Origin: a virus
Virus record (IMG/VR): IMGVR_UViG_3300023184_000257
Span: 1 to 40,625 of that record
DNA length: 40,625 nucleotides
Direction: 5' to 3' (one strand)
Of this stretch, positions 1-40,625 are shown piece by piece (within the stretch, counting starts at the first letter, position 1; every line of letters starts with the position of its first letter). A model generated the notes under the pieces. It was not told the origin of the DNA. It did not search any database and saw nothing but the letters and a program-made list of their open reading frames with translations. The translations under genes were made by a program, and so were the position numbers.

Positions 1-882
1 AAAGGACTACTTGGTAGCTTCCTTAACGAGGAGGAACAGTCTGCTCCCACTTTAGTGGAGCAAATGGAAGAATCTGAAGATCCCGCTTCTTCTTCAGAAG
101 AAAGCGATCTGTCTGATGATGATTCCGATCAGCCTGAGGTTGATGACAGTTCTTTGAGTAGGGGTGTCCAGAAACGCATTAACAAATTAGTTGCTGCGAA
201 AAAGGCCGCTCAAGCTGAATTAGACTCGCAAAAATCAACTGTCTCCAAGTTGCAAAAAGAACTTGAGGAAGCAAAATCCTCTGCTCCTTCTGCAAATGTG
301 ACGTTTGATGAATACGTTGAAACATTAGATACCCCTAAAAAGGTAGAAGATGAATACAGACGAGCGTTAAATGTTCTGATGTGGTGCGAAGACAATATCA
401 ATGGCGGTGTTCTCCCAGATGGGCAGACAGAGCTATCCGATACTGAAGTTCGCGCCATGAAAAGAGCGGCGATGATGCGAAAGGAGTTAGAGTTACCTGC
501 TAGGATGCAGTTTTTGCAGCAACAACAAGCGGCAGAAGCTGAGATTAGCACTAACTTTCCTTGGTGGAATAAACCAGAAACTGAAGAGTACCAAGTTGCT
601 CAACAGGTTTTGCGTGAGTTCCCAGAGCTAAAAAAGCGTAGAGCAGACTGGAAACACGTTGCTGGATTGGTTGTCTTAGGTGCTAAAGCGTATGCAGATA
701 TGCAGACTAAAAAGAAAGCACCCATTGCACCTATCAAACGTGCTCCCGTACAGCCATCTGTAAAAGCGGTTCCGACACAAGCATCTCAAAGTGATTTAGT
801 CAAAGCTCGTCAGAAGTTTGCAAAAGATTCTTCTGATCCTAAGGGGTTGAGTGACCTAGTTAAAGCAATGGGGTTTGTATAA
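1..882 (+). CDS. scaffolding protein, 3' part (gene crosses the contig junction)
   Basis: This is the main part of a capsid assembly scaffold. The frame is open from base 1 and joins in frame to the start at 40393, giving a 324-residue protein; the part here encodes residues 32-324. The N-terminal third is rich in Ser, Asp and Glu. It is followed by a Lys/Ala/Gln/Glu-rich helical stretch likely to form a coiled coil, and by a basic C-terminal region, as is usual for phage scaffolds that bind the capsid subunit through a basic tail. The position directly between portal and major capsid genes supports the role. No protease is recognisable nearby. The assignment rests on composition and gene order, not on a sequence motif. 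Confidence 0.75.
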   Translation, partial: KGLLGSFLNEEEQSAPTLVEQMEESEDPASSSEESDLSDDDSDQPEVDDSSLSRGVQKRINKLVAAKKAAQAELDSQKSTVSKLQKELEEAKSSAPSANVTFDEYVETLDTPKKVEDEYRRALNVLMWCEDNINGGVLPDGQTELSDTEVRAMKRAAMMRKELELPARMQFLQQQQAAEAEISTNFPWWNKPETEEYQVAQQVLREFPELKKRRADWKHVAGLVVLGAKAYADMQTKKKAPIAPIKRAPVQPSVKAVPTQASQSDLVKARQKFAKDSSDPKGLSDLVKAMGFV

Positions 883-913
883 CCCTTCAGTTCATCTCTC
901 ACTTATTTATTTT

Positions 914-1999
914 ATGGCTATTCTAACCGAACCTAATTTGTCTGGTCGTGGTAAACGCGAAGAACTCGCGGACATGATCGCTCTTGTTGATGCCCGCGAT
1001 ACGCCTTTTGTCTCAATGGCACGTAAAGGCTCAAAGCCCGGTAATATGTTGTTTCAGTGGCAGGCAGACACCAATCCTCAGCCTCAAGTTGGCGGGACTG
1101 TTGACGGCACTGATGTTAATCTGGTGACTGGTATCAGCAACTATGTTGTTGAGTACCGCAAACAGCTTGGTAACTACGGACAAATCTTCCGTCGTGCCAC
1201 TGGTGTTTCTAAGTTGTCTCAAGATTTGGCTGATGTTGCTGGTGTTCGTGATTCTCTTTCAGACAACGTATCTAAGGCTATCATTGGCCTTAAGCGTGAC
1301 ATGGAAGTGACCATGACATCCATCCAATCTGGTCAAGCAGACAACGGAACCATTCCTTACTTGACTTGCGGTATCCAGAAATGGACTAACGGCGATGCAA
1401 GCGTTGGAACTGGGCTTCCTAGTTTGGTTGATGGTACTCTTGATCTTACCACCCCTTCCACCTCGCGTCAGGGTAGTGGTAGTGCTGCTGCTAACCTTAC
1501 AGATACGCTTGTACAGAGCTTGCTGAAGTCAATCTTTGACATCACTGGTCAGTACAAATCGTTTGATTGTATCGTTGGCACAGACCTCAAGCGTGCGTTT
1601 ACTGGGTTGCTTGGTACAACGTCTTTGACCACAACGTCCACTGTTGGCGTTACTGGTGCTGGTGCTACTAAGGTTCAGACGTTTATGCGCGAAGCATCTG
1701 CTGACACTTACATCCAGTCTATGGATGTATTTCAGGGAGACTTTGGCACAGTGCGTTTGCATCCCACCACGTTCCTTGGCGCAATCAATAGCCCTTCTAC
1801 GGGGTTATTTACAACGCAGGGATGGCTTGGTTTGGTTCTTGATATGAGCCAAATTGAAATCCGTTACGGAGGCAATGTGGCTCAAGTCACTGCGCTTCCC
1901 GACGCTGGTGCTGGCCCCCGTCGGTTGGTTGAAGCTGTTGCAGGTTTGGTTGTCGGGAACCCTAAGGGTCTTGGCAAGTTTACCTTTACTGCTGCTTAA
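914..1999 (+). CDS. major capsid protein (SU10/DUF5309-like)
   Basis: This 361-residue protein forms the icosahedral shell. The N-terminus, with a KREELADMI helix, then TPFVSMARKG and a WQADTNPQPQ segment, resembles the family of phage SU10-type capsid proteins (DUF5309) with the HK97 fold. This is family recognition from memory, not a search. I chose the ATG at 914; an in-frame TTG at 875 would overlap the scaffold stop and add 13 unlikely residues. The leader before the ATG is A/T-rich with no Shine-Dalgarno motif, although this should be one of the most strongly expressed genes. It follows the scaffold gene by 31 bases and precedes the tRNA. Confidence 0.85.
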   Translation: MAILTEPNLSGRGKREELADMIALVDARDTPFVSMARKGSKPGNMLFQWQADTNPQPQVGGTVDGTDVNLVTGISNYVVEYRKQLGNYGQIFRRATGVSKLSQDLADVAGVRDSLSDNVSKAIIGLKRDMEVTMTSIQSGQADNGTIPYLTCGIQKWTNGDASVGTGLPSLVDGTLDLTTPSTSRQGSGSAAANLTDTLVQSLLKSIFDITGQYKSFDCIVGTDLKRAFTGLLGTTSLTTTSTVGVTGAGATKVQTFMREASADTYIQSMDVFQGDFGTVRLHPTTFLGAINSPSTGLFTTQGWLGLVLDMSQIEIRYGGNVAQVTALPDAGAGPRRLVEAVAGLVVGNPKGLGKFTFTAA

Positions 2000-2047
2000 T
2001 CTCGGACGCGAGATCGGGAACGCCGCCAAGAGTCAACGGGCGTGACA

Positions 2048-2073
2048 GCGTGGAGAGACACGCACACTTTTTA
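2048..2073 (+). terminator. weak terminator-like hairpin after the capsid gene
   Basis: A 5-bp stem (GCGTG 2048-2052 with CACGC 2059-2063, six-base loop) is followed after ACA by a C and a run of T residues at 2068-2072. It lies in the gap between the capsid gene and the tRNA. The stem is short, so it may attenuate rather than stop transcription, or mark a processing site for the tRNA. Confidence 0.35.
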
Positions 2074-2075
2074 AT

Positions 2076-2150
2076 CGCGGAGTAGCTCAGTGGTAGATCG
2101 CTTGGCTCATAACCAAGATGTCGCTGGTTCGATTCCAGCCTCCGCAACCA
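2076..2150 (+). tRNA. tRNA-fMet (CAU), initiator type
   Basis: A full cloverleaf can be drawn. The acceptor stem is 2076-2082 with 2140-2146 and the D arm is 2085-2099. The anticodon stem is 2101-2105 with 2113-2117 around loop CTCATAA (anticodon CAT at 2108-2110). The T arm is 2123-2139 with loop TTCGATT, the discriminator is A2147, and CCA is encoded at 2148-2150. The first acceptor pair is C1 against A72, the unpaired signature of bacterial initiator tRNAs; the 3' end CCGCAACCA and the anticodon loop also match the initiator pattern. Two features are atypical: the anticodon stem has UGG:CCA where initiators have GGG:CCC, and D-stem position 11:24 is a C:U mismatch. It could be a decayed or adapted initiator. 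Confidence 0.9.
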
Positions 2151-2155
2151 TTTTT

Positions 2156-2485
2156 ATGATTGAAATAGACGGAGAGTTGGCAAAACAAGTTGAAACTGAA
2201 CTGCGCACAGGCTGGTTAAAAAACCAAATTGATGCCCGTGTTGAAGCAAAAAAAATTGCTAAGACAAACACAATCAGACACAAATCTGTTGAAGGTCTTG
2301 GTCAATTAACCGCACGTATTCCTGTTACGGCATTCCACTTTTGGGGACAAAAACTAGGATATGCTTGTTGGAATGACCAACAATTTATGGATGAGTTTCT
2401 TCGTGACAATCCAGAACTTCGTGTTAATAGTGGTGGCACTAAAGAAATTTCTGTTGGTTGGACTCCCAATCTTTCTCCTAAGTAA
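2156..2485 (+). CDS. hypothetical structural-region protein, 109 aa
   Basis: I do not recognise a named family. It is a 109-residue soluble protein with an N-terminal charged helix and a C-terminal segment containing AFHFWGQKLGYACW. The start chosen is the ATG five bases after the tRNA CCA end; the longer open frame running back to 2090 only translates the tRNA. Its stop overlaps the next start (TAATG at 2483-2487), so the two are translationally coupled. Position right after the capsid gene suggests a head-completion or connector role, which is inference from gene order. Confidence 0.7.
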   Translation: MIEIDGELAKQVETELRTGWLKNQIDARVEAKKIAKTNTIRHKSVEGLGQLTARIPVTAFHFWGQKLGYACWNDQQFMDEFLRDNPELRVNSGGTKEISVGWTPNLSPK

Positions 2486-3705
2486 TGAAGACAGTTCCAT
2501 TTAGCGATATTTTAGCTGGTGTTTGTCAGCTTGTTGGTCTTGATAGAAATACGCTAAATGACAAAGCATTTGCCGCAGTTCGCGATCTTGCTGCTCGCAG
2601 AATGTCCATGATTTGGGATCGGGAAGAATGGCCCGATACCGAAAGAGTATTAAATACATTTGTTGGCACTCCAGTTATAGCGGCAACATTTAATGTTTCT
2701 GATATTGCAACTGAATCTGGAGTTTCTATTTTAATGGAAAGTGGAGTTGCTATTTATACGGAAACTACAAGTTCTTTAAAGATAAGATTAACTCTTGAGA
2801 CAAATGAATTTCCTAGAACATATTTAGCTGAATTTCAAGATAATGCTTATAGGAAAGGAACAATTGGCGAAACATATTTACGAGTTCTTAATTCATTTTA
2901 CATAACCAAACCAGATGGCACTAAAATTAGTTTAACTGGTAATTTATATGTGTTTGAATATGTAACAGCTACTGACGGATTTGGAGAATACATTACCGAT
3001 GTAAATATTGAGGTTGAAATTGGCACATTTTTGTATCCAACTTATAAAGGGGCAAATCATCCATTAACTACAAAAATAGTTTTTCAGAAAAATCCCAATC
3101 TGCTTGTTTGTCTTCAAGACAATGTACTGCAAGGGCTTGCTGCATACACGGGAGATCCAAGGAATACCACTAAACTTAAACCAGATAGGTTTATTGTTGA
3201 AGATCTTGGTGATAAAAATGATATTTCTGTTGGTGGTTCAGCTAAAACGCAAGAGTTTTCGTATTTAAGATTTTATAACGATAGCGAAAAGTTTATTACA
3301 TACAGAAAGCCATGCCCTAGATTTTTTGGATTAGCATACAACTCGACGCTGCCATATGCTGCTGGTGCACAGGCATTTTATGATCCGTATCAAGCTAGTG
3401 CAGCTTATAATCCCACAAACAATGGTGCTGTAGTAAAAGGAGATTTTTGGGATGCAAACATAGCGACTGACAGGGGAATCCCGCCTTCAACAACTAGTTT
3501 AAACTGGAGTGTTGTAGAAATCCCTTACAGGTTTAAAGATTTTTTGATAAACGGAACATCTGCTGACTTTTTAAGATCTGAAGGACGGGCAGATGAGGCT
3601 AATATTTTTGACAATTTAGCAGAAGTGTCTGTACAGCAACAAATTGATGTCTTATTAAGACAACAAGGTCAAGTGATGCGAATGGATATGGCTTACACTT
3701 ACTAA
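2485..3705 (+). CDS. virion structural protein, probable head-tail adaptor
   Basis: A 406-residue protein without transmembrane segments or a known enzyme motif. The N-terminus has a helical region ending in a WDREEWP segment. The middle is beta-rich, and the C-terminus is a helix with the pattern FLRSEGRADEANIFDNLAEV, of a kind seen at the ends of phage neck and tail proteins. It is coupled to the upstream gene by a TAATG overlap and lies between capsid and fibre genes. A neck/tail structural role is likely; the exact position in the particle is not readable from sequence. Confidence 0.65.
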   Translation: MKTVPFSDILAGVCQLVGLDRNTLNDKAFAAVRDLAARRMSMIWDREEWPDTERVLNTFVGTPVIAATFNVSDIATESGVSILMESGVAIYTETTSSLKIRLTLETNEFPRTYLAEFQDNAYRKGTIGETYLRVLNSFYITKPDGTKISLTGNLYVFEYVTATDGFGEYITDVNIEVEIGTFLYPTYKGANHPLTTKIVFQKNPNLLVCLQDNVLQGLAAYTGDPRNTTKLKPDRFIVEDLGDKNDISVGGSAKTQEFSYLRFYNDSEKFITYRKPCPRFFGLAYNSTLPYAAGAQAFYDPYQASAAYNPTNNGAVVKGDFWDANIATDRGIPPSTTSLNWSVVEIPYRFKDFLINGTSADFLRSEGRADEANIFDNLAEVSVQQQIDVLLRQQGQVMRMDMAYTY

Positions 3706-3706
3706 T

Positions 3707-3913
3707 ATGATTACAAAATTTATTATGAAACGTAATGTCAATGCGGGGTTGCCATTCAACAAAAACTTTGCCAGAGTAGAGGTTCATTCTAATGGCAGTG
3801 AGACTTTTAAATTTAAAAAATTTAAAATATCTGCTGGCATTTCTGATAGAATTCTTACAGAAACTGGCAGCTACTTAAATACCGAGAACTCAGACAGATT
3901 GAACACTAATTGA
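3707..3913 (+). CDS. small hypothetical protein
   Basis: A short protein of 68 residues if started at the ATG at 3707, or 62 from the ATG at 3725 (MKRNVNAG). It is Lys-, Asn- and Ser-rich. It begins one base after the preceding stop and ends one base before the next start, which argues that it is a genuine gene in a packed block. No function is recognised; its place before a fibre gene suggests a minor tail component. Confidence 0.5.
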   Translation: MITKFIMKRNVNAGLPFNKNFARVEVHSNGSETFKFKKFKISAGISDRILTETGSYLNTENSDRLNTN

Positions 3914-3914
3914 T

Positions 3915-5222
3915 ATGGGAATTAAAATTTCAGATTTTTTAAGTGCAACAACTCCACTGAGTGGGACTGAACTTGTTCCAATTGTTCAAGATGGAGTAAC
4001 TGTTAAAACAACTGCCGCAGCATTTAAGACAACAAATGCAGCAGACCTTGCAACTGGAACTGTTGCGATTGCTAGGTTGCCAGTTTCAAGTCAATCATCT
4101 GCTGGTATTGTTCGACTTGGAACAACGTCTGGCCTTGCGTGTGAAGGTAATGATGCTCGTTTGTCTGATGCCCGTATTCCTCTTGGTGGTGCTGGTGGAG
4201 ATTTAACTGGAGCATATCCAAATCCAGCACTTACAACTACTGGAGTTGCTGCTCTTACTTATGGTGGAGCAGGTAGCATTGGTGTCTTTGCCGTTGATAC
4301 TAAAGGACGCATTACTGGAGCTACATCTCAGGCTATAGCTATTTCTGGATCTCAAATTACAAGTGGCACTATAGCTAATACATATCTTCCAGCGGGAACA
4401 ACTGCTGCTGTTGGAGTGCTTCAACTTGGAACAACTGCGGGAACCGCTATTCAAGGAAATGATCCTAGAATTGGCTATGGTGGTGGATTTCTAGTTTTTA
4501 ATACTATTGGCGCAAACCAAAGTATTGCTGCAAATAAAATTCCTTCATACGTGACTAGAGTTAAAGTTACAGTTATTGGAGGTGGGGGTGGTGGGGCTGG
4601 TGGGGCAGCAGCAGGAAGTGGTGGATCTTCAATTTTTAGCGTTAGTGGTATAACTGTTACTGCAACTGGAGGTGCTGGAGGAAGTGCTTCAGCTTTTGGT
4701 GCAGGGGGAAGTGTTGCGGCAGTTGCTGGAGTTGTTGGTGCTGGAGTTGGAGGATCAGCAAATGGAAGTAGTGGAGTTTTTTCTATTGATAATGGAATCG
4801 GAATGGGAGGGGGCGCAGGATCATCTCCTATATCAATCGGAGCTAATGGATATGGCGGGGGTGCTGGAGTTGGATTTGGTGGAGGAGGCACTTATGGAAA
4901 ACCAGTTGGAACATTAGTTATTTCTGGGGGTGCTGGAGGAGGGGCTTATGCATCAATTCAAAGTGGAATTATTGGTGGAGGAACTGGATCAGACGGAGGA
5001 ATTGCAGGAACTACTGGTGGAACTTTCTATGGCGGTGGAGGTGGAGCATCTTCTGGATCATCATTTAATTATGGAGGAGGGGGAGGAGCGGTTGCTGTAT
5101 TTTACATTGCCTTAAATGGAGCAACATTATATACAAACGCAATTACAGTTGGTGCTGGTGGAGCATTTGGTGGTGCAGGTGGATCTAATGGAGGACAAGG
5201 AGTTGTAGTTATTGAATGGTAA
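3915..5222 (+). CDS. tail fibre protein with glycine-rich distal domain
   Basis: A 435-residue receptor-binding or fibre protein. It opens with KISDFLSATTPLSGTELVPI, the short N-terminal module common to many phage fibres and repeated in the fibre gene at 5429. The middle carries Gly/Thr-rich fibre repeats, including paired LGTTxG segments. Roughly the last 230 residues are strongly Gly/Ala/Ser-rich (GGGGGGAGG-type runs), resembling the polyglycine domains that form fibre tips in some phages. The protein probably contacts the host surface. The DNA is biased to GGA/GGT codons, which creates a long proline-rich false frame on the opposite strand. Confidence 0.75.
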   Translation: MGIKISDFLSATTPLSGTELVPIVQDGVTVKTTAAAFKTTNAADLATGTVAIARLPVSSQSSAGIVRLGTTSGLACEGNDARLSDARIPLGGAGGDLTGAYPNPALTTTGVAALTYGGAGSIGVFAVDTKGRITGATSQAIAISGSQITSGTIANTYLPAGTTAAVGVLQLGTTAGTAIQGNDPRIGYGGGFLVFNTIGANQSIAANKIPSYVTRVKVTVIGGGGGGAGGAAAGSGGSSIFSVSGITVTATGGAGGSASAFGAGGSVAAVAGVVGAGVGGSANGSSGVFSIDNGIGMGGGAGSSPISIGANGYGGGAGVGFGGGGTYGKPVGTLVISGGAGGGAYASIQSGIIGGGTGSDGGIAGTTGGTFYGGGGGASSGSSFNYGGGGGAVAVFYIALNGATLYTNAITVGAGGAFGGAGGSNGGQGVVVIEW

Positions 5223-5226
5223 TTTT

Positions 5227-5415
5227 ATGTTTGCACTTATATCTACATTTGAAGCAGAACAACCATTTCGTTTTTGCGAAGTTGCTTTGGAAAAGTTTCC
5301 AGTAACTGAAGGCGCATTATTTTGGGTAGATTGTCCAGAAGGCGTTACTCCTCAAACACATAAGTACACAACTTCTGGATTTGAACCTATTCCTGAACAA
5401 GTAGAACAGCAGTAA
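5227..5415 (+). CDS. small hypothetical protein between fibre genes
   Basis: A 62-residue protein starting at the ATG at 5227; an in-frame TTG at 5212 overlaps the fibre stop and is less likely. It contains a short sequence around FWVDCPEGVTPQTHKY and an acidic, Gln-rich end. Proteins of this size next to fibre genes can be fibre chaperones or attachment factors, but nothing here proves that. Confidence 0.5.
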   Translation: MFALISTFEAEQPFRFCEVALEKFPVTEGALFWVDCPEGVTPQTHKYTTSGFEPIPEQVEQQ

Positions 5416-5428
5416 TCTGTTTAATTTT

Positions 5429-8400
5429 ATGGCCGACATCAAAATTTCTGCGCTTCCAGTAGCATCATCTGTTTCAGATGCTGACATTGTAGTAATTAAC
5501 CAAAGTGGAGTTACAAAAACAGCTACTCGTGGGCTTGTAAACACTCCTACTGGCATTCTTCCAGTTGCAAATGGTGGAACTGGAGTTTCCATATCTAGTG
5601 GCGCAAGTTCTGTAGTTTTGCGTGATTCTAGCCAAAACATTACGGCAAACGCTTTTTTTAACAATGTTTCAAGCATCACTGCTTCGGGAACTCCGATTGT
5701 TTTAACTGTTGCCTCTGCTCCTGTTAGTTTGGTTACTGGTTCCGGCGGTCAAGTCATCAAGCTTCCTGATGCTACTACGCTAACAAATGGCACTATTTTT
5801 TCGTTTAACAATAACCAGTCAAGTGGAGCAATTAGCGTAAACAACAACTCTAATACGTTGGTTGTCTCTGTTCCTTCAGGTGGATATACAACTGTTGTGC
5901 TGCTATCAAATGCAACAGCAGCAGGGTCTTGGGATCGACACGACCAAAGTCCGTCAAACGTCTCTTGGTCAACCAACACTTTTGACTATCTAGGCTCAAT
6001 TACGAGCGCAACTTGGGATGGAGTTACAGTTGCTGTAAATCGAGGTGGTACTGGAGCTACATCGGCAGCATCTGCCCTTGTTTCTTTAGGCGCACAAGCT
6101 GCATTAACATCTGCATCACCACTTGCGCTTTCACAAGGTGGCACTGGTCAGACAACTCAACAAGCGGCCTTAAATGCCCTTGCAGGAGCGGTAACGGCTA
6201 ATCAAGTCCTTAAGGGTAATGGCACAAACGTATCTCTTGCTGCATTAACATCAGCAGATATTCCAACGCTTCCTATTTCTAAACTTACTGGAGTTGCAGC
6301 ATCTGGTGCAAATTCAGACATTACCTCTGTAGGATTGGCTACGGGGACAGTATCTACTACTCCATCGGGCGTTACTGATATTGTAAACAAAGCATATGCC
6401 GATTCAATTGGATCTGGGATTAATTTCCATGATGCGTGTGATTATGGCACAATTGCCGTGCTTTCTCCGACAGCAACTTACAATCAACCCGGTGGTGCTG
6501 GTGTTGGTGTTAATGCAACGCTAACTGGTCAGACAAACACTGCACTTCAAATTGATGGAGTTACTGTTGCAGTTGGAAAACGTGTCTTAGTAAAAAATCA
6601 GACAAGCGCAGTTCAAAATGGCGTATACAACGTAACCCAGCAAGGTGATGGATCTACTGTTCCATACATCCTAACACGCGCATCAGATTACGACACAAGT
6701 GGTTCTGGAACCAATGAAGTTCAAGCTGGTGACTTTATTTTAATTCTTAATAGTACGTTGGCTAATACCGCTTGGGTACAACAGACTCCTGCGCCAATTA
6801 TTTTTGGAACTACAAACATTTCATTCATTCAGTTTGCTGCTGCTGCTGCTGGTGTAAGTTCGTTTAATACGTCTCTTACAGGGTTAACGCCCAGCACCAA
6901 CACAACTGGTACAGTTACGCTTGCTGGAACCCTTGGAATTGCAAGTGGTGGTACGGGTACTACAACACAACAAGCAGCATTAAATGCTATTTCTGGCACA
7001 CAAACGGCAGGTTACCATTTTCGTTCTGATGGCACAAATGTAAGCCTTCAACCTTTGAGTCTTGCGGATGTTACCGCAGGAACGCTAGGGGTTGTTTATG
7101 GTGGTACGGGAGCAACTACTCAAGCCGCAGCATTAACGTCACTAGGGGCACAGGCAGCACTAACTACGGCTGCTCCTCTTGCTTTAGATAAAGGTGGCAC
7201 TGGACAAATTACATATACTGATGGGCAGTTGCTTATTGGAAATACAGCTACGGGAGGTTTAAGCAAAGCAACCATTACTGCTGGTTCAAATGTAACTGTT
7301 ACTAACGGGAATGGGACGATTACAATTGCTTCAACGGGTGGTGCTGCTGGTGTCTCATCATTTTCTGCTGGTACTACAGGTTTAACGCCAAACACAGCAA
7401 CAACGGGCGCAGTATCGCTTGCTGGAACGCTTGCGATTGCTAATGGTGGAACTGGGCAAACAACAAACGAACTAGCTCGAAATGTTTTGGGAAGTATTCA
7501 GGCTGTTGTAGTGCGACACGCAAGCGCATTAGTGCTACAATCTGTTGGAACAATAACTAGTGCCGTTTTTACATCTGGATCTGCTGTTGTTACATTTGTA
7601 ACTACAACAGCAACACTAGCTGTTGGACAATCTTTAAGTTCAGGAATTACTACTGGTGTAATCAAGTCAATTGATAGTCCAACGCAGATCACCATGAGTG
7701 CCACGGCAGGCGCAACCACTACAGTAAATCCAACTGTATATAACTCAACAATTTCAACTCTTGTGTCGTCATCTATTGTTACAATGGATAGTCGCACAAT
7801 CGTTGTTGGTGATGTTGTGCTGCTTGGGGCACAAAGTGCAACTGCCCAAAATGGCCCTTGGATACTTACATCGCTTGCAGGTAGCGTAATGAGTTTTGTT
7901 CGCCCTTCTTATTGGAGCGGAACAATTTTTGGAAATACCTTATTTTACGTTCAGCAAGGGCCAACTTATTTTGGACAAATTGCAACAGTAACTGGAGGAG
8001 TTTCAACTGGATCAAGCGTTGGAGTTGATGCGTTTACTGTTTATACCGCAGTGAATAGAGGAAATGTCGCAACCCTTTCGGCAAATACTTATACAGCAGT
8101 TCAAACATTTGTAGCTAACAGTCCAACAGGATCTGCGCCATTTAAGTTTTTAGGATCTGGATCTGGATTAAACACAACTCCAATTGCACATCAAGTAGAA
8201 TGGGATGGAAGCACAATGTACGTCACTAATGCTTCTTCTATTCGCAATTCGTTATTTTACGGATCGGGTGGAACTTTTACTGGAGCAGTTGCTTTAAAGT
8301 CACTTTTTGAAACAGCAGCAAATCCCAATATCTCTGCGGGAACTATTACTTTAGATCTTTCTACAGCATCTTATTTTAATGTTACATTAAGTTCAAATGT

Positions 8401-8647
8401 ATCAAGTTTTAATATCTCTTTTGGTGGAACCCCATTAACTTCTTTATCAAGTTTTACACTTGAATTAGTGCAAGATTCTACTGGAGGAAGAACTGTTGCA
8501 TGGTTATTTTTTGGAAAAACGCTTAAATGGGCTAATGGAGTTCCTCCCACACAAACAGTAACTGCTTTTAAATCAGACATATACACATTTATAACTCGTG
8601 ACTTTGGAGCTTCGTATTATGGATTTGTCAGGGGTCAAAACTTCTAA
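5429..8647 (+). CDS. large tail fibre protein with GGTG repeats
   Basis: A 1072-residue fibre. The N-terminus (KISALPVASSVSDADIVVI) shares the attachment module of the fibre gene at 3915. At least six phage-fibre repeats with the core GGTG followed by TTQQAALN or similar lie between residues 45 and 690. Two larger beta-rich domains interrupt them (about 325-475 and 695-880), both containing ..VLV/VVL..Q.A.QNG..V/ILT. segments, so they look like diverged copies of one module. The C-terminal ~100 residues end with a KW.NG..PTQT...D...F pattern seen at the tips of many phage fibres. It likely determines host range with the other two fibre genes. Confidence 0.8.
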   Translation: MADIKISALPVASSVSDADIVVINQSGVTKTATRGLVNTPTGILPVANGGTGVSISSGASSVVLRDSSQNITANAFFNNVSSITASGTPIVLTVASAPVSLVTGSGGQVIKLPDATTLTNGTIFSFNNNQSSGAISVNNNSNTLVVSVPSGGYTTVVLLSNATAAGSWDRHDQSPSNVSWSTNTFDYLGSITSATWDGVTVAVNRGGTGATSAASALVSLGAQAALTSASPLALSQGGTGQTTQQAALNALAGAVTANQVLKGNGTNVSLAALTSADIPTLPISKLTGVAASGANSDITSVGLATGTVSTTPSGVTDIVNKAYADSIGSGINFHDACDYGTIAVLSPTATYNQPGGAGVGVNATLTGQTNTALQIDGVTVAVGKRVLVKNQTSAVQNGVYNVTQQGDGSTVPYILTRASDYDTSGSGTNEVQAGDFILILNSTLANTAWVQQTPAPIIFGTTNISFIQFAAAAAGVSSFNTSLTGLTPSTNTTGTVTLAGTLGIASGGTGTTTQQAALNAISGTQTAGYHFRSDGTNVSLQPLSLADVTAGTLGVVYGGTGATTQAAALTSLGAQAALTTAAPLALDKGGTGQITYTDGQLLIGNTATGGLSKATITAGSNVTVTNGNGTITIASTGGAAGVSSFSAGTTGLTPNTATTGAVSLAGTLAIANGGTGQTTNELARNVLGSIQAVVVRHASALVLQSVGTITSAVFTSGSAVVTFVTTTATLAVGQSLSSGITTGVIKSIDSPTQITMSATAGATTTVNPTVYNSTISTLVSSSIVTMDSRTIVVGDVVLLGAQSATAQNGPWILTSLAGSVMSFVRPSYWSGTIFGNTLFYVQQGPTYFGQIATVTGGVSTGSSVGVDAFTVYTAVNRGNVATLSANTYTAVQTFVANSPTGSAPFKFLGSGSGLNTTPIAHQVEWDGSTMYVTNASSIRNSLFYGSGGTFTGAVALKSLFETAANPNISAGTITLDLSTASYFNVTLSSNVSSFNISFGGTPLTSLSSFTLELVQDSTGGRTVAWLFFGKTLKWANGVPPTQTVTAFKSDIYTFITRDFGASYYGFVRGQNF

Positions 8648-8699
8648 ACAATATGGAGTGGCTTAAACAAATTCTTCCAACAATTGTTTGCTTAATCAT

Positions 8700-8894
8700 A
8701 TGAAAACACTACTCGCACGCTTGCAAGAACCTTCAACTTACGCCGGACTATCTGCGCTACTAGCCTTAGCTGGCATTCAGATTCCTGACGCTAAATATCA
8801 AGCCATTATTCATGCTGTTGCTGCGATTGCTGGGGCTGTAGCAATCTTTTTAGGAGAAAAACCAAGTGCTCCTACTCCTCCTTCAGGCTCTTAA
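8700..8894 (+). CDS. candidate holin, 64 aa
   Basis: A 64-residue protein with a hydrophobic stretch (AGLSALLALAGIQIP) and a second one (IIHAVAAIAGAVAIFLG) separated by a polar turn, then a short Pro/Ser-rich tail. Two short membrane segments, small size and position directly upstream of the spanin pair fit a holin, which forms the inner-membrane hole at lysis. The ATG at 8700 overlaps the stop of a 16-residue hydrophobic reading frame at 8652 (MEWLKQILPTIVC..), which may be a leader or a gene remnant. Confidence 0.6.
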   Translation: MKTLLARLQEPSTYAGLSALLALAGIQIPDAKYQAIIHAVAAIAGAVAIFLGEKPSAPTPPSGS

Positions 8895-9123
8895 TTCGTG
8901 GTTGCAGTTGCGAGTTGTCTCAGCACACTGGGAGTTGACTCGTGAAATAGAAAAATACTGCGATGCCACAGAAAATGCCATATTGGAAGCTAGGAGCGTT
9001 GGGAATGACGCTCTTGCTGACAGGTTGCGCGAGCGTTTCGCACGTGCCTCAAGCATCGTTGTGCCCACCGCTGGGAGTGTTGCATCTACAGCAGGGGCAA
9101 ATATACCAAGCACAAAGCCTTGA
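8866..9123 (+). CDS. i-spanin-like protein (Rz-type)
   Basis: An 85-residue frame starting at GTG 8866, inside the end of the candidate holin. A hydrophobic N-terminal stretch (LLLLLQALNSWLQL) is followed by a charged helical region (about residues 25-65) and an Ala/Ser/Thr-rich tail. This is the layout of an inner-membrane spanin with a periplasmic coiled coil. Its main support is the lipoprotein gene nested in the +1 frame from 8963. The membrane anchor is weaker than in typical Rz proteins and the GTG start is not certain. A TTG near 8902 is an alternative. Confidence 0.55.
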   Translation: MLLLLLQALNSWLQLRVVSAHWELTREIEKYCDATENAILEARSVGNDALADRLRERFARASSIVVPTAGSVASTAGANIPSTKP

Positions 9124-9211
9124 GACTTGGCATTCAGCCGCTAGGTATCAAGCACTTGAATTGCAATTGATAGATGCCATATCGGCCCTTAAACACGCTC
9201 AAAATAAATGA
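8963..9211 (+). CDS. o-spanin lipoprotein (Rz1-type), overlapping frame
   Basis: An 82-residue outer-membrane lipoprotein. A basic N-terminus and hydrophobic stretch lead to the lipobox LLTGC, with the lipidated Cys at residue 22; the mature part has SVSHVPQASLCPPL and a helical end. It overlaps the i-spanin frame by 161 bases in another phase, the hallmark Rz/Rz1 arrangement. Together the two would fuse inner and outer membranes at the last step of lysis, which implies a Gram-negative host. Its TGA overlaps the next ATG (ATGA at 9208-9211). Confidence 0.8.
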   Translation: MPQKMPYWKLGALGMTLLLTGCASVSHVPQASLCPPLGVLHLQQGQIYQAQSLETWHSAARYQALELQLIDAISALKHAQNK

Positions 9212-9369
9212 ATAATCATATTAACGACATTTTAAGCGTGGGATACGTGAATGGAATTGCGGTTGTTATTTCCGTGAGTGACATTGAGACGGGATTGCGT
9301 GTTTTCTCGCTGCTTTTAGCAACTGCATACACAACTTACAAATTTTATAAAGCCATCAAAACCAAATGA
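9208..9369 (+). CDS. small membrane protein, second holin candidate
   Basis: A 53-residue frame with ATGA overlaps at both ends (9208-9211 and 9366-9369), strong evidence of a real gene in a packed block. The central part (NGIAVVISVSDIETGLRVFSLLLATAY) contains one probable transmembrane segment, followed by a basic tail ending KAIKTK. Small size, one membrane segment and position among lysis genes suggest a holin or antiholin. It could act with the protein at 8700, one of the pair being the inhibitor; which is which cannot be told. Confidence 0.6.
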   Translation: MNNHINDILSVGYVNGIAVVISVSDIETGLRVFSLLLATAYTTYKFYKAIKTK

Positions 9370-9617
9370 TAGCACCACATCCAAGTGAATCTCCCGAAGA
9401 CTTTTTGGAAAGAATTGTAATTGGACTTGGAGAACACTTTGATGTTATTCAGTTGTTTGCTCAAACGGAAAACTCTGAATTTACTGACACTTTTAATGCA
9501 GGAAAAGGTAACATTTTAGCCCGTCAAAAACAAATTGAGAATTGGCTGGAAATGGGTGGTGGACAAGAAATTGAGGAGCAAGAAGAAAACGAGCAACAAG
9601 ACGAGGACGACGAATAA
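9366..9617 (+). CDS. acidic hypothetical protein
   Basis: An 83-residue protein coupled to the preceding membrane protein through an ATGA overlap. The first part (HPSESPEDFLERIVIGLGEHFDVIQLF) is helical and mixed-charge. The last 20 residues are almost entirely Glu, Gln and Asp, a DNA-mimic-like acidic tail. No family is recognised. It lies between lysis genes and a phosphoesterase. Confidence 0.55.
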   Translation: MIAPHPSESPEDFLERIVIGLGEHFDVIQLFAQTENSEFTDTFNAGKGNILARQKQIENWLEMGGGQEIEEQEENEQQDEDDE

Positions 9618-9623
9618 ATCGTT

Positions 9624-10370
9624 ATGGCAAATATCACTCGCAAATGGAAACGCTGGATGGCTGTAGGTTGCTCTCATGGGCATCTTGCTGATCAAGCGTT
9701 ACTGCGTCAGGTTCTTGAGTTTAAGAAGAGGTTTAAGCCCGAACTTACCATCCATTTAGGGGATGCTATAGACTTAGCTGCCCTTAGGTCTGGAGCAAGT
9801 GGTAGTGCCGATGAGGCTTGCGATCCCGAAGGTGATTTGAACGATGGCTTATCGTTTCTCTCACAGTTACAGCCTCAAGTTTATCTGTTAGGCAACCATG
9901 AAGCTAGGCTAGTGCATTTGATGTCATCGCCCAAAGCAATCGTGTCGGCACTGGCAGCACGAGTTTACCAGCAGATACAAGACCGAGCCAAAGAGATTAA
10001 ATGCAAGGTTATTGATTATAATTTCCAAAGTGGCTGGTATCCATTTGGAGATTGTTTAGCAGGTCATGGCTACATGATTAATGAAGCTGCCATACGCGAT
10101 CACGCAGAAGCCATTTGTTCGGGCAGTCACAATAAAGTGATTCTGGCTCACCTGCATCGAGTCACACAGGCTGAGGGGCGCAACAGAGCACATCCTACAG
10201 GGTACTGCGTAGGCTGGCTTGGTGATCCTAAGCTAACAACCTATGCGGCTAATCGCAGGGCAACTAGCTCTTGGTCACGAGGCTTTGCTTGGGGAGAATA
10301 TTGTCAAGATGAAACACAAATATGGCTAGCAAAAGAAACACGATCACAGACGTTCCGACTTCCAGTGTAA
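9624..10370 (+). CDS. calcineurin-like metallophosphoesterase
   Basis: A 248-residue enzyme of the two-metal phosphoesterase fold, which hydrolyses phosphomono- or diesters. Motifs in order are GCSHGH (15-20), GDAID (46-50), GNHE (90-93), GHG (147-149) and AHLHR (175-179). The usual first motif is Asp-x-His; here the Asp position is Cys, so one metal ligand is replaced, while the other motifs are intact. Phage relatives are variously thought to process nucleotides or nucleic acid ends; the substrate here is unknown. It begins with no Shine-Dalgarno motif and its end overlaps the next gene by 49 bases. Confidence 0.75.
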   Translation: MANITRKWKRWMAVGCSHGHLADQALLRQVLEFKKRFKPELTIHLGDAIDLAALRSGASGSADEACDPEGDLNDGLSFLSQLQPQVYLLGNHEARLVHLMSSPKAIVSALAARVYQQIQDRAKEIKCKVIDYNFQSGWYPFGDCLAGHGYMINEAAIRDHAEAICSGSHNKVILAHLHRVTQAEGRNRAHPTGYCVGWLGDPKLTTYAANRRATSSWSRGFAWGEYCQDETQIWLAKETRSQTFRLPV

Positions 10371-10585
10371 ATTGGTTATCAGAACTAGTAAATGAACTTG
10401 CCGTTGGGTTTCCCCCGAAAGGCGAGGGCTGGGCTACAATGACGCAAATCTGCGAGCAAACAGGACGAGATCATCAATGTATGCGCCGGATACTAAAACA
10501 GCGCAATGCTGAGGTTCGTAAGTTCAAAGCACTTACAACAGGCGGTAAGTGTATTATAACTCCACACTACAGGTTTTCTAAATGA
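10322..10585 (+). CDS. small winged-helix-like DNA-binding protein
   Basis: An 87-residue basic protein. Residues about 38-70 read as a helix-turn-helix (WATMTQICEQTGRDHQCMRRILKQ), followed by a beta-wing-like KFKALTTGGKCIITPHYRF. It overlaps the phosphoesterase by 49 bases in another frame and the endolysin start by four (ATGA). It could be a late-gene regulator or a minor DNA-binding protein; the fold call rests on pattern only. Confidence 0.55.
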   Translation: MASKRNTITDVPTSSVNWLSELVNELAVGFPPKGEGWATMTQICEQTGRDHQCMRRILKQRNAEVRKFKALTTGGKCIITPHYRFSK

Positions 10586-11121
10586 GCAACAACTTTGAAA
10601 CAGCACTAAAGTTTGTATTTGATCACGAGTGTGAGTTTAGGAAAGGCCATCATGGTGACATGGACTTTGTAGTGTCTGAAAATGTTGCTGGGGACGCTGG
10701 TGGATTGACTAAATACGGAATTGATCAACGCAGTCATCCTGCTGTTAATATTGAAAGTCTTAGCGAAGAAAAGGCTATTGAAATTTACCAAAAGGAATAC
10801 TGGGAAAAATACCACTGCGACAAGTTAGAGTGGCCCTTGTGCGCCGTTGTGTTTGATTGTGCGGTAAATATGGGTGGAGGCATGGCAATCAAGCTTTTGC
10901 AACGTGTTTGCAACGTAAACGATGATGGCGTTTGGGGGCCAAACACACAAGGAGCGGTAATTTGTGCTTGTAAAATTCGTGGCGCAGAAGCTGTTGCTTT
11001 AGAAATTTGTGATAAGCGTGATAAATTTTATATAGAACTTGCAAACAAAAAACCCGTCCTTGCTAAATTTCAACAAGGGTGGCTTAATCGAGTTGAAGAC
11101 CTTAGAAAAACAATTGTATGA
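10582..11121 (+). CDS. endolysin, GH108-type muramidase
   Basis: A 179-residue peptidoglycan-degrading enzyme. The N-terminal HECEF (His15-Glu16) and GDAGGLTKYGI (37-47) correspond to the family pattern of glycoside hydrolase 108 lysozymes, with Glu16 the expected catalytic acid. The C-terminal half (..DGVWGPNTQGAV..) matches the associated peptidoglycan-binding domain. No signal peptide or anchor is seen, so release should depend on a holin. The start overlaps the upstream stop (ATGA) and its stop overlaps the next start. Confidence 0.85.
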   Translation: MSNNFETALKFVFDHECEFRKGHHGDMDFVVSENVAGDAGGLTKYGIDQRSHPAVNIESLSEEKAIEIYQKEYWEKYHCDKLEWPLCAVVFDCAVNMGGGMAIKLLQRVCNVNDDGVWGPNTQGAVICACKIRGAEAVALEICDKRDKFYIELANKKPVLAKFQQGWLNRVEDLRKTIV

Positions 11122-11366
11122 GCTTAATGGACTCTCTTAATTCAATGCTTGGTGCTGGCAGTAAAAATACTTGCCCTGACTGTCAGTCGCCAATGAAAGG
11201 TGGTCAGTGTGATGAGTGCGGGTATGGACAAGAAGATGATTCTGGGCAAGACACTCAACATGAACTTATGGAAATGCAGAACCTGTTGGATCTGAAAGAT
11301 GCACTCCAAACAGCAATGAAAATTGTTGACCGCATTATTTTGTCTCAGACAAACGAGATGGACTAA
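11118..11366 (+). CDS. zinc-ribbon protein
   Basis: An 82-residue protein with a four-cysteine zinc ribbon (Cys19, Cys22, Cys31, Cys34: CPDC...CDEC) followed by an acidic stretch and a helical C-terminus. It is coupled to the endolysin by an ATGA overlap. Similar small ribbon proteins occur between lysis and tail genes in other phages; their role is not known to me. Confidence 0.65.
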   Translation: MSLMDSLNSMLGAGSKNTCPDCQSPMKGGQCDECGYGQEDDSGQDTQHELMEMQNLLDLKDALQTAMKIVDRIILSQTNEMD

Positions 11367-11383
11367 TTTTTTGTTTATCTTGT

Positions 11384-13378
11384 ATGCCAGACAATTTATC
11401 TCCTCAGTTTTTACAGGAGGTCGATAATAACTTTATCGGGGTAAATTCACGCCTTGACCCTAGTAATTTACAGCCTGGATTTGCTCAGTCTGCTTACAAT
11501 ATTCGCCTTCAAAGAGGTATAGCCCAACCAAGAAAAGGCTGCGCTAGATTGACGGATCAATCGCTCAACTCTCAGACAATGGTTGGGTCTGGGACGTATG
11601 TTGATGGGAATGGTAGAGACAATATTGTCTTAGTATTTACAGACAGGTTGTACTTGTATAATACGGAGCTTGCTGCGCTGTCTGCTGCAAAACCATTTCC
11701 AAGTCAAGTAATTAATGGAAATACCTACTACAGAAATATTGAAAATAATGCAGAGATTGATGTAGTTCAGGCACTTGATAGAATCTACATTTTTCGTGGT
11801 CAAGAAACTAATATTAGGTACGGAGTAGGTGGAGCATCCACAAGTTGTGCGCTTAATTTGACCCATGCCTCCGTAGCAAGCGGAGCTTCTGTTACTGTTA
11901 CTGCAACTTGGGCAAATACAGGAGGAACAGCTCTTTTACCTGCGTATACACCTCCAACGTATTTAATTGGCGATGAGGTTACCATTTTTAACATTACTGA
12001 CAATCAGCACGTATCTTTTAACAATACCTATGTTGTAACGTCTGTTTCTGGAGGTTCCTTTACGTTTGTTTACACAAACAATACTGGGTCAACCATAACA
12101 ACGTCAGGACAACCATACTATGCGTGTGTTGTTAAAGTTAAGCCTCCATTAGTTTTGCAAGAAAATGCATCTTTTGTAGATGTTGTCCCACAGACTTCAA
12201 TTTATGGAAATGTACAAACTCAGACTGGATTCACTCCAGCCACGGGAAGTTTGCCGCCTTCTGACTTTGGATTTTATTTTCAAAACAGAATAGTCACTAA
12301 ATTTCAAGACACGCAAATAGCTGTCAGTGATATTTTGTCTCAAACTGTTGATTTTCAAGTAAATACTTTTATTGTTAACCAAGGTGGTAATGATTCTATT
12401 GTTGGGGTACTTCCTTGGATTCAAAACCAGTTTTTGGTGTTTATGAAAAAGTCGGTTTACATTGCGTATGTAGATCCTCGCTTTGACCCAAACGCGCCCG
12501 ATCAAAGTCAAATTACAGTTGTTACCACTCAGGTTGGTTGTTTAGCCCGAAAAAGTATTACGTCTGCTGGTCAATTTGTGTTTTTTCTTAGCGGCAAAGG
12601 GGTTCATGTTATTACTCCACAGCTTGACTTAAAATTGTTAGGTCAGACACTTCCATTGTCTGAACCTGTTGATGATTTTTTTGATAACGTCAATTTTAGT
12701 TCAGCAGGAAAAACTGTTGCAAGTTATTACGACAACAGATTTTTTATTGCACTGCCCATAAATGGCTCAACTAGACCAAATGCTATTCTTGTGTACAACA
12801 CGCTAAACCAGCAATGGGAAGGCATAGACACATACCCAAGTGGTATGTACATTGATGACTATGCTATTTGCCAGTACAACAACAAACGCAGACAGTTTAT
12901 AATGACCAGATTTAATGGAGTGTTGAGTTATGGTGGAATTTTTGTGACTGAAGAGTTTGATGGTGGTGATCAGTTTACGTCTCTAAGTGGATCTCCTGCC
13001 CTTCCATTTACAATTCCTGCTCAAATTTTAAATTCTAGTGCCCGCCTTGAAAAAATTGATGCTCGCATTAGGTCGAGGCAATACACATTTGATAATGTAC
13101 ATGAAAAGCGGTTTTTAAAGGCTGAGTATCAATTCAATAACTCCGCTGGAGATTTTGTAACGCTTTACGCTAGGACGCATGATCCTGATTTTGAAGAAGC
13201 TGTTATGTCTTATCAGTTTTCTGGTTCAGCTACAACTGATGCCACATTGCGCCCAAGGATTGCTTTAAGGGGCGCGTGCATGGACATGGAAGTTCAATTT
13301 ATTACTGGAAGACCAGCATTGAAAACTGCCGTGCTATATGCTATTGTTGCGAATAGAAGTATGGTATCACAGGAATAA
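11384..13378 (+). CDS. tail structural protein, 664 aa
   Basis: A large beta-rich virion protein. The N-terminal portion has NNFIGVNSRLDPSNLQPGFA and NIRLQRGIAQPRKG, a pattern I associate with podovirus tail hub/tube proteins that start with an 'all genes listed, no trend' region. Residues 160-280 look like an inserted Ig-like or carbohydrate-binding module (..VASGASVTVTATW...). The remainder alternates short strands, consistent with a propeller or tube. It sits between lysis genes and a fibre gene. The tail assignment is firm from context; the exact component is not. Confidence 0.65.
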   Translation: MPDNLSPQFLQEVDNNFIGVNSRLDPSNLQPGFAQSAYNIRLQRGIAQPRKGCARLTDQSLNSQTMVGSGTYVDGNGRDNIVLVFTDRLYLYNTELAALSAAKPFPSQVINGNTYYRNIENNAEIDVVQALDRIYIFRGQETNIRYGVGGASTSCALNLTHASVASGASVTVTATWANTGGTALLPAYTPPTYLIGDEVTIFNITDNQHVSFNNTYVVTSVSGGSFTFVYTNNTGSTITTSGQPYYACVVKVKPPLVLQENASFVDVVPQTSIYGNVQTQTGFTPATGSLPPSDFGFYFQNRIVTKFQDTQIAVSDILSQTVDFQVNTFIVNQGGNDSIVGVLPWIQNQFLVFMKKSVYIAYVDPRFDPNAPDQSQITVVTTQVGCLARKSITSAGQFVFFLSGKGVHVITPQLDLKLLGQTLPLSEPVDDFFDNVNFSSAGKTVASYYDNRFFIALPINGSTRPNAILVYNTLNQQWEGIDTYPSGMYIDDYAICQYNNKRRQFIMTRFNGVLSYGGIFVTEEFDGGDQFTSLSGSPALPFTIPAQILNSSARLEKIDARIRSRQYTFDNVHEKRFLKAEYQFNNSAGDFVTLYARTHDPDFEEAVMSYQFSGSATTDATLRPRIALRGACMDMEVQFITGRPALKTAVLYAIVANRSMVSQE

Positions 13379-13381
13379 TTT

Positions 13382-14539
13382 ATGGCTCAGATAAATAAAG
13401 GAACTACCTATTCAACTGGGGATCAAGTTACGGCAGCAAATCTTAATGCTTTGGTAGACAATGCATTTTTAACTTCTGGTGCAATAAATGAACAGCCATT
13501 GACGTCTGTTGTTAGCCAATCAGACAGAGTTTTATTGGCTCAAGGGAACACGCTTAGAAGCGTATACCTTTCGTCACTTACGGCATCAATCACTCCAGAC
13601 ACTGCGTCTCTTCTAAAAAAAGATGGATCAGTGCCACTTGATACTAACGCACAATTAACGCTTGGTACAACTAATCAAATTTCTGCCCTTAATGCGGCTT
13701 CTAAAGGTTACGTAGATGCCACTTCGCTTCCGTTTACTGGTGGAACCTTGACTGGCAATCTTACATTAACGACAGCAGCTATTATAACGCTATCTAAAGA
13801 TCCTGTTGGTGCGCTTGAGGCTGTTACAAAGCAATATGTAGATGCTAGAAGTCTAAAATGTAGTGGTTACTTTTCATCTACTACTGTACTAAATCCACCT
13901 AGCAATACCCTTGATGAATCTAAGTTTCTGTCATGCCAAGGATCTCGGTCAACAGGGTCAGGCACTTTAACGATTAACTTTAGTTCACTGGATGCTCGGT
14001 ACAAAAGTTCTACTGTTCCATTTTTTTTAGCTGGTCAGTATGTTGGAATAAAGACAGTAAGTGGAGTTACTGCTCGTTTATACAAGATTATTTCGGTTGA
14101 TTATACAAATAGTACGTTTACAATAACAACTCCCGAAACTACTGTATTTAGTGGAGCAGTACAGTTAAGTTGCGTTTACGACAACTCCCTTAACACAGAT
14201 GCAAATACTTTTAACTGCAAGAGTGTGTACCTTTGTTATGCCTCTAATAAGCACTATGTAAATTACTGGAACGACACAGTAACTGGCTTAAAAACAAATA
14301 CGAATCCAACTGAGTTTTTTAATACTGTAGTTACTGGTCAAGGAAGCACATATAATTATGATGTTTTAAGTTGTAGGTTAATGATAAATTTATTTCAGAG
14401 AAACTCTTGGCAATTTAGTCAAGATGTACCTGAGGGATTTGGTTCCTTTTCAACTGGTTGCCATATTGGATATTTTTATAATAATACTAATGGATCAGAT
14501 TACGCTTACCAATACAGAGCAACATTTTTAATAACGTGA
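13382..14539 (+). CDS. third tail fibre-like protein
   Basis: A 385-residue fibre. The N-terminus (YSTGDQVTAANLNALVDNA) is a common start of phage fibre and appendage proteins. Two PFTGGTLTGNL..../KQYVDARS segments, typical shaft repeats, lie around residues 110-165. The C-terminal ~220 residues are beta-rich with many Asn, Thr and Tyr and no known domain. It follows the tail protein by three bases and overlaps the next gene by four, so they form one operon. With the fibres at 3915 and 5429 it may set receptor range. Confidence 0.7.
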   Translation: MAQINKGTTYSTGDQVTAANLNALVDNAFLTSGAINEQPLTSVVSQSDRVLLAQGNTLRSVYLSSLTASITPDTASLLKKDGSVPLDTNAQLTLGTTNQISALNAASKGYVDATSLPFTGGTLTGNLTLTTAAIITLSKDPVGALEAVTKQYVDARSLKCSGYFSSTTVLNPPSNTLDESKFLSCQGSRSTGSGTLTINFSSLDARYKSSTVPFFLAGQYVGIKTVSGVTARLYKIISVDYTNSTFTITTPETTVFSGAVQLSCVYDNSLNTDANTFNCKSVYLCYASNKHYVNYWNDTVTGLKTNTNPTEFFNTVVTGQGSTYNYDVLSCRLMINLFQRNSWQFSQDVPEGFGSFSTGCHIGYFYNNTNGSDYAYQYRATFLIT

Positions 14540-14985
14540 AAAAACTAACGCTTGATTTGCTTGAGCGTATTATTGATGCAGTTTATGAGAAATCTAAACA
14601 CAACCCAGACATGGAAATTGGAGATGGAACAAGGCACAACTGTGCTGAGTACATCTGTTTCTATGCCTTCCATAAAGGGTTGTTTTGGAGTGAGCAAGAT
14701 GGTAAAATTGTTGGTGTTTCAACTGCTCATCCCTCTCGTGCTGAATTTGGTTGGGAATGGCCTGAACCAGACAATGGTATATGGACAGCGCATCTTGTCT
14801 GGGCCGATAACATCCAAGCTCATGCTGAAATACTCAGAGATTTTTTGTCTGAACAACAACATCCAGTCACACAGTTGTGGACATGGAGAAACGACACGTT
14901 CATAGAACTTACTGCGGCTAAACTTAAACGACTATTTTTATATGGGAAAAGGCGGAGGATCACCAGCACCACCAGCAGCACCTAA
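14536..14985 (+). CDS. hypothetical protein downstream of fibre, possibly acyltransferase-like
   Basis: A 149-residue protein beginning at GTG 14536 that overlaps the fibre stop (GTGA). The middle, with GKIVGVSTAHPSRAEFGW and a following WADNIQAHAEIL helix, is reminiscent of GNAT or RTX-acyltransferase-like folds, but I see no definite acetyl-CoA motif. The last ~15 residues are basic (KRRRITSTTSST) and encoded within the start of the next gene. Role unknown; the location suggests a tail-associated or fibre-modifying protein. Confidence 0.5.
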   Translation: MKKLTLDLLERIIDAVYEKSKHNPDMEIGDGTRHNCAEYICFYAFHKGLFWSEQDGKIVGVSTAHPSRAEFGWEWPEPDNGIWTAHLVWADNIQAHAEILRDFLSEQQHPVTQLWTWRNDTFIELTAAKLKRLFLYGKRRRITSTTSST

Positions 14986-15802
14986 TTACCAAGAGTCCAT
15001 GCGGTCTATCTTGCAATCGCAGATCGATTTAGCACCTCAGGTATATGAACGGGAAGCTGAGTATCAACCCAAGTATCAACAGCTTGAAAGTCAAGTTCAG
15101 TCTCAAGCTGCAAAAGATCAGCTTAAGCTTTATGGCGATTTACAACCTGACTATTCCAAGCTAGAAGACGCTTACACAACTTCGACGCAACAGAATCAGC
15201 TTAAAGGTCTTCAAGAACGTGCGCCAAGTTATGTTCAGGCTTTTAAACAAGCACAAGGAACTGCTGGGATAGACAGTGCCGTAAAGGGATATGCTGAAAC
15301 AACTTTAGCAGATCAAATGAAACAAGGGTTTAAGTTGAACCCGGAAGAACAACGGCAACTTGAACAATCAACTTTGTCTGGATATTCAGCTAGAGGTACT
15401 GCTCTTGGTAATCAAGCTGGATTAGCAAATGTCTTAAATAGATACCAGTACGTTCAGGGAAGGCAACAGAACGCACTGTCTCAAGCAACAGGAATTGGTC
15501 AGTACCTTACTAATCAATCTGCTGCTCCGTTGACTTCGTTTTATCAACAGCCAATGTATGCTAATACTGCTGGTGGCAATACCATTCAGAACTCCTTGGC
15601 TGCTCAACAGCAAGCTGGAGCACAGATCTTTAATCCCGAATCTCAAGTAGGCATGGGTTCCATTTATGGAGCTTATAATGCCCAATCACAGTACGCCGCT
15701 GGCATGGCACAAGCTGCCGCTTCAAAGTCTGCTGGACAATCAGCTATGATTGGATCTATTGGTGGTGGATTGCTTATTGGTGGTGGTATAGCCATTTTCT
15801 AA
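14942..15802 (+). CDS. internal virion/ejection protein with glycine-rich C-terminus
   Basis: A 286-residue protein opening GKGGGSPAPPAAP and continuing as Gln/Ala-rich amphipathic helices, ending with a hydrophobic glycine stretch (GSIGGGLLIGGGIAIF) able to insert in a membrane. This layout is typical of podovirus proteins that are packed in the head and enter the cell envelope with the DNA. The overlap with the preceding gene is 44 bases. The next two genes interrupt the ejection block, which resumes at 16842. Confidence 0.7.
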   Translation: MGKGGGSPAPPAAPNYQESMRSILQSQIDLAPQVYEREAEYQPKYQQLESQVQSQAAKDQLKLYGDLQPDYSKLEDAYTTSTQQNQLKGLQERAPSYVQAFKQAQGTAGIDSAVKGYAETTLADQMKQGFKLNPEEQRQLEQSTLSGYSARGTALGNQAGLANVLNRYQYVQGRQQNALSQATGIGQYLTNQSAAPLTSFYQQPMYANTAGGNTIQNSLAAQQQAGAQIFNPESQVGMGSIYGAYNAQSQYAAGMAQAAASKSAGQSAMIGSIGGGLLIGGGIAIF

Positions 15803-16650
15803 TGAACTTATCAAAAACAATTTCTGTAATTAAAACAGCACTAAAGCACGCACAAAGACCAGCAATTTTGTGGTCTGGTGGTAAAGACAGTACTGTGTTG
15901 TTAGATATTGTTTTAGGAATGCATCCAGAAATTGAAGTTATACACTGGAAGCTTCCATTTTTGTCTGAAAAATACACGCACCATCATTTTGTGCAGGAAG
16001 TGAGAAATATGACTGTGCATGACTGGGTTCCAGCTACTGTTGCTTTAACTCACGGAAATGGCAGGATAGACGTTTGTGAGACATATACAGTGGGTGATGG
16101 GTCTATTAAGGTCATGCGAGGCACTGAGCCATTTGAAGAATCTAAACCTTGGGTATGTGGGAAAGAATGGCTTAATCGCCCAAAAGCCATAATCCACTCT
16201 GATTTTGATGTCTTACTGTGCGGGCACAAATCATGTGATGAAGATCCAATTACTGGCAAGATACCGCTTGAGTTAGACATGAAATATGCTGGGCCAAACA
16301 CTCAAGTATGGTTTCCAATAAGGGATTGGTCGGATGAGGATGTTGCTTCTTATATTATTGATAATGAAGTTTCTTACGATACAAACAGATATGACGGAAA
16401 TATTGTTAGCAAAAAAGACAAGCAATATAACTCTGACTACGTTCATGCCTGTTTTAAATGCGTGAACAAGTTTGAACCTGCATTTGTGCATTGTCCGAAG
16501 TTAGATATTGATGTAGAAAATTTACACCAAAATGTCTTACACGAACAACCAGTCCTTCCCTACTGCAATGTCCGAAGTGGATTGCAAGACTTGCGGAGCT
16601 TGTTGCAATCACAAGTGGAGTTGGCCCATTCTGAAAAGAGATCGATCTGA
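15802..16650 (+). CDS. PAPS reductase-like PP-loop enzyme
   Basis: A 282-residue member of the adenine-nucleotide alpha-hydrolase superfamily. The PP-loop SGGKDST is at residues 25-31, after the strand AILW; a later VWFPIRDWSDEDV segment matches the reductase/sulfurtransferase branch. Cysteines at the C-terminal side (HACFKCVNKF, VHCP) may bind zinc or an iron-sulfur cluster. Such enzymes activate or reduce sulfate esters or transfer sulfur; DndC of DNA phosphorothioation belongs to the same superfamily. The substrate here is not known. It starts on the base where the previous gene ends and overlaps the next by 83 bases. Its place among ejection genes is odd for a metabolic enzyme. Confidence 0.8.
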   Translation: MNLSKTISVIKTALKHAQRPAILWSGGKDSTVLLDIVLGMHPEIEVIHWKLPFLSEKYTHHHFVQEVRNMTVHDWVPATVALTHGNGRIDVCETYTVGDGSIKVMRGTEPFEESKPWVCGKEWLNRPKAIIHSDFDVLLCGHKSCDEDPITGKIPLELDMKYAGPNTQVWFPIRDWSDEDVASYIIDNEVSYDTNRYDGNIVSKKDKQYNSDYVHACFKCVNKFEPAFVHCPKLDIDVENLHQNVLHEQPVLPYCNVRSGLQDLRSLLQSQVELAHSEKRSI

Positions 16651-16867
16651 TGCGGTAAACATTCCACAGGAATATGTCAGACAAGATTACCCACTTCTTA
16701 AGACAAAAAACAACAGGTGTATTGCTCTTAGAGGCATTGTTGGCAAGTGCGTGTCTTGTTTTATTTACGAAAATCGCCCACAAGCGTGTTCAAATTTTCA
16801 AAAAGGCAGTAAACTTTGTTTAGAAGCTAGAGAGAAATTATATGGCAACACCACAACAACTTTATAG
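16568..16867 (+). CDS. YkgJ-type cysteine-cluster protein
   Basis: A 99-residue protein from the ATG at 16568 (an ATG at 16532 would add 12 residues with no conserved content). It has the CxxCGxCC cluster at residues 6-13 and later Cys residues in KCVSCFIYENRPQACSNF. This is the pattern of the YkgJ/PF03692 family, thought to bind zinc or an iron-sulfur cluster. The overlap with the PP-loop gene is 83 bases in another frame, so the two are expressed together and may act together. The family has no firm function. Confidence 0.75.
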   Translation: MSEVDCKTCGACCNHKWSWPILKRDRSDAVNIPQEYVRQDYPLLKTKNNRCIALRGIVGKCVSCFIYENRPQACSNFQKGSKLCLEAREKLYGNTTTTL

Positions 16868-17450
16868 GGGAACAGCACCTGCGGCGATGACGAAGATGGG
16901 CGACGGCATGGCAGACGCTTATGCTAGAGTTGGCGCAATTGAAGGGGCTGGTTATGCCAAATTAGGGGAAAGCATTGGGGGAGCACTTCAGGCTATTGGT
17001 GGTATGTATGGTGACTACAAAAAAGACAAAGCTATTGTCTCAGCGCAGTCAAAAGCATTGGACACATTTAAGCCTTACCTTCCAAAAGATATGGCGACAA
17101 CTCTAACCAATCAATGGGATAGCATGAACAACTCAGACACTACTTTGGCTGAGAAAAAAGAGTGGTTGCATAACACAATGGGCATGGCTGGAAATGCAGT
17201 AGCCCAGCAGTTTAAAATGCAACAAATTGGTGCGGAGCAAGGAGGAGCAACTGGTCGTACAATTATCTCTGAAAATGCTGCTACTGGACGAAATGACGCA
17301 TCATTACAAAACGCGATGGAAAGACAGCGGTTTGATGCACAGATCAACACTTACAATAATGCTGGTCTTATTAACCTTCAAAGAGGTTCGGCATTTAGTA
17401 ATCCTACTTTTGGAATTGGCACACAAGCAGGTGGCGGGCTTTATCGTTAA
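16842..17450 (+). CDS. internal virion/ejection protein
   Basis: A 202-residue helical protein rich in Ala, Gly, Met and Gln with an amphipathic region (EGAGYAKLGESIGGALQAIGGMYGDY) near the N-terminus. It resembles the smaller ejection proteins of podoviruses in composition, length and position. It overlaps the YkgJ-type gene by 26 bases and is followed by two more head-interior proteins. Confidence 0.6.
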   Translation: MATPQQLYRGTAPAAMTKMGDGMADAYARVGAIEGAGYAKLGESIGGALQAIGGMYGDYKKDKAIVSAQSKALDTFKPYLPKDMATTLTNQWDSMNNSDTTLAEKKEWLHNTMGMAGNAVAQQFKMQQIGAEQGGATGRTIISENAATGRNDASLQNAMERQRFDAQINTYNNAGLINLQRGSAFSNPTFGIGTQAGGGLYR

Positions 17451-17465
17451 CCTTAGGTAAAACAT

Positions 17466-18572
17466 ATGGCAAACGAAATAAATGTTTTTGGCCTTAAAGA
17501 CCCCAATAATATACAGTTAGCCAAGGATCTTGCTAGCTATAGAGAGGGAGTTGTTGGCTCGTATGCTGCGGCAAAAGCTAATCAAGCTGCATCTGCTGCT
17601 GCACAAAGACAACAAGCAGAAGAAGATTTACGGAAACAGTATGAGTCTATTCCAAATCAAAACAAAATATTGCCAGATGGAAGTGGGCTTTATCCTGCTA
17701 TAGACCACGATTTTAAAGCTGCCGCAAAACGAATTGAGTTTAATCATCAAAGGTCGATGATTGACCCTAATGACACTGCCGCTGACACTCGGTTGAAAAT
17801 GCTCAACGAAGCAATTCCAGTAAAGGAACGTCAGGACTTTGTTGATACCGACTTGTACAAAAATGCTGTTCAAGAAAACACTAATAATAAAGAACGTGTT
17901 ACGATGGCAAATAGTTTACATGATCAGTTGTTAAAAATGAAAGCTGCAATTGATAAAGGCGACATGACGCTTGCAGCAAATATTGGTAAAACAGGGATTA
18001 TGAAAACTGTTAATTCCCTGCAAGGAAAAGATGCTGTAAGTGCTAGTGAGCAAAACACTCGATACCAAGATTTACTTAGTTTTCCAGACATTGTAATTCA
18101 AAATAATACAGGACAAAGCGTAACTCAACAGCTTTTGTCTAGGATGGCAATGGCATTTGGAAAAGATCAAAAACAGTTTAATAGTCTTTCTGAACAATTT
18201 AATGGATTGGTAAAAGGTGCAATTGAAGCTGATCCTGTTAATTTTTATAAGACAGTTTATGAATTACATAATGCTGCTGTAGATACAGCAGACCGAAATG
18301 TAGATCGAATTCGTGATATGACTAGTCCTTATCACGCTAAGTTAATGCAAGCTAATAAACCGCAAAGGTTACCAGCAGAAGCTGCACTAGGAACGCAAAT
18401 GGTAAATACTGGCACTCAGTATGCCCAACAAGCACCGCTTAGTATTCCAGTCAGCACTGGTGCAGCAAGTACAACATCGGGCACAGTTACCACTGGAACT
18501 TCTCAAGCAGCACCTGCTGGTGTAGATCCGGCTTTGCTTGATGTTATGAGGAAAAAAGGCTTAATTAAATAA
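17466..18572 (+). CDS. internal virion protein, 368 aa
   Basis: A helical, Gln/Ala/Asp-rich protein. Residues 35-60 hold a strong coiled coil (AAAKANQAASAAAQRQQAEEDLRK). The C-terminal ~60 residues are low-complexity Thr/Ala/Pro before a short charged end (DVMRKKGLIK). There is no enzymatic motif. Its place between a short ejection protein and a 1175-residue one suggests it belongs to the head-interior set injected with the DNA. Confidence 0.6.
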   Translation: MANEINVFGLKDPNNIQLAKDLASYREGVVGSYAAAKANQAASAAAQRQQAEEDLRKQYESIPNQNKILPDGSGLYPAIDHDFKAAAKRIEFNHQRSMIDPNDTAADTRLKMLNEAIPVKERQDFVDTDLYKNAVQENTNNKERVTMANSLHDQLLKMKAAIDKGDMTLAANIGKTGIMKTVNSLQGKDAVSASEQNTRYQDLLSFPDIVIQNNTGQSVTQQLLSRMAMAFGKDQKQFNSLSEQFNGLVKGAIEADPVNFYKTVYELHNAAVDTADRNVDRIRDMTSPYHAKLMQANKPQRLPAEAALGTQMVNTGTQYAQQAPLSIPVSTGAASTTSGTVTTGTSQAAPAGVDPALLDVMRKKGLIK

Positions 18573-18573
18573 T

Positions 18574-21500
18574 ATGCCTGACTATTCCACTATGTCTGAT
18601 ACAGAGCTTCAAGCTCTGTACAACCAACAGACGAGTCAAGCTGCCCGTGCTCCTGCTTCTGCCCAGCAACCTCAAAGTCAGGATTACAGCAAGATGTCTG
18701 ACGCTCAGTTGCAAGAGCTATTCAGACAACAACAGGCTGCTCAACAAACTGTTAAAGAAGATCCACGCAATCTTCCTCAACCGATTTCATCTGATGACCG
18801 CAAAAACGTAGCGGCAATTCTCAGCAACATAAAGCCAAGTAGCCCTGATGGCATGGCTTTATCTATGCCTAAGATGAGTCAAGATTTTGTTCGTGACTTT
18901 AGATCTATTACAGGAGTTCACCCCGAAACGCTTAGGATTGATAAAGATACAAGCAACGAAAGATTTGCCACTTCTGCTAAAGAAGCATTCAATGCTGCGG
19001 TTGCAGATGGCTTAATTAAACCTGAGTTTTCACGAAGTGAGCTTAAAGAAAAGTTTCAAAACTTTGAGGCGAAGTGGAACGAGTATAAGACAGAAATGGA
19101 AAGCAGTATGCTTGGTGCTGCTGCTCGTGGAGCAAAAACTTCAGCCCTCCCTACAGTTGCTGCTGTAGGTGGAGCTTTGCTAGGTTCTCCCTCTGTGGTT
19201 GGTTCTATAGGTTTAGGGGCTGCTGCTGGAATGGGTGCTGCCGTTGCTCAAGAACAACTTTTCCCATTAACCAGTGAGGAGAAAGCACAACGTGCTTTTG
19301 ACCAAAGTAAAACTTCTACAAGGAATGCTCGGTTAGCTGGCGAAATTCTTCCCCAGTTTGTAACAGGAACTGTAAGACCAACACTAAACGCAAAGTTGTT
19401 TAGTTTAGCTCCCGATGCGCTTAAACAATTTATTGGCACGACTGTCTTAACAGCAGGACTCCCTGCTGCAATTGACTACGTACAGGGTAATAAGTTTGAT
19501 CCTGAGAGATTTGCTTGGGGCGTTGCAAATGCTGCGTTTGTTACTCCTACAAGGTTTGGTCAAAAGTTATTTGATAAATCTGCGAGAACAGAAATGCTTG
19601 CCACTGAAGCAAGAAACAAAATTTTTGCTGATGAGCGTTTTCTTGGTATTAGTGGAGCAAATAGAGCAGATGCCGTTGCTCGTCTTAGAAACTACGGGGA
19701 AGCTTCTATAAATGGTATTCAGCCCATGATGGGGGAGTACTTGGAAAATCAAGCCATTATTTCTTTTCAAAAAGCACTTCAGAACTCTAAAGAAGGTGCG
19801 CGAATGAGACAAAGGCAATTTGATAATCAAGTTGCTGCTGCTGCGGCTAACGAAAGGTTAGCGGGTTATGAAACGCTTGTTGATGATAGGGCTGCTAGAA
19901 CTTTTTTTGAACAGCTACACGCTGAATTAAATACTCAAGCTCAACACGCAAGACAACAGTTAATTGCTCAAGGGAATGCAGATGCTGAAGCTATTATAGC
20001 ACAAGCTCACGCTCAGTCAGAGGCTTTAAATTTAGCCCGTGAACAAGGAATTATTACTGCTGAAAATGCAGTAACATCTGCTAATAGCGTTTTTTCTCAA
20101 GCTGTTGAGGATATTCATGCCTCAAGAGGAACTAGCACTACCGCATCTACAAGAGCAGTCAACTTGCTTGATGCGTTAAAAGATGCTGCCTATGTACCTG
20201 TAAGACAAGCATATGCCGCAATACCTAAAAATGCTATAACGGATTACCAAAACACGTATAGAGCAGCAAAAAAAGCAGCATCTAAAACAAGCCTTGGCAG
20301 TTTAAAAAATGTTCCTGCTGTAATTTCAGACATTCTTCAGCAGTATGCTCCTAGAATCGGCAGAGGTGGGAAATCCATTCTTCCAAGAGTGCGTATTTCG
20401 GTAATGATGAAAGACCTTGAAACAATTACTGAAGAAATTTCAAAAGCTGTTCTGGCAAAAGAAAATTCTACAGCAAGATTGCTTGGTCAAATTAAAACAG
20501 GAATTGAACGCGATCTATCTGTTGCTGAAGCTAGTTATGAAGGTATTAGAATAGCAAAAGATTTATACTACCAATACGCACAAAAGTACGTAAACGGCAC
20601 AGTTGGTAATATGCTACACGCATCTCAATCCCTTGATAAGGACTTGAGATTGTCTGAGATGCTTTATTCTAAAAGCTCTGAGCATCAAACTCTGAATGGC
20701 CCGCAACAGTTACTTGCTGCTCTGAACGGATCTGGTGAAGACATGGTTCTTCAGCAGTTGTTAAACGACATGGCACAGCAAGGTGGAGGCACAAGTGCAT
20801 CACTGGAAAAATGGATCAATAGTGACAAGATTTCTAGGGTGCTTGCCACGTTCCCAATGCGTAACCAACTTGAAGCTGTCATTAACAGGGTTCGTGATGC
20901 TGAGGTAATGGCGGGTAGGGCTAGGGCTGAACTTGAAGCTAGACGAGCAGTTCCAATTGAACGTCCAAATAGGGCTGAACTTGATCGGGCACAACAAGTA
21001 AGACAACAAGCTAGAGATACCGCAGAGATTCAATACAGAGCAGAACGTGAGCGTTTGCAGAATGAAGCATTCACAGCTTTTGTTGGCGCAGACTGTCGAA
21101 CTGCAATTCGGGATATTATGTCCTCCAGAGACCCTGTTGGCGTTGCAACTCAAATGATGCAAGCGGCTGCTAGTGATGCGTCTGGGGAAGCTGTTGTAGG
21201 ACTTCAAAATGCCATGAGGCAGCATTACAAAGAAGCAGTTGCCAGTACCAAAGCACTTACTTCTGGGTTGAACATGGATGATCCACTTCAACTAAGTCAG
21301 TTGCAGGTTATTAGCGGAAAGATCAATGCGGCACTGGTAGATAATGGCCCACTGCGATCTGTAATGAATGTTATCTTACCTCCCGGTGAGCTTCAGACAC
21401 TTGATGTCTTAAGGCGACAGGTGCAGTACATTACCAATCCATTTCGTAACGTAAATGGCGATTCTGTCACTGCCTCAATGCGGGGTGCAATGGGTGCTAT

Positions 21501-22101
21501 TGAAGATGCACTTAATAACAACGCAATTGGGATTCTTGGAAAAATTGCACGAGGTGGCAACCTTAACAGGTACATCCAGAATGGCACGACTAGGTTCACC
21601 GATGCCATGCAGTGGCTTTACTATGGTCAACCAGATACCATTCGCCCAAATAATAAAGCTGTAAACGCCATCAAAGGATTTGCTGAAGAATGGTTTGGTT
21701 TGACTGGTAAACGAATGGAAGAACGTGCGGCAGAGTTACTTGTCGATGCTATGCTAAATCCTAGCACTATTGGGATTGAGGCTATCCAAGGTAACCCTGC
21801 ATCTCCTAGAATGCGGGCATTTATCCGAGCTTACGTAATTCAAAAAGACCAGTTGGTGGAACAACCTACTGTGTTGCCGTTTAACAGTTTAAACACCAAA
21901 GAGGTGCAACTTGAGAATGGTAAGTTACTCAAAGATGGAGTGACTGGGTACTCGATCCAAAACACCGCCAATAAGTTCAAGGTTTTTAACCAAAAAGGTG
22001 AACGAATCGGGATTTACAACGACCTTGAGGAAGCTAGGCAAAGCGCAGTAGTGTCTTATAATAAGCACATTATGAACGTGAAGTCGGGTAAGCAAAAATA
22101 A
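18574..22101 (+). CDS. large internal virion (ejection) protein
   Basis: The largest protein of the genome, 1175 residues. It starts with two near-identical short units (DYSTMSDTELQALYNQQ and DYSKMSDAQLQELFRQQ, residues ~3-50). A glycine/alanine hydrophobic segment follows near residues 190-230 (PTVAAVGGALLGSPSVVGSIGL), possibly membrane-active, then long Ala/Gln/Arg-rich helices. No lysozyme or polymerase motif is evident. Size, helicity and location match the big ejection proteins of podoviruses that form the trans-envelope channel. Confidence 0.7.
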   Translation: MPDYSTMSDTELQALYNQQTSQAARAPASAQQPQSQDYSKMSDAQLQELFRQQQAAQQTVKEDPRNLPQPISSDDRKNVAAILSNIKPSSPDGMALSMPKMSQDFVRDFRSITGVHPETLRIDKDTSNERFATSAKEAFNAAVADGLIKPEFSRSELKEKFQNFEAKWNEYKTEMESSMLGAAARGAKTSALPTVAAVGGALLGSPSVVGSIGLGAAAGMGAAVAQEQLFPLTSEEKAQRAFDQSKTSTRNARLAGEILPQFVTGTVRPTLNAKLFSLAPDALKQFIGTTVLTAGLPAAIDYVQGNKFDPERFAWGVANAAFVTPTRFGQKLFDKSARTEMLATEARNKIFADERFLGISGANRADAVARLRNYGEASINGIQPMMGEYLENQAIISFQKALQNSKEGARMRQRQFDNQVAAAAANERLAGYETLVDDRAARTFFEQLHAELNTQAQHARQQLIAQGNADAEAIIAQAHAQSEALNLAREQGIITAENAVTSANSVFSQAVEDIHASRGTSTTASTRAVNLLDALKDAAYVPVRQAYAAIPKNAITDYQNTYRAAKKAASKTSLGSLKNVPAVISDILQQYAPRIGRGGKSILPRVRISVMMKDLETITEEISKAVLAKENSTARLLGQIKTGIERDLSVAEASYEGIRIAKDLYYQYAQKYVNGTVGNMLHASQSLDKDLRLSEMLYSKSSEHQTLNGPQQLLAALNGSGEDMVLQQLLNDMAQQGGGTSASLEKWINSDKISRVLATFPMRNQLEAVINRVRDAEVMAGRARAELEARRAVPIERPNRAELDRAQQVRQQARDTAEIQYRAERERLQNEAFTAFVGADCRTAIRDIMSSRDPVGVATQMMQAAASDASGEAVVGLQNAMRQHYKEAVASTKALTSGLNMDDPLQLSQLQVISGKINAALVDNGPLRSVMNVILPPGELQTLDVLRRQVQYITNPFRNVNGDSVTASMRGAMGAIEDALNNNAIGILGKIARGGNLNRYIQNGTTRFTDAMQWLYYGQPDTIRPNNKAVNAIKGFAEEWFGLTGKRMEERAAELLVDAMLNPSTIGIEAIQGNPASPRMRAFIRAYVIQKDQLVEQPTVLPFNSLNTKEVQLENGKLLKDGVTGYSIQNTANKFKVFNQKGERIGIYNDLEEARQSAVVSYNKHIMNVKSGKQK

Positions 22102-22147
22102 TTCTTAATTTTCTGGACGTTGGTCTAGATCGGAATAAGTTGAGTGC

Positions 22148-22191
22148 AGCTTTGGTGATTGGGAGTAGCACAAACGCTCCTCCCCCAAGCT
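22148..22191 (+). other. imperfect stem-loop between virion and replication blocks
   Basis: The 110-base gap between the last virion gene and the ssDNA-binding gene contains a nested dyad. GGGAGTAGC (22161-22169) faces GCTCCTCCC (22176-22184) with one mismatch, flanked by AGCTTTGG (22148-22155) and CCAAGCT (22185-22191). An A-rich leader (22196-22211) and the ATG follow. No T-run follows the stem, so it is more likely an operator, processing site or weak attenuator than a clear terminator. Confidence 0.45.
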
Positions 22192-22211
22192 AACGTAAAA
22201 CAAAAAAAAAT

Positions 22212-22892
22212 ATGAAAGTAGCTAAAGTTCAAGACATTGCCAACCTCGCAGATGGGTCTGTGATTGGCGAAATGAAGGTGCAGATTAAAGCGGCATTTCC
22301 CCCTAAAACGGGAGAAGGCAAGTATGGGCCGTGGAGAGTTCAAGCGTGCATCGTCAAGGATGGCACTGGCGAGATTCGAGCATCATTCTGGACTCCAGAA
22401 GATATGCAACCGCTTGTTGGCAAGGTTGTGACTATCAAGGCACAGGCTGGAAGCAAAGGACTGCAAGGGCTATCCGTGCAGCATAACAACCACAGTGGCG
22501 CGAATGAATTGAAGGTAACCGACAAGGCTGGCATCTACGAAGGAGACGCTCCTGCTGTAGGCGAGTATGTTGCTCAAGCCACTGCGAAAGTACAAACTCC
22601 GCACTCTGCTGCTGCGACAAGTCCAACAACTGCACGCAAGCGTTTGTTCCAACAGGCGCAGTTATATTCTGAGTGCATCAAAGCCGCATTGTATATCCGC
22701 GAGCAGCACAAACTGTCTGACGACCACTTTCAGGCTGCTGTAGCTTCGATGTACATTAGCGCAGATCGTGCAGGACTCTTTGCCTGTTTCCCTGACGGGG
22801 CAAAGTCCGCTGAACCTGTTCCTGTACCTCCACCTGTTCGTGATGAGATTCCATTGTTTCACGATGAACTCAGCGATGACATTGGCTGGTAA
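22212..22892 (+). CDS. single-stranded DNA-binding protein, OB-fold
   Basis: A 226-residue protein. Residues 1-105 form an OB-fold of the RPA/SSB-like kind (GSVIGEMKVQIKAAF, RVQACIVKDGTGEIRASFW, GKVVTIKAQAGSKGLQGL). A helical middle and a Pro-rich linker lead to an acidic tail ending SDDIGW. Acidic C-terminal tips of SSBs recruit other replication proteins. As the first gene of the replication block, it likely coats single-stranded DNA during replication and recombination. Its stop overlaps the nuclease start (TAATG). Confidence 0.75.
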   Translation: MKVAKVQDIANLADGSVIGEMKVQIKAAFPPKTGEGKYGPWRVQACIVKDGTGEIRASFWTPEDMQPLVGKVVTIKAQAGSKGLQGLSVQHNNHSGANELKVTDKAGIYEGDAPAVGEYVAQATAKVQTPHSAAATSPTTARKRLFQQAQLYSECIKAALYIREQHKLSDDHFQAAVASMYISADRAGLFACFPDGAKSAEPVPVPPPVRDEIPLFHDELSDDIGW

Positions 22893-23218
22893 TGAATGCT
22901 CGCCAAAAGGGAGCAAGAGGTGAACGCCTCTGGCGTGACCAGCTTCGTGAAGCTGGGTTCACAGCCAGACGGGGGCAGCAATTTGCAGGTGGCACAGATA
23001 GTCCCGATGTCATCTGTGAAGAGCTAAAGAACCTTCACATGGAGGTGAAGTGTGTTCAAGCCTTGAACCTTGATGGTGCTTGCGATCAAGCCAAGCGAGA
23101 TGCAGGTCAAAAGACTTGGATTGTTGCCCACAAAAAAGATCGCAAGGATTGGAAGGTTACAATGTCTGCTGAGACGTTTTTCCATTTGCTCCGTGAAGGC
23201 ATGGATTGTCTTAAATAA
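22892..23218 (+). CDS. PD-(D/E)XK resolvase-like endonuclease
   Basis: A 108-residue nuclease. Motifs are KGARGERLW with Glu11, then SPDVI with Asp39 and MEVKC with Glu51 and Lys53, in the spacing of archaeal Hjc-type and phage Holliday junction resolvases. RRGQQFAGG before the Asp matches the same family. Likely role: cleavage of branched recombination or replication intermediates before packaging. It is coupled to the ssDNA-binding protein by a TAATG overlap. Confidence 0.75.
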   Translation: MNARQKGARGERLWRDQLREAGFTARRGQQFAGGTDSPDVICEELKNLHMEVKCVQALNLDGACDQAKRDAGQKTWIVAHKKDRKDWKVTMSAETFFHLLREGMDCLK

Positions 23219-23224
23219 AACTTT

Positions 23225-23268
23225 TCCATTACGTAAACTATTCTTTGGCGAGACGAGGCCGTAATGGA
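23225..23268 (+). other. 9-bp inverted repeat in short gap
   Basis: TCCATTACG (23225-23233) and its exact complement CGTAATGGA (23260-23268) flank a 26-base loop right after the nuclease stop, within a 106-base gap. It may form an RNA hairpin that ends or protects the upstream transcript, or be a protein-binding dyad. No T-run follows. Confidence 0.45.
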
Positions 23269-23324
23269 TAAACGATGGGGCGCGACACCGAGATCAACGC
23301 GCAAATTTAATTATAAACAAAACT

Positions 23325-23660
23325 ATGAGCGATAGATACCGAGCGATAACAGAGTTAGCAAGAATGCGGAGGATAACCCCAGAGGAGTGGGTTATGATGA
23401 TAAACGAACTTGACGATAGCATCCGAGAACAGGTTGCTAACATCATTTGGTGGGACTTCTTTGGCACAAAGACTCTTGGGAATAAGTGGCATCACCTTGA
23501 CCACATTATCCAGAAAAGAATCCCTATAGTAGCAGAGGCAGGTGAACTTTATGCTGCGCTGCTCAAGTGCAGCTATGACCCAAGGATAGCAGCAACAAGG
23601 TTAAATCTGAAGTCTAAGGGATGCAAACCACGGCACGCTAAGAAGGGAGCTTCCAAATGA
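23325..23660 (+). CDS. hypothetical protein in replication block
   Basis: A 111-residue basic, helical protein without a recognised domain. It contains MRRITPEEWVMMINELDDSI and a WWDFF..... KWHHLDHII segment and ends KKGASK. The start has an A-rich leader without a Shine-Dalgarno motif. Its stop overlaps the start of the replisome-organiser-like gene, so it is likely a replication accessory protein, by context only. Confidence 0.55.
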   Translation: MSDRYRAITELARMRRITPEEWVMMINELDDSIREQVANIIWWDFFGTKTLGNKWHHLDHIIQKRIPIVAEAGELYAALLKCSYDPRIAATRLNLKSKGCKPRHAKKGASK

Positions 23661-24307
23661 ACATTTCGATCAAAGTTACCTATGCCTCAGGCACTGTCAC
23701 CGAAATACTCATTCCTTGGGAGGAAAAGGCACTGACTGCTGTCTCCTATCTAGGAGAGGAGGACAAGGGGGTAGAAACCCCCTCCAAGACGCAGGAAGAG
23801 CTAGATGCCGAGTTCTCTTCGGATTACAAATTGCAGCAAGACGACTTGAGGCCAAGCGGCAATCGGTACAAGTCAGTTGCTGATCTTGCAGATAGTTTAA
23901 ATATTGTTAGGGAAAAGGAGGAGGGGAAGGGGATTGGTAGGATAGGGGGTGTGGGGGAAAGGAAGGAAAGGGGTGGGGAGGAGGAAAAACCCGACCAAGA
24001 AATTGACTTGTCACAAGTCACCTTCGATACCCAGACCACTTGTTATCAAGTGCCACTCAAGACCCTCAACGACTTCATCGCCGCTTACGGACTTGAGGCA
24101 GTCAAACGTGAGTTCCCGCTTGCCAAGGCTTGGCTATCGGCAAATCCCAAGAAGCGCAAGACCCATCAAGGGACAGGTAGGTTTTTAAATGCTTGGTTAA
24201 GCAGGGCACAACAACCTGTGCATTTTATCGACTACAAAGCTGCCATGAAAAAACCAGAGACTGGCAGTCTGCTTAGTCCATCAACCGACAGTCAGGAGGG
24301 TTGGTAA
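23657..24307 (+). CDS. replisome organiser / helicase loader-like protein
   Basis: A 216-residue protein in two parts joined by a charged linker. The N-terminal ~75 residues are acidic; the linker (about 85-115) is Glu/Lys/Gly/Arg-rich and encoded by a pure purine tract. The C-terminal part has AYGLEAVKREFPLAKAWLSANPKKRKTHQGTGRFLNAWLSRAQQ, close to the C-terminal pattern (Wl.aNp.kRKt....FL..WL) of phage replication-initiation or helicase-loading proteins. It directly precedes the DnaB gene with a TAATG overlap, as in classical initiator-helicase pairs. Confidence 0.6.
   Translation: MNISIKVTYASGTVTEILIPWEEKALTAVSYLGEEDKGVETPSKTQEELDAEFSSDYKLQQDDLRPSGNRYKSVADLADSLNIVREKEEGKGIGRIGGVGERKERGGEEEKPDQEIDLSQVTFDTQTTCYQVPLKTLNDFIAAYGLEAVKREFPLAKAWLSANPKKRKTHQGTGRFLNAWLSRAQQPVHFIDYKAAMKKPETGSLLSPSTDSQEGW
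23909..23989 (+). other. G-rich polypurine tract inside the replisome-organiser gene
   Basis: About 80 bases consist almost entirely of G and A on the + strand, with several runs of four or five Gs (for example GGGGG at 23945 and 23953), and could form a G-quadruplex or triplex. It encodes a repetitive charged linker. In lambda the origin lies inside the initiator gene O, so this tract is a second candidate origin element, by analogy only. Confidence 0.4.
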
Positions 24308-24957
24308 TGCAAATCCCACTTGCGACTGAATCAGAACGTAGCATTGCTAGCGTTGCGCTCAATAATCCAACCACGTTTCTAAATATACTTGATGAAAAGC
24401 GTTTTAAGATATCAGACATATTTGATGCATTGAGCAGAGCAATCGTTGAGGTTGTCTTAGATTTAACCTCTCGATCTGTTGCTGTAGATGTTAGAATTGT
24501 ATTTGAAAGTATACGTGAACGTATACCGACAACTCAATTTTCTGAATTAACGCTTATTTATACCTTGATGCCGATTGAGGGGGCATTACCAAACCTGCTT
24601 GATATTGTTAAAGCCACTGCGAAGCGTAGAGCTTTGCTGATGGTCATGCAGGAGGGGCTGGCGAAGATTGATACGTATGACGTTAAGACACCTGACCTAG
24701 TGAACCAAGTGCAGATGAAGGTTGATGCAATTCAGAACGAGTTGAATCCTCCTGCCATCATGGATACTAAGGCCATCATCATGGAACGTCTGCACATTTA
24801 TGAAACAGGCGGTGACCAGTCTCAGCGGATTCAGACAGGGTTTGATAAATTAGATAACCTTACCCCGATACGACTTGGTGATTTTGTAGTTATCGGCGGT
24901 GAAACAAAAAGCGGTAAAACAATGTTAGCGTTGAATATTATAGCACATCTATTATGA
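24307..24957 (+). CDS. dnaB: DnaB replicative helicase, N-terminal half (split gene)
   Basis: A 216-residue polypeptide covering the DnaB N-terminal domain (about 1-110), the linker helix and the beginning of the RecA-like motor. GFDKLDNLTPIRLGDFVVIGG leads to the Walker A motif GGETKSGKT (197-205). It stops 11 residues later, at ALNIIAHLL, where an intact DnaB would continue into SLEM. The missing remainder is encoded at 28743. I chose ATG 24307 over TTG 24301 because an AGGAGG at 24294-24299 is seven bases upstream and the ATG overlaps the previous stop. No intein-like sequence is attached to the C-terminus. The TGA overlaps the next gene's ATG (ATGA 24954-24957). Confidence 0.85.
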   Translation: MQIPLATESERSIASVALNNPTTFLNILDEKRFKISDIFDALSRAIVEVVLDLTSRSVAVDVRIVFESIRERIPTTQFSELTLIYTLMPIEGALPNLLDIVKATAKRRALLMVMQEGLAKIDTYDVKTPDLVNQVQMKVDAIQNELNPPAIMDTKAIIMERLHIYETGGDQSQRIQTGFDKLDNLTPIRLGDFVVIGGETKSGKTMLALNIIAHLL

Positions 24958-25277
24958 CAAAAATCGTAAACTTAACCCCACACACTATAAATGTGGCGGG
25001 GCATACACCAATCAATGCTTCTGGTGAAATAGCCAGAGTCAACTTTCAGATCATCCAGACAGGTGAGATTGAAGGGATACCAGTCATGGAAACCTTAGCT
25101 CATGGCATCAGTGGACTTCCATCTGAAGCACAAGACACAGTGTACATTGTACCAACAATGGTAAGACAATACTTCCCAAAGCGTCGTGACTTGTTGTCAC
25201 CAGCAAAGCTTCTGCGAAATAGTGTTGGAGCAGTGGTTGGATGCGTTGGATTTGAGATTAACCCAGAACTAAAATAA
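24954..25277 (+). CDS. conserved hypothetical protein (NLTPHTI family)
   Basis: A 107-residue protein beginning KIVNLTPHTINV, a start I recognise from a widespread but uncharacterised family in phages and bacteria, with later EIEGIPVMETLAHG and DTVYIVPTMVRQ segments. It is the first gene inserted between the helicase halves and overlaps the N-half stop by four bases. No function can be given. Confidence 0.65.
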   Translation: MTKIVNLTPHTINVAGHTPINASGEIARVNFQIIQTGEIEGIPVMETLAHGISGLPSEAQDTVYIVPTMVRQYFPKRRDLLSPAKLLRNSVGAVVGCVGFEINPELK

Positions 25278-25279
25278 AT

Positions 25280-25588
25280 ATGAACGACGAAATAGAAGAA
25301 CAAGAAGAAGAATTAACAATCGAGCAAAAGCTCCGAAATGAACTAGCATGGCGAACGCTGGAACGGGATCGAGCATTGGCTACTATTAAAAATCCACCAC
25401 CATGTCTTCAATGTCAGGCTTATGAACGTGAGATTTCTGTCTTAAATAATCTTAATTTAAAATTAGCCGTAAGGAATGATAAGCTTGAAACCATGCGCGA
25501 GGCATTAAGACAAGCAAGCCTTGGTGAGTTGTGTGGAATTGAATGCGCTGACCCTACAGATTTGACAGGATTGGAGGAACGGGAATGA
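25280..25588 (+). CDS. coiled-coil protein with CxxC
   Basis: A 102-residue acidic protein predicted as coiled coil (EEQEEELTIEQKLRNELAWRTLERD and a later VLNNLNLKLAVRNDKLETMREAL), with a CLQC motif at about residue 42. It shares its general layout, not close identity, with the small helical proteins at 26803 and 27287. Its stop overlaps the next ATG. Confidence 0.5.
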   Translation: MNDEIEEQEEELTIEQKLRNELAWRTLERDRALATIKNPPPCLQCQAYEREISVLNNLNLKLAVRNDKLETMREALRQASLGELCGIECADPTDLTGLEERE

Positions 25589-25803
25589 CCAACGAACAGA
25601 TTAACGAAATGATTTCTGTAAATGGATATATATATTCTTCAGTCAAACAAGCAACAGAAGTTTACATTGATTGGCAAGAAGATGGAGGAGAAGCATTTGC
25701 TGCGCTGATTGATATATTGTTTGAGAAGAAAATCATCAACACTGCTGATCTTGAAAGATTGTTCAAAATTGAAAAACACACAGTGAAGGAGGTGCAGATA
25801 TGA
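25585..25803 (+). CDS. small protein with MTNEQIN start
   Basis: A 72-residue acidic protein that shares only its first seven residues, MTNEQIN, with the genes at 25800 and 26973; the rest differs. A GGAGG lies upstream of the ATG, and both ends overlap neighbours by four bases. The shared start suggests recombination that joined the common 5' end to a new body. Confidence 0.55.
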   Translation: MTNEQINEMISVNGYIYSSVKQATEVYIDWQEDGGEAFAALIDILFEKKIINTADLERLFKIEKHTVKEVQI

Positions 25804-26129
25804 CCAACGAACAGATCAACGTAGCGATTGCTGAAGCGTGCGGGTGGGCAGACATCACGCGGATTACATCAAATGGTTGGTTGCACAAAAAGTTGGTAGG
25901 CACACACAAGGGGATGCCAGTGACCTTTGACGTGCATACGCCAATACCAGACTATTGCAACGATCTAAACGCGATGCACCAAGCGGAGGAAACTCTCCCA
26001 GATGGCGAGTTGTGGACGATGAAGTACAATCTGCCGTCGCAGGGAGGGCTTGAGTTTAGGTCAACAGCCCGTCAACGCGCAGAGGCATTTTTGCGGACGC
26101 TTGGCAAATGGGAGGAGGTGCAGGGATGA
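25800..26129 (+). CDS. phage ABA-sandwich-like protein, copy 1
   Basis: A 109-residue protein with INVAIAEACGW near the start and DYCNDLNAMHQAEETL in the middle, then RQRAEAFLRTLGKWEE at the end. This pattern recalls the Phage_ABA_S/DUF2591 group, which has no known function. The gene at 26973 is a paralogue with the same three blocks. A strong AAGGAGGT precedes the ATG. Likely an accessory protein. Confidence 0.6.
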   Translation: MTNEQINVAIAEACGWADITRITSNGWLHKKLVGTHKGMPVTFDVHTPIPDYCNDLNAMHQAEETLPDGELWTMKYNLPSQGGLEFRSTARQRAEAFLRTLGKWEEVQG

Positions 26130-26806
26130 ACGTCATGCCTGCAAATGCAACAGGCTGGTTCTGGCATTGCCTAGCCCGCGAGACTGGTAGGATTGGTCAT
26201 TTATTTAGCCCAGACGCTCAGCGTGGGCCGTGGCCGTGGATGCCTTATGCTTTGGATAACGGTGCATTTGCGGCTTGGGACATGGCCGCTAATATCTGGG
26301 ACGAATCCAAGTGGGATGTTCACGCTTGGCGAAGAATGATCTTTTGGGCACAGGCTCAGGAGCAATTACCACTCTGGGCCATTGTGCCGGATTGGATTGG
26401 AGACGGTCAGCGCACCATCGAGCGTTATCACCAATTCAAGGCTGAAATTCCATTTCCGCTAGCACTAGCAGTGCAAAACGGAATGACGGCAGAGGCAGCT
26501 CGTGAATTAAACCCAGACGTGATTTGCGTGGGCGGAACGACTGAGTGGAAGTGGGAAACCGTTGAAATGTGGGTAAAAGAGTTTCCGCGAGTCCATGTTC
26601 TTAGGGTCAACAGTCCTTCAAAATTAGATTATTTGGAATCCCTTGGAGTGGAAAGCTGTGACGGCACAGGCTGGAATCGCGGAAGTCGCGATCAAACCAT
26701 AGGACTGGAACTTTGGGCAAGAAAAAACCCTAACCCACGCACAGACTTGCTGACTCCGTTTACCTGTAGACAAGCTAAAGATAAATTACAAATGACATTC
26801 GCATGA
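26126..26806 (+). CDS. DpdA-like (TGT-type) putative DNA base-modifying enzyme
   Basis: A 226-residue protein from ATG 26126, preceded by GGAGGAGGT. Motifs: ALDNGAF (42-48), VPDW (87-90), QNGM (117-120), VGGTTEWK (135-142), HVLRVNS (157-163), CDGTGW (178-183). The order of strands with Asp at their ends fits a TIM barrel and resembles the DpdA/queuine transglycosylase-related proteins of phages, which exchange guanine in DNA for a 7-deazaguanine base. It is shorter than tRNA transglycosylases and lacks an obvious zinc site. No preQ0 synthesis genes are present, so the base would come from the host. The family assignment is from memory and not certain. Confidence 0.55.
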   Translation: MNVMPANATGWFWHCLARETGRIGHLFSPDAQRGPWPWMPYALDNGAFAAWDMAANIWDESKWDVHAWRRMIFWAQAQEQLPLWAIVPDWIGDGQRTIERYHQFKAEIPFPLALAVQNGMTAEAARELNPDVICVGGTTEWKWETVEMWVKEFPRVHVLRVNSPSKLDYLESLGVESCDGTGWNRGSRDQTIGLELWARKNPNPRTDLLTPFTCRQAKDKLQMTFA

Positions 26807-26976
26807 CACATCCACACGATTTGCACAAAAACTGGGAATTACAGAAAGAAATTGAATCCCTCAAAGCCAAACTGCAAGAAGCTCTTGAGCGCATCCGCGA
26901 CTGCGACTGGGTAATTACGCCGCATGATCGTATGGACGCTGTGCGGGCGATTGCGCGGGAGGAGGGAGAAGTATGA
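26803..26976 (+). CDS. small helical protein, copy 1
   Basis: A 57-residue protein with ATGA overlaps at both ends. A coiled-coil start (LQKEIESLKAKLQEALE) is followed by RIRDCDWVITPHDRMDAVRAIARE. The same block occurs in the protein at 27287 (CIRDCDFVITLPDRMDAVRAIARE), so this is the partner gene of the duplicated ABA-sandwich unit. Function unknown. Confidence 0.6.
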   Translation: MTHPHDLHKNWELQKEIESLKAKLQEALERIRDCDWVITPHDRMDAVRAIAREEGEV

Positions 26977-27290
26977 CCAACGAAAAGATAAACGCAGCGA
27001 TTGCTGAGGCGTGTGGGTGGTGCTTTGAGTATGGGCATTGGGTATTGCGAGTCTCCGGGAAATTGACGCGCAGCCGATACGAATTGCCAGACTACTGCAA
27101 CGACCTTAACGCAATGCACGAAGTGATTACAGCACTACCAAAAGAACGCAGACATAATTATTTAGGGTATTTATTTGAAGTGGTAAACGTAAAGAAAGTT
27201 GGAGAAATATTTAACGCACACAACGCAACCGCCCGACAACGCGCAGAGGCATTTCTGAGGACACTAGGCAAGTGGGAGGAAGAGAAATGA
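26973..27290 (+). CDS. phage ABA-sandwich-like protein, copy 2
   Basis: A 105-residue paralogue of the gene at 25800, with INAAIAEACGWCFEY, DYCNDLNAMHEV and RQRAEAFLRTLGKWEE. The middle has diverged. A GGAGGGAG sits upstream and both ends overlap neighbours by four bases. It heads the second copy of the two-gene unit. Confidence 0.6.
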   Translation: MTNEKINAAIAEACGWCFEYGHWVLRVSGKLTRSRYELPDYCNDLNAMHEVITALPKERRHNYLGYLFEVVNVKKVGEIFNAHNATARQRAEAFLRTLGKWEEEK

Positions 27291-27487
27291 ACGAAGCAGG
27301 TGAACAAATTCTGCTGCATAGGATCAAGTCACTGGAGTGGCTGATAGATGTTAAGACCGAACAACTCCATAAATTTAAAAACGCCCTTGAGTGTATCCGC
27401 GACTGCGACTTCGTCATCACGCTACCAGACCGCATGGACGCAGTGCGGGCCATTGCGCGGGAGGCGTTGAAATGGACATCCAATTAG
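27287..27487 (+). CDS. small helical protein, copy 2
   Basis: A 66-residue protein, the paralogue of 26803. The N-terminal helix differs, while the DCDFVITLPDRMDAVRAIAREAL block is shared. The ATG at 27287 has a GGAGG upstream and overlaps the previous stop; an in-frame TTG or GTG further upstream is not needed. Confidence 0.6.
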   Translation: MNEAGEQILLHRIKSLEWLIDVKTEQLHKFKNALECIRDCDFVITLPDRMDAVRAIAREALKWTSN

Positions 27488-27687
27488 ATCAAAACACGAT
27501 CATTAGTGTTCCTGATTTGCCCGGAATACAGATTGTTGTAAACGGCAAAATCTGGAGCTTTGACTACAGTAAGTATTGGGGGCCGATTTGGCTTAAAAAA
27601 GATGGGACTGATAGAAAATGTCAAAATCCAAACAAAGCAGTTTGGAAGGCATTTGAAGAATGGAAGAATAAACACGAACACAAATAA
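27472..27687 (+). CDS. small hypothetical protein
   Basis: A 71-residue protein starting at ATG 27472, which overlaps the previous gene by 16 bases; GGAGG lies upstream. It has VPDLPGIQIVVNGKIWSFDYSKYWG and a basic C-terminal helix. A longer in-frame start at 27391 would run antiphase through the preceding gene and is less likely. A 16-codon frame (27694-27744) follows and may be a leader. Confidence 0.5.
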   Translation: MDIQLDQNTIISVPDLPGIQIVVNGKIWSFDYSKYWGPIWLKKDGTDRKCQNPNKAVWKAFEEWKNKHEHK

Positions 27688-27749
27688 TTAAACATGACTA
27701 CACAAGAAATAATTGTCGCAGCACGGGAAGAGAAATCTAAGTAAATAAT

Positions 27750-28514
27750 ATGAAACCAACAATAATAACAGACAGACCGATGGCTCACTACAGAGCAGAT
27801 GAAGGGTTGAGCAAGCATCAGTTCGACAATTTTCTTGTCGCTCCTGCTTACTACAAGTTTAAGCAGACTAAAGAGTGGAAGCCGTCCCGTGAGATGATCC
27901 TTGGAACCTGCATTCATTCCCTCGCCATCGAGGATAGGATTGATTATGCGGTTGGGCCGAGCGTAGACAAGCGCACCAAAGCAGGGAAAGAAGAGTGGCA
28001 AATTTTCTGTGAAGAGAACATGGGTAAAGAGATTGTCACCGCCGAGGAAGAGGCAAGGATCACAAACAGTAGCTACAAAGCCAGACAGCTTTTGGGTAGT
28101 TGCAAGATTCAGCACATTGAAAGCTCTATGTACTGGGAACGGGGTGGCGTTCTTTGCAAGGGACGACCTGATATCATTGGCGAGTTCAACGGCAGACCTG
28201 CAATTGTTGACCTTAAGACAACCTCTGATTTCAACAAGTTTGACCAGAAATTTTGGTCATTCAACTACGACCTGCAAGCAGCATGGTATCAACGTGGGTT
28301 GATGGAGATCATAGGCGCACAGTGCGACTTCTGGTTTCTGGTTGTTGATACTGAGGAACCGCATTTTGCCCAGTGGGTTCTTTTATCCAGCGAGGCTATC
28401 GAAAAAGCGAATGCCAGAATTGATGATGGGTTGGAGCAGTATCTTGACTGTGTAGAAAACAATCATTGGCCTGAACCTCCGCTCACCAGAGTCTTGATGA
28501 GCAAATACGCATGA
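27750..28514 (+). CDS. RecE/PDDEXK-type phage exonuclease
   Basis: A 254-residue nuclease. GTCIHSLAIE (52-61, His56), KGRPDII (Asp141), IVDLKTT (Asp154, Lys156) and QAAWYQ (176-181) follow the order of RecE/Cas4-like exonucleases, which resect double-stranded DNA for recombination. It likely works with the ssDNA-binding protein at 22212. No single-strand annealing protein is recognisable next to it. No Shine-Dalgarno motif is seen. It overlaps the next gene by four bases. Confidence 0.75.
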   Translation: MKPTIITDRPMAHYRADEGLSKHQFDNFLVAPAYYKFKQTKEWKPSREMILGTCIHSLAIEDRIDYAVGPSVDKRTKAGKEEWQIFCEENMGKEIVTAEEEARITNSSYKARQLLGSCKIQHIESSMYWERGGVLCKGRPDIIGEFNGRPAIVDLKTTSDFNKFDQKFWSFNYDLQAAWYQRGLMEIIGAQCDFWFLVVDTEEPHFAQWVLLSSEAIEKANARIDDGLEQYLDCVENNHWPEPPLTRVLMSKYA

Positions 28515-28846
28515 AAGTATTACTCAGAAGAACAGAGGTGATTGATAATTCCGTGCAGTTGCCTCGACCAAAGGTTACTCAGGAGGTGGTAGTCGTTGGA
28601 AGTGAAGCGGGGTGCAGGGCAATACTTGATGATATGGCCCTGCTCCCTGAGAATCAGAGTTCAGAACAAATCGAAGTCACCCTGTACATAACCAAGTGGC
28701 AGGGACAGCAAACACATAACAGTCAAACATTTACAAAAAACAATGGAAAAAGGAATATTGATAGTGTCGTTGGAAATGCCAGCAAGCCAGATCATCGACA
28801 GGCTCGTCGCGAAGATAGGAAACGTCCCGTTAAGAAGTCTGTCTGA
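28511..28846 (+). CDS. hypothetical protein with tail overprinted on the helicase
   Basis: A 111-residue protein. The first ~77 residues (with VVVVGSEAGCRAILDDMALL) are encoded before 28743 and the last ~34, very basic, are read in a different frame over the start of the helicase C-half. This fits a gene that arrived with the cassette and now ends wherever the helicase DNA happens to give a stop. No function is recognised. Confidence 0.5.
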   Translation: MKVLLRRTEVIDNSVQLPRPKVTQEVVVVGSEAGCRAILDDMALLPENQSSEQIEVTLYITKWQGQQTHNSQTFTKNNGKRNIDSVVGNASKPDHRQARREDRKRPVKKSV

Positions 28847-29342
28847 AGGAGTTAAGACAGAAGCTGAGATGCGCGGAGTGCAGAAGGCACTCACTAAACT
28901 AAGTCAGAGTAAACTTGTGGTGCGTGATGATCTGTATGACATTTCAAGCATTTGTGCTACAGCTAGAGCAATGGCAAAGAGTCAGACGGGATTGTCCCTT
29001 TTGTTCGTGGATTACCTGCAATTGGTTCGGTGCGATCTTGGGCGCAATTCAACTCGTGAACAAGAGGTGGCTGAGGTGAGCCGCACGCTTCGTTTACTAA
29101 GTCTTGAGCTAAACTGTCTGGTGATTTCCATCACTCAGCTAAATGAACAGGGTAAGTCTCGTGAGAGTCGGTCAATCCAACAGGACGCAACGGCCATTAT
29201 CACGATCAAGATGGAAGAGGGGAAAGAGAACTCCGAGAACAGAACTATTGTGATACCTTACCAGCGAAATGGCCCTTGTGGAGTCCACACAACGCTAAGA
29301 TTTAACGGACGCACGGCATCATTTTTAAACCACCATGAGTGA
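28743..29342 (+). CDS. dnaB: DnaB replicative helicase, C-terminal half (split gene)
   Basis: A 199-residue polypeptide with the rest of the RecA-like motor. It has SLEM (9-12, catalytic Glu11), Walker B LLFVDYLQL (Asp90), TQLNEQ (131-136), RSIQQDAT and QRNGPCG (174-180). These are the DnaB motifs H1a to H4, without Walker A. Together with the N-half the total is 415 residues, close to a full DnaB. The only in-frame ATG or GTG/TTG after the upstream stop at 28689 is 28743. Codons before it still read VKHLQKT, so helicase-like sequence continues a little upstream of the start. No Shine-Dalgarno motif is present. Confidence 0.85.
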   Translation: MEKGILIVSLEMPASQIIDRLVAKIGNVPLRSLSEGVKTEAEMRGVQKALTKLSQSKLVVRDDLYDISSICATARAMAKSQTGLSLLFVDYLQLVRCDLGRNSTREQEVAEVSRTLRLLSLELNCLVISITQLNEQGKSRESRSIQQDATAIITIKMEEGKENSENRTIVIPYQRNGPCGVHTTLRFNGRTASFLNHHE

Positions 29343-29895
29343 AAAACCAAAAAAACAAAAGCGGTACAAATCACCTGAGACAAAAGCAAGGCAGCTTGCT
29401 GGTTTGTCTGGGGTCAGAATCGAGGATCACGTTGAAGGATGCGGGCACATTGAAAAGATCAATGGCAAAGGTGATTGGGCTTCCGTGTCAGAAGAGCAAC
29501 GAAAACAAATCCTAAATTTGTACTGTGCAGGGAACACGATTACTGCGATTGCCGACAAACTCAACCTCAGTAAGACAGTGGTCGGTGATGTTAAACTTCG
29601 TGCGCTTGATACCGATACTCAGTTTGCGAATGCCATGTTTAAGGTGAACATTCGCAGGAAGCTTCAGAATGTTGCTGACTTATCTGCCGATAAGGTAGTG
29701 GAGTTGATCCCAGAGATGAACGCACGGGATGCGACACTTGCTCTATCCAAAAGCATCGAAGCATTAAGCCAAATGGAAGCGGTGAAGATGCCAGAGGTAC
29801 AGGTAAACCACTTGCACCTTCACGCTTCAGACATTCAAAGACAATTTTTAGAATACATGGGAGAATCAGAAGAACAAAAAACAATAGACATATGA
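29335..29895 (+). CDS. helix-turn-helix protein, possible small terminase
   Basis: A 186-residue protein. The N-terminus is very basic. Residues ~63-92 read as a helix-turn-helix (ILNLYCAGNTITAIADKLNLSKTVVGDV), and a long helical region follows (NVADLSADKVVELIPEMNARDATLALSKSIEAL), with an acidic end. A DNA-binding N-terminus with oligomerising helices fits the small terminase subunit, which is otherwise missing. It may equally be a transcription factor. It overlaps the helicase C-half by eight bases. Confidence 0.5.
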   Translation: MSEKPKKQKRYKSPETKARQLAGLSGVRIEDHVEGCGHIEKINGKGDWASVSEEQRKQILNLYCAGNTITAIADKLNLSKTVVGDVKLRALDTDTQFANAMFKVNIRRKLQNVADLSADKVVELIPEMNARDATLALSKSIEALSQMEAVKMPEVQVNHLHLHASDIQRQFLEYMGESEEQKTIDI

Positions 29896-30218
29896 CACAA
29901 CACGAATTCACATTCGACGCAAAGAAAAAGATGACGATCATGGAAAGGTTTTCCATGTTCCACGAAAAGAACCCGCACGTTTACACAACGCTGGTTGAGA
30001 TGGCGAGGAAGGCGAGCAAGAACGGGACAAAGCAATGCAGCATTGCCATGCTCTTTGAGGTGCTGAGGTGGCGGACAAACATTGAGACAGAACGGATAGA
30101 TGAATTCAAGATAAGCAACTGTCTCCGTGCGCCTTACGCGAGACATATTATGGCAGAAAACCCAGAGCTTGCAGGAATCTTCAACCTTAAAACAAGTGAA
30201 ACAGACGACCACTTTTAA
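29892..30218 (+). CDS. conserved phage protein (FHxxNPxVY family)
   Basis: A 108-residue protein with FSMFHEKNPHVYTTLVEMARKA, EVLRWRTNIET and APYARHIMAENPELAGIF. I recognise this as a small family common in phage replication and recombination blocks, of unknown function. ATGA overlap with the upstream gene. Confidence 0.6.
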   Translation: MTQHEFTFDAKKKMTIMERFSMFHEKNPHVYTTLVEMARKASKNGTKQCSIAMLFEVLRWRTNIETERIDEFKISNCLRAPYARHIMAENPELAGIFNLKTSETDDHF

Positions 30219-30220
30219 AC

Positions 30221-30430
30221 ATGAAGGTGATCTACAAAAAATACGGGTACGATGCGCGGGTTGATCGGATTGGTTGCGTGATTGTCTCACGAGATAACAA
30301 AGGCGCAGTCAATGCAACGCTGGTTGGCGAAAAGCATCCGTCCCAAGATTGGAGAGAAGTAAAGCTGTTTGGTTGTCCAGACAATATCAGACAGGAAATA
30401 ATCGAAGCTCACGATAAGTATTTAAGCTAA
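30221..30430 (+). CDS. small hypothetical protein, last rightward gene
   Basis: A 69-residue protein (KVIYKKYGYDARVDRIGCVIV) without a recognised domain. It starts two bases after the previous stop and is followed 15 bases later by a strong bidirectional terminator, so it closes the rightward replication operon. Confidence 0.55.
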   Translation: MKVIYKKYGYDARVDRIGCVIVSRDNKGAVNATLVGEKHPSQDWREVKLFGCPDNIRQEIIEAHDKYLS

Positions 30431-30444
30431 GATACGGACACAAA

Positions 30445-30476
30445 AAAGCCCACCCTGACTAAACGGGGTGGGCTTT
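30445..30476. terminator. bidirectional Rho-independent terminator
   Basis: An 11-bp perfect stem (AAAGCCCACCC 30445-30455 with GGGTGGGCTTT 30466-30476), a 10-base loop, A-run on the left and T-run on the right. It sits between convergent genes ending at 30430 (+) and 30493 (-), so it serves both strands. Confidence 0.9.
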
Positions 30477-30492
30477 CTGTTGTCTAGTTGTC

Positions 30493-30789
30493 TTACTTTT
30501 TAAATAAGAGAGCGTTAAGGAATGCTTGTGATGCGGCAATTGCTGTGGCAATTGTTGCGCGTCCCTTAAATATGGGTTCACTCACTTCAAATCCATCGCC
30601 TTGGCTTTCACCAAATCGGTAAACCGAGTATCCTTTTTTGGGGCTGAAGTCATAGTGAAAGTTCCCCTTGTTTGGAGTCGCTTTACCCTCAGAGGTTGTC
30701 CAAGGAAATTCAGGTGATCCAGTTGTCTTGTTAATTTCAGACAATATTTTGTCGAGTTTGTTTTTGGTATTGTTGTCGAATTTATTCAT
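30493..30789 (-). CDS. hypothetical protein, leftward arm
   Basis: A 98-residue protein. The N-terminus is Lys/Asn-rich and helical, the middle has FPWTTSEGKATPNKGNFHYDF, and the C-terminal ~25 residues form an Ala-rich helix. It is the last gene of the leftward arm. No function is recognised. Confidence 0.55.
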   Translation of the reverse strand: MNKFDNNTKNKLDKILSEINKTTGSPEFPWTTSEGKATPNKGNFHYDFSPKKGYSVYRFGESQGDGFEVSEPIFKGRATIATAIAASQAFLNALLFKK

Positions 30790-30820
30790 CGGTTTGGTTT
30801 GGTTAAATGCGGTTTATTCC

Positions 30821-30867
30821 GCTTGCATCCCCCTGCTTTAAGACAAGGGGATGACAGCGAGGCAAGC
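30821..30867 (-). other. intergenic hairpin
   Basis: CATCCCCCTG (30826-30835) pairs with CAAGGGGATG (30844-30853), nine of ten positions, within an outer GCTTGC/GCAAGC pair (30821-30826, 30862-30867). It lies after the stop of the leftward gene at 30871 and before the next leftward start, so it may attenuate or stabilise the transcript. Confidence 0.5.
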
Positions 30868-30870
30868 CGT

Positions 30871-31218
30871 TTAGTACTCCTCAGGAAGAAGGATTGTGGT
30901 AAGCTTCCTATCCCATTCTGTGATTACATACAGCTTCTTTCCCTCCGCTGACTTGTACGCTGACAAGATCCTTTCCTCACCGATTAGTGCAAGGTTGTTG
31001 CTTTCCTTATCCTCTTCATCCAAATCGCCCCAGTCGCCTAATGTGTGGCGAGTGATGCACAAGATTACAAAGGCTTGTGTGAAGTTTTTGGTGATGCCTT
31101 GGGTGACGCATACATCACCCAGTTCAAATTTCCCCTGCCCGCTTGAGATTGCGGCCATCGTTTGAACGTCTTTTTCGTTCTTGGGTTCACTTAGTTCGAT
31201 TGCGATTGTGATTTTCAT
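30871..31218 (-). CDS. conserved plasmid/phage accessory protein
   Basis: A 115-residue protein with a strongly patterned C-terminal half: CITRHTLGDWGDLDEEDKESNN, then RILSAYKSAEGKKLYVITEWDRKLTTILLPEEY. This pattern (RH..GDWG...DK..N; ILSAY; ITE.DR..TTILLPEEY) belongs to a family common on plasmids and phages, annotated only as conserved hypothetical. Two TGTCT repeats (TAAGACA in the mRNA sense) lie just upstream of its start. The role is unknown. Confidence 0.7.
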   Translation of the reverse strand: MKITIAIELSEPKNEKDVQTMAAISSGQGKFELGDVCVTQGITKNFTQAFVILCITRHTLGDWGDLDEEDKESNNLALIGEERILSAYKSAEGKKLYVITEWDRKLTTILLPEEY

Positions 31219-31237
31219 TTTGTCTTATTTGTCTGAT

Positions 31238-31411
31238 TTATTTTCGGTTAATGTAGATATCGATTGCGGTTGCCCATACCATCAAGGCTAGTATAGCACA
31301 GCCAAGAATACTCATGCATTCTATAAAAGAAAGGTGAGCGAAACGCAAGAGTATTCCATCTAGCATGAACAAAGCCATGCAACATACTGCGATTATAATT
31401 AGTGTTTTCAT
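31238..31411 (-). CDS. 57-aa membrane protein
   Basis: A short gene with two probable transmembrane segments (TLIIIAVCCMALFML and MSILGCAILALMVWATAI) separated by a short loop with DGILLRFAH, and a KT start and NRK end. Its leader has two TAAGACA motifs directly before the ATG. A small inner-membrane protein in an early arm could be a superinfection-exclusion or host-takeover factor; that is inference. Confidence 0.6.
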   Translation of the reverse strand: MKTLIIIAVCCMALFMLDGILLRFAHLSFIECMSILGCAILALMVWATAIDIYINRK

Positions 31412-31428
31412 TGTCTTATTGTCTTAGG

Positions 31429-31599
31429 TTATTCGTTTGCTTCTGGGAAAATACCGAACATTCCTTCAGCAATATCCATGCGGTCTTAATACGTCATAGA
31501 TTCAAACGCTTCCAAAGTGTCTAAGCCAATCGGGTCAACGTATTCCCCCCATAGGATGAAGCTTTCGCAGATGGCTTGTAGTGTCGGTCTTTTATTCAT
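31429..31599 (-). pseudogene. small gene with in-frame stop
   Basis: Translation from ATG 31599 reads 37 residues (KRPTLQAICESF....LDTLEAFESMTY) and meets TAA at 31488-31486. The same frame continues with DRMDIAEGMFGIFPEANE to a second TAA at 31431-31429, immediately before the TAAGACA leader of the next gene. A CAA to TAA change would explain it. It may be a nonsense mutant, an assembly error or a genuine short gene. Confidence 0.45.
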
Positions 31600-31637
31600 G
31601 TTTTTATTTAGTGTTTAAAGGAGCGGGATTGCTCCCT

Positions 31638-31667
31638 ACTGCTTCCCCCGTTTATAGGAGAAGCAGT
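31638..31667 (-). other. intergenic hairpin
   Basis: ACTGCTTC (31638-31645) pairs perfectly with GAAGCAGT (31660-31667), with two further inner C:G pairs. It lies immediately after the leftward gene ending at 31679. There is no T-run on the transcript side, so it is a possible attenuator or mRNA end-protecting stem. Confidence 0.5.
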
Positions 31668-31678
31668 CTGGGAACTAT

Positions 31679-31975
31679 CTATCGCTTACAGATTGCTGAT
31701 TCTAAAGCATCAAAGCAAGTGAAGGGGAAAAGTAGCGCAACGTCATTCCCCTTAGCTAGGCACGCCCTTGCTAGTGGCACTGCTTCTACTTTCCTGAGAT
31801 AGTCAACGGCTATGTCTTCGCATGAATTAAAGGCGTGGTCATAGGGAATGAATCTGCTTTTCCCTTTGAGAGGAAACGTCAGCTTTACCCGTGATCCCTT
31901 TATGTTAGATGCGGGAACATACGAAACGATTATGCTGACTAGGTTCTGTGGTGCTTGTGGTGCTTGTGGTATCAT
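31679..31975 (-). CDS. hypothetical protein, leftward arm
   Basis: A 98-residue protein with IIVSYVPASNIKGSRVKLTFPL, DHAFNSCEDIAVDYLRKVEAVPLARACLAKGNDVALLF and a CFDALESAICKR end. No family is recognised. The reading frame is open end to end and its start is preceded by a TAAGACA leader motif, as in neighbouring leftward genes. Confidence 0.55.
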   Translation of the reverse strand: MIPQAPQAPQNLVSIIVSYVPASNIKGSRVKLTFPLKGKSRFIPYDHAFNSCEDIAVDYLRKVEAVPLARACLAKGNDVALLFPFTCFDALESAICKR

Positions 31976-32023
31976 ACTTTTGTTTGTCTTAGGTTGTTTG
32001 TGCTGTCTTGTCTGATCAGCCTG

Positions 32024-32053
32024 CTAGCCTCTCCCTTTTTAGGGAAAGGCTAG
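32024..32053 (-). other. intergenic hairpin
   Basis: CTAGCCTCTCCCT (32024-32036) pairs with AGGGAAAGGCTAG (32041-32053), 12 of 13 positions, around a TTTT loop. It follows the stop of the VWA-like gene by about 15 bases. It is the third hairpin of the same placement in this arm. Confidence 0.55.
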
Positions 32054-32066
32054 ATAGCCAGTCAGT

Positions 32067-32846
32067 CTACTGCTCGTTCAGCTTAGCAAGCTGCTTCTGA
32101 ATCCATTTAACAGGCTGAGTGATCAACTCGTCAGTGTAATGCGCCTCGCCTAGTACTATGTCAGAGGGGCTAGCGTTGACTAGTTTGCGAACGTCTCGCT
32201 CGGATGCCCATCCTCCACAAAAGCCAGTCTTAGCGTACCCAAAGCTCATGGCAAGCGTCCTATCGAATGAGCAAGCACTGAGACAGTGAGCAATCCGAGC
32301 CATATCTACGGGTGCTGTAGGCATGCGCACCATCAGACAGGTTGAGCCGTTATGCTTAGCGTTTCCATCAAGCTTTGTGAATGTCCAAAGCTCTATGGGT
32401 CGACCCTGCTTCACAAGCTGCATGACTAGGGCTAATGCGACTATGCCACGTTTGAGCAGGATGTCCGCTGAGACTCCTGCACTGCTTGTGGTACAGACAA
32501 AGACTCGCACAGGTGCTTTTTCGTTTGGGCGCACCAGACGCGCTCTCATGCACTCAGGGTCACCAGACAGGAAAGCTGGAATGTCTGGGTAAGATCCTGC
32601 TACTTGGTACGTCCAATCGGGGCTCTCATTATCTAGCTCAGCTTCTATCTGTGACAGCAAAGCCTCAGCTTTTGGGATTAGGTCAAGATTGCCGAATTTC
32701 GTACGCTCCAACGTCTGAGCGTATGTCTCGCCTACCCATCCCGCATCATGCCTGCTAGATGGATTGGAGACTGCTAAAACGTCAGCGAGGAAAGCGTCAG
32801 GGGAATCCCAGACGTACCGAAAAGAATCACGCTTATAGTTTTCCAT
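32067..32846 (-). CDS. VWA-like protein paired with the AAA+ ATPase
   Basis: A 259-residue protein. From residue ~114 the order VRVFVCTTSSAGVSADILLKRG (strand, loop, helix), ALALVMQLVKQGRPIELWTF and a later FGYAKTGFC fits the von Willebrand A fold. The metal site normally reads DxSxS; here the first Asp is Cys or Thr, so metal binding is doubtful. The N-terminal ~110 residues are helical. It lies directly after the MoxR/CobS-type ATPase, a pairing known for MoxR-VWA and CobS-CobT complexes that remodel or insert metals into targets. Substrate unknown. The leader carries two TAAGACA motifs. Confidence 0.65.
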   Translation of the reverse strand: MENYKRDSFRYVWDSPDAFLADVLAVSNPSSRHDAGWVGETYAQTLERTKFGNLDLIPKAEALLSQIEAELDNESPDWTYQVAGSYPDIPAFLSGDPECMRARLVRPNEKAPVRVFVCTTSSAGVSADILLKRGIVALALVMQLVKQGRPIELWTFTKLDGNAKHNGSTCLMVRMPTAPVDMARIAHCLSACSFDRTLAMSFGYAKTGFCGGWASERDVRKLVNASPSDIVLGEAHYTDELITQPVKWIQKQLAKLNEQ

Positions 32847-32880
32847 GATCTTTGTCTTAGTGTCTTAGCTTCTGTTCTGA

Positions 32881-34059
32881 CTACTTGCTGACCCGATCCC
32901 AGACAGCTTGATCCAGTCCTTTCCTGAGCCTGCTCTCGATGGCTTCTTCCCAAGTCAATCCTGCATGAAGCAGGGCGCATCCTCCAATGGATGCTCTGGG
33001 ACTGACTACGTGCTTAACACTGCCTTCAGAGGCTATCTTGGAGCGTACCTTCTGCACCAAGTCGACCCATTGATTGCCAAGCGTCTTATCTTCGATCCTG
33101 CCTAGGGCTAGCACACGCTCCAGCGTCTCATCGACGTCCCAACGGATCATGCAAAAGCGATCCACAAAAGCAGCATCAGGCTTGTAGCGTCCATTATACT
33201 CAGCGGTTGCTCCTTGTCCTATCGTGTTTGCACCAGCGATGCACACAAAGTTTGGATGCTTACGCACTGCGCCATCAGGAAAGTCCACGATCCCATTGGC
33301 GAGAGCAGCATTGAAGGCAAGCAAAGCCTGAGGCAAAGACGCATCCACCTCGTCAAAAAGATAGACCCCACCTTCTGTCCATGCCTTACGAAACGGGCGT
33401 GAAACAATACGGCCCTGAGCGTCGATAAAGCCAAGAAGCTTGTGCTCACTGTCCAAGGCTCCGTTGAAGTGGAATTCCAAGCCTAGCACACTGGCTACTT
33501 GCTCCGCTGCGGTTGTCTTACCCGTACCCGCAGGGCCGACGAGCCAAATGTTATCACCTGAGCTTACAGCCTTGAGAAGCTTGGTAAACGTCTTGTGTGC
33601 CAATGCCTGTTTATGCTCTCCAGAGTGCCTGTCCTTGTATTCAACTCGGACAGGTTGAGCTTGTGAGTGCAGCTTAATGAGCTCAATGACTTTAGTCTCA
33701 TCAAGCTCAGCTTTTCCACCCTTAGCTTTGTTGAGAATGTCTAGTAGTACCTGAGCATCAGACAGAGTAACGCCACTAGCCTGAGCCTTGGGCTTTTCCT
33801 CAGCTTCAACTCTAGCTTCTTGAGCTTGTACGGCTTGGGAATTCGGAAGCTTGCCCGCAAGTATATCAGAGAGAAGTGAATCCGATAGGTCGAGCCAGAT
33901 AGCGTTAAGCTCACTCATTTGTAAGCTGTCTACTGTGACCGAGCTAACGCCTTTAAGCTTAAGCCATTGGCGACCAGCTTTGCGGGCTTCTAAGCCTCTC
34001 AGAGGCTCAAGACGGGTATAAGTGATATCGTTTTGTACGTGTATGTTGTTTGTGTTCAT
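32881..34059 (-). CDS. MoxR/CobS-type AAA+ ATPase
   Basis: A 392-residue AAA+ protein. Walker A GPAGTGKT (175-182), Walker B VYLFDEVD (232-239), sensor-1 Asn278 in CIAGANT, Arg301 in FVDRF as probable arginine finger, and a helical lid after 330. The N-terminal ~130 residues are charged and helical, probably for target or partner binding. The form is closest to the MoxR/CobS group, which acts with VWA proteins; a VWA-like gene follows 34 bases downstream. It has a C-rich leader facing a G-quadruplex motif on the other strand. Confidence 0.8.
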   Translation of the reverse strand: MNTNNIHVQNDITYTRLEPLRGLEARKAGRQWLKLKGVSSVTVDSLQMSELNAIWLDLSDSLLSDILAGKLPNSQAVQAQEARVEAEEKPKAQASGVTLSDAQVLLDILNKAKGGKAELDETKVIELIKLHSQAQPVRVEYKDRHSGEHKQALAHKTFTKLLKAVSSGDNIWLVGPAGTGKTTAAEQVASVLGLEFHFNGALDSEHKLLGFIDAQGRIVSRPFRKAWTEGGVYLFDEVDASLPQALLAFNAALANGIVDFPDGAVRKHPNFVCIAGANTIGQGATAEYNGRYKPDAAFVDRFCMIRWDVDETLERVLALGRIEDKTLGNQWVDLVQKVRSKIASEGSVKHVVSPRASIGGCALLHAGLTWEEAIESRLRKGLDQAVWDRVSK

Positions 34060-34071
34060 GTTTATTGGATT

Positions 34072-34092
34072 GGGTTTGGGTTTGGGTTTGGG
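34072..34092 (+). repeat. perfect G3-T3 repeat (G-quadruplex motif)
   Basis: Four GGG runs separated by TTT (34072-34092) on the + strand, in the 39-base gap between two leftward genes. It fits the strict G-quadruplex rule. The corresponding mRNA of the ATPase gene carries a CCCAAA leader, and the G-rich strand is the template strand for leftward transcription. Confidence 0.75.
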
Positions 34093-34098
34093 TGAAGC

Positions 34099-34353
34099 TT
34101 AGGAGATGTAAGAGACAAGCTCATAGAGCCCATTCTCTGAACGGTAGATGGATGCATGAGCGTATTGCTTGGTACGCTTGCCCTTAAGCGTCTCAAGCTC
34201 TCTATGATCTTGAATTGTTTGCCCGTATGAAACAGGGGAGATGAAGGTATACATTTCGCAGAAGTCGTCGACGAAGACGCCTCCGTTGTCGTGTACGTAT
34301 TCAATATGGGCTCGCAGAGCATCAGCTAGTGTGTCGAAGTAGTTTGAGTTCAT
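34099..34353 (-). CDS. small hypothetical protein, first leftward gene
   Basis: An 84-residue protein from ATG 34353; an in-frame TTG 15 codons upstream would place the start inside the promoter and is rejected. It contains YFDTLADALRAHIEYVHDNGGVFVDDF and GKRTKQYAHASIYRSENGLYEL. It is the first gene downstream of the leftward promoter, 37 bases from the expected transcription start. No function is recognised. Confidence 0.6.
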   Translation of the reverse strand: MNSNYFDTLADALRAHIEYVHDNGGVFVDDFCEMYTFISPVSYGQTIQDHRELETLKGKRTKQYAHASIYRSENGLYELVSYIS

Positions 34354-34396
34354 GGCTTTATCGTTTTTTTTAGGATTAATATGAGACTGAGCCTGC

Positions 34397-34428
34397 AATA
34401 TAGGGTATCACACTGACAATCGTCAATG
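34397..34428 (-). promoter_or_regulatory. leftward sigma70-type promoter with overlapping dyad
   Basis: On the - strand TTGACG (34426-34421) and TATATT (34402-34397) are 18 bases apart, a near-consensus housekeeping promoter reading into the gene at 34353. A dyad, CACTGACAATCGTCAATG (34411-34428), covers the -35 box and could be a repressor operator. Confidence 0.6.
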
Positions 34429-34684
34429 TCTGTTTGCATTATTTGTTCAATTTATTTTTCCCCCTCTAGAATGAGCAGAAACAATGCTTAATAGGAGTTT
34501 GCTTGTCTTGGCTATAGCCTATCTCAGACAGCGAGAAACAGCCCTTCACGGGGCTTATACGAACATGACTTGTAAGTGTCTTATTTGCAACGGCTTACAA
34601 GCGCATTTTCTTGAGAGTATGCGTATTATGGCATGGAATGCATGAAAGCCAGGTGTGCAAGGGTCAGGCATGGCATGACGTACA

Positions 34685-34771
34685 GGGTGGGACACGGCAT
34701 GGCATAGGTAGGGTAGGACATAGGTTGACTGACAGGGTAGGACATTCAGTGTCGCAGGTAGGGTAGGACAT
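34685..34771 (+). repeat. four iteron-like 11-bp repeats
   Basis: GGGTAGGACAT occurs exactly at 34711-34721, 34735-34745 and 34761-34771, with a variant GGGTGGGACAC at 34685-34695. Starts are 26, 24 and 26 bases apart. The last two extend to a shared TAGTGTC or CAGTGTC. Such spaced direct repeats are typical initiator- or repressor-binding arrays. Confidence 0.7.
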
Positions 34772-34845
34772 TTAGTGTCTGGGGATGCGTCCACAGCCTT
34801 AGCCTCTGCTCTCATGCAAGCCGTCCGAATCAGACAACCTGTCCT

Positions 34846-34964
34846 TGTCTTAGCCTCTCCCCGCTCTCCCCTGCTTTCCCCTGCTTTGCTCCCTTGCTCC
34901 CCAAGCCATGCCATGCAAGCCAAGCCAGCGATCCAAACAAGCTCAGGAAAGCGAGGCTAAGACA
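34846..34964. repeat. 12-bp inverted repeat around a pyrimidine tract
   Basis: TGTCTTAGCCTC (34846-34857) and its exact complement GAGGCTAAGACA (34953-34964) enclose a strongly pyrimidine-biased tract on the + strand (34854-34902). It may form a cruciform or be a binding-site pair. Confidence 0.6.
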
Positions 34965-35125
34965 TGGAGACAAGACAAGCCAGACAGAGAGCGGGGGAGG
35001 GGGTCGACAGGCCGGCCCTATATGAAAATTGCAATGCAACCACCCACCTGAAAAATTTTTGCACTACAAGACTTGCCTACCAGCAAAATTTGCCGTAGGA
35101 ATGTGTATAGAAATTGAACACACCT

Positions 35126-35560
35126 ATGTCCATTAAATTTACAGTACCTGAAATTGACGTTAAGAATCGAGATGGAGACAAGTACAGCATCGACTTGTAT
35201 CGTGAGGGAGAAGATTATGTGGAACGCAAGTGCTTCACATCTTTCAAGCGAGTGTTTCGATTTGACATACTTGACGCAAGTGTTGTTGAGGACTTGCAAG
35301 TACCAAGTGACTTACAAGTGCCAAGTGTAGATGATGAGTGTAAAGAAATTGAACACAATCCTCAGACTGGTGGACATGGAGTGAAGACTTGTAAGGTGAG
35401 GCGCATCCATGTAAACAATCGTTGGATTGAAACTGACATAGGCAAGATTTGGGTAGGAGCAAAGGGAAGCAGCCTAAAGGTTGGTCAGATTATTAGGGTA
35501 TTGAATGGAGAGTTATTTTTGAAGCGCACCGAACCTAACCAAAGTCTTGTAAGAATTTGA
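35126..35560 (+). CDS. hypothetical protein, first rightward gene after control region
   Basis: A 144-residue protein from ATG 35126; an in-frame TTG at 35114 is possible but less likely. It has a beta-rich N-terminus (SIKFTVPEIDVKNRDGDKYSIDL), a tandem DLQVPS repeat near residue 55-65, and a C-terminal part with ETDIGKIWVGAKGSSLKVGQIIRVLNGELF that resembles a small OB- or SH3-like barrel. Function unknown; possibly an early regulator. Confidence 0.55.
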   Translation: MSIKFTVPEIDVKNRDGDKYSIDLYREGEDYVERKCFTSFKRVFRFDILDASVVEDLQVPSDLQVPSVDDECKEIEHNPQTGGHGVKTCKVRRIHVNNRWIETDIGKIWVGAKGSSLKVGQIIRVLNGELFLKRTEPNQSLVRI

Positions 35561-35561
35561 T

Positions 35562-35834
35562 ATGGCAAAAAAACAGGTAAACTTATCAGTAAAGAAAGGC
35601 GAGAAATTGCCTGTATCTCAAGGGGCAGGATTAACTGCTAAAGGTCGAGCAAAGTATAATGCTGCAACTGGCAGTAATCTTAAAGCTCCTGCACCTCATC
35701 CTAAGACAGCAAAGGATGCAGCTAGGAAGAAATCTTTCTGTGCTAGGATGAGTGGCATGGCTGGGCCGATGAAGGATGCTAAAGGTAACCCAACACGTAA
35801 AGCTGCCAGCCTTAAACGATGGAATTGCAAGTAG
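35562..35834 (+). CDS. small basic protein (DUF6321-like)
   Basis: A 90-residue, very basic protein. GLTAKGRAKYNAATGSNLKAP and KKSFCARMSGMAGPMKDAKG followed by a short Arg/Lys-rich end belong to a small family I know as DUF6321, found in many phages and viruses. It starts one base after the previous stop. It may bind nucleic acid; the function is not established. Confidence 0.75.
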   Translation: MAKKQVNLSVKKGEKLPVSQGAGLTAKGRAKYNAATGSNLKAPAPHPKTAKDAARKKSFCARMSGMAGPMKDAKGNPTRKAASLKRWNCK

Positions 35835-36200
35835 GTACTTAGGTAACTATACTCCAGTAATGAGGAGTTCCGAGTGAGCAGAGTACCCCCAAGACTCAGC
35901 ATTACTGCTTATCTTGGGAGTGTACTTGCTCTGAGAGACTTACTCCATATAAAGTATCGTCGTCGTTTCGCATCCACAGTATTGACCCATAGCTACCCGT
36001 TCAGCCAAGTCTTAGTCTCTATCGTGGACAACTGTGTAGTACTTGCAAGTTCTTGAACACCTGCACTTTTTAATCCAACCCTAGAGGAATAGTTGGAACT
36101 ATGTCTTCGGCAGTGAGTCCATCTTTCAGGTGCTATCTCAGTGCGTACACGGCAGATCATGTATTGACCTGCGTGTTTAAAGTAGACCACCCCTAAAATT
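35835..36200 (+). ncRNA. structured non-coding region upstream of terminase
   Basis: A 366-bp stretch without a plausible gene. In its first 100 bases GAGCA, AGTAC and CCCAAGA (35876-35894) pair with TCTTGGG, GTACT and TGCTC (35912-35931) to give a long hairpin. Its 17-base loop contains CATTACTG (35900-35907), which is complementary to CAGTAATG at 35855-35862. This gives either a pseudoknot or two exclusive folds. The rest holds smaller dyads only. It may be a regulatory RNA or a 5' leader of the terminase-portal mRNA. No known RNA family is recognised. Confidence 0.45.
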
Positions 36201-37949
36201 ATGTCAACAACCTTGGAAGAAAAAAAATTATATCCCTCCGAGGAAGCTCGACTAGTTGCTAGGATTTTAAAGTTTCCGTTGCAGGAGCATCCTATCATGC
36301 CGATGCCCAATGAGGCACAACGGCAGAGGATGATTGCAAAGGTTGGGGTACAGGAGACTATGCGAATGTTCTTGATGCGAGAACAACGCATTAGAGCAGA
36401 GCAGGAAGATCCCTACAGGTATGGGACAGAGCTTGAAGCTTGGCCCGATGCAGACGGGTTGTTAAACAAGCACAACGAGCTTTTGATACTTGGAGGCAAC
36501 CGAGCAGGAAAGACTGAGTATGCTGCCAAGAGGATAGCACAAGCTTTTGTAGGGCAAGATACCGATGGTTTGATGCCTGACTGGTTGAAGGAAAAGTCAA
36601 AAAAAAGAGGCTTAAACATTTGGTGTTTACATACGACACACATGACGAGTGTTAGTATGCAGCAGAATGTTTTCCATAAATACCTACCTACAGAACTTAA
36701 AGAAGCTAAGCGTAGCCATCAGATTCAAGTGGCTTGGACTCAGAAAAACGGATTTTCAGACAACACTGCTGTCTACAATAAAAATCAGATTTGGTTCTTG
36801 AACTATAGCCAAGACATTAAAGTGGTAGAAGGTGGTGAGGTAGACTTTGTCTGGTGCGATGAGTTGGTTCCTGCTGACTGGCTTGAGACGTTGCGGTATC
36901 GACTTATTACTCGAAACGGCAAGTTGCTAGTGACGTTTACCCCCATCCTTGGATATACCCAGACAGTTAAGGAGTTTATTTCGACCAGCAAGATTACGAG
37001 TTGGAAAGAAGCTGAGTTGTTACCAAACAACAATGTGATTGGTGTTCCTAAAGGAAATATGCCTTATACATCTGAAAGTGTGTACGGCAAGCATGGGTGT
37101 ATCTGGTTTCATTCAAAGCTAAATCCCTACAACAATTGGGAGCGCATGAAACAGACGCTTAAGACAAGAAGCACGCATGATATCAAGATTCGTGCTTATG
37201 GCTGGGCAGAGCAGACAGCAGGAAGTCAGTTCCCTATGTTTGGAGAGGTAAATATCTTTGAGCAACCAGTTACTGAGTTGGTATCAGATGGTACAAACTA
37301 CATGGTTGTTGATCCAGCGGGCGCACGAAATTGGTTTATGCTGTGGGCAAGAGTGGATGAACATGGTACTATTTGGGTGTATAGAGAGTTCCCCGATGCT
37401 AGTTATGGGGAATGGGCTATCCCTAGTGAGAAAGCGGATGGCAAAGCTGGGCCAGCACAACGTCAAGGGGCTGGTCGAGGTGTAAATGAATATACCGAGA
37501 TGATCTGGCATCTTGAGACAGACAAAGACAAAAGGGAAGAAATTGCCGAGCGATACATTGATCCAAGGTCTGCTGGAACAGAAACTACAAGTAAAGAAGG
37601 TGGAATTACTCTGTTGGATTTACTTGCTGATGCTACAGATCCCCTGCACTTTTTGCCTAGTGTTTCGGTTACAGTTGATGAACGAGTTTTAATTCTAAAC
37701 GATTTGTTATGCTATGATAGAGAGAAACCACTTGATAGTCAGACAAATCATCCTCGATTGATGGTTCATGCTGAGTGCCATAATTTGATTTACTCACTTA
37801 GGGAATGGACAGGAGCAGACGGGCAAAAAGGTGCTAGTAAAGATCCTATTGATGCTTTAGGATACCTTGTTGTGATGCAACCAAAGCACACAAACAGTGA
37901 TAAATGGAAAAAACAGTGGCAATCTATGGTAAAATGTGGCAGTTATTAA
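36201..37949 (+). CDS. terL: terminase large subunit
   Basis: A 582-residue packaging motor. ATPase: Walker A GGNRAGKT (98-105), Walker B VDFVWCDEL, coupling motif LVTFTPILG. Nuclease: MVVDPAG (first acidic residue) and SKDPIDALG near the C-terminus (metal-binding Asp). It cuts and packs DNA through the portal, which is the next gene. The ATG at 36201 follows the structured non-coding region with an A/T-rich leader and no Shine-Dalgarno motif. The cutting type (cos, pac or repeats) cannot be deduced; the 140-base contig overlap is more likely an assembly effect. Confidence 0.9.
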   Translation: MSTTLEEKKLYPSEEARLVARILKFPLQEHPIMPMPNEAQRQRMIAKVGVQETMRMFLMREQRIRAEQEDPYRYGTELEAWPDADGLLNKHNELLILGGNRAGKTEYAAKRIAQAFVGQDTDGLMPDWLKEKSKKRGLNIWCLHTTHMTSVSMQQNVFHKYLPTELKEAKRSHQIQVAWTQKNGFSDNTAVYNKNQIWFLNYSQDIKVVEGGEVDFVWCDELVPADWLETLRYRLITRNGKLLVTFTPILGYTQTVKEFISTSKITSWKEAELLPNNNVIGVPKGNMPYTSESVYGKHGCIWFHSKLNPYNNWERMKQTLKTRSTHDIKIRAYGWAEQTAGSQFPMFGEVNIFEQPVTELVSDGTNYMVVDPAGARNWFMLWARVDEHGTIWVYREFPDASYGEWAIPSEKADGKAGPAQRQGAGRGVNEYTEMIWHLETDKDKREEIAERYIDPRSAGTETTSKEGGITLLDLLADATDPLHFLPSVSVTVDERVLILNDLLCYDREKPLDSQTNHPRLMVHAECHNLIYSLREWTGADGQKGASKDPIDALGYLVVMQPKHTNSDKWKKQWQSMVKCGSY

Positions 37950-37958
37950 AAAATCTTT

Positions 37959-40070
37959 ATGCCCAATTCTAAGACAGATTCTTTAGCGATTGCGTCTTCA
38001 GTTCCAAACATTGGAGACTTGATGGGCGAATACAATCGCGCAATGGTAAACTCTTCTCAGGGGAATCTAGTTACCAAGTTTGATAACATTCGATTTGCTA
38101 GATGGTCAGGACAAACAGATGACGGCAAGAAACACAGTGAATCTCGACCTGAAGGTAGTCCTGCTTGGCCTTTTGAAGGTGCTTCTGACGTTAGGAATCG
38201 TATTATTGATTCTACTTGCAATGAGCTTACATCGTTGCTTTGTGCTGCTTTTGAAAGGTGTGACATTAGGGCAAACCCAAATGAGTTAAGTGATTGCGCT
38301 ATAAGTGGAATTGCAACCACATTGCTTCGTTGGGTGCGTGATTCTAAGATGCCCCAGCAGTTGCGTAAAGAGGCTGAATTAGCAGCACAATACGCCCTCC
38401 AGTATGGATGGACTGCGTTCTTTATAGGCTGGCAACAGCACATCTCTAAACGCACTCAATCCATTACAATGGATCAAGTGATACAGATTGCCCAGCAGTC
38501 TGGAGTTCCAGAACTAATGGATCTTCCAAACATGATTATGACAGCACCAGAACAGGCTGCTGGAATGATTCAAATGGCTGTGTCTGGGGTGGATGCTAAA
38601 GAGTCTTTGCGTATGGTTGCTGAGTTAGCAACAACTGGTCAGACAACCTATTCTGAAGAGTATGTTAGCAAAAACTTGCCTGAGATTGTTGCGCTTAAAC
38701 CTTGGGATGAGATTGTTTTTCCTCCTGAGGCCGCTGACTTGCAACGTGCAAGGGTAATTTTTCGCAGGACTTGGATGTCTGAAGTTGAACTGCGCGAAAA
38801 GATTACTACTGAAGGATGGAATCCAGATTGGGTTGAGCGTGCGCTTCAACAAATTGGCAAAAATAGTTCTTTGTACAATATTAACTTGTTACCAACAACT
38901 AATATGTTGGTTTACAATGGGTTAAACTATAGCAATATGGTTGAAATAGTGTATTGCTACACTAAGAGCATGGATGGTGATGCTCCTGCCATTTTTTACA
39001 CTGTAATTTGCCCTCAAGCAACTTCCAACAGGTTTGAAGACTCCTCTTCTTATGCAATTCACGAACGTCTTGATTACGCACATGGCGAGTATCCGTTTGT
39101 AGAGTTTCGGCGTGAACAACTTCGTCGTGCTGTTGTAGATACTCGTGGTATTCCAGAGTTAGCGTCTACTGATCAGGACGAGATAAAGGCGCAACATGAC
39201 TCAATCCGTGATTACACTGCATTTTCTACGTTACCTCCAATCAAAGTTGTAAAGCGTATTGGTGCAATCAATAAGGTAGGGCCAGGTATTGCGTTACCTG
39301 TTACTAATCAAAATGATTACACGTTCATGGAACCTCCTGCCCGTGAACCAAGTACGGCATTTAATTTAATTGCTCGTGTTGAAGCAAGTCATGCAGCTTA
39401 TTTTGGCACTGTAAACGCCTTAGTTCCACCAGCTAGAACTCAGATGGCGCAACAGACTTTAGTCAACTCATGGCTAATGACTTGGAGAACAGTTTTCAGA
39501 CAAATGTTTTCTTTGTGCTGTCAGTATATGCCAGCACAAGAAATTCAACGCATTACTGGCGGGACGCTTCCTCAAAATTTGTCTGAAATCCACAACGAAT
39601 TTGATCTCAATGTTCGTTTTGATGTGATGAACATGGACAAAGAGTACGTGGCTCAAAAAATTGACTTCCTTACTAAAATTTCTCAGCTTGATAGTGGCGG
39701 TGTCTTAAATCGCAACAGGCTTACAGAGATGATGATCCAAGCAATTGCTCCAGAAATGGCTGGAGAATTGATTATGAATCAAGCACAGGCATCTCAAAAG
39801 ATGTTTAAGGATGTCCAAACAGACATTGGTATGATGTTGCTTGGTAACGAAGCGTTATATCAAGAAAACGATCCAACTGCTCAGACAAAACTTCAGTACG
39901 CCCAGCAAGTTATTCAATCAAATCCCAAAGCTCAAGGAGCACTACAGAATGATGAAAACTTCCAAGCGTTGTTTCAAAATTATGTTAAGAGCTTGCAGAT
40001 GTCTGTAATGCAGCAACAAAATGCTCAAATTGGTCGTATTGGAGTTACTCCAGTTCAACAGCAAATGTAA
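37959..40070 (+). CDS. portal (head-tail connector) protein
   Basis: A 703-residue portal, the dodecameric ring at one head vertex. Long helical segments, an RSPGQTDDG-like acidic start, DQDEIKAQHDSIRDYTAF in the centre and a Gln-rich C-terminal barrel-like tail (QQQNAQIGRIGVTPVQQQM) fit the large podovirus type. It follows the terminase and precedes the scaffold, which is standard order. Confidence 0.85.
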   Translation: MPNSKTDSLAIASSVPNIGDLMGEYNRAMVNSSQGNLVTKFDNIRFARWSGQTDDGKKHSESRPEGSPAWPFEGASDVRNRIIDSTCNELTSLLCAAFERCDIRANPNELSDCAISGIATTLLRWVRDSKMPQQLRKEAELAAQYALQYGWTAFFIGWQQHISKRTQSITMDQVIQIAQQSGVPELMDLPNMIMTAPEQAAGMIQMAVSGVDAKESLRMVAELATTGQTTYSEEYVSKNLPEIVALKPWDEIVFPPEAADLQRARVIFRRTWMSEVELREKITTEGWNPDWVERALQQIGKNSSLYNINLLPTTNMLVYNGLNYSNMVEIVYCYTKSMDGDAPAIFYTVICPQATSNRFEDSSSYAIHERLDYAHGEYPFVEFRREQLRRAVVDTRGIPELASTDQDEIKAQHDSIRDYTAFSTLPPIKVVKRIGAINKVGPGIALPVTNQNDYTFMEPPAREPSTAFNLIARVEASHAAYFGTVNALVPPARTQMAQQTLVNSWLMTWRTVFRQMFSLCCQYMPAQEIQRITGGTLPQNLSEIHNEFDLNVRFDVMNMDKEYVAQKIDFLTKISQLDSGGVLNRNRLTEMMIQAIAPEMAGELIMNQAQASQKMFKDVQTDIGMMLLGNEALYQENDPTAQTKLQYAQQVIQSNPKAQGALQNDENFQALFQNYVKSLQMSVMQQQNAQIGRIGVTPVQQQM

Positions 40071-40072
40071 AA

Positions 40073-40312
40073 ATGACACAAGATCAAAGAAATGCGTTTG
40101 GTTTTATTGGAACAAATCCCATTTGGGATGAGATGCTTTCTGTTATCCAACAAACACAAGAAGCTCTTTGGATGCAAGCTGTTAGCATAAACTCAAAGGG
40201 TGAAGATCGTATTCATGCTTGCGGCCAAGCTGATGGAGTAAACATGATTTACTCATTGCTAATTTCATTAAGACAAGAAGCTAGGAAATTAAATGGCTTG
40301 ACTGAAGAATAA
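40073..40312 (+). CDS. small conserved protein between portal and scaffold
   Basis: A 79-residue helical protein (NPIWDEMLSVIQQTQEAL, HACGQADGVNMIYSLL). Short proteins with this QAD...L pattern often sit between portal and scaffold genes in phages, with no assigned function. It starts two bases after the portal stop. Confidence 0.6.
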   Translation: MTQDQRNAFGFIGTNPIWDEMLSVIQQTQEALWMQAVSINSKGEDRIHACGQADGVNMIYSLLISLRQEARKLNGLTEE

Positions 40313-40315
40313 AAT

Positions 40316-40363
40316 TTGGTAAAAAACCAATAACGGACTTCCCAGCGTTACTGGGATGATTTA
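40316..40363 (+). other. two short hairpins before the scaffold gene
   Basis: TTGGT/ACCAA (40316-40331) and TCCCAG/CTGGGA (40341-40357) lie in the 80-base gap upstream of the scaffold start, the second followed by an A/T-rich run. They may limit readthrough from the portal operon into the highly expressed scaffold and capsid genes. Confidence 0.4.
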
Positions 40364-40392
40364 ATAAATAAGGATCTTGGAACCTTAAATCC

Positions 40393-40625
40393 ATGAATGA
40401 AGATAATGTACAGCCTGATTCTGCGGGTCAGGAGGCAGAAGTTAATCCCGTTGCAAAACTCGGCATTTTAGATCAAGACAGTCTGAAAGGACTACTTGGT
40501 AGCTTCCTTAACGAGGAGGAACAGTCTGCTCCCACTTTAGTGGAGCAAATGGAAGAATCTGAAGATCCCGCTTCTTCTTCAGAAGAAAGCGATCTGTCTG
40601 ATGATGATTCCTATCAGCCTGAGGT
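40393..40625 (+). CDS. scaffolding protein, 5' part (continues at base 1)
   Basis: Start of the scaffold gene at ATG 40393; a GGATCTTGG lies upstream rather than a clear Shine-Dalgarno motif. Residues 1-31 are encoded uniquely here, and the frame then runs into the 140-base repeat of the contig start, joining without a break to the part at 1-882. Residue 74 reads Tyr here and Asp in the copy at 127-129. Confidence 0.8.
   Translation, partial: MNEDNVQPDSAGQEAEVNPVAKLGILDQDSLKGLLGSFLNEEEQSAPTLVEQMEESEDPASSSEESDLSDDDSYQPE
40486..40625 (+). repeat. 140-bp direct repeat of the contig start
   Basis: These bases repeat 1-140 with one difference (T at 40612, G at 127). Because a gene crosses the junction in frame, the repeat shows that the contig closes into a circle. 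It is an assembly overlap of a circular or circularly permuted genome; real terminal repeats are a less likely reading. Confidence 0.9.

Follow-up and report, generated by a model that had tools for sequence, protein, structure and literature searches.

What might a virus do with a MoxR/CobS-type AAA+ ATPase whose neighbour resembles the VWA partners of such motors and reads CTTSS where a metal site is expected? The question is raised by positions 32067-34059 of IMGVR_UViG_3300023184_000257, a 40.6-kb virus record that we analysed over its whole length (40,625 nucleotides, hereafter the window). We consider it probable that the two proteins are a motor and an adaptor in the manner of NorQD, in which the adaptor retains its finger and holds on to its target in a metal-free way.

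The motor and its gene block

The two ORFs lie on the minus strand, 34 bp apart, where the earlier note on this DNA had placed them: the ATPase (P0002, 392 aa) at 32881-34059 and its partner (P0001, 259 aa) at 32067-32846. Both are part of a block of some six minus-strand ORFs, running from 34398 to 30493, with an exonuclease and a DnaB-like helicase encoded in the block on one side and portal and head genes in that on the other. The block also holds small ORFs on the same strand: one of 99 aa upstream of the ATPase (34099-34398), with no PHROG match, and, downstream of the pair, one of 98 aa that is kept in close relatives (31679-31975), one of 115 aa (30871-31218), and the last gene of the block, of 98 aa (30493-30789). 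It ends at a bidirectional intrinsic-terminator-like hairpin between converging blocks (30445-30476; 13-bp stem, T-rich tails on both strands). A promoter-like site precedes it (34426-34397), and such sites are no commoner in the window than in shuffled sequences. The suggestion that one early arm drives both genes is plausible, but these promoter-like sites do not prove it. The Kayvirus transcriptome papers that we checked for timing of expression do not mention the ATPase by name in their text.

The DnaB-like replicative helicase of the window is split into two plus-strand ORFs (24301-24957 and 28743-29342), 3.8 kb apart, with the break directly behind the Walker A helix (the parts cover phrog_19 positions 154-377 and 382-578). 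The same split is found in locus L003 (99-100% identical) and, with parts ~1.8 kb apart, in the more distant L005 (61% and 77% identical). We saw no intein-like tail on these parts and no Rfam intron in 24800-35300.

P0002 matches Pfam AAA_5 (E 4.9e-9) and phrog_249 (E 6e-52), a family annotated as ‘porphyrin biosynthesis’. Its core AAA+ set is complete, and the elements are invariant or nearly so among 86 non-redundant relatives. These include the Walker A motif GPAGTGKT (aa 175-182, 33514-33537), of which G175, G180, and K181 are invariant and G178 nearly so; the Walker B motif LFDEVD (aa 234-239, 33343-33360), with D236, E237, and D239 invariant; the sensor-1 N278; and the invariant arginine finger R301 (33157-33159) and sensor-2 R355 (32995-32997). 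The AF2 model (pLDDT 88.9) contains the helix-2-insert hairpin (aa 206-222, 33394-33444), with strands at 211-212 and 218-219, and its best Foldseek matches are NorQ (E 6e-14, TMt 0.75) and CbbQ. In the PDB, a profile of the ATPase finds midasin, CobS, and CbbQ. By motifs and by fold, P0002 is a MoxR/CobS-type (helix-2-insert) AAA+ ATPase, as had been proposed from the letters alone.

The N-termini of these ATPases vary between phages (L007, L008, and L107). Several are cysteine-rich and zinc-ribbon-like, whereas aa 1-70 of P0002 form a non-Cys domain that AF2 predicts with confidence. In the record of Sinorhizobium phage phiM5 (L006), an ORF nested in the ATPase gene (1349-1546 within 885-2090) is listed as ‘detected in phage particle proteome’; the peptide may in fact have come from the ATPase and been assigned wrongly.

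Distribution of the pair in viruses and bacteria

P0001 belongs to DUF7192 (PF23822; E 1.7e-20, 73.9 bits for a Pfam gathering cut-off of 27) and to phrog_1909 (E 7.3e-22), whose function is unannotated; the literature that we searched does not mention DUF7192. We scanned viral sequences with each protein and kept the best 80 matches of each scan, 169 sequences in all, which are samples and not a census. Within these matches, the ATPase is present in 77/77 loci seeded on DUF7192, and DUF7192 in 73/78 loci seeded on the ATPase. The partnerless ATPases run to a contig end in all cases but L107, a genuine exception. Chance would not produce a pairing of this order. The ATPase is followed by DUF7192 in annotated phages of Sinorhizobium (phiM5), Mycobacterium (Silverleaf and Lumos), Gordonia (Sephiroth), Tunturiibacter (Tunturi_4), and Staphylococcus (Kayvirus); in Enterococcus phage vB_CECAV_04 the DUF7192 gene lies upstream of the ATPase instead. 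The DUF7192 profile also finds partners in Listeria phages P70 and LP-064, in an Acinetobacter phage, and in a crAss-like phage. Other neighbours in the phage loci are mostly lineage-specific small genes, with an exonuclease and DnaB present in subsets.

Among the matches listed, nine viral loci seeded on DUF7192 encode one ATPase and two DUF7192 proteins. This fits an adaptor role for DUF7192 and suggests that the two proteins are exchangeable adaptors for one motor. Examples come from Mycobacterium phage loci, L010 among them (3938-4765 and 7600-8460), where one DUF7192 gene lies beside the ATPase and the second a few kb away.

The pair is not specific to phages. A query from the window's own group found no relative in bacterial genomes; a broader query group gave matches, in 51 DUF7192 loci of Streptomyces, Saccharothrix, Glycomyces, Flavobacteriia, Bacteroidales, Thalassobacillus, and others, of which 48 have the ATPase nearby. 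In the tree of the ATPase, the bacterial copies form one actinobacterial clade, one Bacteroidota clade, and scattered singles; we used the tree for these clades alone, the CobS outgroup not being monophyletic. No third gene is common to the bacterial loci. Read by eye, the translations next to the pair suggest fmt and RNase Y in Flavobacterium swingsii (L200) and pheS in a Saprospiraceae (L208). In L200 a response-regulator-like gene is directly upstream of the pair; in Epilithonimonas (L211, 4791-8786) a response-regulator-like gene and a McrC-like gene precede the pair, and in L213 a recombinase gene lies near it (the last two loci also read by eye).

Could the pair be a conflict module, used for counter-defence or competitor exclusion in phages and carried by bacteria as a mobile anti-phage or accessory module? 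It is patchy in bacteria, where it occurs in 1/199 Streptomyces genomes and 6/249 genomes of the Flavobacterium-containing family of L200, and it is a stand-alone two-gene unit without conserved neighbour; both features, and the recombinase and McrC-like genes just mentioned, would fit such a role. A previous study describes MoxR-vWA conflict systems (PMC7159879). Yet neither protein has an effector or nuclease domain, and the existence of two phylum-level bacterial clades suggests long residence. Among PADLOC models, none matches DUF7192 and the ATPase has weak generic AAA matches only, which also counts against this role. We find it possible, if doubtful. A known anti-phage defence system was rejected as an identity for the pair, given that DUF7192 has no PADLOC match.

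A function as a virion-assembly chaperone is unlikely. The precedent is the viral MoxR-VWA pair p618/p892 of ATV, which interacts with virion proteins and has been proposed to remodel tail proteins (PMC4124505), and the pair of the window does adjoin the packaging/head block. However, the phages that carry the pair differ widely in morphology and host and have no common structural neighbour, and there are no virion genes near the stand-alone bacterial copies that we read (L200 and L208). The particle mark of phiM5 sits on the nested ORF only and not on the pair, which argues weakly in the same direction.

Fold, finger, and metal site of DUF7192

AF2 models P0001 with high confidence (pLDDT 94.1, pTM 0.88). 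The top Foldseek matches of this model in the PDB are the NorD VWA domains of NorQD complexes (E 5.5e-4 to 2.4e-3, probability 0.90-0.99), with low TM-scores (0.25-0.30). In a viral library, the matches that come after other DUF7192 proteins are CobT/VWFA proteins (E ~1e-5). The CobT of a cobavirus, used as a query of viral contigs, found no relative, and we therefore drew CobT sequences from annotated records and built a profile of ten CobT finger and VWA regions. This profile aligns with DUF7192 over aa 87-183, from the finger to the second strand, with a score of 43. The controls stay far lower: 150 block shuffles reach 23.5 at most, 150 column shuffles 18.2, and reversed profiles 18-19. 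The finger and the first strand are in register: PDIPAFLSGDPECM in DUF7192 aligns with KRLVAAAQGDRSVF in CobT, and VRVFVCTTSS with VTVLVDLSGS.

We found no match to VWA Pfam models in any of 97 DUF7192 members, and nothing significant when the DUF7192 profile was compared with PDB sequences. The C-terminal half of the VWA domain is not recovered, because the CobT alignment stops at aa 183, and we thus call DUF7192 VWA-like and not a VWA domain. By Foldseek and by profile alignment, it looks like a reduced VWA domain. That it is instead a generic alpha/beta fold that happens to stand beside an AAA+ protein, as the TM-scores and the lack of a VWA sequence match might be read, seems improbable: the PDB structures that match best are the very VWA proteins that partner MoxR ATPases, the CobT score is far above the shuffles, and the finger and first strand align in register. 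The earlier note had named a non-VWA fold and lack of co-occurrence in related genomes as observations that would speak against it; we found a VWA-like fold, though reduced and with low TM-scores, and near-total co-occurrence.

The most conserved segment of DUF7192, G84-M100, matches the ‘finger’ of NorD and CobT. By its position and by the CobT profile match, it sits just before the first VWA strand. In P0001 the putative pore-inserting finger is VAGSYPDIPAFLSGDPECMRAR (aa 82-103, 32538-32603), a signature of the family: over 226 members, G84 is conserved in 100%, P97 in 97%, and M100 in 91%. The metal site has a different fate. P0001 reads CTTSS (aa 118-122, 32481-32495) at the expected position of DxSxS, aligned with DLSGS of CobT, and does not have the DxSxS-T-D pattern of a MIDAS. 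The observation of CTTSS in the earlier note was correct, but this is no peculiarity of the window phage: the first MIDAS position is Asp in only 16 of the 226 DUF7192 domains, 8 of which (including phiM5) have DxTxS, so the loss is general across the family. Judged by this conservation, selection keeps the DUF7192 finger and not the metal site. True CobT proteins of phages retain DxSxS. One of them is the ‘peptidase’ of the T4-like cyanophage S-RIM44 (L169, 1059-3194), a CobT-type protein with an intact DWSGSM; this annotation error for CobT in cyanophages has already been pointed out (PMC8651126).

Finger-pore covariation and a candidate mechanism

In NorQD, the VWA finger lies inside the pore of the hexamer, bound by the H2 inserts, the C-terminus of the adaptor contacts the post-sensor-1 loop, and turnover of ATP makes the adaptor twist (PMC13036017). 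If DUF7192 works like NorD, covariation is expected between its finger residues and two elements of the ATPase, the pore loop and the H2 insert. We analysed 121 non-redundant ATPase/DUF7192 pairs (Neff 86) with an entropy filter, since invariant columns give artefacts. ATPase aa 195-222 and finger aa 81-103, two regions fixed beforehand from the NorQD study, covary: at the four entropy cut-offs used, the circular-shift p lies between 1e-4 and 6e-3. Enrichment is also seen in a wider pore set, of which aa 238-250 were picked after a first look at the covariation; it persists when residue 87 is left out and, judged by mean z, in each residue-87 subgroup. Between the post-sensor-1 region and the VWA body there is an excess of strong pairs (p 0.004-0.006), and the mean is not significant, a weak sign of the second NorQD contact. 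Shift nulls leave phylogeny in, and the finger-pore covariation is thus support for the contact and not proof of it.

Among known systems, NorQ/NorD is a MoxR AAA+ ATPase with a VWA finger adaptor that serves in Fe insertion into nitric oxide reductase. The window pair is like it in motor fold (TMt 0.75), in the H2 insert, and in the putative finger just before the first VWA strand, and its covariation fits the NorQD contact. It differs in that DUF7192 lacks the MIDAS and the large N-terminal domain of NorD and has a reduced C-terminal half, and in that there are no nor genes near the pair. NorD mutants of the MIDAS keep NorQ binding and lose target maturation (PMC9976466), which implies that loss of the site need not break contact with the motor. 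CobS/CobT, the aerobic cobaltochelatase pair also found in phages as cobST, has a related motor, and the finger and first VWA half of CobT align with DUF7192, but CobT retains DxSxS and a large N-terminal region, and CobN is missing from half of the tested bacterial genomes with the DUF7192 pair. ATV p618/p892 and orf66/orf63 of Bacillus phage 0305phi8-36 are, as here, virus-encoded MoxR ATPases with a second subunit; together with phage cobST, they make viral MoxR-VWA pairs something already known. ATV p892 carries a recognised VWA domain, unlike DUF7192, and the Foldseek match of P0001 in the comparison with these viral partners is weak (rank 48, E 0.1). CbbQ/CbbO, RavA/ViaA, and midasin belong to the same AAA+ clade and follow the same VWA-partner logic, and all their partners are, to our knowledge, MIDAS-bearing VWA proteins.

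The PHROG name, the presence of true CobS/CobT in some phages, and the proposal that viral CobST hijacks host CobN (PMC8651126) could make the pair a cobaltochelatase helper that borrows CobN and raises cobalamin supply for DNA synthesis, but this is very improbable: DUF7192 lacks the metal site of CobT and is unmatched by CobT models, of 14 bacterial genomes that carry the pair, 7 lack CobN and 13 lack CobT, and the pair is frequent in phages of Staphylococcus and Listeria. We found no match to CobN or CobT (CobT_C) models in the window record, and the cobaltochelatase reading of the PHROG name was rejected on this ground and on the lack of CobN in those seven genomes; the same counts contradict the metal-insertion role of CobST type that had been considered for the locus. 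S. aureus itself is not known to make cobalamin, which also counts against a helper of this kind.

The NorQD-like motor-adaptor reading can be put as a mechanism. The AAA+ protein would form a hexameric ring, and the finger of DUF7192 (aa 82-103) would enter its pore and be held there by the helix-2 inserts, with the DUF7192 body docked close to the post-sensor-1 loops. By hydrolysing ATP, the ring would rotate DUF7192 and pull on it, and the force would pass on to a target protein bound through a DUF7192 surface other than a metal site. Our computations show the pairing of the genes, the identity of the motor, the VWA-like fold, the homology of the finger, the lost metal site, and the finger-pore covariation, so that the architecture is well supported; the hexamer, the direct contact, the transmission of force, and the action within the cell are inferred from them. 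In a phage, the pair would most likely act inside the infected cell, on a protein complex of the host or of the phage, and not in cobalt insertion. A broader claim, which we make tentatively and think conceivable, is that DUF7192 founds a second class of MoxR adaptors, with the finger kept and the metal adhesion site lost. Found in phages of hosts from several phyla and in stand-alone bacterial modules, this class may be a metal-independent machine for takeover or conflict that dismantles a widely conserved protein complex.

These results offer a candidate mechanism for a very common phage pair that databases label as ‘porphyrin biosynthesis’ and ‘unknown function’, and that is present in therapy phages (Kayvirus) and in teaching phages (mycobacteriophages). 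DUF7192 would separate the engagement of the motor from the metal grip on the target, which always go together in known VWA systems partnering MoxR ATPases. The finger-in-pore model thereby becomes testable in a natural metal-free variant.
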